Source: a virus | Direction: 5' to 3' (one strand) | Virus record (IMG/VR): IMGVR_UViG_3300018083_000058 | Coordinates: 1 to 42,721 of that record | DNA length: 42,721 nt | Shown: one piece after another, positions 1-42,721 of the stretch | Layout of the letters: each line of letters begins with the position of its first letter | Position numbering within the stretch: the first letter of the stretch is position 1 | Position numbers and translations under genes: made by a program | The notes under the pieces: generated by a model | Seen by the model: the letters and a program-made list of their open reading frames with translations, nothing else | Databases searched by the model: none | Told to the model about the DNA's origin: nothing

Positions 1-194
1 CCGAAGTCATGCTCACCGTGCGGATCGTTGCCTTCCTTGAAGTCATCGAACAACTCGACCCGCTCCCGGATGCGCGACTGCACCATATCGGGCAACGCCC
101 GGATGCCCGGCGTCACCACCAGCTTGCAGCCGACACCCAAGGCCCGGCGCGCCTCATCGTTGAGCTTGGCGATTGCCGCCGCGTTCGCCGCCAT
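1..194 (-). CDS. DUF3768 family protein (3' end outside window)
   Basis: The visible 64 residues match the DUF3768 signature: an N-terminal IAKLNDEARRALG segment, a VVTPGIRALP segment, and the hallmark DPHGEHDFG stretch at the window edge (family consensus NDPYGEHDFG). Family proteins are about 100 residues, are common on phages, plasmids and genomic islands of Gram-negative bacteria, and have no established function. The ATG at 194 overlaps the stop of the upstream gene as TGATG, so translation is probably coupled. This is the last visible gene of the leftward operon. Recognition comes from the motif pattern only. Confidence 0.85.
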   Translation of the reverse strand, partial: MAANAAAIAKLNDEARRALGVGCKLVVTPGIRALPDMVQSRIRERVELFDDFKEGNDPHGEHDF

Positions 195-397
195 CACGCC
201 ACCTCCATGATCAGCAGTTCTTCGGCCCCATACACCTTGCGGGCTCCGCAGACCTCGCACTTGCCGCACCGCATGTCCGGCTCGACTCCGTAAGCCTCTT
301 CGCCGCACGCGCGGCAGAAGCCTACGTATTCATCCGACCGCATGGCATCCATCAAACGGTCCTGACCGATCAAAACAGGCGTAAATTTCGCCTTCAT
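194..397 (-). CDS. Small Zn-ribbon protein (67 aa)
   Basis: This 67-residue protein has a CRACG knuckle near residue 29 and a Cys-rich CGKCEVCG group about 15 residues later, the pattern of a four-cysteine zinc ribbon. An acidic/hydrophobic tail follows. The start is supported by an AAAGGATGA ribosome binding site a few bases upstream. It overlaps the downstream DUF3768 gene and follows the 153-residue gene after a 79-base gap holding a direct repeat. Small zinc ribbons of this kind often act as nucleic-acid or protein adaptors, but nothing here identifies a partner. Confidence 0.75.
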   Translation of the reverse strand: MKAKFTPVLIGQDRLMDAMRSDEYVGFCRACGEEAYGVEPDMRCGKCEVCGARKVYGAEELLIMEVA

Positions 398-434
398 CCT
401 TTCACCTCGACTTTGGGAAGAATCCCACCGGAGC

Positions 435-466
435 CCGCGCGCTGGCCGGTCGACCGCGCGCTGGCC
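435..466. repeat. 13-bp direct repeat around a GGTCGACC palindrome
   Basis: CCGCGCGCTGGCC occurs at 435-447 and again at 454-466, with the palindrome GGTCGACC at 448-455 between them. It sits in one of the few gaps (398-476) of the leftward operon. The core CTGGCCGG also appears in the gap at 3234-3318 and just after the gene ending at 5468. A processing, binding or recombination site is possible; function is unknown. Confidence 0.6.
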
Positions 467-476
467 CTAGTGATTC

Positions 477-938
477 TCAGCCAATCTCCGTATGCAGCGA
501 GCCGTTGAATTCGTGCCATAGCTCGCACAGTTGCATGTGGGCCTCGACCGCTTCGATGAAACGCGCGGGCGTCTCGCACTTGCCGTGATGGCGTTGCCAC
601 TCGGAGAACGCATCGCGCCAGTCGTCGATCACCTCCGCATGCGTCTCGCCATCGCACCCGTGTTCCGCCGCATCGTTGCAGCGCGCGGCCCGCTCCGGTT
701 CATTGATCCAGTCAGAGTTGCGCTCGGCCTGCAACGCCTGGACTTCCTCTGACCGGATGAGCCACTCGTAGAAGCGCTCGATCCGGGCCCGCGAAGACGG
801 CGACAGGCGCGCCAGCGTGGCTTCGGAGTCGACCACCGCCGCCGCGTTGCACCGGGCCCGCCAGAGGCAGTCCACGGCCCGCTCGCCACGCGCCCGGTAA
901 GCGCGATACCAGTTGAGAGTGGTACGTGGCACGCTCAC
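477..938 (-). CDS. Hypothetical protein, 153 aa
   Basis: I do not recognise this family. It is a soluble, highly charged, mostly helical protein rich in Arg, Glu and Trp, with scattered single cysteines but no CxxC pair, signal peptide or membrane segment. The N-terminus is strongly basic (several Arg in the first 30 residues) and the middle is acidic. Its ATG overlaps the end of the upstream 80-residue gene by four bases (ATGA type), placing it firmly in the operon. A gap of 79 bases follows it. Confidence 0.6.
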   Translation of the reverse strand: MSVPRTTLNWYRAYRARGERAVDCLWRARCNAAAVVDSEATLARLSPSSRARIERFYEWLIRSEEVQALQAERNSDWINEPERAARCNDAAEHGCDGETHAEVIDDWRDAFSEWQRHHGKCETPARFIEAVEAHMQLCELWHEFNGSLHTEIG

Positions 939-1177
939 CGGCCACCGCCTTTCTTCGCCTTGCGCGCGGCAAGCCGATCCGCCGCTTCGGCCCGCGCCAG
1001 GAGCTTCGATGCCAAATCGTAGATGGCGTCATACGTCACCGCGAGCCGCCGCCGCGTGCCCTTCCGGCGCAACTCGATATGGCGCGGGTGCAGTTCGATC
1101 AGAAGGGCGCGTGAGCGCCCTCCGTCCCGAATGCCAACCGCCGTCTCGCGCATGAGCGGCTTGTCGATCCGCGTCAT
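935..1177 (-). CDS. Small basic hypothetical protein, 80 aa
   Basis: The protein opens with MTRIDKPLMRE and has a central beta-like stretch (LLIELHPRHIELRRKGTRR) followed by a helix (YDAIYDLASKLLARAEA) and a Lys/Arg/Gly tail. The strong positive charge suggests nucleic-acid contact, but I cannot name a family. It overlaps both neighbours by four bases, so it is translationally coupled in the operon. No cysteine motif or membrane segment is present. Confidence 0.6.
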   Translation of the reverse strand: MTRIDKPLMRETAVGIRDGGRSRALLIELHPRHIELRRKGTRRRLAVTYDAIYDLASKLLARAEAADRLAARKAKKGGGR

Positions 1178-1626
1178 GCGGGCACCTCCGTCCAGGAAAG
1201 CTCCATCTGCCGGTCATCCGCCACCGGCCCCGGCCCCTGGAGCACCGGCACCGCCGCCATCGCCGCCAGCGTGGCCCGCGCATCTTCCAGGGCCTCATGG
1301 GTCAACTCTTCTTCCACGTCCCTGATATGGTCCGGGTGAGAGTCCGACTCGATCCCGCCCAAGTAGGCGCGCCCGATCACCGTGCCGAAGGCCCAACGGG
1401 TGTCGGTGTCGATCGAGATCCTGACCGCGCAATCGAGCATCTGCCAGTCGCCGCGCCGGAAGGCCGCGAGCCGCTCGCGGTCCTGGGCCTCGTACCGCTC
1501 GATCTCGGCCCGCTCGCAACCGGAATAGTCCATGCCGCACAGGTAGCTCACGTCCGGTTGCGGGTCGCCCAACCACTCGACTTCGTACCGGAGCCCGCCG
1601 CGCTCAAACGTCTTATTGGATGGCAT
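1174..1626 (-). CDS. Hypothetical protein, 150 aa
   Basis: An unrecognised acidic protein. The first 60 residues contain two Tyr/Cys-containing segments (VSYLCGMDYSGCERAE), then a helix and a beta-rich centre (CAVRISIDTDTRWAFGTVIG) with a Gly-rich turn, and a helical C-terminal third. The pattern of an aromatic helix followed by WQMLDCAVRISID resembles small accessory proteins seen on phages and plasmids, but no function is known to me. Its stop overlaps the start at 1177, and 4 bases separate it from the upstream 64-residue gene. Confidence 0.6.
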   Translation of the reverse strand: MPSNKTFERGGLRYEVEWLGDPQPDVSYLCGMDYSGCERAEIERYEAQDRERLAAFRRGDWQMLDCAVRISIDTDTRWAFGTVIGRAYLGGIESDSHPDHIRDVEEELTHEALEDARATLAAMAAVPVLQGPGPVADDRQMELSWTEVPA

Positions 1627-1630
1627 CGCG

Positions 1631-1825
1631 CTAGCCCTCCAACTCTTCGCGGAGCTTCGCCGCCGCCGTCACATAGCCCTCAAACGCCGCCGCCAGACGC
1701 GGCGACGGCTCGCCCTTCATCATCATCAGCGCATCCTTGCGCCACTGCTCTGACGCGATCTGCAACGCGGTCCAGATGAGCGTTTGCTCCTGGACCTCGA
1801 AAGCCTCGAAACGATTCTGTTCCAT
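1631..1825 (-). CDS. Small helical hypothetical protein, 64 aa
   Basis: This is a short alpha-helical protein (MEQNRFEAFEVQEQTLIW start) with an acidic C-terminus. I chose the ATG at 1825 because it has an AAAGG ribosome binding site five bases upstream. A longer frame starting as far out as 2047 would run through the 1908-2285 gene. The leader carries a 17-base sequence identical to one before the first gene of the operon (4388-4404), suggesting a shared or duplicated control element. No family recognised. Confidence 0.65.
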   Translation of the reverse strand: MEQNRFEAFEVQEQTLIWTALQIASEQWRKDALMMMKGEPSPRLAAAFEGYVTAAAKLREELEG

Positions 1826-1841
1826 GTTCACCTTTCTGTCT
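1825..1841 (-). promoter_or_regulatory. Leader element, copy 2 (shared 17-mer with RBS)
   Basis: On the minus strand the sequence is AGACAGAAAGGTGAACA, immediately before and including the first base of the ATG at 1825. The same 17 bases occur at 4388-4404 in the leader of the first gene of the operon. It contains the AAAGG ribosome binding site. Identity beyond the RBS core suggests a common regulator or a duplication. Confidence 0.55.
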
Positions 1842-1872
1842 GTCATCCCGCGATACAACCCGGCCTCGCGCC

Positions 1873-1894
1873 CGCTCCGTCTGCGACCGGAGCG
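1873..1894 (-). promoter_or_regulatory. Intergenic hairpin inside the leftward operon
   Basis: CGCTCCG at 1873-1879 pairs with CGGAGCG at 1888-1894 around an eight-base loop, in the 82-base gap between the genes ending at 1908 and starting at 1825. No T-run follows on the minus strand, so it is not a standard terminator. It could be an RNA-processing or stability element. Confidence 0.35.
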
Positions 1895-1907
1895 ATGCGA
1901 CTCCGAA

Positions 1908-2285
1908 TCAGCGATTGCCCGCGAAGTCCTCGACACGCGGGCCGGGGCACGTATTCGAGCCGGTGTCATGCCCGGTCGAGCCGCAGTCGGCGCACTCTTC
2001 ATAGCCGCCGTCATCCGGCCACGGCGCATCAGGATCGACCACTTCAACGCCCTCCAGGTATGAGCCCGGCGAACAGATCACGCCGAAGCAATACCGTTCT
2101 TCGTTGCACTCCATGTAGTCGCCGATCATGTCGTCGTCGTCAAGCTGGCGGTCGCCGCCGCAGTCGATCACGTAGCGGAGCAACTCGGCCTCAGCCTGCT
2201 CCTTCGTTTCATGCAACGTCACGCGGGCGTCCCGGCCCGCCCACGCGCGGCCACCATCAATCGTCAGAGCGTAATGCACTCTCAC
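1908..2285 (-). CDS. Hypothetical protein with C-terminal Zn knuckle, 125 aa
   Basis: The N-terminal half looks like a small alpha/beta domain, with a short hydrophobic strand followed by a helix (KEQAEAELLRYVIDCGG). The middle is very acidic, and the C-terminus has a CADCGSTGHD knuckle plus one later cysteine, a probable partial zinc site. The ATG at 2285 overlaps the upstream stop by four bases (ATGA). The family is not recognised. An 82-base gap with a hairpin separates it from the next gene. Confidence 0.65.
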   Translation of the reverse strand: MRVHYALTIDGGRAWAGRDARVTLHETKEQAEAELLRYVIDCGGDRQLDDDDMIGDYMECNEERYCFGVICSPGSYLEGVEVVDPDAPWPDDGGYEECADCGSTGHDTGSNTCPGPRVEDFAGNR

Positions 2286-2503
2286 CGTGTCACCTCCTGC
2301 AAAAACGCTTCCTCGTACCCTTCAATCGCAAACGAGTCGCCGAAGTGCCCGCCGCTGGCGATGCAATGCTCCATCGCATCCGCATCGCGCACCGTGATCG
2401 TCAGGTAGCCTTCCTCCCACGCCATGCCGGTCACCGTGCCGGTCACCACCGATTCATTGACGCCGTGGAACGTCACCGCATCGCCCAACTCGACCCGCTT
2501 CAT
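2282..2503 (-). CDS. Small beta-rich hypothetical protein, 73 aa
   Basis: The protein begins MKRVELGDAVTFHG and alternates hydrophobic and polar residues in strands separated by Gly turns (VVTGTVTGMAWEEGYLTI), which suggests a small SH3/KOW-like or OB-like barrel. I chose the ATG at 2503 because a GGGGAGGTG ribosome binding site precedes it; an in-frame start at 2530 lacks one. It overlaps its upstream neighbour as TGATG. The fold assignment is inference from the strand pattern. Confidence 0.65.
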   Translation of the reverse strand: MKRVELGDAVTFHGVNESVVTGTVTGMAWEEGYLTITVRDADAMEHCIASGGHFGDSFAIEGYEEAFLQEVTR

Positions 2504-2793
2504 CAGGACACCTCCCCGCACTGCCAGCACGCGCCCGCCGCTTCAATCTGCCCCCGGCAGACCGGGCACTCAAACGCCGCCGCCGTCATCGCCCGCGCCA
2601 CCGGCCCGCGCCTGACGCTCGCCATCTCGACCCACTGGCGACCGTCACCGGCCACCGGCTCAACCAGGAAACGGTTCCGGCCCCATGAACACTTCACGTC
2701 GCGCACCGTGCAATCCACCCACAGTTCCCCGGCCCGCATCTGGATCGTCTCGCCCACGGCGACAATCATCTCGACCGCCGTCGCGCGCGTCAC
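2503..2793 (-). CDS. Zn-ribbon protein with GTG start, 96 aa
   Basis: The first two thirds are beta-rich (IVAVGETIQMRAGELWVDC) and the C-terminus has CPVC and CWQC pairs about 12 residues apart, a zinc ribbon. The GTG at 2793 is preferred because GGAGGT lies just upstream and the codon overlaps the upstream stop as GTGA; a longer frame adds an unlikely Gly/Arg-rich head. Partner and function are unknown, and it is coupled to genes on both sides. Confidence 0.65.
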   Translation of the reverse strand: MTRATAVEMIVAVGETIQMRAGELWVDCTVRDVKCSWGRNRFLVEPVAGDGRQWVEMASVRRGPVARAMTAAAFECPVCRGQIEAAGACWQCGEVS

Positions 2794-3233
2794 CGGCCTA
2801 CCTCCACCCACTCGCCTTCGGCCCACTCGATCAGCGCCTTGCCCAACGCCGCCGCGTCGTCATACACGCCCAGGATGCGCTGGCCGCTCAGGACCGCCGG
2901 TTTGCGCTCATTGTCGCCGTACACCTTCGCGCTGGCCCCCAACCGCGACACGTACACCGTGATCGGATACATCCGCTCAGGCCGGGCAAGCTCCGTCGCT
3001 TCGCGCTTCAACTCCAGTACGCTCCCCTTGGTAAACGAGAGCCACTGGCCGCGCTCATCACGCCGTTGCGTGTAGAGCATCACCTCGCCCTCGTCATTCA
3101 CATACGAGTCCCGCAACGATACGCGGAACACGTCACGCGGAAAGGCCCTGAGCCCGAAGGTCGCCGGGAATTCACCCGCCGCCGCCGCTATCATCCCGTC
3201 GCGCTCACCGCGACTCATCAAACTCCAATGCAT
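2790..3233 (-). CDS. Hypothetical protein, 147 aa
   Basis: This soluble alpha/beta protein is not recognised. It begins with a helix (MSRGERDGMIAAAAG) after five residues, continues with beta-rich segments (VMLYTQRRDERGQWLSF and MYPITVYVSRLG), and ends with an acidic helix (ALGKALIEWAEGEWVE). No cysteine motif or membrane segment is visible. The ATG at 3233 has a GAGGTGAAGAG ribosome binding site. It couples to the downstream Zn-ribbon gene and follows an 85-base gap (3234-3318) that carries an ACTGGCCGGTGCCGGTGAG stretch. Confidence 0.65.
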   Translation of the reverse strand: MHWSLMSRGERDGMIAAAAGEFPATFGLRAFPRDVFRVSLRDSYVNDEGEVMLYTQRRDERGQWLSFTKGSVLELKREATELARPERMYPITVYVSRLGASAKVYGDNERKPAVLSGQRILGVYDDAAALGKALIEWAEGEWVEVGR

Positions 3234-3318
3234 CTCTTCACCTCGTTCATCTCGCTACGATCCTCAGATCCGCGCCAGGAGCCCACTGGCCGGTGCCGGT
3301 GAGCCCTGACTCGACCCG

Positions 3319-3573
3319 CTAAATCAGCGGATGCAAGCGCGACTGGGGCCACTTGCGCGCAGCCGCCTCATACAACTCACGCGAGCCCGGCTCCGGTTCC
3401 AGGTAGCAGCGCAACGCCTCGACACCGGCCCGGTAGCCCTCGCGCATCAACGCGCTCTGGATCTGCTCGTCGCCGTTCTCCGCTTTGAACCAGTAGTACG
3501 ATCCGGCCTCGACCACCGCCTTCCGCAACTCGGTCACCGACATGGGCTCGGCCCGCTTCGTTCTTCGCGCCAT
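3319..3573 (-). CDS. Small hypothetical protein, 84 aa
   Basis: A basic N-terminus (MARRTKRAEP) leads into a helical body with aromatic residues (VVEAGSYYWFK) and a second helix (EGYRAGVEALRCYLEPEP). The ATG at 3573 was chosen because GAGGAGGTGAAG precedes it; a longer frame in the same phase has an implausible Gly/Arg-rich head and crosses the upstream gene. It overlaps that gene as TGATG. No family recognised. Confidence 0.65.
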   Translation of the reverse strand: MARRTKRAEPMSVTELRKAVVEAGSYYWFKAENGDEQIQSALMREGYRAGVEALRCYLEPEPGSRELYEAAARKWPQSRLHPLI

Positions 3574-3923
3574 CACTTCACCTCCTCTTGTATCGACTTC
3601 CAAATCTTGCAGTAGAACTTCCGGTAGAAGCTCGACCATCCCTGACACCCGGTCGAGTTGCCAAACTCGTTCTCGATCCAGGAACCCTTGTTCGCCTTGT
3701 AGCCGCGCGCGTTGCCCCACGCCTTCGCCATCACGTTGCGCCAGTCGCCATGCAACAGAGCCTCGCGCTGCTTCGCCGCCGCGTTCCAGACCGCCACCGG
3801 CTTCGCCACCGGCAACCACGGCTCGTCATCCGCATGAGCCGCGCTCAGATCCCACGTCACCGTCACCGGCCCGCTGGCGACCGGCCCGCGTGGCGCACTC
3901 CAAACCTCATACGCCGTCTTCAC
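3573..3923 (-). CDS. Hypothetical protein with GTG start, 116 aa
   Basis: This protein is rich in Trp and basic residues. The N-terminus has a GPVASGPVTVTWDLS strand region, and the C-terminal half is aromatic with two cysteines (GCQGWSSFYRKFYCK). The GTG at 3923 follows GGAGGTGAAGTA and overlaps the upstream TAG stop by one base. I do not recognise the family. The Trp/Lys-rich centre (AKAWGNARGYKANKGSW) could bind nucleic acid, which is inference only. Confidence 0.6.
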   Translation of the reverse strand: MKTAYEVWSAPRGPVASGPVTVTWDLSAAHADDEPWLPVAKPVAVWNAAAKQREALLHGDWRNVMAKAWGNARGYKANKGSWIENEFGNSTGCQGWSSFYRKFYCKIWKSIQEEVK

Positions 3924-4105
3924 TACTTCACCTCCAATGCTTCATCGATCCGGCCCACTACCCCAACCGCCAGCGCCCGCAAATCCTCCAACTCGCCAAC
4001 AAACAAATCGTCCGTCAACGTGCCATCGAACACGGCCTGCACCTCTTTGAGCAGATCCTGCATCTTGATCAGCCGGTCAATCGCGCTCATCGTCTCCGTC
4101 GCCAT
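3923..4105 (-). CDS. Small helical hypothetical protein, 60 aa
   Basis: The 60-residue product is almost wholly helical with heptad-like hydrophobics (IDRLIKMQDLLKEVQAVF, then ELEDLRALAVGVVGRIDEAL), so a coiled coil or helical hairpin is likely. Its ATG abuts the stop of the first operon gene (TAGATG), with a GGAGGTGAAGAAG ribosome binding site. No family recognised. Confidence 0.65.
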   Translation of the reverse strand: MATETMSAIDRLIKMQDLLKEVQAVFDGTLTDDLFVGELEDLRALAVGVVGRIDEALEVK

Positions 4106-4381
4106 CTACTTCTTCACCTCCGCTTTCACTTCCGCCTTCTCAGCCCACGCGCCGTTACCGGCCTGCTTCGCCGTCGACGCCTTCCCGGCCTTCCAGCAAC
4201 GCTTGCACTCCGTCAGGCCATGCTTCACCGCAACCGCCCGATCCGCGTGCAGCCCATGCGCCTTCCCGTTGCGCGTCGAGCAACTGGTCGTTGAATGGAA
4301 CGCCTTGCTGGCACTCCCGAAGTACACCGTCTCGGCCAGCGCCATCCCGGCCAGGATCAATCCCGTCAGTATCGTCTTCAT
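4106..4381 (-). CDS. Exported protein with YH...C...CxxC Zn motif, 91 aa
   Basis: The first gene of the leftward operon encodes a likely signal peptide (MKTILTGLILAGMALAETV, with an ALA-E cleavage-like site). It is followed by a compact module: an aromatic strand (VYFGSASKAFH), a Cys about seven residues on, and LTECKRC. This is the layout of the small Ada-like metal-binding repeat often attached to secreted nucleases, where His and three Cys hold a metal. The Lys/Glu/Ala-rich tail (AEKAEVKAEVKK) is low complexity. A GTG start 13 bases upstream in another frame was rejected. A role in the periplasm or envelope is inference. Confidence 0.7.
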   Translation of the reverse strand: MKTILTGLILAGMALAETVYFGSASKAFHSTTSCSTRNGKAHGLHADRAVAVKHGLTECKRCWKAGKASTAKQAGNGAWAEKAEVKAEVKK

Positions 4382-4517
4382 CTTCTGTGTTCACCTTTCT
4401 GTCTTCCCGCCGCCCTCAATCGGAGAGCGGTCAATATGATGATACCAGTTAGGAACGCAAGGTTACACCCATTACAAAGATAATTGAAACGATATCGCGT
4501 GTGCTACGCTCCACCTC
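4382..4517. promoter_or_regulatory. Divergent control region
   Basis: This 136-base AT-richer gap lies between divergent genes. Leftward, ACGCAA at 4455-4460 (TTGCGT on the minus strand) and AATATG at 4433-4438 (CATATT) are 16 bases apart and could be -35/-10 elements. The resulting leader contains the 17-mer at 4388-4404 shared with position 1825. Rightward, TTGAAA at 4484-4489 and TACGCT at 4505-4510 form a weaker pair (15-base spacer). The -10 lies only seven bases before the ATG at 4518, which lacks an RBS, so a leaderless transcript is possible. Assignments are by eye. Confidence 0.45.
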
Positions 4518-5468
4518 ATGGAACCCTCACAGAATCATGGGGATGACGCCAGGCCGGACCTCGAGAAAATTTCTCAGGAAAATAAAGATTCCAACCTGTA
4601 CCCGCCGCCCGCCAGCGCGCCACCAGCCACCACCGGCCTTCCACCACGGCCCGCTGGCCGCTACTGCACAACCTGCACTCACCCGGCCCGCGATCAGATC
4701 GACGCCCTCCTGGTCGCCGGTCAACGCAGCTTCGCTTCCATTGCCGGTGATTTCGGGCTGAACGACTCCAGCCTCCAACGACATGCTCAAGAGCACTTGC
4801 CTGCAAGACTGCTTCGTAATCGGGAGGAACTTCAAACCCGTGCGGATGCCGCGTTCGTAAAGCTGGCCGTCACGCAGAGCGTGAACCGCCTACGGCGCAT
4901 CCAGGGCCGGATGGATCTATTGGAACAGGTGCGGCTCGACCGGGCCGGTGCCGCCGATCCCGGCGTTCCTGGTGACCGCACCGGCCTGATCGTTAAACAG
5001 GTGCGGTCGATCCGCACCGGCCAGGAGTCATGGCGCGAAGTGGTCGACGCGCATGTGGACACCGGTCTCCTGGCCGAAGAGAGAATGTTGGAGCGTGCCG
5101 CCGCCGTCGAGACGGGTGAGTGGCTCGCGCAAACCGGGAAAGGTGCCTTCGGCGCTGGCGAAGGTGGCCGTGGCCCGTTGGTGGTTGTGCTGGCGACCGG
5201 CCTGCAGCCGATCCCCGGCCCCGCCGGGCCCGAAGCCGCGCGGCATCGTATTAGTGATGCACGCCGCCAGCGCACCGCGACCGCCGCAGAAGTCGAGGGA
5301 GCGCAGGCCGGTGGCGTTGCGCCACCACTGAACCGGCTCGACATGCTCGACCTGGAGCAAACCCCGGAGTGGGTGCCTGGAGCGCCGGATACCTTAGAAG
5401 GTGCATTACCGGGTGCGGTCCAGGGCGACCGGCCCGGCCCCGAAGCTGAGAGCCTCGACTCCGATTGA
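4518..5468 (+). CDS. DNA-binding protein (Zn-finger/HTH), possible small terminase, 316 aa
   Basis: After a disordered Pro-rich head (residues 1-47) comes a C50-x2-C53-x-H55 knuckle, then a helix-turn-helix (IDALLVAGQRSFASIAGDFG) ending in H89 and H93. This pattern, Cys pair plus HTH plus RH...H, is a recurring phage/mobile-element DNA-binding module that also occurs in small terminase subunits. A helical segment follows (RIQGRMDLLEQVRL), and then a long Gly/Pro/Ala-rich tail with little predicted fold. It lies next to the repeat-rich gap at 5469-6268, which suits a packaging-site binder. It is far from the large terminase gene, so a transcription regulator is equally possible. No ribosome binding site is visible before the ATG. 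Confidence 0.6.
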   Translation: MEPSQNHGDDARPDLEKISQENKDSNLYPPPASAPPATTGLPPRPAGRYCTTCTHPARDQIDALLVAGQRSFASIAGDFGLNDSSLQRHAQEHLPARLLRNREELQTRADAAFVKLAVTQSVNRLRRIQGRMDLLEQVRLDRAGAADPGVPGDRTGLIVKQVRSIRTGQESWREVVDAHVDTGLLAEERMLERAAAVETGEWLAQTGKGAFGAGEGGRGPLVVVLATGLQPIPGPAGPEAARHRISDARRQRTATAAEVEGAQAGGVAPPLNRLDMLDLEQTPEWVPGAPDTLEGALPGAVQGDRPGPEAESLDSD

Positions 5469-5599
5469 GTGGTGGCGCTGGCCGGGCTCGACCGCGCCGG
5501 CCACCGGCTCGAGTCGCGCTTCCTTTAGAATGAGCGCGTTGCGGCGACCCCCCCCATGCCCGCGAATTCCGGGGCCCCGCGGGTCCAGCCGAAGGGTGT

Positions 5600-5662
5600 G
5601 TTCGCGCATGTGTGAAGTTCAAAAAGCAGGGAGTGGGGAAGAGGTTCGCGTGTGTGTGAAGT
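5600..5662 (+). repeat. 19-bp imperfect direct repeat pair
   Basis: GTTCGCGNNTGTGTGAAGT occurs at 5600-5618 and 5644-5662, 44 bases apart and differing only at the two N positions. Each copy is followed by a TGGGGAAG (5634-5641 and 5692-5699). The periodicity suggests iterons for an initiator or a packaging protein. Confidence 0.6.
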
Positions 5663-5682
5663 CCGGAAAGTGTGGCACCTGG

Positions 5683-5750
5683 GATGAGGTGTGGGGAAGG
5701 GTACGGTACTACAGTAGCTTTCCTCATCTTCTGCGAAGATGAGGTGTGGG
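5683..5750 (+). repeat. 13-bp direct repeat pair
   Basis: GATGAGGTGTGGG occurs at 5683-5695 and 5738-5750. The second copy overlaps the right arm of the perfect hairpin at 5722-5744, so repeat and hairpin appear to belong to one composite site. Confidence 0.6.
5722..5744. repeat. Perfect 10-bp inverted repeat with 3-base loop
   Basis: CCTCATCTTC (5722-5731) and GAAGATGAGG (5735-5744) are exact complements around TGC. No T-run follows on the plus strand, and the flanks are G-rich, so it does not look like an intrinsic terminator. A protein-binding palindrome or an extruded hairpin at an origin or packaging site fits better. Confidence 0.65.
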
Positions 5751-6051
5751 AGGGGGAACTGAAACGCTACACCGAAGAAGAAAGAAAACCAGTATATCTG
5801 TATACCCCCCCCAACCCCCCAAGGAAAAAAGGGAGCAAACCGCAAAAACGCGCGAGCCTCAAAAACGCCGCGAAGGAGCATTGTATACCACCCGGGCCCG
5901 GTTTTGGGTGGGGCCCCCTTTTGAGGGTGGTAGAAGGGATTTTCTACCAGGGAGAAAGAGACCCGCGTTTGAGGGGTACAAGGTGTAGTTTTCGTGACTA
6001 CAGAGAGAGTGGTGTGTGATAGGCTTGTGGTGTTCGATTTTCAGCATGGGT

Positions 6052-6090
6052 GCCCTGGTTTATCACTCAAAACCGGGGCATTCTTGCGTT
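6052..6090 (+). terminator. Candidate rho-independent terminator
   Basis: GCCCTGGTTT (6052-6061) pairs with AAACCGGGGC (6070-6079) with one G-T wobble around an 8-base loop. It is followed by a weak T-containing stretch (ATTCTTGCGTTTTG). It could end rightward transcription from 4518 or insulate the operon starting at 6269. Confidence 0.5.
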
Positions 6091-6222
6091 TTGTGGGGCC
6101 ATCCCGGTCCAGTCCAGGGGTAAGGGCGAAGGGTTCCCTATTGGGGAGCCTGTACTCGTAGACGTTGGACTATTTTCACTGGAGCGCCGCCGGGATTAGT
6201 CCACTTCCCATTTTCCCTCCCG

Positions 6223-6246
6223 TTTTGCGCAAAACTCTTTTACACT
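6223..6246 (+). promoter_or_regulatory. Palindrome TTTTGCGCAAAA and -10-like TACACT
   Basis: The perfect 12-bp palindrome at 6223-6234 lies upstream of the gene at 6269 and recurs exactly at 9607-9618, the other rightward operon start. A -10-like TACACT lies at 6241-6246, seven bases beyond the palindrome. An operator overlapping or replacing a -35 element is the simplest reading. Confidence 0.5.
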
Positions 6247-6268
6247 GCTTTCTGAGGTGAAACAAGCA

Positions 6269-6490
6269 GTGGGACGATGCAGAATATGCGGGACGGACCT
6301 ATCGAAAGACTTATTTGCGTATGTAGCGCAGAAGCCGGTGTGTTGTATATGCACGGCGAAGTATGTGGGCGGGAATTTCTCGCCGGGATGGATCGAGGAT
6401 GTGCGGATGGCGTTGAATCTGGCTGAGGGCGAGTATTTGGAGCAGGATCAGGCGGCCGAGGCGCGGCGGTTGCTGGGGAGGGCGCGGTGA
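6269..6490 (+). CDS. Small Zn-finger protein, 73 aa
   Basis: Cysteines at C4, C7, C25 and C28 form a CxxC-x17-CxxC zinc site (CRICG and CCIC). A helical acidic tail (VRMALNLAEGEYLEQDQAAE) follows. I chose the GTG at 6269 because GAGGTGA lies eight bases upstream; the in-frame GTG at 6257 falls inside that ribosome binding site. The tail overlaps the next gene's start as TGATG. Likely a protein or DNA adaptor; the family is not recognised. Confidence 0.65.
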   Translation: MGRCRICGTDLSKDLFAYVAQKPVCCICTAKYVGGNFSPGWIEDVRMALNLAEGEYLEQDQAAEARRLLGRAR

Positions 6491-6726
6491 TGAAGCGGGT
6501 ATGGGTGGAATTGACGTCGACGGACGGGCGAAAGCTGATGTTCCAGGTGGGGAAGATCACGGCGATCAAGGAGGGCGATGGCAAGCTCCAGGCGCCGACG
6601 TACATCGAGACGGTGGCTGGCGGATCGGTGGACGAGGATTTGTGGGCGATTCGGGAGCCTTACGAGAAGGTGATCGAGAAGATCTCGAGGGCGGAGTGGG
6701 CGACCGGGGAGGGGCACGGGGTATGA
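6490..6726 (+). CDS. FlbD-like small protein, copy 1, 78 aa
   Basis: The sequence runs strand-turn-strand then helix, ending with a VIEKI helix (WVELTSTDGRKLMFQVGKI ... EPYEKVIEKI). This is the layout of FlbD-family proteins, which are about 65 residues and end in a similar VEEVIEKI helix. FlbD in flagellar systems has no settled biochemical role, and related phage proteins are uncharacterised. The neighbouring 66-residue gene shares the layout, so the two look like divergent paralogues. Start ATG at 6490 follows GGGGAGGG and overlaps the previous stop. Confidence 0.5.
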   Translation: MKRVWVELTSTDGRKLMFQVGKITAIKEGDGKLQAPTYIETVAGGSVDEDLWAIREPYEKVIEKISRAEWATGEGHGV

Positions 6727-6923
6727 AATTCATCCGGCTGGTGAGGGAAGGCGTGGAGGCGGTGGTGTGGTTGCGGGTGGAGGCGATTCTGGCGATCCAG
6801 GAGTCCTCTCAGGGGACGCGGGTGGATTTACATGGAGGGCACTCGTATCATGTCAAGGAGACGGTCGAGGAGATTTACGAAGAGATGGAGCGGATGCGGG
6901 CTTCGGCCGGCGCGGTGAAGTAA
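6723..6923 (+). CDS. FlbD-like small protein, copy 2, 66 aa
   Basis: A closer match to the FlbD pattern than its neighbour: MKFIRLVREG, a strand (AVVWLRVEAILAIQES), a turn, the strand TRVDLHGGHSYHV and the terminal helix KETVEEIYEEMERM. It overlaps the preceding paralogue as ATGA. The terminal ETVEEI helix is the family's most recognisable feature. Function is unknown; the side-by-side arrangement suggests a heterodimer or recent specialisation. Confidence 0.6.
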   Translation: MKFIRLVREGVEAVVWLRVEAILAIQESSQGTRVDLHGGHSYHVKETVEEIYEEMERMRASAGAVK

Positions 6924-6937
6924 GTAGGAGGTAAGAG

Positions 6938-7489
6938 ATGCCGGAAGATCGCAAGCAGGCTAAGGCGCAGCCTTCGGCCGAGGACCGGCATTTCCGTTTG
7001 CCGATTTACCGGGAGCCGATGAGGCCGTCGACGGCGGGGCGGTGGCGTAAGTGGGACCAGTCGACGCCGATGGGGAAGGCGATGGCGCGCGAGCGCGGGC
7101 CCGAAGAGATCACCATCAACGACAACGTGCCGCAGGGTAACCCGGACGAGGTGATGGCGCGCAAGGATGAGTACGGGCGCACGTTGCGGCACGAGCTCGC
7201 GCATGCGATGCAGGAGCGTGGGGATATTAGTCCGGATGTAAGTGCTTTTGAGATGCCGTGGCGGCGGGAGTTCTGGTCGGACGATTATCATGCGCCTAAG
7301 TACCGTAAGAAGCTGGAGGAGGAAGCCGGCCCGGACGAGGCGGATGCGTACACGCTCTCCGGGACGGTGGATCTGAGTAAGTACTTGCCGCAGGATCCCT
7401 CGAAGATGAAGGCGCTTAAGCGGAACCAGCTTGAGCAGATGAATAAGCGCGGGCTGGGTAAGTACACCAAGATCTGGGAGCGGGACTGA
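6938..7489 (+). CDS. Zincin metallopeptidase-like protein, 183 aa
   Basis: Residues 81-90 read RTLRHELAHA, a HExxH zincin active site (H85, E86, H89). A downstream EADAYTL segment (E134) is a plausible third zinc ligand, as in ImmA- and SprT-type peptidases. The N-terminal 45 residues are basic and low complexity, and the C-terminus is Lys-rich. It has a strong ribosome binding site (TAGGAGGTAAGAG). Candidate roles are processing of a phage protein or cleavage of a host factor. It lies outside the structural block, so a procapsid protease is only a possibility. No signal peptide is visible. Confidence 0.7.
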   Translation: MPEDRKQAKAQPSAEDRHFRLPIYREPMRPSTAGRWRKWDQSTPMGKAMARERGPEEITINDNVPQGNPDEVMARKDEYGRTLRHELAHAMQERGDISPDVSAFEMPWRREFWSDDYHAPKYRKKLEEEAGPDEADAYTLSGTVDLSKYLPQDPSKMKALKRNQLEQMNKRGLGKYTKIWERD

Positions 7490-7492
7490 CTT

Positions 7493-7753
7493 ATGGCGGC
7501 GGCGGCCTCCTCTTCGCGGGTGAACCTGCATACCTGTCGGAAGGGGCCGGTGTTATTCCGGCATGGCGGGCCGTGCGAGCAGTGCGAGGCGGCGAAGTTA
7601 CTGACGAAGGTGTTTTTCGGGCCGCGGGAGTGTACGCGGGGGCAGGCCCACTTGTACGATGGGCCGTTCATCGAGGAGCCGAACGGGTTGTGGCAGTCGA
7701 AGACGTGTTCGCGGTGCGGCCGCCTGGCGATCACCGACACGGTGTGGGAGTAA
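7493..7753 (+). CDS. Zn-ribbon protein, 86 aa
   Basis: After an Ala/Ser-rich start come a CEQCEAAK knuckle, a single Cys (PRECTRG), and a C-terminal CSRCG, giving at least one four-cysteine site. Aromatic and Gly residues (HLYDGPFIEEPNGLW) suggest a compact beta fold. It starts four bases after the metallopeptidase stop, so the two are probably cotranscribed. No family recognised. Confidence 0.6.
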   Translation: MAAAASSSRVNLHTCRKGPVLFRHGGPCEQCEAAKLLTKVFFGPRECTRGQAHLYDGPFIEEPNGLWQSKTCSRCGRLAITDTVWE

Positions 7754-7760
7754 GTAAGTT

Positions 7761-7988
7761 ATGACTCAGGAAGAGAAGACGACGGCGCTTGGGAAGGTAT
7801 TCGCGGCGGTGGAGCCGCTGGGTTACTTAGTGGAGGTCGATGAAGAGACGAGCGCTGTTATTGTCAATTGCTCGACCAAGCACCGGTCGCGCCAGTCGGG
7901 GGCGGTGCTTCAGGCGGCGCTGGCGGCGGGCGTCAATATTGTGGGGACCAGGGCCGGGCGGCGCGGCTTTGAGATTGTGGTGGGGTAA
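7761..7988 (+). CDS. Small hypothetical protein, 75 aa
   Basis: A compact alpha/beta protein: an N-terminal helix (ALGKVFAAVEPLG), strands (YLVEVDEETSAVIVNC), a second helix (QSGAVLQAALAAGVNIVG) and a final strand (RRGFEIVVG). The alternation resembles a small ferredoxin-like or dodecin-like fold, but I cannot name a family. It is followed immediately by the next gene. Confidence 0.55.
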   Translation: MTQEEKTTALGKVFAAVEPLGYLVEVDEETSAVIVNCSTKHRSRQSGAVLQAALAAGVNIVGTRAGRRGFEIVVG

Positions 7989-8165
7989 GTGAAGATCTCG
8001 GAGTTAATGGGGATGTTACGCGACTATGCGGCGCATCATGGCGACCATGAGGTGAAGGTTCTGAACATCGACGCGGGCGCGGAGGACTATGCCACGCTCT
8101 TCATCCTCGACCTGTATCCCTCGCACGGCGCGGCGGTGTTACGGGTGGGCGTCCACGGCGATTAG
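7989..8165 (+). CDS. Small hypothetical protein with GTG start, 58 aa
   Basis: This short gene starts at a GTG right after the preceding TAA. The product (MKISELMGMLRDYAAHHGD, then EVKVLNIDAG and an acidic/hydrophobic body) matches a common phage pattern in which a short KxSELxxxL helix precedes an EVxV strand. Such proteins are widespread and uncharacterised. Its stop lies two bases from the stop of the convergent gene at 8168, with no terminator visible between them. Confidence 0.55.
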   Translation: MKISELMGMLRDYAAHHGDHEVKVLNIDAGAEDYATLFILDLYPSHGAAVLRVGVHGD

Positions 8166-8167
8166 CG

Positions 8168-8515
8168 TTACTTGAGCGGCCACTCGGCGGGAATGGATCC
8201 GGTGGCGGCGACGTTTTCCTGGAGCTTCAGTTTCTGGATGATGTCCCAGCGCTCGCGCCGCTGGGTGAGGATGTTATAGACGTTGGCACCGCCTAACCTC
8301 TCGATGGCTAAGTCGCAGGCCGTTTCGAATTCCTCGACCGCGAAGCTGATGTCTCCGTTCACGGGTTCTCTTTTCTCCAGGTGGATCATGATGGCGGCGC
8401 GTTTGCCGCAGTCGTTGCAGATGCCGGTTTGCTGGTCGATCGACGGGTGGTAGCAGCACTTCCATTCGCCGGGCTGCGGAGGGAAGGTGAAATCCGGATC
8501 GCCGCCGAAGCTCAT
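8168..8515 (-). CDS. Zn-binding hypothetical protein, 115 aa
   Basis: Near residues 20-36 the protein has CCYHPSIDQQTGICNDCG, a Cys/His cluster typical of a small zinc site. A helical acidic part (FAVEEFETACDLAIERLGG) and a helix with QRRERWDIIQKLKLQ follow. The ATG at 8515 has a GGAAG ribosome binding site and overlaps the upstream stop by four bases; a longer frame has an Arg-rich, implausible head. It is the last gene of the minus-strand cassette. Family unknown. Confidence 0.65.
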   Translation of the reverse strand: MSFGGDPDFTFPPQPGEWKCCYHPSIDQQTGICNDCGKRAAIMIHLEKREPVNGDISFAVEEFETACDLAIERLGGANVYNILTQRRERWDIIQKLKLQENVAATGSIPAEWPLK

Positions 8516-8745
8516 ACTTCCACGCCGTTTTCGTAGATGACGATCGAGTCTTCTAAGATGCGCGGCGAGGGGATATTGAGGCCGGTGCGGGCGTTCTCGT
8601 CCTCCTCTTTGATCTTGCGGGGCTGCGCGTAAGCGAGGTACTGGCGGGCCTCCTCGACGGTTTCGAACGACATCGAGACGAGGCATTGGGCGGTGCGGTA
8701 GCGGAGGATCACGCAGTTTTTCGAAGGCGCGTAAGTGGCGCTCAT
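8512..8745 (-). CDS. Small hypothetical protein, 77 aa
   Basis: Strands (NCVILRYRTAQCLVSMSF) precede a helix (VEEARQYLAYAQPRKIKEE) and a terminal strand. The ATG at 8745 was chosen because GAGGAGAAG precedes it and the longer frame is implausibly Arg-rich. It overlaps both neighbours by four bases (ATGA), as throughout this cassette. No family recognised. Confidence 0.6.
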   Translation of the reverse strand: MSATYAPSKNCVILRYRTAQCLVSMSFETVEEARQYLAYAQPRKIKEEDENARTGLNIPSPRILEDSIVIYENGVEV

Positions 8746-8954
8746 AACTTCTCCTCGCAGAAGGTGGGATCGGGCCGGCGCGGCATATGGAGCATTTCCG
8801 GAGTGCGCGCGACGTCCACGAGGGCCTTGCCGAGGTCGAGCGCCTGGGCGGTCGAGAGCTTGATGGGAGCGGCGAGCTTCAGTTCGACGAGCCACTCCCC
8901 GGAGTCTGTCTTAGCCGTATTGACGGTGTTGATTTCAAGTCCGTAGATTTCCAT
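8742..8954 (-). CDS. Small hypothetical protein, 70 aa
   Basis: This alpha/beta protein starts MEIYGLEINTVNTAKTD and has a strand-helix unit (WLVELKLAAPIKL, then TAQALDLGKALVDVA). The ATG at 8954 has a strong AAAGGAGGA ribosome binding site. Its first 76 bases overlap the end of the upstream Zn-ribbon gene in another frame, an unusually long overlap for this cassette. Family unknown. Confidence 0.65.
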   Translation of the reverse strand: MEIYGLEINTVNTAKTDSGEWLVELKLAAPIKLSTAQALDLGKALVDVARTPEMLHMPRRPDPTFCEEKL

Positions 8955-9136
8955 TCGCGGTTCCTCCTTTTGGTGCGGATGAGCGAGTACTGATTGCGCA
9001 TGGCGAGGATGCGGTGAGGGCGCTCGGAGCCCGCGCGGCCGCAGGCCCCGCAACTTACACAGCAAAATTCGCTGGTGTCGGGAATGAGTGTTACTTCCCT
9101 TTCTGCGCAGACCGGGCACTTGAGGTTAGTAATCAT
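8879..9136 (-). CDS. Zn-ribbon protein, long 3' overlap, 85 aa
   Basis: The N-terminal half is a clear zinc ribbon: CPVC near residue 7, then CCVSCGACG about 16 residues later. The last 25 residues are Ser/Arg-rich and read from the start of the next gene in a different frame, so they are probably a tolerated tail. The ATG at 9136 overlaps the upstream stop by 11 bases. Zinc ribbons of this type commonly bind nucleic acid or polymerase; no direct evidence here. Confidence 0.6.
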   Translation of the reverse strand: MITNLKCPVCAEREVTLIPDTSEFCCVSCGACGRAGSERPHRILAMRNQYSLIRTKRRNREWKSTDLKSTPSIRLRQTPGSGSSN

Positions 9137-9311
9137 TCCAGGTGGACTCAGGCGGCGCTGCCGGTGTTACCTGCAGCGCGTCCCAGCACTCGGTGCCGGG
9201 GTTCCACATCATGGGCGTCTTACAGGTGATGCAGTGGTTAGGCACGCTCAGGGAGGCGAAGGCCGGCGCGTGTCCGAACACTTTGCAGCCGAGTTCCTTG
9301 AGAAACTTCAT
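9126..9311 (-). CDS. Small Cys-containing hypothetical protein, 61 aa
   Basis: The start (MKFLKELGCKVFGHAPAF) leads to a NHCITCKTPMMWN knuckle and a later Cys, forming a short potential zinc site with the N-terminal Cys/His. It overlaps its upstream neighbour as ATGA. The layout resembles the 'CKxxGHxW...CxxC' small phage proteins, but I cannot identify it further. Confidence 0.6.
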   Translation of the reverse strand: MKFLKELGCKVFGHAPAFASLSVPNHCITCKTPMMWNPGTECWDALQVTPAAPPESTWNDY

Positions 9312-9508
9312 TTCTTTTTCCCTTGCGAGCGGGCATAGTCCATCGCCGCCTTCTGATGCATTTCGAGCAGGCTGAAGTCGGTCTTCGACATCGTGCCGTG
9401 GCTCGGGTTGTAGATGTCCACTTCGAGACGCGGTTTCATCACGCCGAGCGGGTCGATGGCTTGCGGCGTGGGATCCGAGTTACGGCAGCCGGGGCAGTGT
9501 TCGCTCAT
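9308..9508 (-). CDS. Small hypothetical protein with CPGC motif, 66 aa
   Basis: The first gene of the minus-strand cassette, starting at the ATG at 9508 with a GGAAG ribosome binding site. It has MSEHCPGCRNSD at the N-terminus (a CxxC pair), a Pro-rich middle and a basic helical tail (KAAMDYARSQGKKK). An in-frame start at 9616 would sit on the control palindrome and was rejected. Family unknown. Confidence 0.6.
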   Translation of the reverse strand: MSEHCPGCRNSDPTPQAIDPLGVMKPRLEVDIYNPSHGTMSKTDFSLLEMHQKAAMDYARSQGKKK

Positions 9509-9742
9509 AAAACGCTTCCGTGGATGGAGCTGCGGGTCTGATAAAGCTAAGGCTTTGCTCTCCCCTGGCTTCACCGCGCCCCATCCATTCTGAGCGTACC
9601 CGTTTCTTTTGCGCAAAACAAGACCTTCGTGTTACGCTCGGGTTGTCGCTTCACCTCGACGTCGAGGGCCGCGGTAGCTGTCGCCAACTGCTGCCACGGT
9701 CCTCATCCCGTTTCAAAACGGAAGGTGATGACGAGGTGAAAG
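9509..9742. promoter_or_regulatory. Divergent control region with three palindromes
   Basis: This 234-base gap separates the leftward cassette from the rightward structural operon. It carries the palindrome TTTTGCGCAAAA (9607-9618, identical to 6223-6234), a second perfect palindrome CCTCGACGTCGAGG (9654-9667), and a short hairpin CCGTTTCAAAACGG (9708-9721). Rightward, TTGCGC (9609-9614) and TACGCT (9633-9638) are 18 bases apart. On the minus strand a TACGCT also follows the palindrome, so the layout is roughly symmetric. This looks like a repressor-controlled divergent promoter; the regulator is not identified. Confidence 0.55.
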
Positions 9743-10177
9743 ATGGCAAAACAGAAACCGAAGGCCGCGCCGGAGATGGAGGATCTGCCCGCGTGGGTGA
9801 AGACCTTCCTCGCCGCGCGCTTTGCCGGGGATAAGAAGGCGAAAGAGGATCCGCGCGAGTTTGTGATCCTCGAGCTCTCCCGCGATCAGGCCGCCACGCT
9901 GGCCGGGTGTCTGGCTAATTCGCACGCGCAGATGCTCCACATGCTCGACCCGCTGCTCAAGGACATGCCCAACCGGTGCGCGGCGCTGGCGGCGCTCGAC
10001 ATGATCCTTGAAACGGTGGAGCGGGCCGGGGAGATCGCGCGCATGCTGCCCGCTTCGGCTCCGCTCGAACTTTTCTCGATCGTCGAGCGGGACTTGTATG
10101 AGAAGATCAACCGGCGCGCCGCCGACAACCAGCACACGCATGCCGACGAGGTCGAAGACCTCACGAAGGTGCATTAA
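9743..10177 (+). CDS. Hypothetical helical protein, 144 aa
   Basis: An alpha-helical soluble protein with a Lys-rich head and a helical core (FVILELSRDQAATLAGCLAN and MLHMLDPLLKDMPNRCAAL), without a cysteine pair, signal or membrane segment. Its start has a GAGGTGAAAG ribosome binding site. It leads the rightward operon and ends overlapping the next gene (TAATG). Function unknown. Confidence 0.65.
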   Translation: MAKQKPKAAPEMEDLPAWVKTFLAARFAGDKKAKEDPREFVILELSRDQAATLAGCLANSHAQMLHMLDPLLKDMPNRCAALAALDMILETVERAGEIARMLPASAPLELFSIVERDLYEKINRRAADNQHTHADEVEDLTKVH

Positions 10178-10704
10178 TGCTGAGTGCCAGCGACAAGGCA
10201 TTCTTAAAGGCGATCGGCGTCTCCGAGGACGTCGTCGCTCCGGCTTCGAAGCGCCTCGGCGGCTATCACGCGGTGTACGAGACGTGTCCCGAGTGCGGGG
10301 CCAAGCGCCATCGCTTCCTCGACAACGGCATGATCTTCTGTCTTTCCTGCGCGGCGCGCAAGCAGCGGGATCAGGCCCTCCGGGACGCTCAGGTAGCCGC
10401 CTTGATTCAGCAGGCATATGACCGGGCAATCGCCCGGGCAGACCAGGACGATGGGCCTATCGTTCACCGGGGCTTCGAGATCCGGCGCATTGAAGGGACC
10501 GGCTGGTGTTTCCGCCGGCCCGGGGAGCTCTGGACGAAGGCCCATTCGCGCCGGGATGCCTTAATCAGTATCGAACGGCTCGTGGGGCCGCTCGTCTACG
10601 AGGAGCCCTACCCGTTTGTCCCCGCCAATAAGTGCCGCGAGTGCGGCGAGCCGTGCGGGGAGCTACGCTGGTGCGGGCCCTGCGGAAAGGCGAAGTTTTT
10701 ATGA
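10177..10704 (+). CDS. Double Zn-ribbon protein, 175 aa
   Basis: The first ribbon has CPECG (C37/C40) and CLSC (C55/C58). A second Cys-rich site lies at the C-terminus (CRECGEPCG and CGPCG). Between them is an alpha/beta segment with Arg/Trp-rich strands. Two ribbons flanking a central domain suggest a DNA/RNA-binding or transcription-related protein, but I do not recognise a named family. It overlaps both neighbours. Confidence 0.65.
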   Translation: MLSASDKAFLKAIGVSEDVVAPASKRLGGYHAVYETCPECGAKRHRFLDNGMIFCLSCAARKQRDQALRDAQVAALIQQAYDRAIARADQDDGPIVHRGFEIRRIEGTGWCFRRPGELWTKAHSRRDALISIERLVGPLVYEEPYPFVPANKCRECGEPCGELRWCGPCGKAKFL

Positions 10705-10994
10705 GAATCAGCGGGGCCGACCAACAGATCGCCGAGTGGCGCGACCGCTACGACGAGATGAAGCACAGCGAACGGATGGCGGTGCGCGCCAACATTGAGC
10801 TCCAGAAGGCGATCGGCAAGGAGCGCGATCAGGTGGAGCGGTTGCGCAACGCGCTCTTCGTGCTCAACGCGCGGTTCCATTCGGTCTGCAACTCGATCGG
10901 CCCGCATGTGTCGGCTATGTACCTGGAAGATCTGAAAGAAGTGAAAGAACTTCTTTCGGGTGGTACGATCTCCTCGAAGGAGCCAACGCTTTGA
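10701..10994 (+). CDS. Coiled-coil hypothetical protein, 97 aa
   Basis: The protein is one long helix-rich chain with heptad hydrophobics (QKAIGKERDQVERLRNALFV) and charged residues throughout, so a coiled coil is likely. The ATG at 10701 overlaps the preceding stop as ATGA and follows GGAAAGGCGAAG; an in-frame start at 10632 lies within the upstream gene. No family recognised. Confidence 0.6.
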   Translation: MRISGADQQIAEWRDRYDEMKHSERMAVRANIELQKAIGKERDQVERLRNALFVLNARFHSVCNSIGPHVSAMYLEDLKEVKELLSGGTISSKEPTL

Positions 10995-11740
10995 GCCCTA
11001 CTTATCACGAACCCGAGCCCCACGTCTTCCGCGATCCAAACGATCCCAATCTCAATCTCGATCCCAACGCCGATCCCAATCTCCCGTACGATCCGCGAGC
11101 CGCCGTGGAGCCGCGCGTGGAGCCGCTCGCCGTCGATCCGCCCACCGCCCAACAGTTGACCGCTTTGCTCGTGGCCATCCGGCGCATCGCGCCGGGGAGC
11201 GCGCGGCGCGTCGTCGAAATCATCGACACCTTCGCTCTCCACTATTACCCCGATGGCCTGCCCGAAATTCCCCCCACGGTCGAGCCGCCGCCTATTGAGA
11301 CGTCCACTTTCAACCTCCTGGCCTCTGATCTCATGGCCCTGATGTCCGGTTTCGCGGTAGTCTATCCCACCGCCGGGGGAACGGTCGAATTCCTGGGGTG
11401 CGAGCTCGCCTACACGTTCGGCACGCTTCCCTTTGACGCGCTGGCCGGCACGTTCAGTGTGCGCAGCCAGGGCGGAACCACCATTTCCGATGGCTGCGCG
11501 GGAACCGGATTCATCGATCAACTGGTGAGCGGGAACGGGACAATCGCTCCGCTCGCCGGGCCCTGGAATATCGGCGCCGTCGATGCGCCGCTCGAACTGG
11601 CGTACCTGCCGAGCAATATGACGGGCGGCGACGGAACGGTCGAAGTCGTCACCAGCTACCGCAAATGGCCGGCCGGGACCGCTCCCTCCGCGGCCGCTGC
11701 CGGATTGTCGATTCCCCCGTTTAAGTTTGGAGTTGCCTAA
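10991..11740 (+). CDS. Hypothetical protein with Asp-Pro-Asn repeat head, 249 aa (TTG start)
   Basis: A TTG start after GAAGGAG opens a head with repeated DPN units (PNLNLDPNADPNLPYDP), then a helical segment (AQQLTALLVAIRRIAPGSARR) and a beta-rich C-terminal domain (residues about 110-249) with Gly/Thr-rich strands. The pattern suggests a trimeric surface or decoration protein, but it lies before the terminase, so this is only inference. It overlaps both neighbours. Confidence 0.55.
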   Translation: MSPTYHEPEPHVFRDPNDPNLNLDPNADPNLPYDPRAAVEPRVEPLAVDPPTAQQLTALLVAIRRIAPGSARRVVEIIDTFALHYYPDGLPEIPPTVEPPPIETSTFNLLASDLMALMSGFAVVYPTAGGTVEFLGCELAYTFGTLPFDALAGTFSVRSQGGTTISDGCAGTGFIDQLVSGNGTIAPLAGPWNIGAVDAPLELAYLPSNMTGGDGTVEVVTSYRKWPAGTAPSAAAAGLSIPPFKFGVA

Positions 11741-11946
11741 TGCCTGAAGAAACTATCGAAGAAACCGTGCGCGTCGAAGAACGCGAAGTCCTGCCGCCGC
11801 CCACCATCGAGGAACTGCACACGTTCCTCCTCAAGGTGCGCGAGGCCGCTTATATCTCCGCGCTCCAGACCGCCGTCCTGATCGACGACTGGATGGAGAA
11901 GTACCCGCTGCCGCCGCCGCCCGAAGCCGACGTGGAAGCGGTCTAA
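11740..11946 (+). CDS. Small acidic hypothetical protein, 68 aa
   Basis: Short, with an acidic head (EETIEETVRVEEREV), a central helix (EELHTFLLKVREAAYISALQ) and a Pro-rich acidic tail. The ATG at 11740 overlaps the previous stop as TAATG. No family recognised. Confidence 0.6.
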   Translation: MPEETIEETVRVEEREVLPPPTIEELHTFLLKVREAAYISALQTAVLIDDWMEKYPLPPPPEADVEAV

Positions 11947-12053
11947 CCGATTCCGGCCGGCAGGTTCCTTCCGTCGCCGGAGCCAACTATACGAGGCGCG
12001 GCATGGTGTCCGGACGACCCGTGCCGCGTCGTTGGCTTTATACTCCCTGGTAA
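11947..12053 (+). promoter_or_regulatory. Intergenic hairpin and -10-like element before terminase
   Basis: CGCGGCA (11997-12003) pairs with TGCCGCG (12022-12028). Downstream, TATACT (12039-12044) resembles a -10 box nine bases before the GTG at 12054, which has no clear ribosome binding site. A promoter giving a leaderless or very short-leader terminase transcript is possible. No good -35 is apparent. Confidence 0.35.
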
Positions 12054-14030
12054 GTGCCGCGTCCGAACAAACCCCACCAACCCCAGCCCGCCGTGCCGCT
12101 CACGATGGAGCAGATGGCGCTCCAGATCGGTTCCTACAACCGCACCAAATTCATTTACAACGAGCAACTGATCTGGGAAGCCAACCCAGGCATGCAGGAG
12201 CAGATTTTCTATTGGTCGAGCCCGGACGGCGTCGTCTTTTACGACCCGGTCACGCTCGCGCCGCAGGCTCCGGACAAGCGCTACATCTGCGATGAGATTC
12301 TCGCAGGCGGGCCGCGCGGCGGCGGCAAAACGAGCGCCGGGATTGCCTGGGCCGCGCTCTACGTCCACAACCCGAAGTACGTGGGCACGCTCCTGCGCCT
12401 GAGTAACGAGGCGATGAAAGAGACGATCGAAAAAGCGTGGGCGATCTACCGATTGATGGGGGCCGTGAAGAAGGGCAACCCGGTCTCGTTCCTGTTTCCC
12501 ACGGGGGCGATGATTTACACCGGCTATCTCAAGGACGAAGCCTCGTTCGAGCAATATCGCGGCCATGAGTATCATAGGGTGGTCATCGAGGAAGCCGAGC
12601 AGATCAAAAGCGAGGCTCTCTATGCCGCAATCCTGTCGTCGAATCGCACCACGGTGCCGGGGTTGCGCCCGCAGATCCTGCTGACGGCGAATCCGGACGG
12701 GCCCGGCGCGGCCTGGCTGAAAGCCCGGTTTGTGAAAGTGCGGCGCTCCTCTAACGGCGAGTTATTTCCCTACGGTACGCCGATGTACGACCCGCATAGC
12801 AGGCGGTGCAAGATCTACTTACACGGGCCGCTCAAGGATAATCCGCAATTACTCGCCCAGGATCCGCATTATGCCGACCGCCTGAATGATCCCTCGCACC
12901 CGGAGTCCCGGCGCAAGGCGTGGATCGACGGCGACTGGGACATCAGCGCGGGCATGTTCTATCCGTCGTTCCGGCCGCGCGCGATCTCTTCAGAGCTCCA
13001 GGATTTTCCCGAGGCGTTTCACGTCATCCCCAGTTACACGATCCCGGGCTGGTGCCATCGCTGGCTGTCGGTCGACTGGGGCCACCAGCACCATTCCGCC
13101 GTTTACTGGTATGCGCTCGCGCCGGACAAACGCATCCATGTCGAAGACGAATTAGTGGTGGCTGGTTACGGGGCCGACGAGCTCGGCGCCGAGATCGCGC
13201 GGCGCTCGCTTCCCAAGCTCGAGCGGATGAAACAGCCGCGGCTGCGCTGTTACCTGAGCCCGGACGCTTTTCAGGTTCGCGACAAAGACCACATGATCTC
13301 GGATCAGATCGCGTACGGCGTCCAGCGCATTCTGGGCCCGGGAAGCTCGCTGATCATGGAGTTCACGCCGCAGGAACTGGCGGTGTCGAAGAGTGACCCG
13401 CAGGCGGCGATGAAGATGCGCGAGGACCGCCTCGCGACGGGCGAGATCGAGGGATCGTCGATCTGGTTCACGCGCGCCAACAACTCGCGCGAGGCCGGCT
13501 GGGAGTACCTGCGTGGGCTATTCCGCTACCAGCCGCTGCGGCGCAAGGCCGAGCCCGATCACGACTACGCCGACTCCATCCTCAAGAACAAGGGCATCAT
13601 CGCCTACCAGAAATATATGGCGATGTTCGCCGAGGAGCACAACGAGGTTCTGCCCCGCATCCGCTTCCACGATAAGTGCCAGATCTTAATTGAAACCATT
13701 CCCAAGCTGATCTCGGACTACCCCACCAACCCCGAAGACGTCAAGAAGTTCGATAGCTCCGAGACGACGATCGGCGACGACCCCGCCGACTCGCTGCGGT
13801 ACGGCTGCATGGGCTTCAAAGATTATGAATCGAAGGTGCCCCGGGAGGTGTATATCGAGGAGGAGATCGCGCGGATTGCCAACTCAAACCCGCAAGACCA
13901 AGACTTCAATATGAAGATCCTGATCGCCAGGATGGCCCAGGAGCGTTACGATAAGCAAAACAATGCGAGCGAATCTTGTATTTTGATTCGTGACGCTATG
14001 CTAGTCCGGAAAGGCCAGATCATCACATGA
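12054..14030 (+). CDS. terL: Terminase large subunit, 658 aa
   Basis: This is the ATP-driven DNA packaging motor. Walker A is GGPRGGGKT (residues 85-93, K92). The Walker B and catalytic glutamate are in HEYHRVVIEE (171-180), and the coupling motif is LLTANP (209-214). The C-terminal nuclease half begins near SVDWG (D341), the first metal-binding acid of an RNase H-like fold. Length is at the long end of the family's usual 450-650. The GTG start is followed by a Pro-rich head; the ATG at 12105 is an alternative start. The neighbouring portal gene confirms context. Confidence 0.95.
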   Translation: MPRPNKPHQPQPAVPLTMEQMALQIGSYNRTKFIYNEQLIWEANPGMQEQIFYWSSPDGVVFYDPVTLAPQAPDKRYICDEILAGGPRGGGKTSAGIAWAALYVHNPKYVGTLLRLSNEAMKETIEKAWAIYRLMGAVKKGNPVSFLFPTGAMIYTGYLKDEASFEQYRGHEYHRVVIEEAEQIKSEALYAAILSSNRTTVPGLRPQILLTANPDGPGAAWLKARFVKVRRSSNGELFPYGTPMYDPHSRRCKIYLHGPLKDNPQLLAQDPHYADRLNDPSHPESRRKAWIDGDWDISAGMFYPSFRPRAISSELQDFPEAFHVIPSYTIPGWCHRWLSVDWGHQHHSAVYWYALAPDKRIHVEDELVVAGYGADELGAEIARRSLPKLERMKQPRLRCYLSPDAFQVRDKDHMISDQIAYGVQRILGPGSSLIMEFTPQELAVSKSDPQAAMKMREDRLATGEIEGSSIWFTRANNSREAGWEYLRGLFRYQPLRRKAEPDHDYADSILKNKGIIAYQKYMAMFAEEHNEVLPRIRFHDKCQILIETIPKLISDYPTNPEDVKKFDSSETTIGDDPADSLRYGCMGFKDYESKVPREVYIEEEIARIANSNPQDQDFNMKILIARMAQERYDKQNNASESCILIRDAMLVRKGQIIT

Positions 14031-14392
14031 GCCCATCAATGGACGAAGAGTTAGGAGCGCCGCCGACCTCCCTCGAGGCCCCGCCCGCCCCGCCTACACC
14101 GCCGCGATCGACGGCGGCCGGCACCGCACCCAAGCTCGGCATGACGTCGATCTCGCCCGAATCGGTCAACTACACCACCGCCGCCGAGCGGTGCGAAACC
14201 TGCGAGCACTTCGATGAAGAGCAGATGTACTGCAACCTGAACAAATTCGACGCCGAGCCCGAAGGCCACTGCGATAAGTTCGAACTGCTCGGTTCCGCCG
14301 CTGGCGGCGGCGGCGAGGAGATTCCGGACGAGGAGATGCCCTTCGAGGAAGAGACCGAGCTCCCCGAAGAAGAAGCCGAAGAAGAGTACTAA
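14027..14392 (+). CDS. Small acidic protein with 4-Cys HiPIP-like motif, 121 aa
   Basis: After a Pro/Ser-rich head, residues 50-88 carry CETCEHF, a Cys at C69, then GHCDKFE (C56, C59, C69, C82). This CxxCxxF...C...GxCxxF arrangement recurs in small phage proteins and may bind iron-sulfur or zinc. The tail is almost all Glu/Asp. The head contains PPTSLEAPP, a motif repeated in the giant protein at 35849. It overlaps terL by four bases and precedes a coiled-coil gene. Confidence 0.6.
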   Translation: MSPSMDEELGAPPTSLEAPPAPPTPPRSTAAGTAPKLGMTSISPESVNYTTAAERCETCEHFDEEQMYCNLNKFDAEPEGHCDKFELLGSAAGGGGEEIPDEEMPFEEETELPEEEAEEEY

Positions 14393-14397
14393 GCGCG

Positions 14398-14778
14398 ATG
14401 CAGCCCGGCTGGTGGTCCTCGCTCCTCATGATGATTCCGGGCGTGCGCGCGGCCTACGCGCTTGCCGAGCAGAAGCGCCTGGAGGCCGCGCACTTCCAGG
14501 GACAGATCCTCGCCATGCAATCGCGGCTCGACGCGCTCTCGCTTGAACGCCACGAGCTCACCCGCGAGAAAGACAACGCCTACAAGCTGGTGGTGAATGT
14601 GTTCAGCCAGTATGCGTGGGGCATCAAGCAGTTTGAAGAGGTCGGCGGGATGCCGCCGCAGTTTCACCCGCAGGAAGGTGCCGTCGCGCCCGAATCGGTC
14701 AACGCCAGCGCAATCGTGGCGAAGCGCTCGGGCCGGGCGATGGAAGAGTTCCTGGCCGCGCACGCAGGGAGCGAATAG
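14398..14778 (+). CDS. Coiled-coil hypothetical protein, 126 aa
   Basis: It begins with a short hydrophobic helix (MQPGWWSSLLMMIPGVRAAY) that could be membrane-associated, followed by a coiled coil (ALAEQKRLEAAHFQGQILAM ... LSLERHELTREKDNAYKLVV). The tail is Pro/Ala-rich. It lies between terminase and portal, a place often occupied by small accessory or packaging proteins. The next gene starts immediately after its stop. Function unknown. Confidence 0.6.
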   Translation: MQPGWWSSLLMMIPGVRAAYALAEQKRLEAAHFQGQILAMQSRLDALSLERHELTREKDNAYKLVVNVFSQYAWGIKQFEEVGGMPPQFHPQEGAVAPESVNASAIVAKRSGRAMEEFLAAHAGSE

Positions 14779-15192
14779 ATGGCCGAGTACAACGGACGCC
14801 CGATCACCCGCTACGGCTCACCGGCCACTAAGTTCAACACGCCGCTTTCCTGGGATGAGGAATTGAAGTTCCAGAAGCACAAAGAAATCTATTCGCCCCA
14901 CGATTCGGGCGAGGACTACGACGAGCGCGGTGCCTTCCTCTACGGTCAGAAAGCCAACCAGCAACTCAAGCAGCACGGCAACGACCTGTGGAAGAAGACC
15001 AACCATCCGACGCAGTCCGACGAGAGCCTCTACGCTGGCTTCGGCCCCGCCGGGAAGTGGCTGGAGCACGGCGGCTACGTGCCGCACGGGGGACTCCTCA
15101 AAGCCAAGCTCAAAGACGACATCGCCGCCGCCGACCCGCGTAACCAGCCAACTATGCGGGCGCGGCACGCCTGGGAGATCGACAAGAAGTGA
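14779..15192 (+). CDS. Conserved phage protein of unknown function, 137 aa
   Basis: The sequence has an LSWDEELKFQKHKEIYSP segment, then DSGEDYDERGAFLYG and a Gly/His-rich C-terminus (KWLEHGGYVPHGG). I recall this motif set from uncharacterised proteins next to terminase and portal genes. It is soluble, with no catalytic motif. It overlaps the portal start by four bases. A packaging or portal-associated role is inference from position. Confidence 0.55.
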   Translation: MAEYNGRPITRYGSPATKFNTPLSWDEELKFQKHKEIYSPHDSGEDYDERGAFLYGQKANQQLKQHGNDLWKKTNHPTQSDESLYAGFGPAGKWLEHGGYVPHGGLLKAKLKDDIAAADPRNQPTMRARHAWEIDKK

Positions 15193-17444
15193 TCGCCGAC
15201 ACCGATTCAAAGACAGTGACGACGCCTGCCGACTTCGTCGAGGTCCATGCGGATAAGCTCGGCAAGTGGATCACCGAGGATCTCGACCGGCCGCTTTCGG
15301 CGGCGCGCACCGCGCAACTCCTGCGGGCGAAAAGAGCCCTCTACTACTGGGAGGGAAAACAGTATGGGCATCTCAAATACGATTCGCATTTGGGGAGTTT
15401 TGATTGGGTGCCGTTCGACTTCAAAGAGGAAGTCCAAAGGGTTTTTGCGAACGTCTACAACATCGTTTTTTCGGACGGCCAGAAGTTCAACAGCTTAGTG
15501 GGCCAGCGGAGATTGAACCAGAAAGCGGTCGCCAACGACGCGCAGAATTTCACCCAGACCCAGACGGCGGCGCGGGCCAACACGATGGCGCGGCACTTAC
15601 TCAGGTATTGGAAGCTGCAGCGCCGGGCTCCGAATGAGATCGCCGAAGTCATGTGGAACACCGGCCCCTGCTTCGGCTTCGTCGATCACGTCATCAATGG
15701 CCGGATCCACGGGTTTCACTCCGAGCCGATCTACGAAATCGAACAGGCGCAGGCCCCGGGTGAAGTGGTGTGCAATTACTGCGGCGGCAAGAGCCCGGAG
15801 GGCAGCCCCCAGTGCCAGAACTGCATGGCCCCGATCGATCCCACCGCGGCGGTCATTCCCGGGCCGCTGGTCGATCAGCCGGTCCAGAAGGGCGAAATGG
15901 AATATGCCAAGGGCATGCCCGAACTGCAGTTGCTCTCCTGCGTCCAGGTGATGGTTCCCAACGAAGCAAAGTGGATCGACGACGACTGCGAGTGGCTCGA
16001 CTACTCCTACCCGCTCTCGAAGTCGAAGGCCAAACTGGTCCTGCAGCGGCTCAATGCCGCCAAGAAAGATCTGTCGCCGCTCAACGACTGGGATACCGAT
16101 GAGAACGTGGCCGAAGCGGGCCGCATCCTCGAAGAGATTCAAAATCCCAACGACCGCACCACCGACCGCCCGCAGGAAACGGTGAGCTATGGCAGAAGGT
16201 GGCTCAACCCGAAATCGTACGACGGCATGCCGCGCGACATCCGCCGGGCCGCCGAGAAGCTCTACCCGGACGGCTGCCTCATTCACCGGATGGGTGGCCG
16301 GCCCGTGGCGGCCGATCCGGCCAAGATGACCGAGCACTGGAGCGTCTGTAAAACGGGCACCAATTGCTATATCAACGGGCCCGGCCTCGTCCAGAACGTG
16401 ATGGGCCAGCAGGACTCGATCAACAATTTCTGGAACATGGCCGATGAAATAATCATGCGGTCGATCCCGAAGCACATCGTCGACTCGCAGATCTTGAACC
16501 CGGAGACCGTGAAGAAATCCGGCACGGTCAACGAGCTCCTCTTCACCAGGACCGGCGGCGTCGATCTCTCGAAGGCGTTCGTGACGATCCCCACGGCCCA
16601 GATCCATCAGGCCATGATGCCGGTCGCGGAGATGATGCGCCAGTACACGCGCGAGGCCGACAACATTCAGCCGGCCCTTTTCGGCGGCGGCGACCCGGCT
16701 CCGACCTGGCGGCAGGATCAGCAACAAAAAGCCGGGGCGTTGCAGGGATTGCAATTGCCCTTCGAGGGGATGCAGAACTTCGTCAGCGACATTTTGGAGG
16801 ACGGCATCCGCCTGGGCGCGCGTCACGGCGTGGGCGAGGTATCGGTGCCAACGAGCGGCTTCGGTGAGATCGGCGAGTCGATCGATCTGGCCGATCTCGA
16901 GGAAGAGGGCTGGCACATCGAGGCCGCCGACACCGCACCGCAGAGCTTCAACGAGAAGGTAACGAAGTTGTCCGGCCTCTCCCAGGAAGCGCCGCAGCTC
17001 GCGCAATCGATCGGCCTGGGGCATCCCATCAACGCCGGCCAAACGAAAGCGTATTTCGGCGTCGACGACTTCTATGCGCCCGGCGAATTCCTGTTCAACA
17101 TGGTGATGACGCGCATCCAGAAACTCCTCGCCGAGCCATCGCTTCCGCCGCAGATGGACGAGCTCGGCCAGCCCCTGGTCGACCCGATGACCGGGATACC
17201 GGCGGTCGAAACCAGTTCGATCCCGATCGATCCTTTCCTCGATCAGGACCATACGACCATCGCCATGATCATTCGCGAATGGTGCATGTCGCCCGCCGGT
17301 CAGCAGGCATCCGAAGACCCGGCGCAGTACTTCAATAACGTGAAATTACACGGGCAGGAACAGGACGCCGCGGCGCAGGCGCTGATGATGCAGCAGGCGA
17401 TGGCGGCGGCCCCGCCGGAAGAATCTGCAGCGCCGCCTGCGTAA
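15189..17444 (+). CDS. Portal protein with inserted Zn ribbon, 751 aa
   Basis: Size, position after terL and before scaffold and capsid genes, and portal-like features identify the dodecameric head-tail connector. These include an N-terminal segment with a YYWEGKQYG-type region, a long alpha/beta middle and a Gln/Met-rich C-terminal helix. An insertion near residues 195-212 carries C195-x2-C198-x10-C209-x2-C212, a zinc ribbon not expected in most portals. The start is a GTG overlapping the upstream stop. P22/T7-type portals of this size have a long C-terminal barrel, which the Gln-rich tail could form. Confidence 0.85.
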   Translation: MIADTDSKTVTTPADFVEVHADKLGKWITEDLDRPLSAARTAQLLRAKRALYYWEGKQYGHLKYDSHLGSFDWVPFDFKEEVQRVFANVYNIVFSDGQKFNSLVGQRRLNQKAVANDAQNFTQTQTAARANTMARHLLRYWKLQRRAPNEIAEVMWNTGPCFGFVDHVINGRIHGFHSEPIYEIEQAQAPGEVVCNYCGGKSPEGSPQCQNCMAPIDPTAAVIPGPLVDQPVQKGEMEYAKGMPELQLLSCVQVMVPNEAKWIDDDCEWLDYSYPLSKSKAKLVLQRLNAAKKDLSPLNDWDTDENVAEAGRILEEIQNPNDRTTDRPQETVSYGRRWLNPKSYDGMPRDIRRAAEKLYPDGCLIHRMGGRPVAADPAKMTEHWSVCKTGTNCYINGPGLVQNVMGQQDSINNFWNMADEIIMRSIPKHIVDSQILNPETVKKSGTVNELLFTRTGGVDLSKAFVTIPTAQIHQAMMPVAEMMRQYTREADNIQPALFGGGDPAPTWRQDQQQKAGALQGLQLPFEGMQNFVSDILEDGIRLGARHGVGEVSVPTSGFGEIGESIDLADLEEEGWHIEAADTAPQSFNEKVTKLSGLSQEAPQLAQSIGLGHPINAGQTKAYFGVDDFYAPGEFLFNMVMTRIQKLLAEPSLPPQMDELGQPLVDPMTGIPAVETSSIPIDPFLDQDHTTIAMIIREWCMSPAGQQASEDPAQYFNNVKLHGQEQDAAAQALMMQQAMAAAPPEESAAPPA

Positions 17445-17457
17445 AGTCATGTTATAA

Positions 17458-18870
17458 ATGACTCCAATGGAAGATCCGGGTAGCGTTGCCGCAGTTGCGA
17501 GCCCAACCGCGACAACGATCAGCGCCGAAATCGATTCGATGTTCGCCGATGCGGCGAGCGAGACGGAAAGCCCTTCCGTTGAGACGACCAGCCCAGCGAG
17601 CGAGCCGAACCCGCAAGATTCCACCGTCCAGCCGCCGACTCCTGAGACGTACGAGGCCGCCGAAGAAGAGCCTGCTCCCGCCGAAGAAGCCGCTCCTCCC
17701 GCCAAGCCCGCCGTAGAGGCCACGCCTCCGGCGCCGGGCGACGATGAGGCCCCGGGCGAAGAGTACGAGCAGCGCGGCAAGAAATGGATCCGGTATCCGG
17801 AAGCCAGAGGCAAGGAGGTCTTTGCGGGCTATCAGGCCGCCAAGACTCTGTCGAAGGAGCTTGGGCTCGACGGGCCCATCACTCCGGACACCATCAAGTC
17901 GCTCGCCAGCGACAAGACCGTCCTCGATTCGATCGACTTCGATACGATGAGCGCCGATCCGGCCGAGCAGGCCCGGGCGTTCGCCTACATCTTCAAGACC
18001 GCCGAAAAGGCGTTCAAGGGCGGGCACACCGCCTACAACCCGCACGAGACGATGGCCGATGCGCTGCTTCACGCCGCGTCGAAGGCCGCGCCCGAAGTGA
18101 TCCACGGGCTCGAACAGCGGATCAACGCGCACACCTTCGACAAGCTCTACAAGCAGGCCGTCACCGCCGGACTCGACACCGAGGCAGGCAAGGAGCTCCT
18201 CGCTTCGGTGCAGCGCGCCGATCAGGCGCTCACCGGGCAATATCGCAAACGCGCCGAACTGACCAAGCAGCCGGCCGCCGCCGATCCGCTGGCCGCCGAG
18301 CGCGCCGATCTGGCCCAGCAGAGGCAGAGCATCGAAGACAAAGAGTACGCTGCGGCCAAGGCCGAGTGGGACCAATGGAACACCGGCACCAAGGCCGCCG
18401 TCGAGACCAACGTCTCCGGCGCGATTGCCAAGGCCCTGGAGCCGGTCGCCGCATCTTTAAAGAATTTTCCTGAAACTCGCAAGAACGTGGAAATACGACT
18501 TCGCGAGGAACTCAAAAACGTCTTCCTGACCGACCAGCGCTTTGCTGGCGAGCGGGAGCGTTTCTACAAGCAAGCCTCGATTGCCGGGAACGAAAGCATC
18601 CGGGATGGTTGGCGAGCGCGTCTCATTCAGCTATACACCTCCAGGGCAGAGCAAGTGCTTCGCGAGAAGGCTCCAGCAATTCTGTCCGAGTCTGCTCTCG
18701 CCATCAAGGCGAAAAGCGATAAGACTCACGAGAGGCTCAAAGGTACGCAATCGCTACGTGGAACACCCGCTGGGGGCATCGCCCCTAACGGTGCGACAGC
18801 GCCATCTGCAGGCGGCGGGAAGTTTGATTCCCAGTCCTGGGCCAAAGAATTCGACGCCGCTTTCAATTAG
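17458..18870 (+). CDS. Scaffold protein, 470 aa
   Basis: The gene lies between portal and major capsid protein, where scaffolds sit. The N-terminal 110 residues are Pro/Glu/Ala-rich and disordered, followed by a helix-rich body with heptad segments (LAAERADLAQQRQSIEDKEY) and a Gly/Ala-rich then hydrophobic C-terminus (FDSQSWAKEFDAAF) like a capsid-binding helix-loop-helix. No ribosome binding site precedes either the ATG at 17458 or the in-frame ATG at 17467. A TATAAA lies at 17453-17458, so a short-leader transcript starting near 17467 is possible. Confidence 0.75.
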   Translation: MTPMEDPGSVAAVASPTATTISAEIDSMFADAASETESPSVETTSPASEPNPQDSTVQPPTPETYEAAEEEPAPAEEAAPPAKPAVEATPPAPGDDEAPGEEYEQRGKKWIRYPEARGKEVFAGYQAAKTLSKELGLDGPITPDTIKSLASDKTVLDSIDFDTMSADPAEQARAFAYIFKTAEKAFKGGHTAYNPHETMADALLHAASKAAPEVIHGLEQRINAHTFDKLYKQAVTAGLDTEAGKELLASVQRADQALTGQYRKRAELTKQPAAADPLAAERADLAQQRQSIEDKEYAAAKAEWDQWNTGTKAAVETNVSGAIAKALEPVAASLKNFPETRKNVEIRLREELKNVFLTDQRFAGERERFYKQASIAGNESIRDGWRARLIQLYTSRAEQVLREKAPAILSESALAIKAKSDKTHERLKGTQSLRGTPAGGIAPNGATAPSAGGGKFDSQSWAKEFDAAFN

Positions 18871-18899
18871 ACGCCCGCGCGTCCCCCGTGGCCTTTTTT
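18870..18899 (+). terminator. Weak stem-loop with distant T-run
   Basis: GACGC (18870-18874) pairs with GCGTC (18879-18883) around a 4-base loop, and six T's follow at 18894-18899 after a 10-base gap. The spacing is poor for an intrinsic terminator, so it may only modulate capsid-gene transcription. Confidence 0.25.
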
Positions 18900-18920
18900 C
18901 TGACTCATTAGGAGAAAACT

Positions 18921-20177
18921 GTGGCCACCGATTTAGTGTTCGCCCAAATGGAAAAAGTTGCTCCGAAGTTGCCTGACTGGTTCGGGCGCTTCGACAACAT
19001 TGTGAATCTCATCAACTCGAAAGCCGATGTTGAAAAGGTCTCGGAACGCGACTTCCGGGCAACCTACCTGACCACGAATGGTGGTCGCGTGGGAACGTAT
19101 AACCCCGATGGCGGCGGCCTGGGACTTGGAAGCGCGCAGGAAGGCGGCGTGATGATCACGACCTACTTCCCGTTCAGCTTCAGAGGCCAGATCACCCAGC
19201 TTGCCAGCCGCGCCACCGCGGCCGCCGAGCAGAGCCGTTTGCAGGGCTTCAAGAAGCTCCTGAAAACGATGATTCCGGACTTCGCCGACTTCCTGGACCG
19301 CGCGTGGCATATGGGTGACGGCACCGCCGTCCTCGGCACCGCCATCTCGTTTTCCACGGTTGCCTCGAAGACCGTTTACGTGATGGACACGACCAACGGC
19401 GTCCAGGGCTTCAGGCGCGGAGAGTGGTATCAGGTATACGACTCGGCCCTGGCGGCCCCCAAGGCCGGCGGCCCGTTCAAGCTCCAGTCGATCAACTACC
19501 AGACCCGCTCGCTCACTTTCGCGGTGACGATCGCGGGCGCGGCCAACACCGACAAGATCGTGTTCGAAGGCACTTCCGGCGCGACCCCGGCGGGCCTCAA
19601 AGGGTTGCTCTATCACAACAACACCGCGACGAGCGGGTCGACTCACGGCGTCAACAGAGCCAATGAGCCCGAGATCCTCGTCAACGTGCGCGACGGCGGC
19701 AACTCGGTGCCAACCGTGCAAATGGGCATGCAGATCGCCCACCAGATCATCGAGCGCAGGAAGATCGATCAAGGCACGCCGAACGGCATGATGGCGCTGG
19801 TGAATCAAAAACAGCAAGCCAACATCCGTCAGAACGTGATGGACATCGCCAACTACGACTTGACCAACGGCAAGGTCAACGCCGATATCGGTGTGAAGGT
19901 CGATATGAAGTTCATGTTTGCGGGGATCCCCGCCACCGTGGACCCGCATCAAGCGACCAATAGAATCGACTATATTGTTCCGAATGACTGGTCTATCGCC
20001 GAGATCGACCCAGTTGGCTGGTTCGAAATGAATGGGAATAAGCTCTTCCCCCTCTATGCGTTAGACGGATCTCCAGCCGCCACGGCATGGTTCGCATTAT
20101 ACGTCTTGCGCGACTATTTGTGCCAGAATTTCGGAAACGCCGGAGTGATTTACAACTTGGCGCAGCCGACCTACTAG
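18921..20177 (+). CDS. Major capsid protein, 418 aa
   Basis: Identified by position directly after the scaffold and by size (418 residues, typical of HK97-fold capsids). The N-terminal helices are consistent with this, as are an extended Gly-rich loop (YNPDGGGLGLGSAQEGGVM), a central beta-rich region and a conserved-looking C-terminus. It starts at a GTG with a strong AGGAGAAAACT ribosome binding site, fitting high expression. The HK97 fold is inferred from context; I see no diagnostic catalytic residue. A terminator-like hairpin follows at 20189. Confidence 0.8.
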   Translation: MATDLVFAQMEKVAPKLPDWFGRFDNIVNLINSKADVEKVSERDFRATYLTTNGGRVGTYNPDGGGLGLGSAQEGGVMITTYFPFSFRGQITQLASRATAAAEQSRLQGFKKLLKTMIPDFADFLDRAWHMGDGTAVLGTAISFSTVASKTVYVMDTTNGVQGFRRGEWYQVYDSALAAPKAGGPFKLQSINYQTRSLTFAVTIAGAANTDKIVFEGTSGATPAGLKGLLYHNNTATSGSTHGVNRANEPEILVNVRDGGNSVPTVQMGMQIAHQIIERRKIDQGTPNGMMALVNQKQQANIRQNVMDIANYDLTNGKVNADIGVKVDMKFMFAGIPATVDPHQATNRIDYIVPNDWSIAEIDPVGWFEMNGNKLFPLYALDGSPAATAWFALYVLRDYLCQNFGNAGVIYNLAQPTY

Positions 20178-20188
20178 CACGAAGGACG

Positions 20189-20216
20189 GGGCCGGTTTAT
20201 AGCCATTGGCCGGCCC
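20189..20216 (+). terminator. Terminator-like hairpin after the capsid gene
   Basis: GGGCCGG (20189-20195) pairs with CCGGCCC (20210-20216) around a 14-base loop, followed by TGTCTATTC. The weak T content suggests partial termination, which would raise capsid mRNA relative to downstream genes. Confidence 0.5.
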
Positions 20217-20278
20217 TGTCTATTCAACGACATACGGGGTTTCGTCGAACTACGTCGAACAACCTGGAAAAATCTGGA

Positions 20279-20878
20279 ATGGAACAAAAGCTACTATCTG
20301 AGCTCAATGGCCGGCTCGCTATGGAGTTCGGCCGCAACGACTTCGGCGAGAACAACTACAAGTGGAGCCTGACCCAGGATCTGTGGGGCTTCGAGCACAA
20401 AGGGCACATGGTTCCCCGCCAGATCCTCACGCCGGGCGGGCCGCTCTGGGCGGTCGAATCTCGCTTTGAGCGCTTCACGGTGGCCGACATCGTGGGGCCG
20501 AACCGCTGGGCCCTGTCCAGGTGGCAGCACATGCGGCGCGGCGAGTGGCTCGCCATCTTCGGCGAGACGTGGCCCTGGCCGAACCGCGGCGAATACCACA
20601 TGGTCGGCTCTCCGATGCCGGACGGCGAGGAGCCGTGCCACAAGTCGACCGAGACGCTGATCTTCCATCTCCGGGTCCATCTGGGGATGACTCTCGAGGA
20701 CCATGAGCAGGATCTGCTCGTCAGGCTCGAAGAGAAAAAGCGCATCGAAGCCGCTCCGGTGGCCGATGCGATCGACGACGCCATTTTTGCCTTTGAGCAT
20801 CTCCCCGGGGCCAAAGACAACGTATCGCTGCCGACCGCCGCCTTCCGGGAGAACTACAAGGAGACACCCGTTGAGTAA
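20279..20878 (+). CDS. Structural/connector hypothetical protein, 199 aa
   Basis: A soluble protein rich in Trp and charged residues (NRWALSRWQHMRRGEWLAIF), with an acidic helical C-terminus (LEDHEQDLLVRLEEKKRIEA). I chose the ATG at 20279; a longer frame starting at 20087 would run back into the capsid gene. Position after the capsid gene suggests a head-completion or accessory head protein, which is inference. It overlaps the next gene by eight bases. Confidence 0.6.
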   Translation: MEQKLLSELNGRLAMEFGRNDFGENNYKWSLTQDLWGFEHKGHMVPRQILTPGGPLWAVESRFERFTVADIVGPNRWALSRWQHMRRGEWLAIFGETWPWPNRGEYHMVGSPMPDGEEPCHKSTETLIFHLRVHLGMTLEDHEQDLLVRLEEKKRIEAAPVADAIDDAIFAFEHLPGAKDNVSLPTAAFRENYKETPVE

Positions 20879-21536
20879 GACCATCGTTTCGATTTGGCCG
20901 ATGCAGGAGAGTACGTACCGGCCCCTGCACATCGCGAAGAATCCTGGCGACACGAACACGTTCATTCTCCAGGCGGGCTCGGTCGAGAGCCCGTTCCTGT
21001 TGAAAATCCCGGATTTTGACACGTACATTTACATGGGCAAAGGGATCCACCAGACGATCAACATCCCTTCCTACGAGACCGCCAACGATCTGGTGCGCCA
21101 CTGGCGCGATTCGAAGAACTCTCCTGAAGACGGCGGCCTCCCCGGCATCTGGGTCTCGCCGGTCGACAATCCGACCATCGAGCAGGTTCTCTCTTCAGCG
21201 GAGCTCGACGAATTCCAAGACAAGCAGATGATGTTCGCGTCATCGAAGGTGCGCGAGGCCCGGCTCTTCGCGGCCCAGATGGAATGGCGGAACATCACCA
21301 AACTGCATTTGTTTATGGGCAAGCTCCTCAACATCCAGGGCGAGCCCTGGCAGGACTTCGATGCCCGCGCCAAGGTCGGTAAGGTGCGGTGCCCGTACTG
21401 CGACTCGCCCATCACGATGGGCGTAGCGGTGTGCTCGGTTTGCCGCGAGGTGACCGACATCGAGAAGTACAATCTAATTCGAACGGCGCAGAACCTTCCA
21501 CCGAAGGTGATTGCCGCCGCGCCGAAGCCGAGCTAA
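20871..21536 (+). CDS. Head/neck-associated protein with Zn ribbon, 221 aa (TTG start)
   Basis: A TTG at 20871 with AAGGAG eight bases upstream starts this gene. The first 140 residues are alpha/beta, and the C-terminus has C174-x2-C177-x10-C188-x2-C191, exactly the cysteine spacing of the portal insertion. A basic helical tail follows. Its place between capsid and neck genes suggests a structural protein. The shared ribbon spacing could reflect a common origin or metal-mediated contact. Confidence 0.6.
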   Translation: MSKTIVSIWPMQESTYRPLHIAKNPGDTNTFILQAGSVESPFLLKIPDFDTYIYMGKGIHQTINIPSYETANDLVRHWRDSKNSPEDGGLPGIWVSPVDNPTIEQVLSSAELDEFQDKQMMFASSKVREARLFAAQMEWRNITKLHLFMGKLLNIQGEPWQDFDARAKVGKVRCPYCDSPITMGVAVCSVCREVTDIEKYNLIRTAQNLPPKVIAAAPKPS

Positions 21537-21546
21537 AGGAAGACCA

Positions 21547-22245
21547 ATGGCCATTCCCACTGTCGAACAAGCGATCGAAGAGGCGGCCTTCCATCTCGGC
21601 GATTCCAAGAAGCGCCGGTTCACCATACCGGATCTTCAGTTCGCGGTGGGGCTGGCCTGGCGTGAGCTCATCGACGAGATGACGTTGTGCCAGGACGCGG
21701 CGGTCGAGCTGCAGGCGCTCTACGTGCTGGCGGCCGGGACGCTGACGCTGACGCCCGCGACCGCCGGGATCTCGAATTTCGGGCAACTGCTGCGCCTGGA
21801 AGAGCGCCCGCAGGGTTCCACGAACGTGTCGTTCTTCCCGGTCCAATACACCGAGACCATTTCGCTGCCCTGGTCTCCCACGCACCGGGTCATCTATTAC
21901 ACTTGGCGCTCGCAGACCTTCGGCTTTCCGCCGGCCACCGGGCCCGTCGAGCTCCGCATCACCTATCTGCATAGCGGAGAGAATCCGACGACCGGGCCGC
22001 TGGGCATCGACAACTGCCTCACTGTCGTTGGCAAGCTGGCCGCCGCGTACGCGGGCCCGCCCAAGGGCCTCTCGGGCATCCCCAAGCAGATGCGCGACGA
22101 GGTTTATAAAGACCCGAACCACATGCAGACGCTGATCCAACCGCACATGCGCGAGCAGCAGGAGCGGCGGGTTCAACCTGCCGCGTACGCTGTCGGCAGC
22201 AACCGGCGCCGCCCCCGCGGCTTTTACCCCAATTTTGGACCGTAG
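21547..22245 (+). CDS. Head-tail adaptor/neck protein, 232 aa
   Basis: The N-terminal helical part (QAIEEAAFHLGDSKKRRF, then LQFAVGLAWRELIDEMTLCQ) is followed by a beta domain. This resembles connector adaptors such as the T7 tubular-A or P22 gp4 class, which sit under the portal. Position between capsid and the larger tail protein supports this. The ATG has an AAAGGAAG ribosome binding site. The exact family is uncertain. Confidence 0.6.
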   Translation: MAIPTVEQAIEEAAFHLGDSKKRRFTIPDLQFAVGLAWRELIDEMTLCQDAAVELQALYVLAAGTLTLTPATAGISNFGQLLRLEERPQGSTNVSFFPVQYTETISLPWSPTHRVIYYTWRSQTFGFPPATGPVELRITYLHSGENPTTGPLGIDNCLTVVGKLAAAYAGPPKGLSGIPKQMRDEVYKDPNHMQTLIQPHMREQQERRVQPAAYAVGSNRRRPRGFYPNFGP

Positions 22246-22278
22246 TAAGTTTTCGATACTGGAGAAAATGGAGAACCC

Positions 22279-22695
22279 ATGTCCTTTACCACTGAGAAGA
22301 TTCCCGGCACGCCCCTCTATAAGTCGCGCACGCCGCAGATCGCGCAGGGCAACCTGCTCCTGGCCGACCTGAATACCGGCCTCACCATCGTGGCCCCGGC
22401 TGGCCGCATCATTCAGTTGACCGGGTTCCTGTTTCACATGAACGGCACCTTCGGCGGCCTCACTGATCTGCGGCTGCAGACCACCGAGACTCCGACTCCC
22501 ACGCCGCTGGTCACCATCGTCGCGGCCAACATGGGAGACACGATTACGCACACCGAGGTATTCGGCACCAACGTGAAGGCCCCGGCGTATTGGCTCCCTA
22601 TCAAAGGGACCGGTCTGCAGATCGTCAAGACCGGTGCGCCCGCGACCGGCGGCACCTCGATCGATTACGCGATTCACTACGTCTTCGAGGGCTAA
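22279..22695 (+). CDS. Small beta-rich structural protein, 138 aa
   Basis: The sequence is Gly/Thr-rich with alternating hydrophobics (LTIVAPAGRIIQLTGFLFHM), typical of a jelly-roll or decoration protein. No cysteine or catalytic motif is visible. It lies between the adaptor and the tail nozzle-like gene, with a GGAGAACCC ribosome binding site. Candidate roles are capsid decoration or tail hub accessory. Confidence 0.5.
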   Translation: MSFTTEKIPGTPLYKSRTPQIAQGNLLLADLNTGLTIVAPAGRIIQLTGFLFHMNGTFGGLTDLRLQTTETPTPTPLVTIVAANMGDTITHTEVFGTNVKAPAYWLPIKGTGLQIVKTGAPATGGTSIDYAIHYVFEG

Positions 22696-22698
22696 CGA

Positions 22699-24645
22699 TT
22701 GAGCCTCGCCGAACTCAAGCAGCGCGCGGTAGCCGACCTCCGGGGCTCGTGGACGCGAGCCCGCACGGAGCCCAGCGCGGATGTCAATCGCTCGCGCGCT
22801 CAGAACACCTACCTCACCAACCGGGCCTCGAACGCCATCAACGTGCGCTTTGACGGTGGCCGCATTATCGGGCGCGACGGGCTGATCCCCGATGACATGG
22901 CCACCGGCAAGATGACCATGCTGTACCAGTGGCTGGCCTATGGAACCTCCCTCGGCCAGGCGGGCCCGGGTGTGCCGACCAACTTCCTGGTCACTTTCGA
23001 GAATGGCGAGATCCGGGTGCGCGACCTCTACTTCCGGGTCCAGAAGTTTACCGCCGCGGCCATCGCTGGTGCCTACGGAGCGACCGTCGTCGAAGCCGCC
23101 GACCGGCTCTACATTTCGACATACAAAAGCGACTTCACGGGCGCGAGCGAAGTTCGTATCCTTTATCCGACCGCCACCACCGGCTACATCGACAAAGCCT
23201 TCATGGGGCCGATGACAAACGTGCCCACGCTCACCGAGCCCTACGCGGGCCTGATCACAGCGGGCGCGCACAAGTGGGGCTACATCGTCACCTCGCGCTC
23301 CGGCTCGCAGTTGCTGCCCTCGCCCTGGCTGACCAACGCAATCTTCAACCCGGTCACGTTCACCTCAGCCCCCTCGAAGACGATCCAGGTGACCATCCAC
23401 GGGCCTTGGCCCCAGGACGCGGCCTACGTGTCGGCGATCATGACTACCATCGAGAATCCCGAGAAGTTCTTCATCGTGCCCGGCACCGAGGCCGCCGTGC
23501 AGGGCGGTTCGAACATGACGGTGGATTTGTACTGCTCGATCGACGACCAGACGCTCGAGGCGTCCGGGACAGAGATCCTCGACAACTTCGATTACATGAC
23601 GCAGGGCATCCAAGGAACCGGCCCGTTCTCGCCGTTCAACCTCGCGCAACTGGGCCGGCGCATCGCGTACTTTGTCGGCAACAAGGTCTACATCTCCGAT
23701 CAAAACGATTATGAGCGGGTGACCGAGGCCCAGCACGTCCTGCAGGTTCCCGGGCAGCGGTGGCTCGTGACCGCCGCGCATATAAGAGGAGTCAATTACT
23801 TTTTCGGCCCGAAATGGACCTATGCCTGCGTCGACAACGAAGACGTCCCGGTGATGTGGCAGGAGCCCTATAGTGTGTCGCAGTCCTTGGGCTCGACCGC
23901 CATCCACGGCGTGTGCGCCACCACTACCGGCGACATGGCCTGGGTGGCCAACGAGTACGGGCTCTGGAACTTTCACGGTGCCTACGACGCCATTCCGGTG
24001 AGCGACATGAACGAGCCGGAATGGAAGCGCATCAATTGGGGCCTCGCGCAGACCACGCTCTGGATCGTCGACGACCCGATCGCCCAGCACGTCTGCGTCT
24101 ACGCGCCGCTCGACGGAGCCACCCAGAACACGCACCGGCTGACATGGTCCTACTCAAGAGGGCGCGGCCCCACCGAGGTCGACTTCTCGCTCGACACGAT
24201 CCCGGCCGCTTCGGCGGCGATGGTGCGCGAGACCACCAGCCAGCGCTCGCGCAAGTGGCACGGCCCGAACGCCGCCACGCCGATTCTGATCGAGACCATC
24301 GACGCGCTCGACGACAACGGCGTGCCGATCGTTTCGGTCTGGGAATCGGGCGAGGTTTTCAAGCGCAGAAACGTGGCAAGCTCGATCGACATGAAGATTC
24401 ATGCCGTGGAAGCGAAGGTCAAAGGAGTGGGCATCCTGCGCTCGCGCGTGTACGAGGCCAGCCGCAACATCTACGAGGATCTTGCCACCGAAGTGCTTCA
24501 GGAGCTCCCCCGCGATGCGATCGAAATGGGCTGCGACGTGATGAGCCACGATGCCACCGTGGAGTTCAAGACGAGCGGGCTCGGCGAGCGCATGGACATC
24601 AACGACTTCACGCTTTTCTACGTGCCGTGGCTCACCAACCGATAG
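22699..24645 (+). CDS. Tail nozzle/hub-like protein, 648 aa (TTG start)
   Basis: A long, largely beta-rich protein with repeated short strands and Trp/Gly turns across its length (SQSLGSTAIHGVCATTTGDM, YGLWNFHGAYDAIPVSDMNE), the pattern of a propeller-like nozzle as in T7 tubular-B or P22 gp10-type proteins. Order (adaptor, then this, then fibre) agrees with a short-tailed virion. It starts four bases after the preceding stop at a TTG, with a weak ribosome binding site. Confidence 0.6.
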   Translation: MSLAELKQRAVADLRGSWTRARTEPSADVNRSRAQNTYLTNRASNAINVRFDGGRIIGRDGLIPDDMATGKMTMLYQWLAYGTSLGQAGPGVPTNFLVTFENGEIRVRDLYFRVQKFTAAAIAGAYGATVVEAADRLYISTYKSDFTGASEVRILYPTATTGYIDKAFMGPMTNVPTLTEPYAGLITAGAHKWGYIVTSRSGSQLLPSPWLTNAIFNPVTFTSAPSKTIQVTIHGPWPQDAAYVSAIMTTIENPEKFFIVPGTEAAVQGGSNMTVDLYCSIDDQTLEASGTEILDNFDYMTQGIQGTGPFSPFNLAQLGRRIAYFVGNKVYISDQNDYERVTEAQHVLQVPGQRWLVTAAHIRGVNYFFGPKWTYACVDNEDVPVMWQEPYSVSQSLGSTAIHGVCATTTGDMAWVANEYGLWNFHGAYDAIPVSDMNEPEWKRINWGLAQTTLWIVDDPIAQHVCVYAPLDGATQNTHRLTWSYSRGRGPTEVDFSLDTIPAASAAMVRETTSQRSRKWHGPNAATPILIETIDALDDNGVPIVSVWESGEVFKRRNVASSIDMKIHAVEAKVKGVGILRSRVYEASRNIYEDLATEVLQELPRDAIEMGCDVMSHDATVEFKTSGLGERMDINDFTLFYVPWLTNR

Positions 24646-24655
24646 ATAATCGAGC

Positions 24656-24886
24656 ATGGCCGACAAGCTCTCGCTGACGAGCATCCGCCCGGATGTCAAT
24701 TCCATTCGCACGCGCGGGACGTTCGAGTTGACCGCCGAAGCCCTCGACCGGATCGACGGCAACTTGGTCCGGATTACGAACTTTGTCAACGCAATCGATG
24801 TCAGCCCCGCCGTCATCGAAGCGCCGCCGGTCGAGCCGCCGCCGGAGGGCGCCATCATGATCCGCGTGGCGTACGAAAGTCTCTAA
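24656..24886 (+). CDS. Small hypothetical protein, 76 aa
   Basis: A short protein with a basic/polar head, a hydrophobic helix (ALDRIDGNLVRITNFVNAI) and a Pro-rich tail (APPVEPPPEGA). It lies one base before the fibre gene and has no clear ribosome binding site. A fibre-assembly or adaptor role is possible from its place; not recognised. Confidence 0.55.
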   Translation: MADKLSLTSIRPDVNSIRTRGTFELTAEALDRIDGNLVRITNFVNAIDVSPAVIEAPPVEPPPEGAIMIRVAYESL

Positions 24887-24887
24887 G

Positions 24888-27800
24888 ATGCCAGGAGAAG
24901 TTTATTACGTCGATACGCTCACCAGAACCCTCGAGGGGAAGCTCGGCGAGCGCCTCTCTGTCCTCGATGTATCGCCCACGGCGGGCAAGGGCACGCTCGA
25001 CGAGGCACCGGTATTCCTAAAGGCGTACAACTCCAAAATCACCAAAGGCGGCGGCGCGATCCATGTGCCCGGCACGGTGGGAGCCGGTTATCGTCTCTCT
25101 GTGCCGCTGGTCCTCAACGGCACTGTGGCGATCGAATTTGTGGGCGAGGGCCGCGCGTCGAAGATCTTCCGCGGAGCCGCCATGCCTGCGGGTAAGGGCG
25201 TGTTCGATTTCACTGGTGCCAAGAACATCACCTTCCGCAAGCTCCTCTTTGACGGCAGCGTCACCACCTCGACCAAGCTCGATTACTCCGCTTTCGGGAG
25301 TGACCCGGCCCATCCTTCGCTCACCCTCAACTCGATGTTCTGGCTGCGCGGTGCCGAGAACATCACCTTCGAGGATTGCGACTTCGAACACACAGGCGGC
25401 TACTCCCATTACCTCGACGCCCGCTTCTCCCGAGTGAAAGGCGTCCGGTTCATCAACTGCCGGTGGACGAACAACCGCCCGCACACGTTCGGCACGGGTG
25501 CCGACCTCGACTACGGGAGCGCCACCGGAGGCATCCTCTACCAGAACCAGGGCACGGGGGCGAGCCGGGTGGAGGATCTGACGGTGCGCGGCTGCAAGTT
25601 CGCGCGCGGCACCGGGCGAGGCGTCTGGGGACACGGCTACGGCCTGGACACGCTGCACGCCAGGATTCACATCGACCACAACAGCTTCGAGGACTACGGG
25701 CTCAACGGCATCCTGTTCGGCAACACGATCGGCGGAAGCGCGATCGGCAACAGCTTCCGGCGGATTGGCTATATCTGCCCGGACGACACTGCCCCGAGCG
25801 TGCCGAAGTGGCACCCGGGCAATAAGCCCGCCGCGATCGGAGGCTATGGCGTCACCAAGCTGGTCCCTTACACCGGCAATGATTTCGTCTCGATCAACGG
25901 CGCGGCGATCAACGCTGACGGTTATTGCTACGGCGCGATCTCCGGCAACGCCATTCGCGTTCCACGCGCGGGGGAGCCGGAATATACCGAGGATTTGATC
26001 GCCTCCTCCGGCGCCGGCCAGGGAATCATTCTCGCGAACGGGTCCGATCGCGAGGGCGCTTCGGGCGTCACGATCACCGGCAACAGTTGCGACAACCTGA
26101 GCGGCACGGCGATCGGTCTCTATTCTGCGCGGCGCTGCTACGCCTCAGGGAACCTCATCGTCGTTGTCACCACTACTCCGGTGGGCGCTCCTATCGTGAT
26201 CGGGGGCCTCGGTGCCGGGTCCAATCAGAACGCCACCGATAACCTCGTCACCGAAAACATGATTCACTATTCGCCTGCGACCAAACAGGCGGCGATCGTG
26301 GAAGACGACCAGTTCCGGGCGTTCACGCCCACGGACGCAAATAGCGTCGTCAAAAACCGCATCATTGGCAACGAGTGGGTCTTTGAGTTTAAGCGCGCCC
26401 CGCTATCGAATAGCAACACGGGCATCCATTTCACAACGAACACCTCGACCGACACCCAGAGCAGGCACGGCATCCAGCGCGAGGGCCAAGCGTCCGACTC
26501 AAGTTCGGCGCTGCGCGTCTATGTGCAGGACGGCGGCGCGTTCGGCTATCTGCACATGCAGCTACAGGCGTACCGTGCCATTGGAGCCCGCGGGCCATTG
26601 TTGAACGTGTCCGAGTCCGGTCCCGGCATTGTGGACGATGAGGGCCAGCCCGAAGTCCGAGACGGGGTGATCACCACCGGGCCGTACGTGAACTCGCCCT
26701 ACGGCAACGCCATGCTCACCGGCATGGTTCACGCTACCGGATACATGGCGTTCTCCGATGCCACATTCTGGGATGGCCGAGCCGACCTGTTACCCGGCCC
26801 GCCTGAAGCGGAAGGCTGGGCGCTCCTGCGCTGGGACCACTTACTCAACCGCTGGCGGCAATCGGTGGAAGGCGGCGGCGCGGCGGGCCCGCGCATATGG
26901 ACAGACTTCGCCGCTGGTGCCGGTACGGCGGGGAATCCGGCCGGGACAAACGGGCAAGTGCAGTTCAACGAGAACGGGGCGTTCGGCGCTTCCCCCACCT
27001 TCACTTTCACGGGCGGCCCCAACCCGAAAGTGAATGTCACGACCACGCAATACTATCCCGCGATCGAAGTCTACAACGGCTATGTTCAATCCGGGGAGGG
27101 AGTCGGCTTCAACATGATGGCCGAGCCGTGGCCAGCAGACGCGGGCAAGGTGCGGTTATATGCCGGGATGGATGGGCAGATGTATATCTCGTCGAATGAA
27201 GGGGCGTATGTCCCCTTCAGCGCCGGGACGCCCGCTGGCTCGGACAGTCAGGTTCAGTTCAACAAAGGTGGAGTGTTTGGGGCCTCCGGAAACTTCGTCT
27301 GGGATGAGGCCGGTCAGGAGATCGCCATCCAGACGAAGATCAATACGGTTGGCTTGACGGTATTCAACGGATTCATTCAAGCCGCGCAGGGCTATGGCCT
27401 CACCATGACGGTCGAGCCTCCGGTCTCGGGAGACAACCAGGTGCGGATCTACGCGGGCGTCGACGGGACAATCTTCAAGTCGTCTGATACGCAGGCGTAC
27501 GGTCCCTTCGGGAATCCCGCTGGATCAGATAGCCAGATCCAGTTCAACAAAGAAGGGAATTTCGGCGCGAGCGGCAACCTCGTCTGGGACGAGCTCGGCA
27601 AAGAGATTGCTATTCAGACGAATCCCAACACGGTTGGCCTGACGGTGTTCAACGGCTTCATTCAGGCGGCGCAGGGTTACGGCTACACCTTGATTGACGG
27701 CTCCACCGCGCAGCCTGCCAAATCAGAGGTGGGCCAAGTGCGGATGTACGCCGACACCAACGGCTGGATGTACATCTCGACGAACGGGCAGGACTACGGT

Positions 27801-30362
27801 CCCATCGTGAATGGGCCGGCCGGTAATGACACCTGGATACAGTACAACAAAGACGGCGTGTTCTGGGCCTCAGAACACTTCATCTACAACGAGACGATCC
27901 AGACGATGACGGTCGACGGCGGGGTGGCTCTCGAGACGCTTACGTTCACCCAGCTTACGGCCTCAGCGGGACCGCCACCGCAACCGCCTCGCGCGCCTAC
28001 CGGCAAGGTGCGGCTCTACGCCGACACCAACGGGCTGATGTACATCTCGACGAGCGGCTCGGCCTATGGACCTTTTTCGCTCCACCCGGCCGGCGCAGAC
28101 GGCGAGGTCCAGTTCAACGTCAAGGGCGCGTTCGGCGCTTCCGAGTTCTTCTACTGGGACAATCGCCCGGATAAGCTGACCCTGTCGGTGACGTGTGTGG
28201 CGGGCCACGCCGCTATCTCGACTTCGGGCGGCTGGATACAATCCGAGGGCGGGTTTCTGACTAACAACATAGAACCTACGGCCATCCAGGCACCCGTGGG
28301 CGGGGTACACGGGGCGATCGTCAACGCCAGTAAGTATATTTCGGTGACGCAGACACCGAGCCTTGCGCCCTTGGAGGATGACAGCCTGATCGGGAAGGCT
28401 TTCCTGTGGGCCAGTTCCGTCGAAATCTCCGGCGTCCCGGCCCACTATGCCGCTTTGAGTACGTTCGTGGGGAGCACTTCGGTACTTTGCGGTCTCGCGG
28501 TGGGAACCCTGATAGCCGCCGATCGTGTGATCGGGTACAAGGGGATAGAGTTCGTTCAACAGTCGGTCGCGCCGCCAGTCTCCACTGATGGCCGGGTGCG
28601 GCTCTACGCGAAAGACGATGGGCAACTCTGGATATCGACAAACGGAGCCGCGTATGGGCCGATATCGCTCACTGCGGCAGGCACCAGCAGGCAGATCCAG
28701 TTCAACATGAACGGAGCATTTGCCGCGACTGCCAACCTCGTCTGGGATGAAGGCGGCATACTTGCCATGAACGGCTATCTCCAGACCCAGGCCGTCAACA
28801 ACGCGGTCCAATGGGTGATGTACCGCACGTTCGACCCGGCCCATGTCTATTACATGGGCATCGACGCGGGGGAAAACTGGTTCCTGATTGATGCCTCTCG
28901 CGGCGGCTATCAATCGCTGCTTGTTACCCCAGTGCCGTTTACGGCTGGGCCCCCGATAGTTTACAAGCCCGAGGAAGTGATCGTGGCTACTTGCGGTTGG
29001 TTCCGCGGCTCTGGGGGCCTGGGCTTCATGCAGTTGGGCGCGGAGCCGGGTAAATCTATTCCTGGCCAAGTGCGGATCTACGCGAACACAAACGGCGCGC
29101 TCTATATTTCAACGAACGGTGCCGCATATGGGCCATTCGGGGGCGGGGGCACCACTTCTCCTGGCGGCCCTACCACTGCCGTGCAGTACAACAACGCTGG
29201 GGCATTCGGCGGGACGCAGGACTTGGTATGGACAAGCTCTGCAAACAACCTCTCTATCGGGGGAGGCACTTCTACCGATACCCCTGCCCGGCTCCAGACC
29301 AACTCGACGGGTCAGGTCAGAAACCCCGCCACTGGCGCTCTGGGCCCGAATAACATTGAAGGCGATACGCAGTGGATGATGCACCGTCCCTGGATCTACA
29401 TCTGGTATCTGGGAATCCGTACCGACGGGAAGTGGTTTATCCGCGATCCCATGCACGCAAACGCAGGGGCTGGCTTCCCTCACGGCCCAGATGTTTTGAC
29501 GGTTAGCGGCGGCGACTGGACCGGGGCAGGATCAGTCGTCTACACGCCTGGGTGGTTCCAGTCCATTCAAGGCTTCCTCGCCACTGGCACGGCCTACAGC
29601 GCGCTCGACGCCAGGAGCGGTGGGGCCCTTGTTCAGACTCTTTCCTTTGCTCGGGTGAATACGGGCGTCACCGCGGCCCCTCCGGTATCTGGTTCCTCTG
29701 GCAACGGGGAAGTAAAGCTCTATGCCAACACGGACGGCCAGTTGTATATCTCGACCAACGGGGCTGCGTGGGGACCGTTCGGCGGCGGGGGCAGCGGCAC
29801 ACCGGGCGGATCGAACACGCAGATTCAGTTCAACAAGGCCGGAGTCTTCGGCGGCGACGGCGACTTTACCTTCAGCCCAGGAGCTACCCCGACCGATCCC
29901 GCAATTCTGGACTTCTGGGGCTATATGAAGTTCAGTTTGTACGCCGCGCACACATTCCAGCTTGGTTCGAAATACGTCCCTGGTCAGAGTTTCCCCACCT
30001 ATATCCCTGATTCCTTCCAGTTCCAGATCGAGGATCTTACGTACAACAACAAATGTCTCCAGATCGTGGGGGCCTCTTCCGGACCTTCAATCCTCGTGTA
30101 CACGCAGGGCTACTTTGAAAGCTCCGGCGGCTTCAACTCGCAGCAGGCCACGTACAACACGTTTCGCTCGACCGGCGGCGGCGGGATCTCGGTGGCCTAT
30201 GTCCGAGCTACTTACTGCACCCATATCGGGACAAGCAACGGCCAACCTGGGATGCTTTGGCCGGATGCCGTATCGAACGGGTGTATGTATTACGACACCG
30301 GGACCAAGACGATAAAAGCCCTCATCGACAATGTCTGGAGACAGGTTTACACAATCGGTTAG
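24888..30362 (+). CDS. Giant tail fibre/spike protein with beta-helix and repeated modules, 1824 aa
   Basis: Residues about 60-470 have the pectate-lyase-like parallel beta-helix pattern: strings such as ITFRKLLFDG, ITFEDCDFEHTG, VRFINCRWTNN and IHIDHNSFEDYG, each a coil with turns. Such domains often carry depolymerase or receptor activity. From about residue 685 to the end come eight repeat modules, each opening with QFNxxGxFG. The first seven close with a VRxYAxTNGxxYISTNGxAYGPF unit. These QFN modules are common in phage fibres. The C-terminus has a YYDTGTKTIKAL end typical of fibre tips. Modules 5-7 carry extra inserted segments. The catalytic residues of a depolymerase are not evident. 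Confidence 0.85.
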   Translation: MPGEVYYVDTLTRTLEGKLGERLSVLDVSPTAGKGTLDEAPVFLKAYNSKITKGGGAIHVPGTVGAGYRLSVPLVLNGTVAIEFVGEGRASKIFRGAAMPAGKGVFDFTGAKNITFRKLLFDGSVTTSTKLDYSAFGSDPAHPSLTLNSMFWLRGAENITFEDCDFEHTGGYSHYLDARFSRVKGVRFINCRWTNNRPHTFGTGADLDYGSATGGILYQNQGTGASRVEDLTVRGCKFARGTGRGVWGHGYGLDTLHARIHIDHNSFEDYGLNGILFGNTIGGSAIGNSFRRIGYICPDDTAPSVPKWHPGNKPAAIGGYGVTKLVPYTGNDFVSINGAAINADGYCYGAISGNAIRVPRAGEPEYTEDLIASSGAGQGIILANGSDREGASGVTITGNSCDNLSGTAIGLYSARRCYASGNLIVVVTTTPVGAPIVIGGLGAGSNQNATDNLVTENMIHYSPATKQAAIVEDDQFRAFTPTDANSVVKNRIIGNEWVFEFKRAPLSNSNTGIHFTTNTSTDTQSRHGIQREGQASDSSSALRVYVQDGGAFGYLHMQLQAYRAIGARGPLLNVSESGPGIVDDEGQPEVRDGVITTGPYVNSPYGNAMLTGMVHATGYMAFSDATFWDGRADLLPGPPEAEGWALLRWDHLLNRWRQSVEGGGAAGPRIWTDFAAGAGTAGNPAGTNGQVQFNENGAFGASPTFTFTGGPNPKVNVTTTQYYPAIEVYNGYVQSGEGVGFNMMAEPWPADAGKVRLYAGMDGQMYISSNEGAYVPFSAGTPAGSDSQVQFNKGGVFGASGNFVWDEAGQEIAIQTKINTVGLTVFNGFIQAAQGYGLTMTVEPPVSGDNQVRIYAGVDGTIFKSSDTQAYGPFGNPAGSDSQIQFNKEGNFGASGNLVWDELGKEIAIQTNPNTVGLTVFNGFIQAAQGYGYTLIDGSTAQPAKSEVGQVRMYADTNGWMYISTNGQDYGPIVNGPAGNDTWIQYNKDGVFWASEHFIYNETIQTMTVDGGVALETLTFTQLTASAGPPPQPPRAPTGKVRLYADTNGLMYISTSGSAYGPFSLHPAGADGEVQFNVKGAFGASEFFYWDNRPDKLTLSVTCVAGHAAISTSGGWIQSEGGFLTNNIEPTAIQAPVGGVHGAIVNASKYISVTQTPSLAPLEDDSLIGKAFLWASSVEISGVPAHYAALSTFVGSTSVLCGLAVGTLIAADRVIGYKGIEFVQQSVAPPVSTDGRVRLYAKDDGQLWISTNGAAYGPISLTAAGTSRQIQFNMNGAFAATANLVWDEGGILAMNGYLQTQAVNNAVQWVMYRTFDPAHVYYMGIDAGENWFLIDASRGGYQSLLVTPVPFTAGPPIVYKPEEVIVATCGWFRGSGGLGFMQLGAEPGKSIPGQVRIYANTNGALYISTNGAAYGPFGGGGTTSPGGPTTAVQYNNAGAFGGTQDLVWTSSANNLSIGGGTSTDTPARLQTNSTGQVRNPATGALGPNNIEGDTQWMMHRPWIYIWYLGIRTDGKWFIRDPMHANAGAGFPHGPDVLTVSGGDWTGAGSVVYTPGWFQSIQGFLATGTAYSALDARSGGALVQTLSFARVNTGVTAAPPVSGSSGNGEVKLYANTDGQLYISTNGAAWGPFGGGGSGTPGGSNTQIQFNKAGVFGGDGDFTFSPGATPTDPAILDFWGYMKFSLYAAHTFQLGSKYVPGQSFPTYIPDSFQFQIEDLTYNNKCLQIVGASSGPSILVYTQGYFESSGGFNSQQATYNTFRSTGGGGISVAYVRATYCTHIGTSNGQPGMLWPDAVSNGCMYYDTGTKTIKALIDNVWRQVYTIG
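26940..29860 (+). repeat. Array of eight fibre modules (QFN repeats)
   Basis: The conserved CAG-TTC/TAC-AAC (QFN/QYN) codons start near 26961, 27255, 27540, 27840, 28110, 28698, 29184 and 29826. Spacing is close to 290 bases for the first five, then 490-640. The longer intervals hold different inserted sequences, pointing to module shuffling or duplication. Confidence 0.75.
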
Positions 30363-30369
30363 GAGATTT

Positions 30370-30795
30370 ATGCACACCATTGCGATTCCCATGAGAGCGA
30401 GACTCTACTTACTCGCGCTGATCGGCCAGGAGTCAGGCGGCTTGGAGGACGAGAAGCGGATGCTCTCGACCGAGCTCTTGTACAAGCTCGAGCTACCCGC
30501 CGGAGAAATGGCCCTGTACGAGACGCCCGTCCCGCAGGGCGGCGCTTACCTGCACCTCGACCGGATCGCGCAGGCCCCGGTACTGGAGAAGGAGTTTTCG
30601 GGGGCCGAGCTCCGGCGGGCGCAGTCCATTCTGCTCGAATGGAAGAACTACCGGCCTGGCGATGACCGCTTCATCCGCCCGTTGCTCAAAGACATTCGCG
30701 CGGCGCTCGAAACCGAGGAGTCTGGTGGACAGGCCGATGCCCTCCTGCGGGTCACCAACGGCGCACCAAAGGTTACCGGGCGGCGCGCAGGATAA
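30370..30795 (+). CDS. Hypothetical protein, 141 aa
   Basis: A soluble, Leu/Glu-rich helical protein with a Gly/Pro turn (LELPAGEMALYETPVPQGG), following the fibre gene by seven bases. The ATG at 30370 has TAGGAG seven bases upstream; an in-frame start at 30331 lies inside the fibre gene. No motif or family recognised; it could be a fibre chaperone by position only. Confidence 0.55.
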   Translation: MHTIAIPMRARLYLLALIGQESGGLEDEKRMLSTELLYKLELPAGEMALYETPVPQGGAYLHLDRIAQAPVLEKEFSGAELRRAQSILLEWKNYRPGDDRFIRPLLKDIRAALETEESGGQADALLRVTNGAPKVTGRRAG

Positions 30796-30825
30796 GATCA
30801 GCAAGTCCGTTAGAAAGGAACCAAC

Positions 30826-31314
30826 ATGAAAACCCCCGTCAAAGCCGCTCCCCGATCTGCTCCCACCTCGATCGATCCTTCGAAGATCCTGGTCAGAGCG
30901 ATGAAGGGCTACCTCTACAGCCCATTCACCAAGCGGCTCTATTACACCTACAACCGGCAGGAAGTCGGACCTTCGGAATACGAACGGCCCTGGTCGGTCA
31001 ACCCCAACTACGGCTTCGAGACTCCTATTTATCCGTTGAACCCGGTTGACTACCCCACTGCCGAAACCGCCAACACCATCCTTGAATGGGCCAGGGCGCA
31101 ATGGCCGTCGAGCGGCCTGATCTTTGACATCTACGTTCCCACGCCAGAGGGCCACGTTACGCAACTGCAGTATTGGTTGGTGGCCTGGAACGGCCAGGAC
31201 GTGTTCGAGATCTACAGCGCCGGCTGGTGGGCATTCGATCTCGACAAGGACGGCCAGCAGGCCGCCTACGAGCAGCGCACCGCCGAACTGCGCGATGCGG
31301 GATTCTCAGTTTAA
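30826..31314 (+). CDS. Hypothetical protein, 162 aa
   Basis: A basic, Pro-rich head (MKTPVKAAPRSAPTS) followed by an aromatic alpha/beta body (LYSPFTKRLYYTYNRQEVGP, QLQYWLVAWNGQDVFEIYSA) and an acidic tail. A GAAAGGAACCAAC leader supplies the ribosome binding site. No signal peptide or catalytic motif. Lies between the fibre and the holin-like gene, so a tail or lysis role is possible but not shown. Confidence 0.55.
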   Translation: MKTPVKAAPRSAPTSIDPSKILVRAMKGYLYSPFTKRLYYTYNRQEVGPSEYERPWSVNPNYGFETPIYPLNPVDYPTAETANTILEWARAQWPSSGLIFDIYVPTPEGHVTQLQYWLVAWNGQDVFEIYSAGWWAFDLDKDGQQAAYEQRTAELRDAGFSV

Positions 31315-31335
31315 GGGAGTGTAGACTTGGTGCAA

Positions 31336-31408
31336 CTCGCTGGCCCGTCACTGGGCTAATCTCCGCAGGCCGGCGAGGCAGAGCGGTCGACCCGATGCGG
31401 CCGCTCTG
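31336..31408 (+). ncRNA. Structured leader RNA before the membrane protein gene
   Basis: Two stems lie side by side in the 112-base gap: CTCGCTGG (31336-31343) pairs with CCGGCGAG (31370-31377, one G-T), and CAGAGCGG (31379-31386) pairs with CCGCTCTG (31401-31408). A smaller GCCC/GGGC stem fits inside the first. An A-run with the ribosome binding site follows, not a T-run, so this is not a terminator. A regulatory leader for the downstream gene is likely; no known riboswitch is recognised. Confidence 0.45.
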
Positions 31409-31426
31409 TAAAAAAAAGGAGTCCGT

Positions 31427-31615
31427 ATGCCAATCATTCAGGTCATGGTGGTCATTATCGTTGTCGGCGTGCTGCTGTACTTCGCCAATCTGTATATCCC
31501 GATGGCAACGCCGATTAAGCAAATCCTCAACATCGTTGTCATTCTCTTCTTGGTCCTGTGGCTGCTCTCGGTTTTTGGTCTGCTCCCTGGTGGCACGGTT
31601 CCCCGTCTCAAATGA
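31427..31615 (+). CDS. Small two-helix membrane protein, holin-like, 62 aa
   Basis: Two hydrophobic helices (VMVVIIVVGVLLYFANLYI and ILNIVVILFLVLWLLSVFG) are separated by a short charged loop, with little else. This matches small phage-encoded membrane proteins resembling the Thivi_2564-type family. In phages such a gene could act as a holin or antiholin, but no lysin lies adjacent. The start follows AAGGAG. Confidence 0.6.
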   Translation: MPIIQVMVVIIVVGVLLYFANLYIPMATPIKQILNIVVILFLVLWLLSVFGLLPGGTVPRLK

Positions 31616-31671
31616 GATCAAAACATTTCGCGGGTTTCCTGTCAGCCGGGGTAGTAGGATAAATCAATCGC

Positions 31672-33231
31672 ATGGCAAAACTCGACGATCAGATCGCGCA
31701 AGATCGACAGAAGGTTACTGCCGGTGGGGATCAGACCCAGGCAGAGAACCGGCAGCGCTCCAATGTAGCCCGTCAACGCCGCGTTCCGATGTTGGAGCAG
31801 ATGGATGAAGCCTACGACCCGATGATCGGCGGCCGCGGCGGCTACAACCCACAAGAGGCTGCCGACGTTCGCGGCGACTACACCGGCATCCCCACGACGC
31901 CGGAAGAATTCCAGAGCAATCAGTTCACCGGCCAGGAATACAACGACATCATGGGCACGCCTTGGGACAGGGCGGCCTACTACGATCCCGAGTCGGACAT
32001 GGCGCGCACGTACGAGTCGAGCGGGCGGGTGCGCGGCGCGGTCGATCAGTATGGCAACGACGTCGACCGGTACGGCAACGAGTTGACTCAATCGATCGAC
32101 GAGAAGGGACTCTCGATCGATCCCCGCTATAAAGAGATGCAGGATGCCACGATCATGCAGACCGGCTCTGACCGGCGCAAGGCAGTGGATCCGGCGCTCC
32201 TGCGCGCCGACGCAGGCGCTCTCGACACGATCAGGATGTCGCCCGAGGAATACCAACAAACCCTCACCGCTGGCGGCAACGTAATCGGGGAAGGCTACCG
32301 GGCAGCGGCTGACGATGTCGCGCGCCGCTCGCGCGCCGCCGGGGTAAATCCCTTGGGTATGGCGGCTGCCCGCGAGAGACTCGAACGCAGTTCGGCGGTC
32401 GATCGCGGAGACGCGATGCTCAGGGCCAAGGTCGCGGCTGGAGCAGCCCGCGCTGGCCGGGCCGGAACCGCCGAGGAGTTCCGCATGCGCGGCGAGGAGT
32501 CGGCCTCCGATCGGATGGCCCGCGCGGCGATGGAAGCCGGTGAGTTCGAGTACGGCTCGCGGGCCGGGCTCGAGGACCAGCGCCTCAATGCGGCCCGGGA
32601 TATATCTGGGCGCAAATTGGACGTGGGCAAGACGAAGCTGGGGGCGGCTGGGGATCTGGGCCGCACGCGGGTCGGTGCCGAAGAGGGCGCTGGTCAGCGC
32701 GAACAGCAGGCCCGGCAATTCAACACCGCCACTGGGACCGAGATCGTCACCGGCATCGAGAAGGACACCGCCGCGCGACGGGCGGGCCTCGCCGAGAACC
32801 GGCAAAAGACCAACTTCGCCAACCAGGACGCCCGGTTCCGGCAGGGAATGGACGTGCAGCAGGCCAAGCGGCAGGGCTCGCAGACGGTCGCTGATAAGCG
32901 GCTCAGTCAACAGGAAACGGCCCTTAGCTGGAAAGAGCGGCAGGAGGCGGCGGCCCGGGCCGAGGAAGAAGGCGGCTACGATCGCGAGCAACGGGCCTTC
33001 GAGTTCAAGACCGGGGCCCAGGATCAAGCCACGCAGAATCAGTTGCGGCGCGACGAGCGGGTACGGGGCTGGGAGAAGGTCGGCGGCATGATTGTCGGCG
33101 GCGTGGGTGCCGCTGCCAGTGGCGGGCTCCTTCCAGGAGCGGGCGCTGCAGCAAAGGTGGCCAGCCCGGCCATGAAAGCAGCCAAGGGAGCCGCTGGATT
33201 AGGGAACGCGCCCAAAGCAATCAGGTACTGA
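31672..33231 (+). CDS. Ejection-type internal virion protein 1, 519 aa
   Basis: Almost all alpha-helical and charged with many Arg/Glu/Gln, as in T7 gp14/15 or P22 gp7/16-type internal proteins. The C-terminal 60 residues are hydrophobic and Gly-rich (GMIVGGVGAAASGGLLPGAG), a likely membrane-inserting segment. It is followed by two more genes before the giant gene, giving the three-to-four protein ejection block of short-tailed phages. No clear ribosome binding site lies before the ATG. Confidence 0.65.
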   Translation: MAKLDDQIAQDRQKVTAGGDQTQAENRQRSNVARQRRVPMLEQMDEAYDPMIGGRGGYNPQEAADVRGDYTGIPTTPEEFQSNQFTGQEYNDIMGTPWDRAAYYDPESDMARTYESSGRVRGAVDQYGNDVDRYGNELTQSIDEKGLSIDPRYKEMQDATIMQTGSDRRKAVDPALLRADAGALDTIRMSPEEYQQTLTAGGNVIGEGYRAAADDVARRSRAAGVNPLGMAAARERLERSSAVDRGDAMLRAKVAAGAARAGRAGTAEEFRMRGEESASDRMARAAMEAGEFEYGSRAGLEDQRLNAARDISGRKLDVGKTKLGAAGDLGRTRVGAEEGAGQREQQARQFNTATGTEIVTGIEKDTAARRAGLAENRQKTNFANQDARFRQGMDVQQAKRQGSQTVADKRLSQQETALSWKERQEAAARAEEEGGYDREQRAFEFKTGAQDQATQNQLRRDERVRGWEKVGGMIVGGVGAAASGGLLPGAGAAAKVASPAMKAAKGAAGLGNAPKAIRY

Positions 33232-33244
33232 AAAGGGATTTTAA

Positions 33245-34375
33245 ATGCCAAGTTACTGGGAAAACGATCTTCCGCCTGCAGCGGGCGCTGCGCCAGCGGC
33301 ACCTAAGCCTATGGGGGCTGCACCGGCTCCGATGGGCCAGCCTCAACAGCCGCGGCGTCCGATGGGACGCGCGCAAGGCCAGCAACCGGGAGGCGCTCCC
33401 GGCGGTCAGGGCCGATGGTGGCAGAATCCGGGTTCCGCAGTCCGTCCTCCGATAGCGGCTGCGGCGCCGGGCGGCGCTCCTCCGGCAGCTACTTCTCCTC
33501 CGGCTGGTGGAGCGCCACCGGCAGCGGCTCCTCCCGCGCCTGGAGCTCCTCAACCGTGGTCGATGGCCAGCCAAGCCAACCGATTCGCGCCACCGCCAGC
33601 CGCAGCGGCACCGGCTCCCCCGCCTGCAGCCGCACCGCCCCCAGCCGCTGCGCCACCACCAGCGCAGGGAACTTCTTTGCAAGCCGCTCCTCCCGGAGCC
33701 GAACAGGCAGCCCAGAAATCTTTCCAAATGTATGGGGATGCTTATCCGTCTCGGGAAAATGATCCAAGAGGCCAGGATCCCAGATCGGACGAGGCGCGGG
33801 CGGCGGAACAACAGCAGTACGACCGGAGCCGCATGGAGTACAGTGTCGACCGCCTGCGCGATGCGGGGGGCGTTCGGGGACCGAATGGGCAGCCGCTTCC
33901 TGGCCGGGGCGGCGAGCGCCGCGCGTGGGACGAGAGGCCCGGCGGTCCACAGGCTTCGAGCCCATATGACAGGAGCAGTTATTATGAACCCGATCGCCGC
34001 AGCCGGGCATTTGGACCGGCACCGCCCACGGGTGTGGCCTCGTACGGGGTGGGCCCGGTCGGCGGTGGCGAAGAGCCTCCTCTCGCAGGACCGGAAGGCG
34101 GCGGCGGCGAGACTGCCGTTCGGTCGATCGAGCCCGGCGAAGGCGGCGGCCCCCGCTGGGAGCAGGCAATACAGGGCGGGCTGGCTCCAATGGGCGGGCC
34201 TCCGAAGCCTCCTCTACAACCCGAAGGCACAAGCGTACGGCGTCTCGAGGGAGGCGGCGGCGGGCGTGAGCAAATGATGCGGCAGATTCAGATGCAGAAC
34301 ATGCGCGGTCGCGGGCCGATGATGGGCCGCCGGCCGATGCCAATGGGACGAGGACGAGGACCAGCCAGCTACTAA
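33245..34375 (+). CDS. Pro/Ala/Gly-rich low-complexity protein, 376 aa
   Basis: The first seven residues are MPSYWEN, matching MPNYWED in the next gene. The body is low complexity (Pro/Ala stretches, then Gln/Arg and Gly-rich parts, RRPMPMGRGRGPASY end) and likely disordered. A linker or ejection-associated protein is possible. Antisense and shifted open frames here are composition artefacts. Confidence 0.6.
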   Translation: MPSYWENDLPPAAGAAPAAPKPMGAAPAPMGQPQQPRRPMGRAQGQQPGGAPGGQGRWWQNPGSAVRPPIAAAAPGGAPPAATSPPAGGAPPAAAPPAPGAPQPWSMASQANRFAPPPAAAAPAPPPAAAPPPAAAPPPAQGTSLQAAPPGAEQAAQKSFQMYGDAYPSRENDPRGQDPRSDEARAAEQQQYDRSRMEYSVDRLRDAGGVRGPNGQPLPGRGGERRAWDERPGGPQASSPYDRSSYYEPDRRSRAFGPAPPTGVASYGVGPVGGGEEPPLAGPEGGGGETAVRSIEPGEGGGPRWEQAIQGGLAPMGGPPKPPLQPEGTSVRRLEGGGGGREQMMRQIQMQNMRGRGPMMGRRPMPMGRGRGPASY

Positions 34376-34378
34376 GCC

Positions 34379-35848
34379 ATGCCGAACTACTGGGAAGACG
34401 ACCCCACAGATCCGTTCTCTCTATCGAGGCGATATGCTCCGGCTTCCCCGGCTGCTCCGGTCACGAGTCAGTTTGCCAAGTATCAACCGGACGCGCCGAT
34501 GCCTGATACGGGCTGGGGCTCACCGCCGGAAATGGCCATGCCATCCGGTATCCCCAAACTGCCCCGGTCGATGTCCAAGTACAAGCAGGACGACTGGATC
34601 AATCCAGGGCAGGATCCGTTTTACGAGACCTGGGAGAGCGACTGGAACTCGGCGGTAGCCAGGAAGGATGCCGCGCTCAAGGGCAAGCCCAGGATCGGCG
34701 ACAAGCAATACGACCTTCCGATGTGGCAGAAGGCCCTGATGACCGGCGCGAATGCGTTTGCCGGGTACATCAATGCCGGACGCCGCACCCACGTCGATCC
34801 GATCGACCAGGCGACCTTGCGCCGCCGCCCGAAATACGAAGAGGCGATGGACCTCTGGGAGACCCAAGGCAAGGCGATCGACCAGGAATTGAACAACCTG
34901 CAGAGCAAATACAGCCTGCGGCGGCAGAAGCATCAGGACACGATCGCCGACCGTGCGGCGAGCCTACAGGAACGCTCGGCCAGACGCCTGGAAGAGCAGG
35001 CTGACCGGCAGGGCGACCTCATATCGTCGCAGATCGACGAGAACCAAGCCCAAGGAGAGCACAACCGGGCCCAGGCAGCGTACCAGCGGGAACTGGCGAA
35101 GAAGGCGGCCACTAGGCAGGAGTACATCCCCGCCGGTCGCGGCCAGATGTTCAAGACGAGCACCGAGGAATTTCTTGGAGATCCTTACAAGTCGCCGGAA
35201 GAGATCAAGCAGGAGGCCGAAGACAAGCGCGCCGATGAAGCTGAATCGATGGGCTTTGAACCCGGCTCTCTCGAGTACTGGAACTACGTGAAGAAGGCCG
35301 GGATCTGGCGGCCCCGCGCGCCCGGCACCGGCCTCCACGGCGCACTGACCGCGAACCAGGAGCAACTCCAAGCCGAACGGGTAGCCAAGCGAATGGCTGC
35401 CATGAGTGATGAAGAGCGCACCAATCCCCAGACTGGGGAGCCCGGCCTCAACGAGATCCGGGAGCGGTTCGGCGTACTACTCAAAGCCGCTTACGCGCAG
35501 GCCAAGAAGACCAACAAGCCGCCGGTCATTCCGCCAGCCGCTGTCGAACGGTTCAACGCCGCCACCGACAAGCTGATTGAAAACTTGAAGACCAAGCTAG
35601 ACTTGGGGCAACTCGGCGGCGGCCGGGCCGAGTACGACGCGCGGGTACAGGGCCTGAAGAAGTGGACCCCGCCGAAGCCGGAAGCGGCTGGAGCACCTAC
35701 CCCGGCTGCGGCCCCCGCACCGGCTGCGGCTCCTGCGGCACCTACTACCCCAACCACCGGACAGCAGAAGGGCACGTTCGGGGGCTGGGGAGACTGGGAT
35801 ACGCCGAAGCCGCCGCGCAGGACTCTCGAATCATTTGGCGGGCGTTAA
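34379..35848 (+). CDS. Ejection-type internal virion protein 2, 489 aa
   Basis: Opens with MPNYWEDDPTD (shared with the preceding gene). A helical, charged middle (LNNLQSKYSLRRQKHQDTIA; SLQERSARRLEEQADRQGD) has coiled-coil character, and the tail is Pro/Ala-rich ending in GWGDWDTPKPPRRTLESF. No catalytic motif visible. Its stop is followed immediately by the ATG of the giant gene, so the block is cotranscribed. Confidence 0.6.
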   Translation: MPNYWEDDPTDPFSLSRRYAPASPAAPVTSQFAKYQPDAPMPDTGWGSPPEMAMPSGIPKLPRSMSKYKQDDWINPGQDPFYETWESDWNSAVARKDAALKGKPRIGDKQYDLPMWQKALMTGANAFAGYINAGRRTHVDPIDQATLRRRPKYEEAMDLWETQGKAIDQELNNLQSKYSLRRQKHQDTIADRAASLQERSARRLEEQADRQGDLISSQIDENQAQGEHNRAQAAYQRELAKKAATRQEYIPAGRGQMFKTSTEEFLGDPYKSPEEIKQEAEDKRADEAESMGFEPGSLEYWNYVKKAGIWRPRAPGTGLHGALTANQEQLQAERVAKRMAAMSDEERTNPQTGEPGLNEIRERFGVLLKAAYAQAKKTNKPPVIPPAAVERFNAATDKLIENLKTKLDLGQLGGGRAEYDARVQGLKKWTPPKPEAAGAPTPAAAPAPAAAPAAPTTPTTGQQKGTFGGWGDWDTPKPPRRTLESFGGR

Positions 35849-38800
35849 ATGGCCAGAAAGTTCGACCTCGACGGGGCACGCCGGGAGGGTTATACCGATA
35901 CCCAGATTGCCGATTACCTTGCTGGCTCGCAGGGTTTCGATATCGCCGGGGCCCGCAAGGAAGGCTACACCGACCAGGAGATAATCGGGCACCTCAACAA
36001 GCCCGAGGGAGCGGAACTGCCCCAGGTAGGGCAGACGCCCGCGATGGCTCCGTCCTCGATTGGACCGATCAGCACTCCTCCACCCGCTGGCTGGACGACG
36101 ATGCAGGAGACGCCTTGGTCGACTCCGTACGATATAAAGGTTCCCGGCGCCGAGCGCACCGGCCTCCCCGGCGTGCAGGGCGCGGCGATCCCACCTACGC
36201 TGGGCGGCCCGCCTCTCCGGCCTCGTCCTTTGCCACCGTCCCAGCAAACCTTCGGAGCGCCGCTTCGATACGAGGAGCCACCGATCAGGGGCACTCACCG
36301 CGCCGAGAAGTACTACCAACAGCCGGAGGTAAGACCGGACTGGGGGCCGCAGCCGGCTGACCGTGGACTCTTAGAAAGCGGGGGAGGCGCGTGGGCCGAG
36401 GGTTGGCGTGGACTGCAGGGCACGATCGGCTCAGGAGCCGAGGCAGTAGGAGTCGTTGGCCGGGAGGCATTCCCACAGAGTCGACCGATGCAATCGGTGT
36501 TCGACACCGTTTATGACGTTGGCCGGTACATCCAGCCGGATAATCAGGAGTTCACAGAGCGGCGCACCGCCCAACAGGTCTGGGAAGACCCGAGCTTATA
36601 CGGGGCGGCCCAGTGGGGAATCGAGTCGCTGGCGCAGGGAGCGCCGAGCATCATCACCAGTGCTACGGCGAGCGCCATTCATCCGCTGCTCGGCAAGGTT
36701 GTCACCTACCTGATGAGCGCCGGGGAGATCAAGCAAAACCTTGAGCAACAGGGCCACGGCGAAGTGGACGCTTCAAAAGCGGCGCTTATGTTCGGGTTCC
36801 CGTCTTCGTGGCTGGAAAACTTCGAGCCGATGCGGATCGTGTCTGCTCTCAAGAAGGTTCCGGTCAAGCAAACCCTGAAGGAGATTCTGGAGCAGACCGC
36901 CAAGAAGATGAGCCTCATGAAGCGCACCGGGGCAGCCGGGCTTGAGGGGCTGTATGAAGGCGCGACCGAGGGAGGCCAGACCGCTATCTCGGAATTCGCC
37001 AACTACTTCCTGGGCGGCGAGGTTCCGAACGCCACCGAACTGTTCTGGAAGATCTTTAACGATACCGCCGCAGGCATGGTCCCCGGCTGGGTCGGCGGCG
37101 GCATACAGCAGAGAGCCGAGGCCAAGCACTCGGCTGAGGCCCGCGAGTTCATGGAGGAGCTCGAACGGAACGATCCGCTCGGCAAGTACATGGGCGATCG
37201 CAACGCCAGGATGGCAGGCACTGGCCCGGGCAATGTAACTTCCCCAGAAGGCCCGAATCCGCCGATCTCGCCGGTCCCTGGTGTTTCCTTCCAAGGCGAT
37301 CCCACGAGCCTCGTGCCGACCCAGGCCCCGGCCCAGCGCCCGATCGCCGACCCGGTCCAGGTCTACGAGGAGGCCAAGGCATTCGCTTCGAACTTCCCGG
37401 AGCTTGGCGTAAGCTCCCTGGTGAAGAAGTTCAACGTCACGCGCGACGGAGCCCGGCAGATCCTCGATCGCCTCGTCGAGGAAGGCGTCTTCGCTCCCAA
37501 GCCGACCCGGGACGGCGGCACCGTCTTCACCAATCTGGCCCTGCAGGCCGAGCGCGGCGGCAAGGCCGCGGTGGTCAAGCCGAAGACGGACGAGGAGCTC
37601 GAGCAGGAGCTCGTCGCGCAGCGGCAGGTAGTTCCCCAGCAAACCCTCGACAACCTGCGTTCCGCGCTGGAAACACTCCAGAGCCTCACTGGCCAGGAGC
37701 CCGGCTACGCCGACATCGTCGCTCAGGCCCAGGCGGTGATCGACCGCTTCCGCCGCGTGTCTGCAAAGAAGGGCGTCGACGCCGACGCGATCATCAGCGG
37801 GCTCACGGGAGGAGCGCCCCAGGTTCAACAGCCGAAGCCGCCGGCCAAGGCGGCCAAGGCTCCTACACCTCCTACACCGCCGGAGCCACGGGTAACCGCT
37901 GAAGAGCACGCTACTCAATGGGAGCAATCGCAGATCGAACGCGGGCTTGAGAAGGAAAGCCAGCGCGTCTTCGGTAAACCTTTCGGAGATCTCACTCCAC
38001 TCAATCAGTGGATCATTCGAGGGAACGTCCCCGGCGCCGAACAAGAAGCAAAACCCGCTCCGAAAGTGCCCGCCCCCGCGCCACCGGTTGTCCAGCAAGC
38101 GGCTCCTGGCGAGGAGATGGAGCAGCCGCCGCCGGCCCTCGAACGGGACTTGCCGCCGGAAACCGGAGCAGAGAAGCAGGAACCGATCCCGGTCCCAACA
38201 GAAGAGCAGGCCAAGCGCGAGGCGTTCATCCGGGCCCGCTACTACAACAAGCCGGAGAAGTGGTACGAATCCGTGGAGGGCCCAGGCCCGCGCCCGGAGT
38301 GGAACAACGTCGTCGACCACTTTGCCCGCGTGGCGAGCAAGCAGCAGGGCCTCTCGATCCAAGCCATAGCCAAGGAAGAGGTTCTAGCCCATCGCAGAGG
38401 TCTCGCGACAGTCCAACAGAAAGGGGGACCACAGGGACTCGAACAACCGCCGTCAGCATTGGAGCGGGCCCAACCGCCTGCTCCAGCGGCAGTCGCACCG
38501 GAAGACCTCCGGGTCGAAGAGAAGAAGGACGGCAAGACCGTCACCCTCAACTACTACCAGCCCGATGGCACCTATGTCGGTTTTGGCAAGTATATCGGCC
38601 GCTTCAGCCTCATCGTGCAGGTCGAGCCTAAGTTCCGCCGCCTGGGCTACGGGACGCGCATTCACGGGGATATGCAGAAGCGGGGTGTCACCGACTCGAC
38701 CGCCGGAACTCCCGAGGGCAAGGCTCTGCTTGAGAGCCGGGGATGGGTAGAGGGAGAGACTCCTGACCAGTTCAGCCCGCCTGGGTTTAAGGAGAAGGAA

Positions 38801-41800
38801 GAGGAACCGGCCCCGCCGACGTCGCTGGAGGAGCCCAAACCCGCTCCACCGGCTCCACAGGCCACCTTCACCGCCAGGATGGACGCCGCCCAAACCGCCG
38901 ACGAGGGCCGTAAGATTCTCGGCGATGCAACGGACGCCGTTGAGGCTCTGATGCGGGATATCGGCATCCAGCCGATCGTAGGAAACGTCGCGCCAAATTA
39001 CACAGTTGGTATTCACATCCTGAATGACAAGAAGAGAGTCAGGCCCGCCCTAAAGGAGGCCAAGGCTAAGAATCCCGCCAAGGCGAAACAACTCGAAGCA
39101 CTGATCCAGGACGTGCTGCAAGCCTACGGCCCGGGCTGGGAGCGGGTCAAGGACGCCGACTACGCGAGGGAAGACGCGAAGTTTGAGAAGTTCAAGAAGG
39201 ACAAGCCGGTCGAGAAGACCCCGCCCGCGAGTGTGAAGAGGAAGAAGGGAGAACCGGCCAGAGAGGCCGTCGCCCCGTTCACCGGCCAGGACATCAGCAA
39301 AGAGCCAGCTTGGTATCAGAAAGACTTCGCCGAGCCACGGCCGCCGTGGGCCCAGATCGTTGCGCTCACCCAAGAGTCGACTATGAAGGGGCGCACGCTC
39401 CCGCAGATCGTTGACCTGGCGGTCGAGCTTCACCAGCAGAGGCTGGTCGCCGAGCGCGAGAAGTTCCAGGTGGAGCAGCAACGCGGCAAGCCGGTCACCT
39501 ACGAGGATAAGCGGGCCGCTAAGGAGGCCGAGAAGAAAGCCGCCGCCGCCGCCAAGCGGGCTGAGAAGAAGAAGAAGGGCAAGGCCAAGGAGGAAGGTGA
39601 GGATCTCGCACCGATCACGTCCCTTGAGGAGGACGAAGAGAAGTTTGTAGTCAAGTCGGTCGAGGATCTGGAGGCCGAGCGTGAACGCAAAGACAACTCG
39701 CCCGAAGGCATCGTAGGCCGCCTCCCTGGTTTCACGAAGGAGCAAGAGGCCGCGCTGATCGAGGAGCTCCGGGCCGGTGCCACCGTGCGGGATGCGATCG
39801 CCCGCGTGGCGTGGGAAGCCGACAGCTACCAGGATGCGGTCGACCGGGACAAGCGCGATGGCTCACTGGATGCTCCCTACATCAAATCGACGGCGGATCT
39901 GGCCCGTGTCGAGAGGGCTGACGTCGCCGCGCCGGAACCCAAGGCAAAGACCAAGGAGCAGGAGCCGGGCAAGGTCACTTCGCTCGCCAAGCTCATGCCT
40001 AACCTTGTCAACGTCAAGCCGGGCTATGGCACCGCTGCCCTGGATTTTGCCAACGAGATCGACCAAGCCGTCTACGTCGCGGGCGGCGGCAATCCCCTCT
40101 ACCCATACTCGATACCGAATTCGACCCAAAAAGACTTCGTTAAGTTCGCGATGGCACACACCGGCCTGACACAGGAGGAGATCGAGGCCGCCGCCGATCG
40201 CATGAGGATGTTCCTCATGAATACCTCGGAAGGCATCGAGGCCACCGGCAAGGAAGTGGACCGGATGACGGCTCCTAGCTGGAATATCACCTTGGATGAG
40301 GTCAGAGCCGCCAGGAAACCCAAACCGGTGAAGGCGAAAGCCAAGGAGGAGCAGCCGGCCAAGGTCACGCCTCTTGAAAAAGAGGAGGAGGAGGAGGACG
40401 ACGACGAGCGGTACTTCGACGAGGAGGAGGACGAGGATGGCTTCGCCAAGAAGAAGGAGAAGCCACCGCGCAAGCCGGAGATGGAGGCCGCCGTTCTCAA
40501 GGCGATCGGGTCAGGCCGGTTGTCGCAAGATCTCTCCGACATGAAAGAGTTCTCCGGCCAAAACCGGAATGACTACTACAACGCCATTGAAGCCCTCGCC
40601 GACGACGGCGTCATCGAGTTGGACGTGTTCGCCAAAGGCGGTCCTACGTGGACCCCGGTGAAGCAGGCCGGGCAGCAGGAGGCCAAGCAGGAACCCAAGC
40701 AGGCCCCGGCGCGGGATCCCAAGGTCGAGGCCGGGATCCTGGGGTTGCTGGGGACCAAAGGTATACCGGCCTTTGACCTCAGGCGCTCCATGAAGTGGAA
40801 CGAGAATCCGGAAGCGTCTCAGAACGCCCTGGACGCTCTCGTGGAGGCCGGTGTCATCAAGTTCAACAAGAAGACCAAGACCTACTTCCCGGCAGAGAAG
40901 CCGCGCCCCAAGGGGCCCAAGGCCCGGCCCAAAGCCTCGATCCTCCAGGATGAGGAGCCCGGCAGGCCCACCTCGCCCGAAGAGCGGGACTACGACGACA
41001 TCCAGCGCGACATTGACGCTGAAGAAGACCGCTTGGTGGCCGGCGGGATGTCGGAGGATCAACTAAGCCGCCTCTATAATCCGGAGAACAGGAAGCAGGA
41101 GGACTTCCCTCCAGGCTGGCAACCAATGCCGGACAAACTGGCGGCTCTCTATCGCGAGAGAGATGCCGCCCTGGAAGCCGAAGAGCGTAAGGGGCCAGTC
41201 GATGAACAGAAGCGTTTAGAGGACGCGGTCCTCAAGGCAGTCGGCACCGGCATTCTCGACGACAAACTGGACGAGCACGAAGAGTACCTCAAAGACCCGG
41301 ATGCGTTCTATGAAGCGGTATCCAGGCTGATCGGCACCGGCAGACTTGATACTCGCGTAAAGGGCGACCACCTTTACTTCTCCCCGCTGGAACCGGGCAC
41401 CGCTCGCCACGACATAAACAAACGCGAGTTGGAAGCCGCGGTTTCGAAGATGGAGAGGATCACCCGGGATACCAAGATCCTCATCCTGAATGCTGGTTTA
41501 CAGGACGCCCGCGCCGCTGTGAAGCGGGCTACCAAGGGAGCCGGGGCTCCGGTGGACCTGGGCAAGGTGACTTCGCCGGAGAAGAAGTCGGCCTTCGAGA
41601 AGGCCAAGGACGCCCTGGCCGGGTTCGTGGGCAAGAAGAAGACCGACGTTCGCCAGGCCGGCCTGATCGACCCGGCCAAGCATCCGGGTGGGGCAGCTTA
41701 TGCCAAGAGCGGCAATAGCTGGATGATCGAGCACGCGAAGATCCGGTTCCCCAAGCGCGGCAATACCGGCGTGGTGTACATGAACCATGACGCCATGCGG

Positions 41801-42721
41801 ATCCTCATGTGGATCTCTGGGCAGAAGCTAGGCGGCGCGAACTTTGCCGCATCTGACTACGACATTATCCTCGGTGACCTCAAAGAACACCTCGGCCTCG
41901 ACCTGAGCCCGGAAGCAAAGGCCGTACTGGACAAGCTGCACGCCGACATCACCGAGTTCCGGAAGCAGAACCCGGAGGGGATGGACGTTGTGCTGGCCGA
42001 CAAGAAGCGGTCGCTTCTTGCCGACATCCAGGGGAAGAAGCTCGACACCGTCAAGTCGGTGGCCTACGAGGAGAGGCTCCATGCCGTCCAGCGGAAGGCT
42101 CCGCTCAAGGAAGCCGTCATCAAAGCCCTGATGAGGACGGCAGTTTTCAAGAAGGCCGAGCTCCATCTGATGAACGTTCGTCTCTATGGAGACGACGTCC
42201 TGGATAATTTTGACGAGGTTACTGCCAAGGTTCTGGCCGGCCAGGAGATGGGGCTTACCCTGGATGAGCAGATTGAAGTAGCGCAGGCGTACCGGGCGGC
42301 CCTGATCGCCGAGCACGGCGATGACGTCATCGTCCTGTTCCGGTACATGAAGCCTGGAAAGGTGAAGGAGGCATTTCGTGGCACAACAACGACCAAGGAA
42401 AGTAGTGGGCGCACCGGGGTTGAGCCGCCGGGCGGTCGAGAACTTCAACGCGGCCCAACTGGCGGCCGAGAGGGCCCGGCTCCTGGGGAAGGACGAGAAC
42501 GAGGCGTTCGCGAAGGCGCTGAAGGCGCAGTGGGAGAAGAGCGCGGAGAAGAAGGAGGACTAGACCTCAAGGCTTCACGGGCAAATCCAGCGACCGACAT
42601 CGCGGATAAGTCGTTTGTAAAGGACACAGCGCGCACACTCCTGGGCGAATGGTCGGCAGGCCGCATCAAGGTCAAGGACATCGCCGCGAAGATCATCAAG
42701 GAGCATGGGGCCAAGGCCCGC
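35849..42721 (+). CDS. Giant polyvalent ejection protein, at least 2291 aa (3' end outside window)
   Basis: One open frame runs 2291 codons to the window end. Residues 5-24 and 30-49 are a doubled FDxxGARxEGYTDxxI motif. Residues about 170-430 are hydrophobic and Gly-rich with an EGLYEGATEGGQTAISEF segment, as in membrane-active internal virion proteins. An FtsK-gamma-like winged helix lies at 501-565. A GNAT-like half domain lies at about 885-972, with R930-x2-G933-x-G935. Three more winged-helix-like modules lie at 1543-1600, 1623-1682 and 1786-1849, and a conserved-looking region at 1925-2165. Linkers are Lys/Glu/Pro-rich and hold a recurrent T-S-[P/L]-E motif. Co-injected polyvalent proteins with this modular style are known from phages. 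Enzymatic activity is not shown: only motif A of GNAT is clear. Confidence 0.75.
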   Translation, partial: MARKFDLDGARREGYTDTQIADYLAGSQGFDIAGARKEGYTDQEIIGHLNKPEGAELPQVGQTPAMAPSSIGPISTPPPAGWTTMQETPWSTPYDIKVPGAERTGLPGVQGAAIPPTLGGPPLRPRPLPPSQQTFGAPLRYEEPPIRGTHRAEKYYQQPEVRPDWGPQPADRGLLESGGGAWAEGWRGLQGTIGSGAEAVGVVGREAFPQSRPMQSVFDTVYDVGRYIQPDNQEFTERRTAQQVWEDPSLYGAAQWGIESLAQGAPSIITSATASAIHPLLGKVVTYLMSAGEIKQNLEQQGHGEVDASKAALMFGFPSSWLENFEPMRIVSALKKVPVKQTLKEILEQTAKKMSLMKRTGAAGLEGLYEGATEGGQTAISEFANYFLGGEVPNATELFWKIFNDTAAGMVPGWVGGGIQQRAEAKHSAEAREFMEELERNDPLGKYMGDRNARMAGTGPGNVTSPEGPNPPISPVPGVSFQGDPTSLVPTQAPAQRPIADPVQVYEEAKAFASNFPELGVSSLVKKFNVTRDGARQILDRLVEEGVFAPKPTRDGGTVFTNLALQAERGGKAAVVKPKTDEELEQELVAQRQVVPQQTLDNLRSALETLQSLTGQEPGYADIVAQAQAVIDRFRRVSAKKGVDADAIISGLTGGAPQVQQPKPPAKAAKAPTPPTPPEPRVTAEEHATQWEQSQIERGLEKESQRVFGKPFGDLTPLNQWIIRGNVPGAEQEAKPAPKVPAPAPPVVQQAAPGEEMEQPPPALERDLPPETGAEKQEPIPVPTEEQAKREAFIRARYYNKPEKWYESVEGPGPRPEWNNVVDHFARVASKQQGLSIQAIAKEEVLAHRRGLATVQQKGGPQGLEQPPSALERAQPPAPAAVAPEDLRVEEKKDGKTVTLNYYQPDGTYVGFGKYIGRFSLIVQVEPKFRRLGYGTRIHGDMQKRGVTDSTAGTPEGKALLESRGWVEGETPDQFSPPGFKEKEEEPAPPTSLEEPKPAPPAPQATFTARMDAAQTADEGRKILGDATDAVEALMRDIGIQPIVGNVAPNYTVGIHILNDKKRVRPALKEAKAKNPAKAKQLEALIQDVLQAYGPGWERVKDADYAREDAKFEKFKKDKPVEKTPPASVKRKKGEPAREAVAPFTGQDISKEPAWYQKDFAEPRPPWAQIVALTQESTMKGRTLPQIVDLAVELHQQRLVAEREKFQVEQQRGKPVTYEDKRAAKEAEKKAAAAAKRAEKKKKGKAKEEGEDLAPITSLEEDEEKFVVKSVEDLEAERERKDNSPEGIVGRLPGFTKEQEAALIEELRAGATVRDAIARVAWEADSYQDAVDRDKRDGSLDAPYIKSTADLARVERADVAAPEPKAKTKEQEPGKVTSLAKLMPNLVNVKPGYGTAALDFANEIDQAVYVAGGGNPLYPYSIPNSTQKDFVKFAMAHTGLTQEEIEAAADRMRMFLMNTSEGIEATGKEVDRMTAPSWNITLDEVRAARKPKPVKAKAKEEQPAKVTPLEKEEEEEDDDERYFDEEEDEDGFAKKKEKPPRKPEMEAAVLKAIGSGRLSQDLSDMKEFSGQNRNDYYNAIEALADDGVIELDVFAKGGPTWTPVKQAGQQEAKQEPKQAPARDPKVEAGILGLLGTKGIPAFDLRRSMKWNENPEASQNALDALVEAGVIKFNKKTKTYFPAEKPRPKGPKARPKASILQDEEPGRPTSPEERDYDDIQRDIDAEEDRLVAGGMSEDQLSRLYNPENRKQEDFPPGWQPMPDKLAALYRERDAALEAEERKGPVDEQKRLEDAVLKAVGTGILDDKLDEHEEYLKDPDAFYEAVSRLIGTGRLDTRVKGDHLYFSPLEPGTARHDINKRELEAAVSKMERITRDTKILILNAGLQDARAAVKRATKGAGAPVDLGKVTSPEKKSAFEKAKDALAGFVGKKKTDVRQAGLIDPAKHPGGAAYAKSGNSWMIEHAKIRFPKRGNTGVVYMNHDAMRILMWISGQKLGGANFAASDYDIILGDLKEHLGLDLSPEAKAVLDKLHADITEFRKQNPEGMDVVLADKKRSLLADIQGKKLDTVKSVAYEERLHAVQRKAPLKEAVIKALMRTAVFKKAELHLMNVRLYGDDVLDNFDEVTAKVLAGQEMGLTLDEQIEVAQAYRAALIAEHGDDVIVLFRYMKPGKVKEAFRGTTTTKESSGRTGVEPPGGRELQRGPTGGREGPAPGEGRERGVREGAEGAVGEERGEEGGLDLKASRANPATDIADKSFVKDTARTLLGEWSAGRIKVKDIAAKIIKEHGAKAR
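42378..42563 (+). CDS. Nested small gene in an alternate frame, 61 aa
   Basis: Starting at a GTG with AAGGAGG six bases upstream, this frame (+1 relative to the giant gene) encodes a basic helical protein (AVENFNAAQLAAERARLLGK, then AFAKALKAQWEKSAEKKED). Third codon positions here are strongly G/C from about codon 11, whereas the giant frame over the same bases is Gly/Glu/Arg-rich with many A/T third positions. That suggests this frame is the selected one in this stretch. It could be a true overprinted gene, a frameshifted region, or an artefact of GC bias. Confidence 0.5.
   Translation: MAQQRPRKVVGAPGLSRRAVENFNAAQLAAERARLLGKDENEAFAKALKAQWEKSAEKKED

Follow-up and report, generated by a model that had tools for sequence, protein, structure and literature searches.

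Polyvalent proteins, described by Iyer et al. (2017; PMC5512222), are very large phage proteins of the virion gene region that join many unlike domains in one chain; ddrB-ParB, the DarB-type methylase-helicase, RadC and the FtsK-type winged helix-turn-helix (wHTH) are among their named domains, and autoproteolysis has been proposed for them. In phage P1, DarB has a capsid-targeting signal at its N-terminus, and its first 30 residues are enough to take a reporter into the capsid (PMC9024508). Injected proteins of the P22 type are described as forming a conduit for DNA (PMC8402733). Polyvalent proteins are presumed to be carried in the virus head and to enter the host together with the DNA. Here we analyse a giant gene that closes the virion block of an uncultivated tailed phage; its available part probably encodes at least the N-terminal half of a polyvalent protein.

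The window, the whole stretch of DNA analysed, is 42,721 bases long and is the entire virus record. An ATG at 35849 opens a frame of 2,291 codons on the + strand that runs free of stops through the last base, 42721; at the base composition of the window, chance would give about 2e-26 such frames. Because the record stops at 42721, the gene is cut at its 3' end, and because the window end falls well inside the giants of two relatives onto which it was mapped (G009 and G010), some 1,500-2,000 C-terminal residues are absent from the window. The giant of G001, the nearest relative, is cut in the same way. Changes between the window and G001 are enriched at codon position 3, with 0.32 against 0.19 and 0.18 at the other two positions for residues 4-667 and 0.27 against 0.17 and 0.14 for residues 1861-2291. 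An earlier note on this DNA, made from the letters alone, had claimed a frame of at least 2,291 codons without a stop and a missing 3' end; the former is borne out by the chance expectation and the coding pattern, the latter by the end of the record and the greater length of complete homologs. The features of the frame and its upstream neighbour are as follows:

34379-35848, + strand: upstream protein of 489 residues, directly 5' of the giant and kept beside it in eight relatives
35849-42721, + strand: giant open reading frame of 2,291 codons, 3' end lost at the record end; homologs have 3,078-4,172 residues
35861-35983, + strand: doubled motif FDxxGARxEGYTDxxI, residues 5-20 and 30-45, a candidate capsid-targeting tag
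36335-37174, + strand: hydrophobic region, residues 163-442, conserved in relatives, a candidate ejection or membrane region
37340-37561, + strand: FtsK-gamma-like winged helix, residues 498-571, found in all six core relatives
38492-38803, + strand: GNAT-like segment, residues 882-985, in the window only; another segment replaces it in G001
38864-39196, + strand: module of unassigned function, residues 1006-1116, common to G001 (67% over 983-1226) and G004 (55%)
39989-40243, + strand: module of unassigned function, residues about 1381-1465, common to G001, G004 and G010
40475-40657, + strand: winged helix 1, residues 1543-1603, shared with G001; G006 has a related one
40718-40891, + strand: winged helix 2, residues 1624-1681, not found in G001
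41204-41401, + strand: winged helix 3, residues about 1786-1851, absent from G001
41717-42388, + strand: EExxH domain, residues 1957-2180, with EExxHxxQR (E2074, E2075, H2078) and E2123-V-TAK
42551-42721, + strand: first part of a short helical module, residues 2235-2291, recurring in relatives and cut by the record end

A tblastn search of 50,697 phage records with the whole giant protein gave no match, nor did the portal-position gene, the capsid-like gene or the C-terminus of the relatives' giants find one among these 50,697 phages. The portal-position gene at 15189 has 12 matching loci among viral contigs, and the records behind these loci were searched with the giant protein as query. Giant homologs are present in G001, G003, G004, G006, G009 and G010, the six core relatives, and also in the covered portions of G007 and G008; the core set comprises five complete giant genes, encoding 3,546, 4,040, 4,172, 3,078 and 3,701 residues, and the cut gene of G001. 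Three distant relatives were reached through single regions, L061 and L066 through the EExxH domain and L076 through the C-terminus. Both L061 and L066 combine an N-terminal repeat, the hydrophobic region and the EExxH domain; the complete L061 frame (3461-9547, about 2,030 residues), whose C-terminus does not resemble the one shared by the core relatives, is a candidate minimal form of the giant. The EExxH domain and the giant C-terminus had no match in the genomes of 84,980 bacterial and archaeal species, and hence no host was found.

Described polyvalent genes lie near portal or terminase genes and late virion genes, and the same holds here: the terminase gene (12054) and the capsid-like gene (18921) are late genes on the same strand 5' of the giant, with the portal-position gene (15189) between them, and the relatives' giants have the same neighbours. 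The eight records from the portal-gene loci that have a giant homolog (G001, G003, G004 and G006-G010) all contain the 489-residue upstream protein as well. It starts much like the protein of 33245-34375 (MPNYWEDD and MPSYWEND, respectively), and the two possibly share an N-terminal signal. The earlier note had the giant follow two ejection-type proteins, a role that is putative for this pair. Elsewhere in the window, the 1,824-residue protein of 24888-30362 has a beta-helix match and direct repeats within 26930-29866, mostly 270-300 bases apart, and is likely a repeat-built tail fibre.

The doubled FDxxGARxEGYTDxxI noted earlier is exact at residues 5 and 30. Each relative examined starts with a short motif in two or three copies, the motif itself varying: the FDxxGARxEGYTD type occurs in five (the window, G001, G004, G006 and G009), and the other repeats are NPFAKYGG (G003), LGFKP (G010), PPGFVP in three copies (L061) and LDPLP (L066). 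No other protein of the same phage, in the window or in the covered parts of the relatives, was found to share the N-terminal motif. By analogy with P1 DarB, the repeat is a plausible capsid-targeting tag. The hydrophobic EGxxEG region was also read correctly; EGLYEGATEGG lies there, and the region is conserved among relatives.

Whole-protein searches of the window giant against Pfam, PHROGs and NCBIfam returned no family over the curated cut-off. A profile of residues 498-571, built from six homologs, has the FtsK gamma structures 2j5o and 2ve8 as its top matches (E=0.004), and the copy of G010, whose sequence is not in the profile, is still found at 5.9e-19; the window residues themselves give a sub-cut-off Pfam FtsK_gamma match (E=0.015) and a match to phrog_13700 (E=0.0027). 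The FtsK-gamma-like winged helix of the earlier note is confirmed by this profile and by its presence in every core relative. So are the three further winged helices, for which the AlphaFold model has the order alpha-alpha-alpha-beta-beta at a pLDDT of about 65-87 and the listed Foldseek matches are for the most part to winged-helix proteins, the best at E=0.001; the three are also mutually similar (shuffle z 4.3-11.2).

The GNAT claim is tentative. Motif A is present as the string R930-R-L-G-Y-G935, and the only two Pfam matches of residues 882-985 are both to GNAT families, FR47 (E=0.083) and Acetyltransf_7 (E=0.18), below cut-off. No homolog of the segment was found in the collections searched, viral contigs included, and no PDB sequence matched it; its model is of low confidence after three strands, with no GNAT among the listed fold matches. 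The motif string is present and the GNAT domain is a candidate; in profile searches of the kind that the earlier note proposed as a check, FtsK gamma is recovered and GNAT stays below threshold.

For the EExxH domain, no match came from Pfam or the PDB sequences and no significant one from Foldseek searches of fold libraries, viral folds included. Of the core relatives only G006 lacks it, and G003, G004 and G010 each have it twice; the residues E, E, H and Q and the downstream E-x-T-A-K are invariant across 11 copies; its model, built from nine sequences, has a pLDDT of 82.6. A zincin was considered because of the EExxH...E pattern and of the way in which strands and helices follow one another; this succession, together with the placement of the motifs, may correspond to a zincin in which the first His is replaced by Glu. 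Zincins are recognized by HExxH with a downstream Glu and by their fold; here the downstream Glu is present, the motif is EExxH in all 11 copies, HExxH occurs nowhere in the window's chain, and the polyvalent metallopeptidase PF18818 is absent from the records of eight relatives. With sequence, Pfam and fold searches empty, the zincin assignment is retained as a hypothesis only. A zincin metallopeptidase is the commonest polyvalent domain (about 36%) and is not required; the giant has none that can be recognized.

Domains of known families are found in the homologs. Pfam identifies ddrB-ParB (PF18763, E=1.5e-25) in the giant of G003, DUF7178 in those of G003, G004, G009 and G010, and SNF2 and Helicase_C, both over cut-off, in that of G006, which also carries a DarB-like antirestriction methylase/SNF2 module (phrog_10089, 1517 bits); the L076 homolog has ddrB-ParB, RadC and two DprA winged helices (DprA_WH). 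At the level of the family, several unlike biochemical activities are therefore combined in one chain: ParB, DUF7178 and EExxH in G003; methylase, SNF2 and wHTH in G006; ParB, RadC and DprA_WH in L076. The window chain alone has four winged helices and one unclassified domain. The relatives' C-terminal region, about 1,000 residues long and 45-69% identical, is present in all five complete core giants and accounts for roughly one quarter to one third of their length; it has no Pfam match, and the idea, formed by eye, that it is a known polyvalent C-terminal domain was dropped. Also dropped was the name "portal protein" of phrog_21 for a ParB-like segment of G004, because the match is confined to the C-terminal part of the profile. 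In L054 (G004), a module at residues 1700-1909 of P0003 matches phrog_3162, of unknown function (E=7e-13), and looks by eye like a HipA-type kinase. The giants of L053, L054 and L057 (G003, G004 and G010) each contain four to six QxxLF peptides, against 0.4-0.6 expected after shuffling; these resemble the bacterial beta-clamp-binding motif, and the window and G001 have none.

The polyvalent class is supported because homologs at the same locus carry ddrB-ParB and the DarB-like methylase-SNF2 module and L076 carries RadC; with these (PF18763, phrog_10089, RadC) and the FtsK-type wHTH of the window, the family has domains in common with described polyvalent proteins. The assignment rests on the homologs more than on the window's own domains. 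Of the earlier reading, a co-injected polyvalent protein, the polyvalent part is kept mainly through the homologs and its GNAT argument is tentative; we infer packaging, injection and processing of the giant. Against the polyvalent reading, Pfam scans of the window and relatives found no LPD domain, PF18818 is lacking in the eight relatives' records, the tblastn search of 50,697 phage records gave no relative, and the window's own 2,291 residues hold no established enzyme.

Among the core relatives the hydrophobic region and the FtsK-gamma-like winged helix are constant, as is the C-terminus in the five complete genes, and the middle varies; the window has, and G001 lacks, the second and third winged helices and a stretch at about residues 1230-1370. 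In the same phages the capsid-like gene is 92-97% identical and the terminase 82-90%, whereas for the giant, G001 aside, matches are limited to patches of 23-55%, indicating that it is an exchangeable cassette. Sister phages with near-identical capsids and very different giant contents thus present a polyvalent protein in the midst of module exchange, and since contents differ while capsids hardly do, the locus is a natural store of modules for early infection and against host defence. Three of its conserved parts are unclassified, namely the EExxH domain, the 1,000-residue C-terminus and the repeated N-terminal tag.

The modules of the window giant are separated by a recurring peptide, the copies of which are:

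37223-37249, + strand: linker GPGNVTSPE, residues 459-467
38804-38830, + strand: linker of EPAPPTSLE type, around residue 990
39602-39628, + strand: linker of DLAPITSLE type, around residue 1256
39962-39988, + strand: linker of EPGKVTSLA type, around residue 1376
40352-40378, + strand: linker of QPAKVTPLE type, a looser copy, around residue 1506
40955-40981, + strand: linker EPGRPTSPE, around residue 1707
41555-41581, + strand: linker DLGKVTSPE, around residue 1907

This PGxVTSPE-like peptide, a motif picked after the fact on looking at the sequence, has six copies in the window where shuffling predicts 0.03, the looser copy at 1506 being a seventh; it may serve as a flexible joint, an exchange point or a cleavage site. 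The copies use differing codons and all lie in predicted disorder (simple residue-propensity profile). In a general test for repeated nine-residue peptides of whatever sequence, with local shuffles as the control, G001, G006 and G009 are above chance, the last with a different peptide, and the window is above it in the number of repeated seeds (13 against 0-3); G003, G004 and G010 are not above chance. A small protein encoded after the terminase (14027-14392) contains PPTSLEAPPAPP, similar to the linker peptide of the giant.

The number of these linkers, their disorder and their position between modules, the excess over shuffles in three relatives and the autoproteolysis proposed for polyvalent proteins (PMC5512222) would suit a polyprotein that is cleaved at the repeated linkers by a protease, possibly its own EExxH domain, to free effectors before or after entry. 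We consider this very unlikely, as three relatives have no repeated linker beyond chance, the EExxH domain has neither detectable metallopeptidase similarity nor HExxH, and the linker motif was chosen post hoc. A broader version, in which the giant would be a cassette polyprotein with linkers serving as both exchange joints and cut sites and the EExxH domain as a new metal-dependent processing enzyme, is speculative and improbable.

The unusual size of the frame and the metagenomic origin of the contig might instead suggest several shorter genes fused by frameshift or misassembly, but in five relatives, each assembled independently, the gene is one complete frame of 3,078-4,172 residues without an internal stop, and every compared stretch shows the coding pattern, so the chance of such an artefact is negligible and the giant frame is a real gene; the assembly error named in the earlier note as a possible refutation is itself refuted by these separate assemblies. 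A somewhat better case, still an unlikely one, can be made for a chiefly structural ejection protein of the T7 large inner-core or P22 injected type, a DNA conduit with the modules as ancillary parts. The terminal place of the giant in the virion block, its conserved hydrophobic region, the share of the chain taken by the conserved C-terminus and the conduit of P22-type proteins (PMC8402733) are consistent with it; however, the swapped methylase-helicase, ParB and RadC of the homologs would be out of place in a purely structural part, and the middle of the giant is far more variable than virion genes. The structural and polyvalent readings are compatible, and it is the polyvalent one that we favour.

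As a polyvalent protein, the chain would be made late in infection and taken into the capsid by its short N-terminal tag, as for P1 DarB. At ejection it would exit with the DNA, the hydrophobic region helping, and its winged helices may hold it on the phage DNA during cell entry. Within the first minutes the exchanged modules would come into play, in the relatives through DarB-like methylation and translocation against restriction and through ParB- and RadC-type domains, in the window through extra DNA binding and perhaps an acetyltransferase. Long disordered linkers may allow the chain to be threaded out or cut into parts.

The octamer GGGNAGGG (KOPS) is the target of FtsK; the winged helix of the giant is of the same size as FtsK gamma (2j5o, 2ve8), which its family profile finds first, but the giant has no FtsK motor and GGGNAGGG is not enriched in the window (four on the + strand against 7.7 expected). 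In Vibrio phage VPMS1, MS_022 (L070 11608-14490), a hypothetical protein of only 961 residues adjoining the portal gene, has two GYxxEEIxxYL repeats followed by a glycine-rich hydrophobic stretch; the repeats resemble the N-terminal motif of the window with marginal similarity (tblastn E=0.1). The likeness to P1 DarB and DdrB lies in the DarB-like module of G006 and the ddrB-ParB of G003, whereas the window has neither methylase-helicase nor ParB, and its chain begins with a short motif in two copies where DarB has a signal within 30 residues (PMC9024508). Compared with the polyvalent proteins of Iyer et al. (PMC5512222), the giant is likewise very large, built of many unlike domains and encoded in the virion gene region, and its family also has ddrB-ParB, the DarB-type methylase-SNF2, RadC and the FtsK-type wHTH; no PF18818 or LPD was found, and it has the EExxH domain and the linkers, and its relatives the unclassified C-terminus. 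The EExxH domain, the C-terminus, the doubled varying N-terminal motif and the recurring linker peptide are the new points of the family, and on the polyvalent reading the giant is a new member of that class with several unclassified parts.
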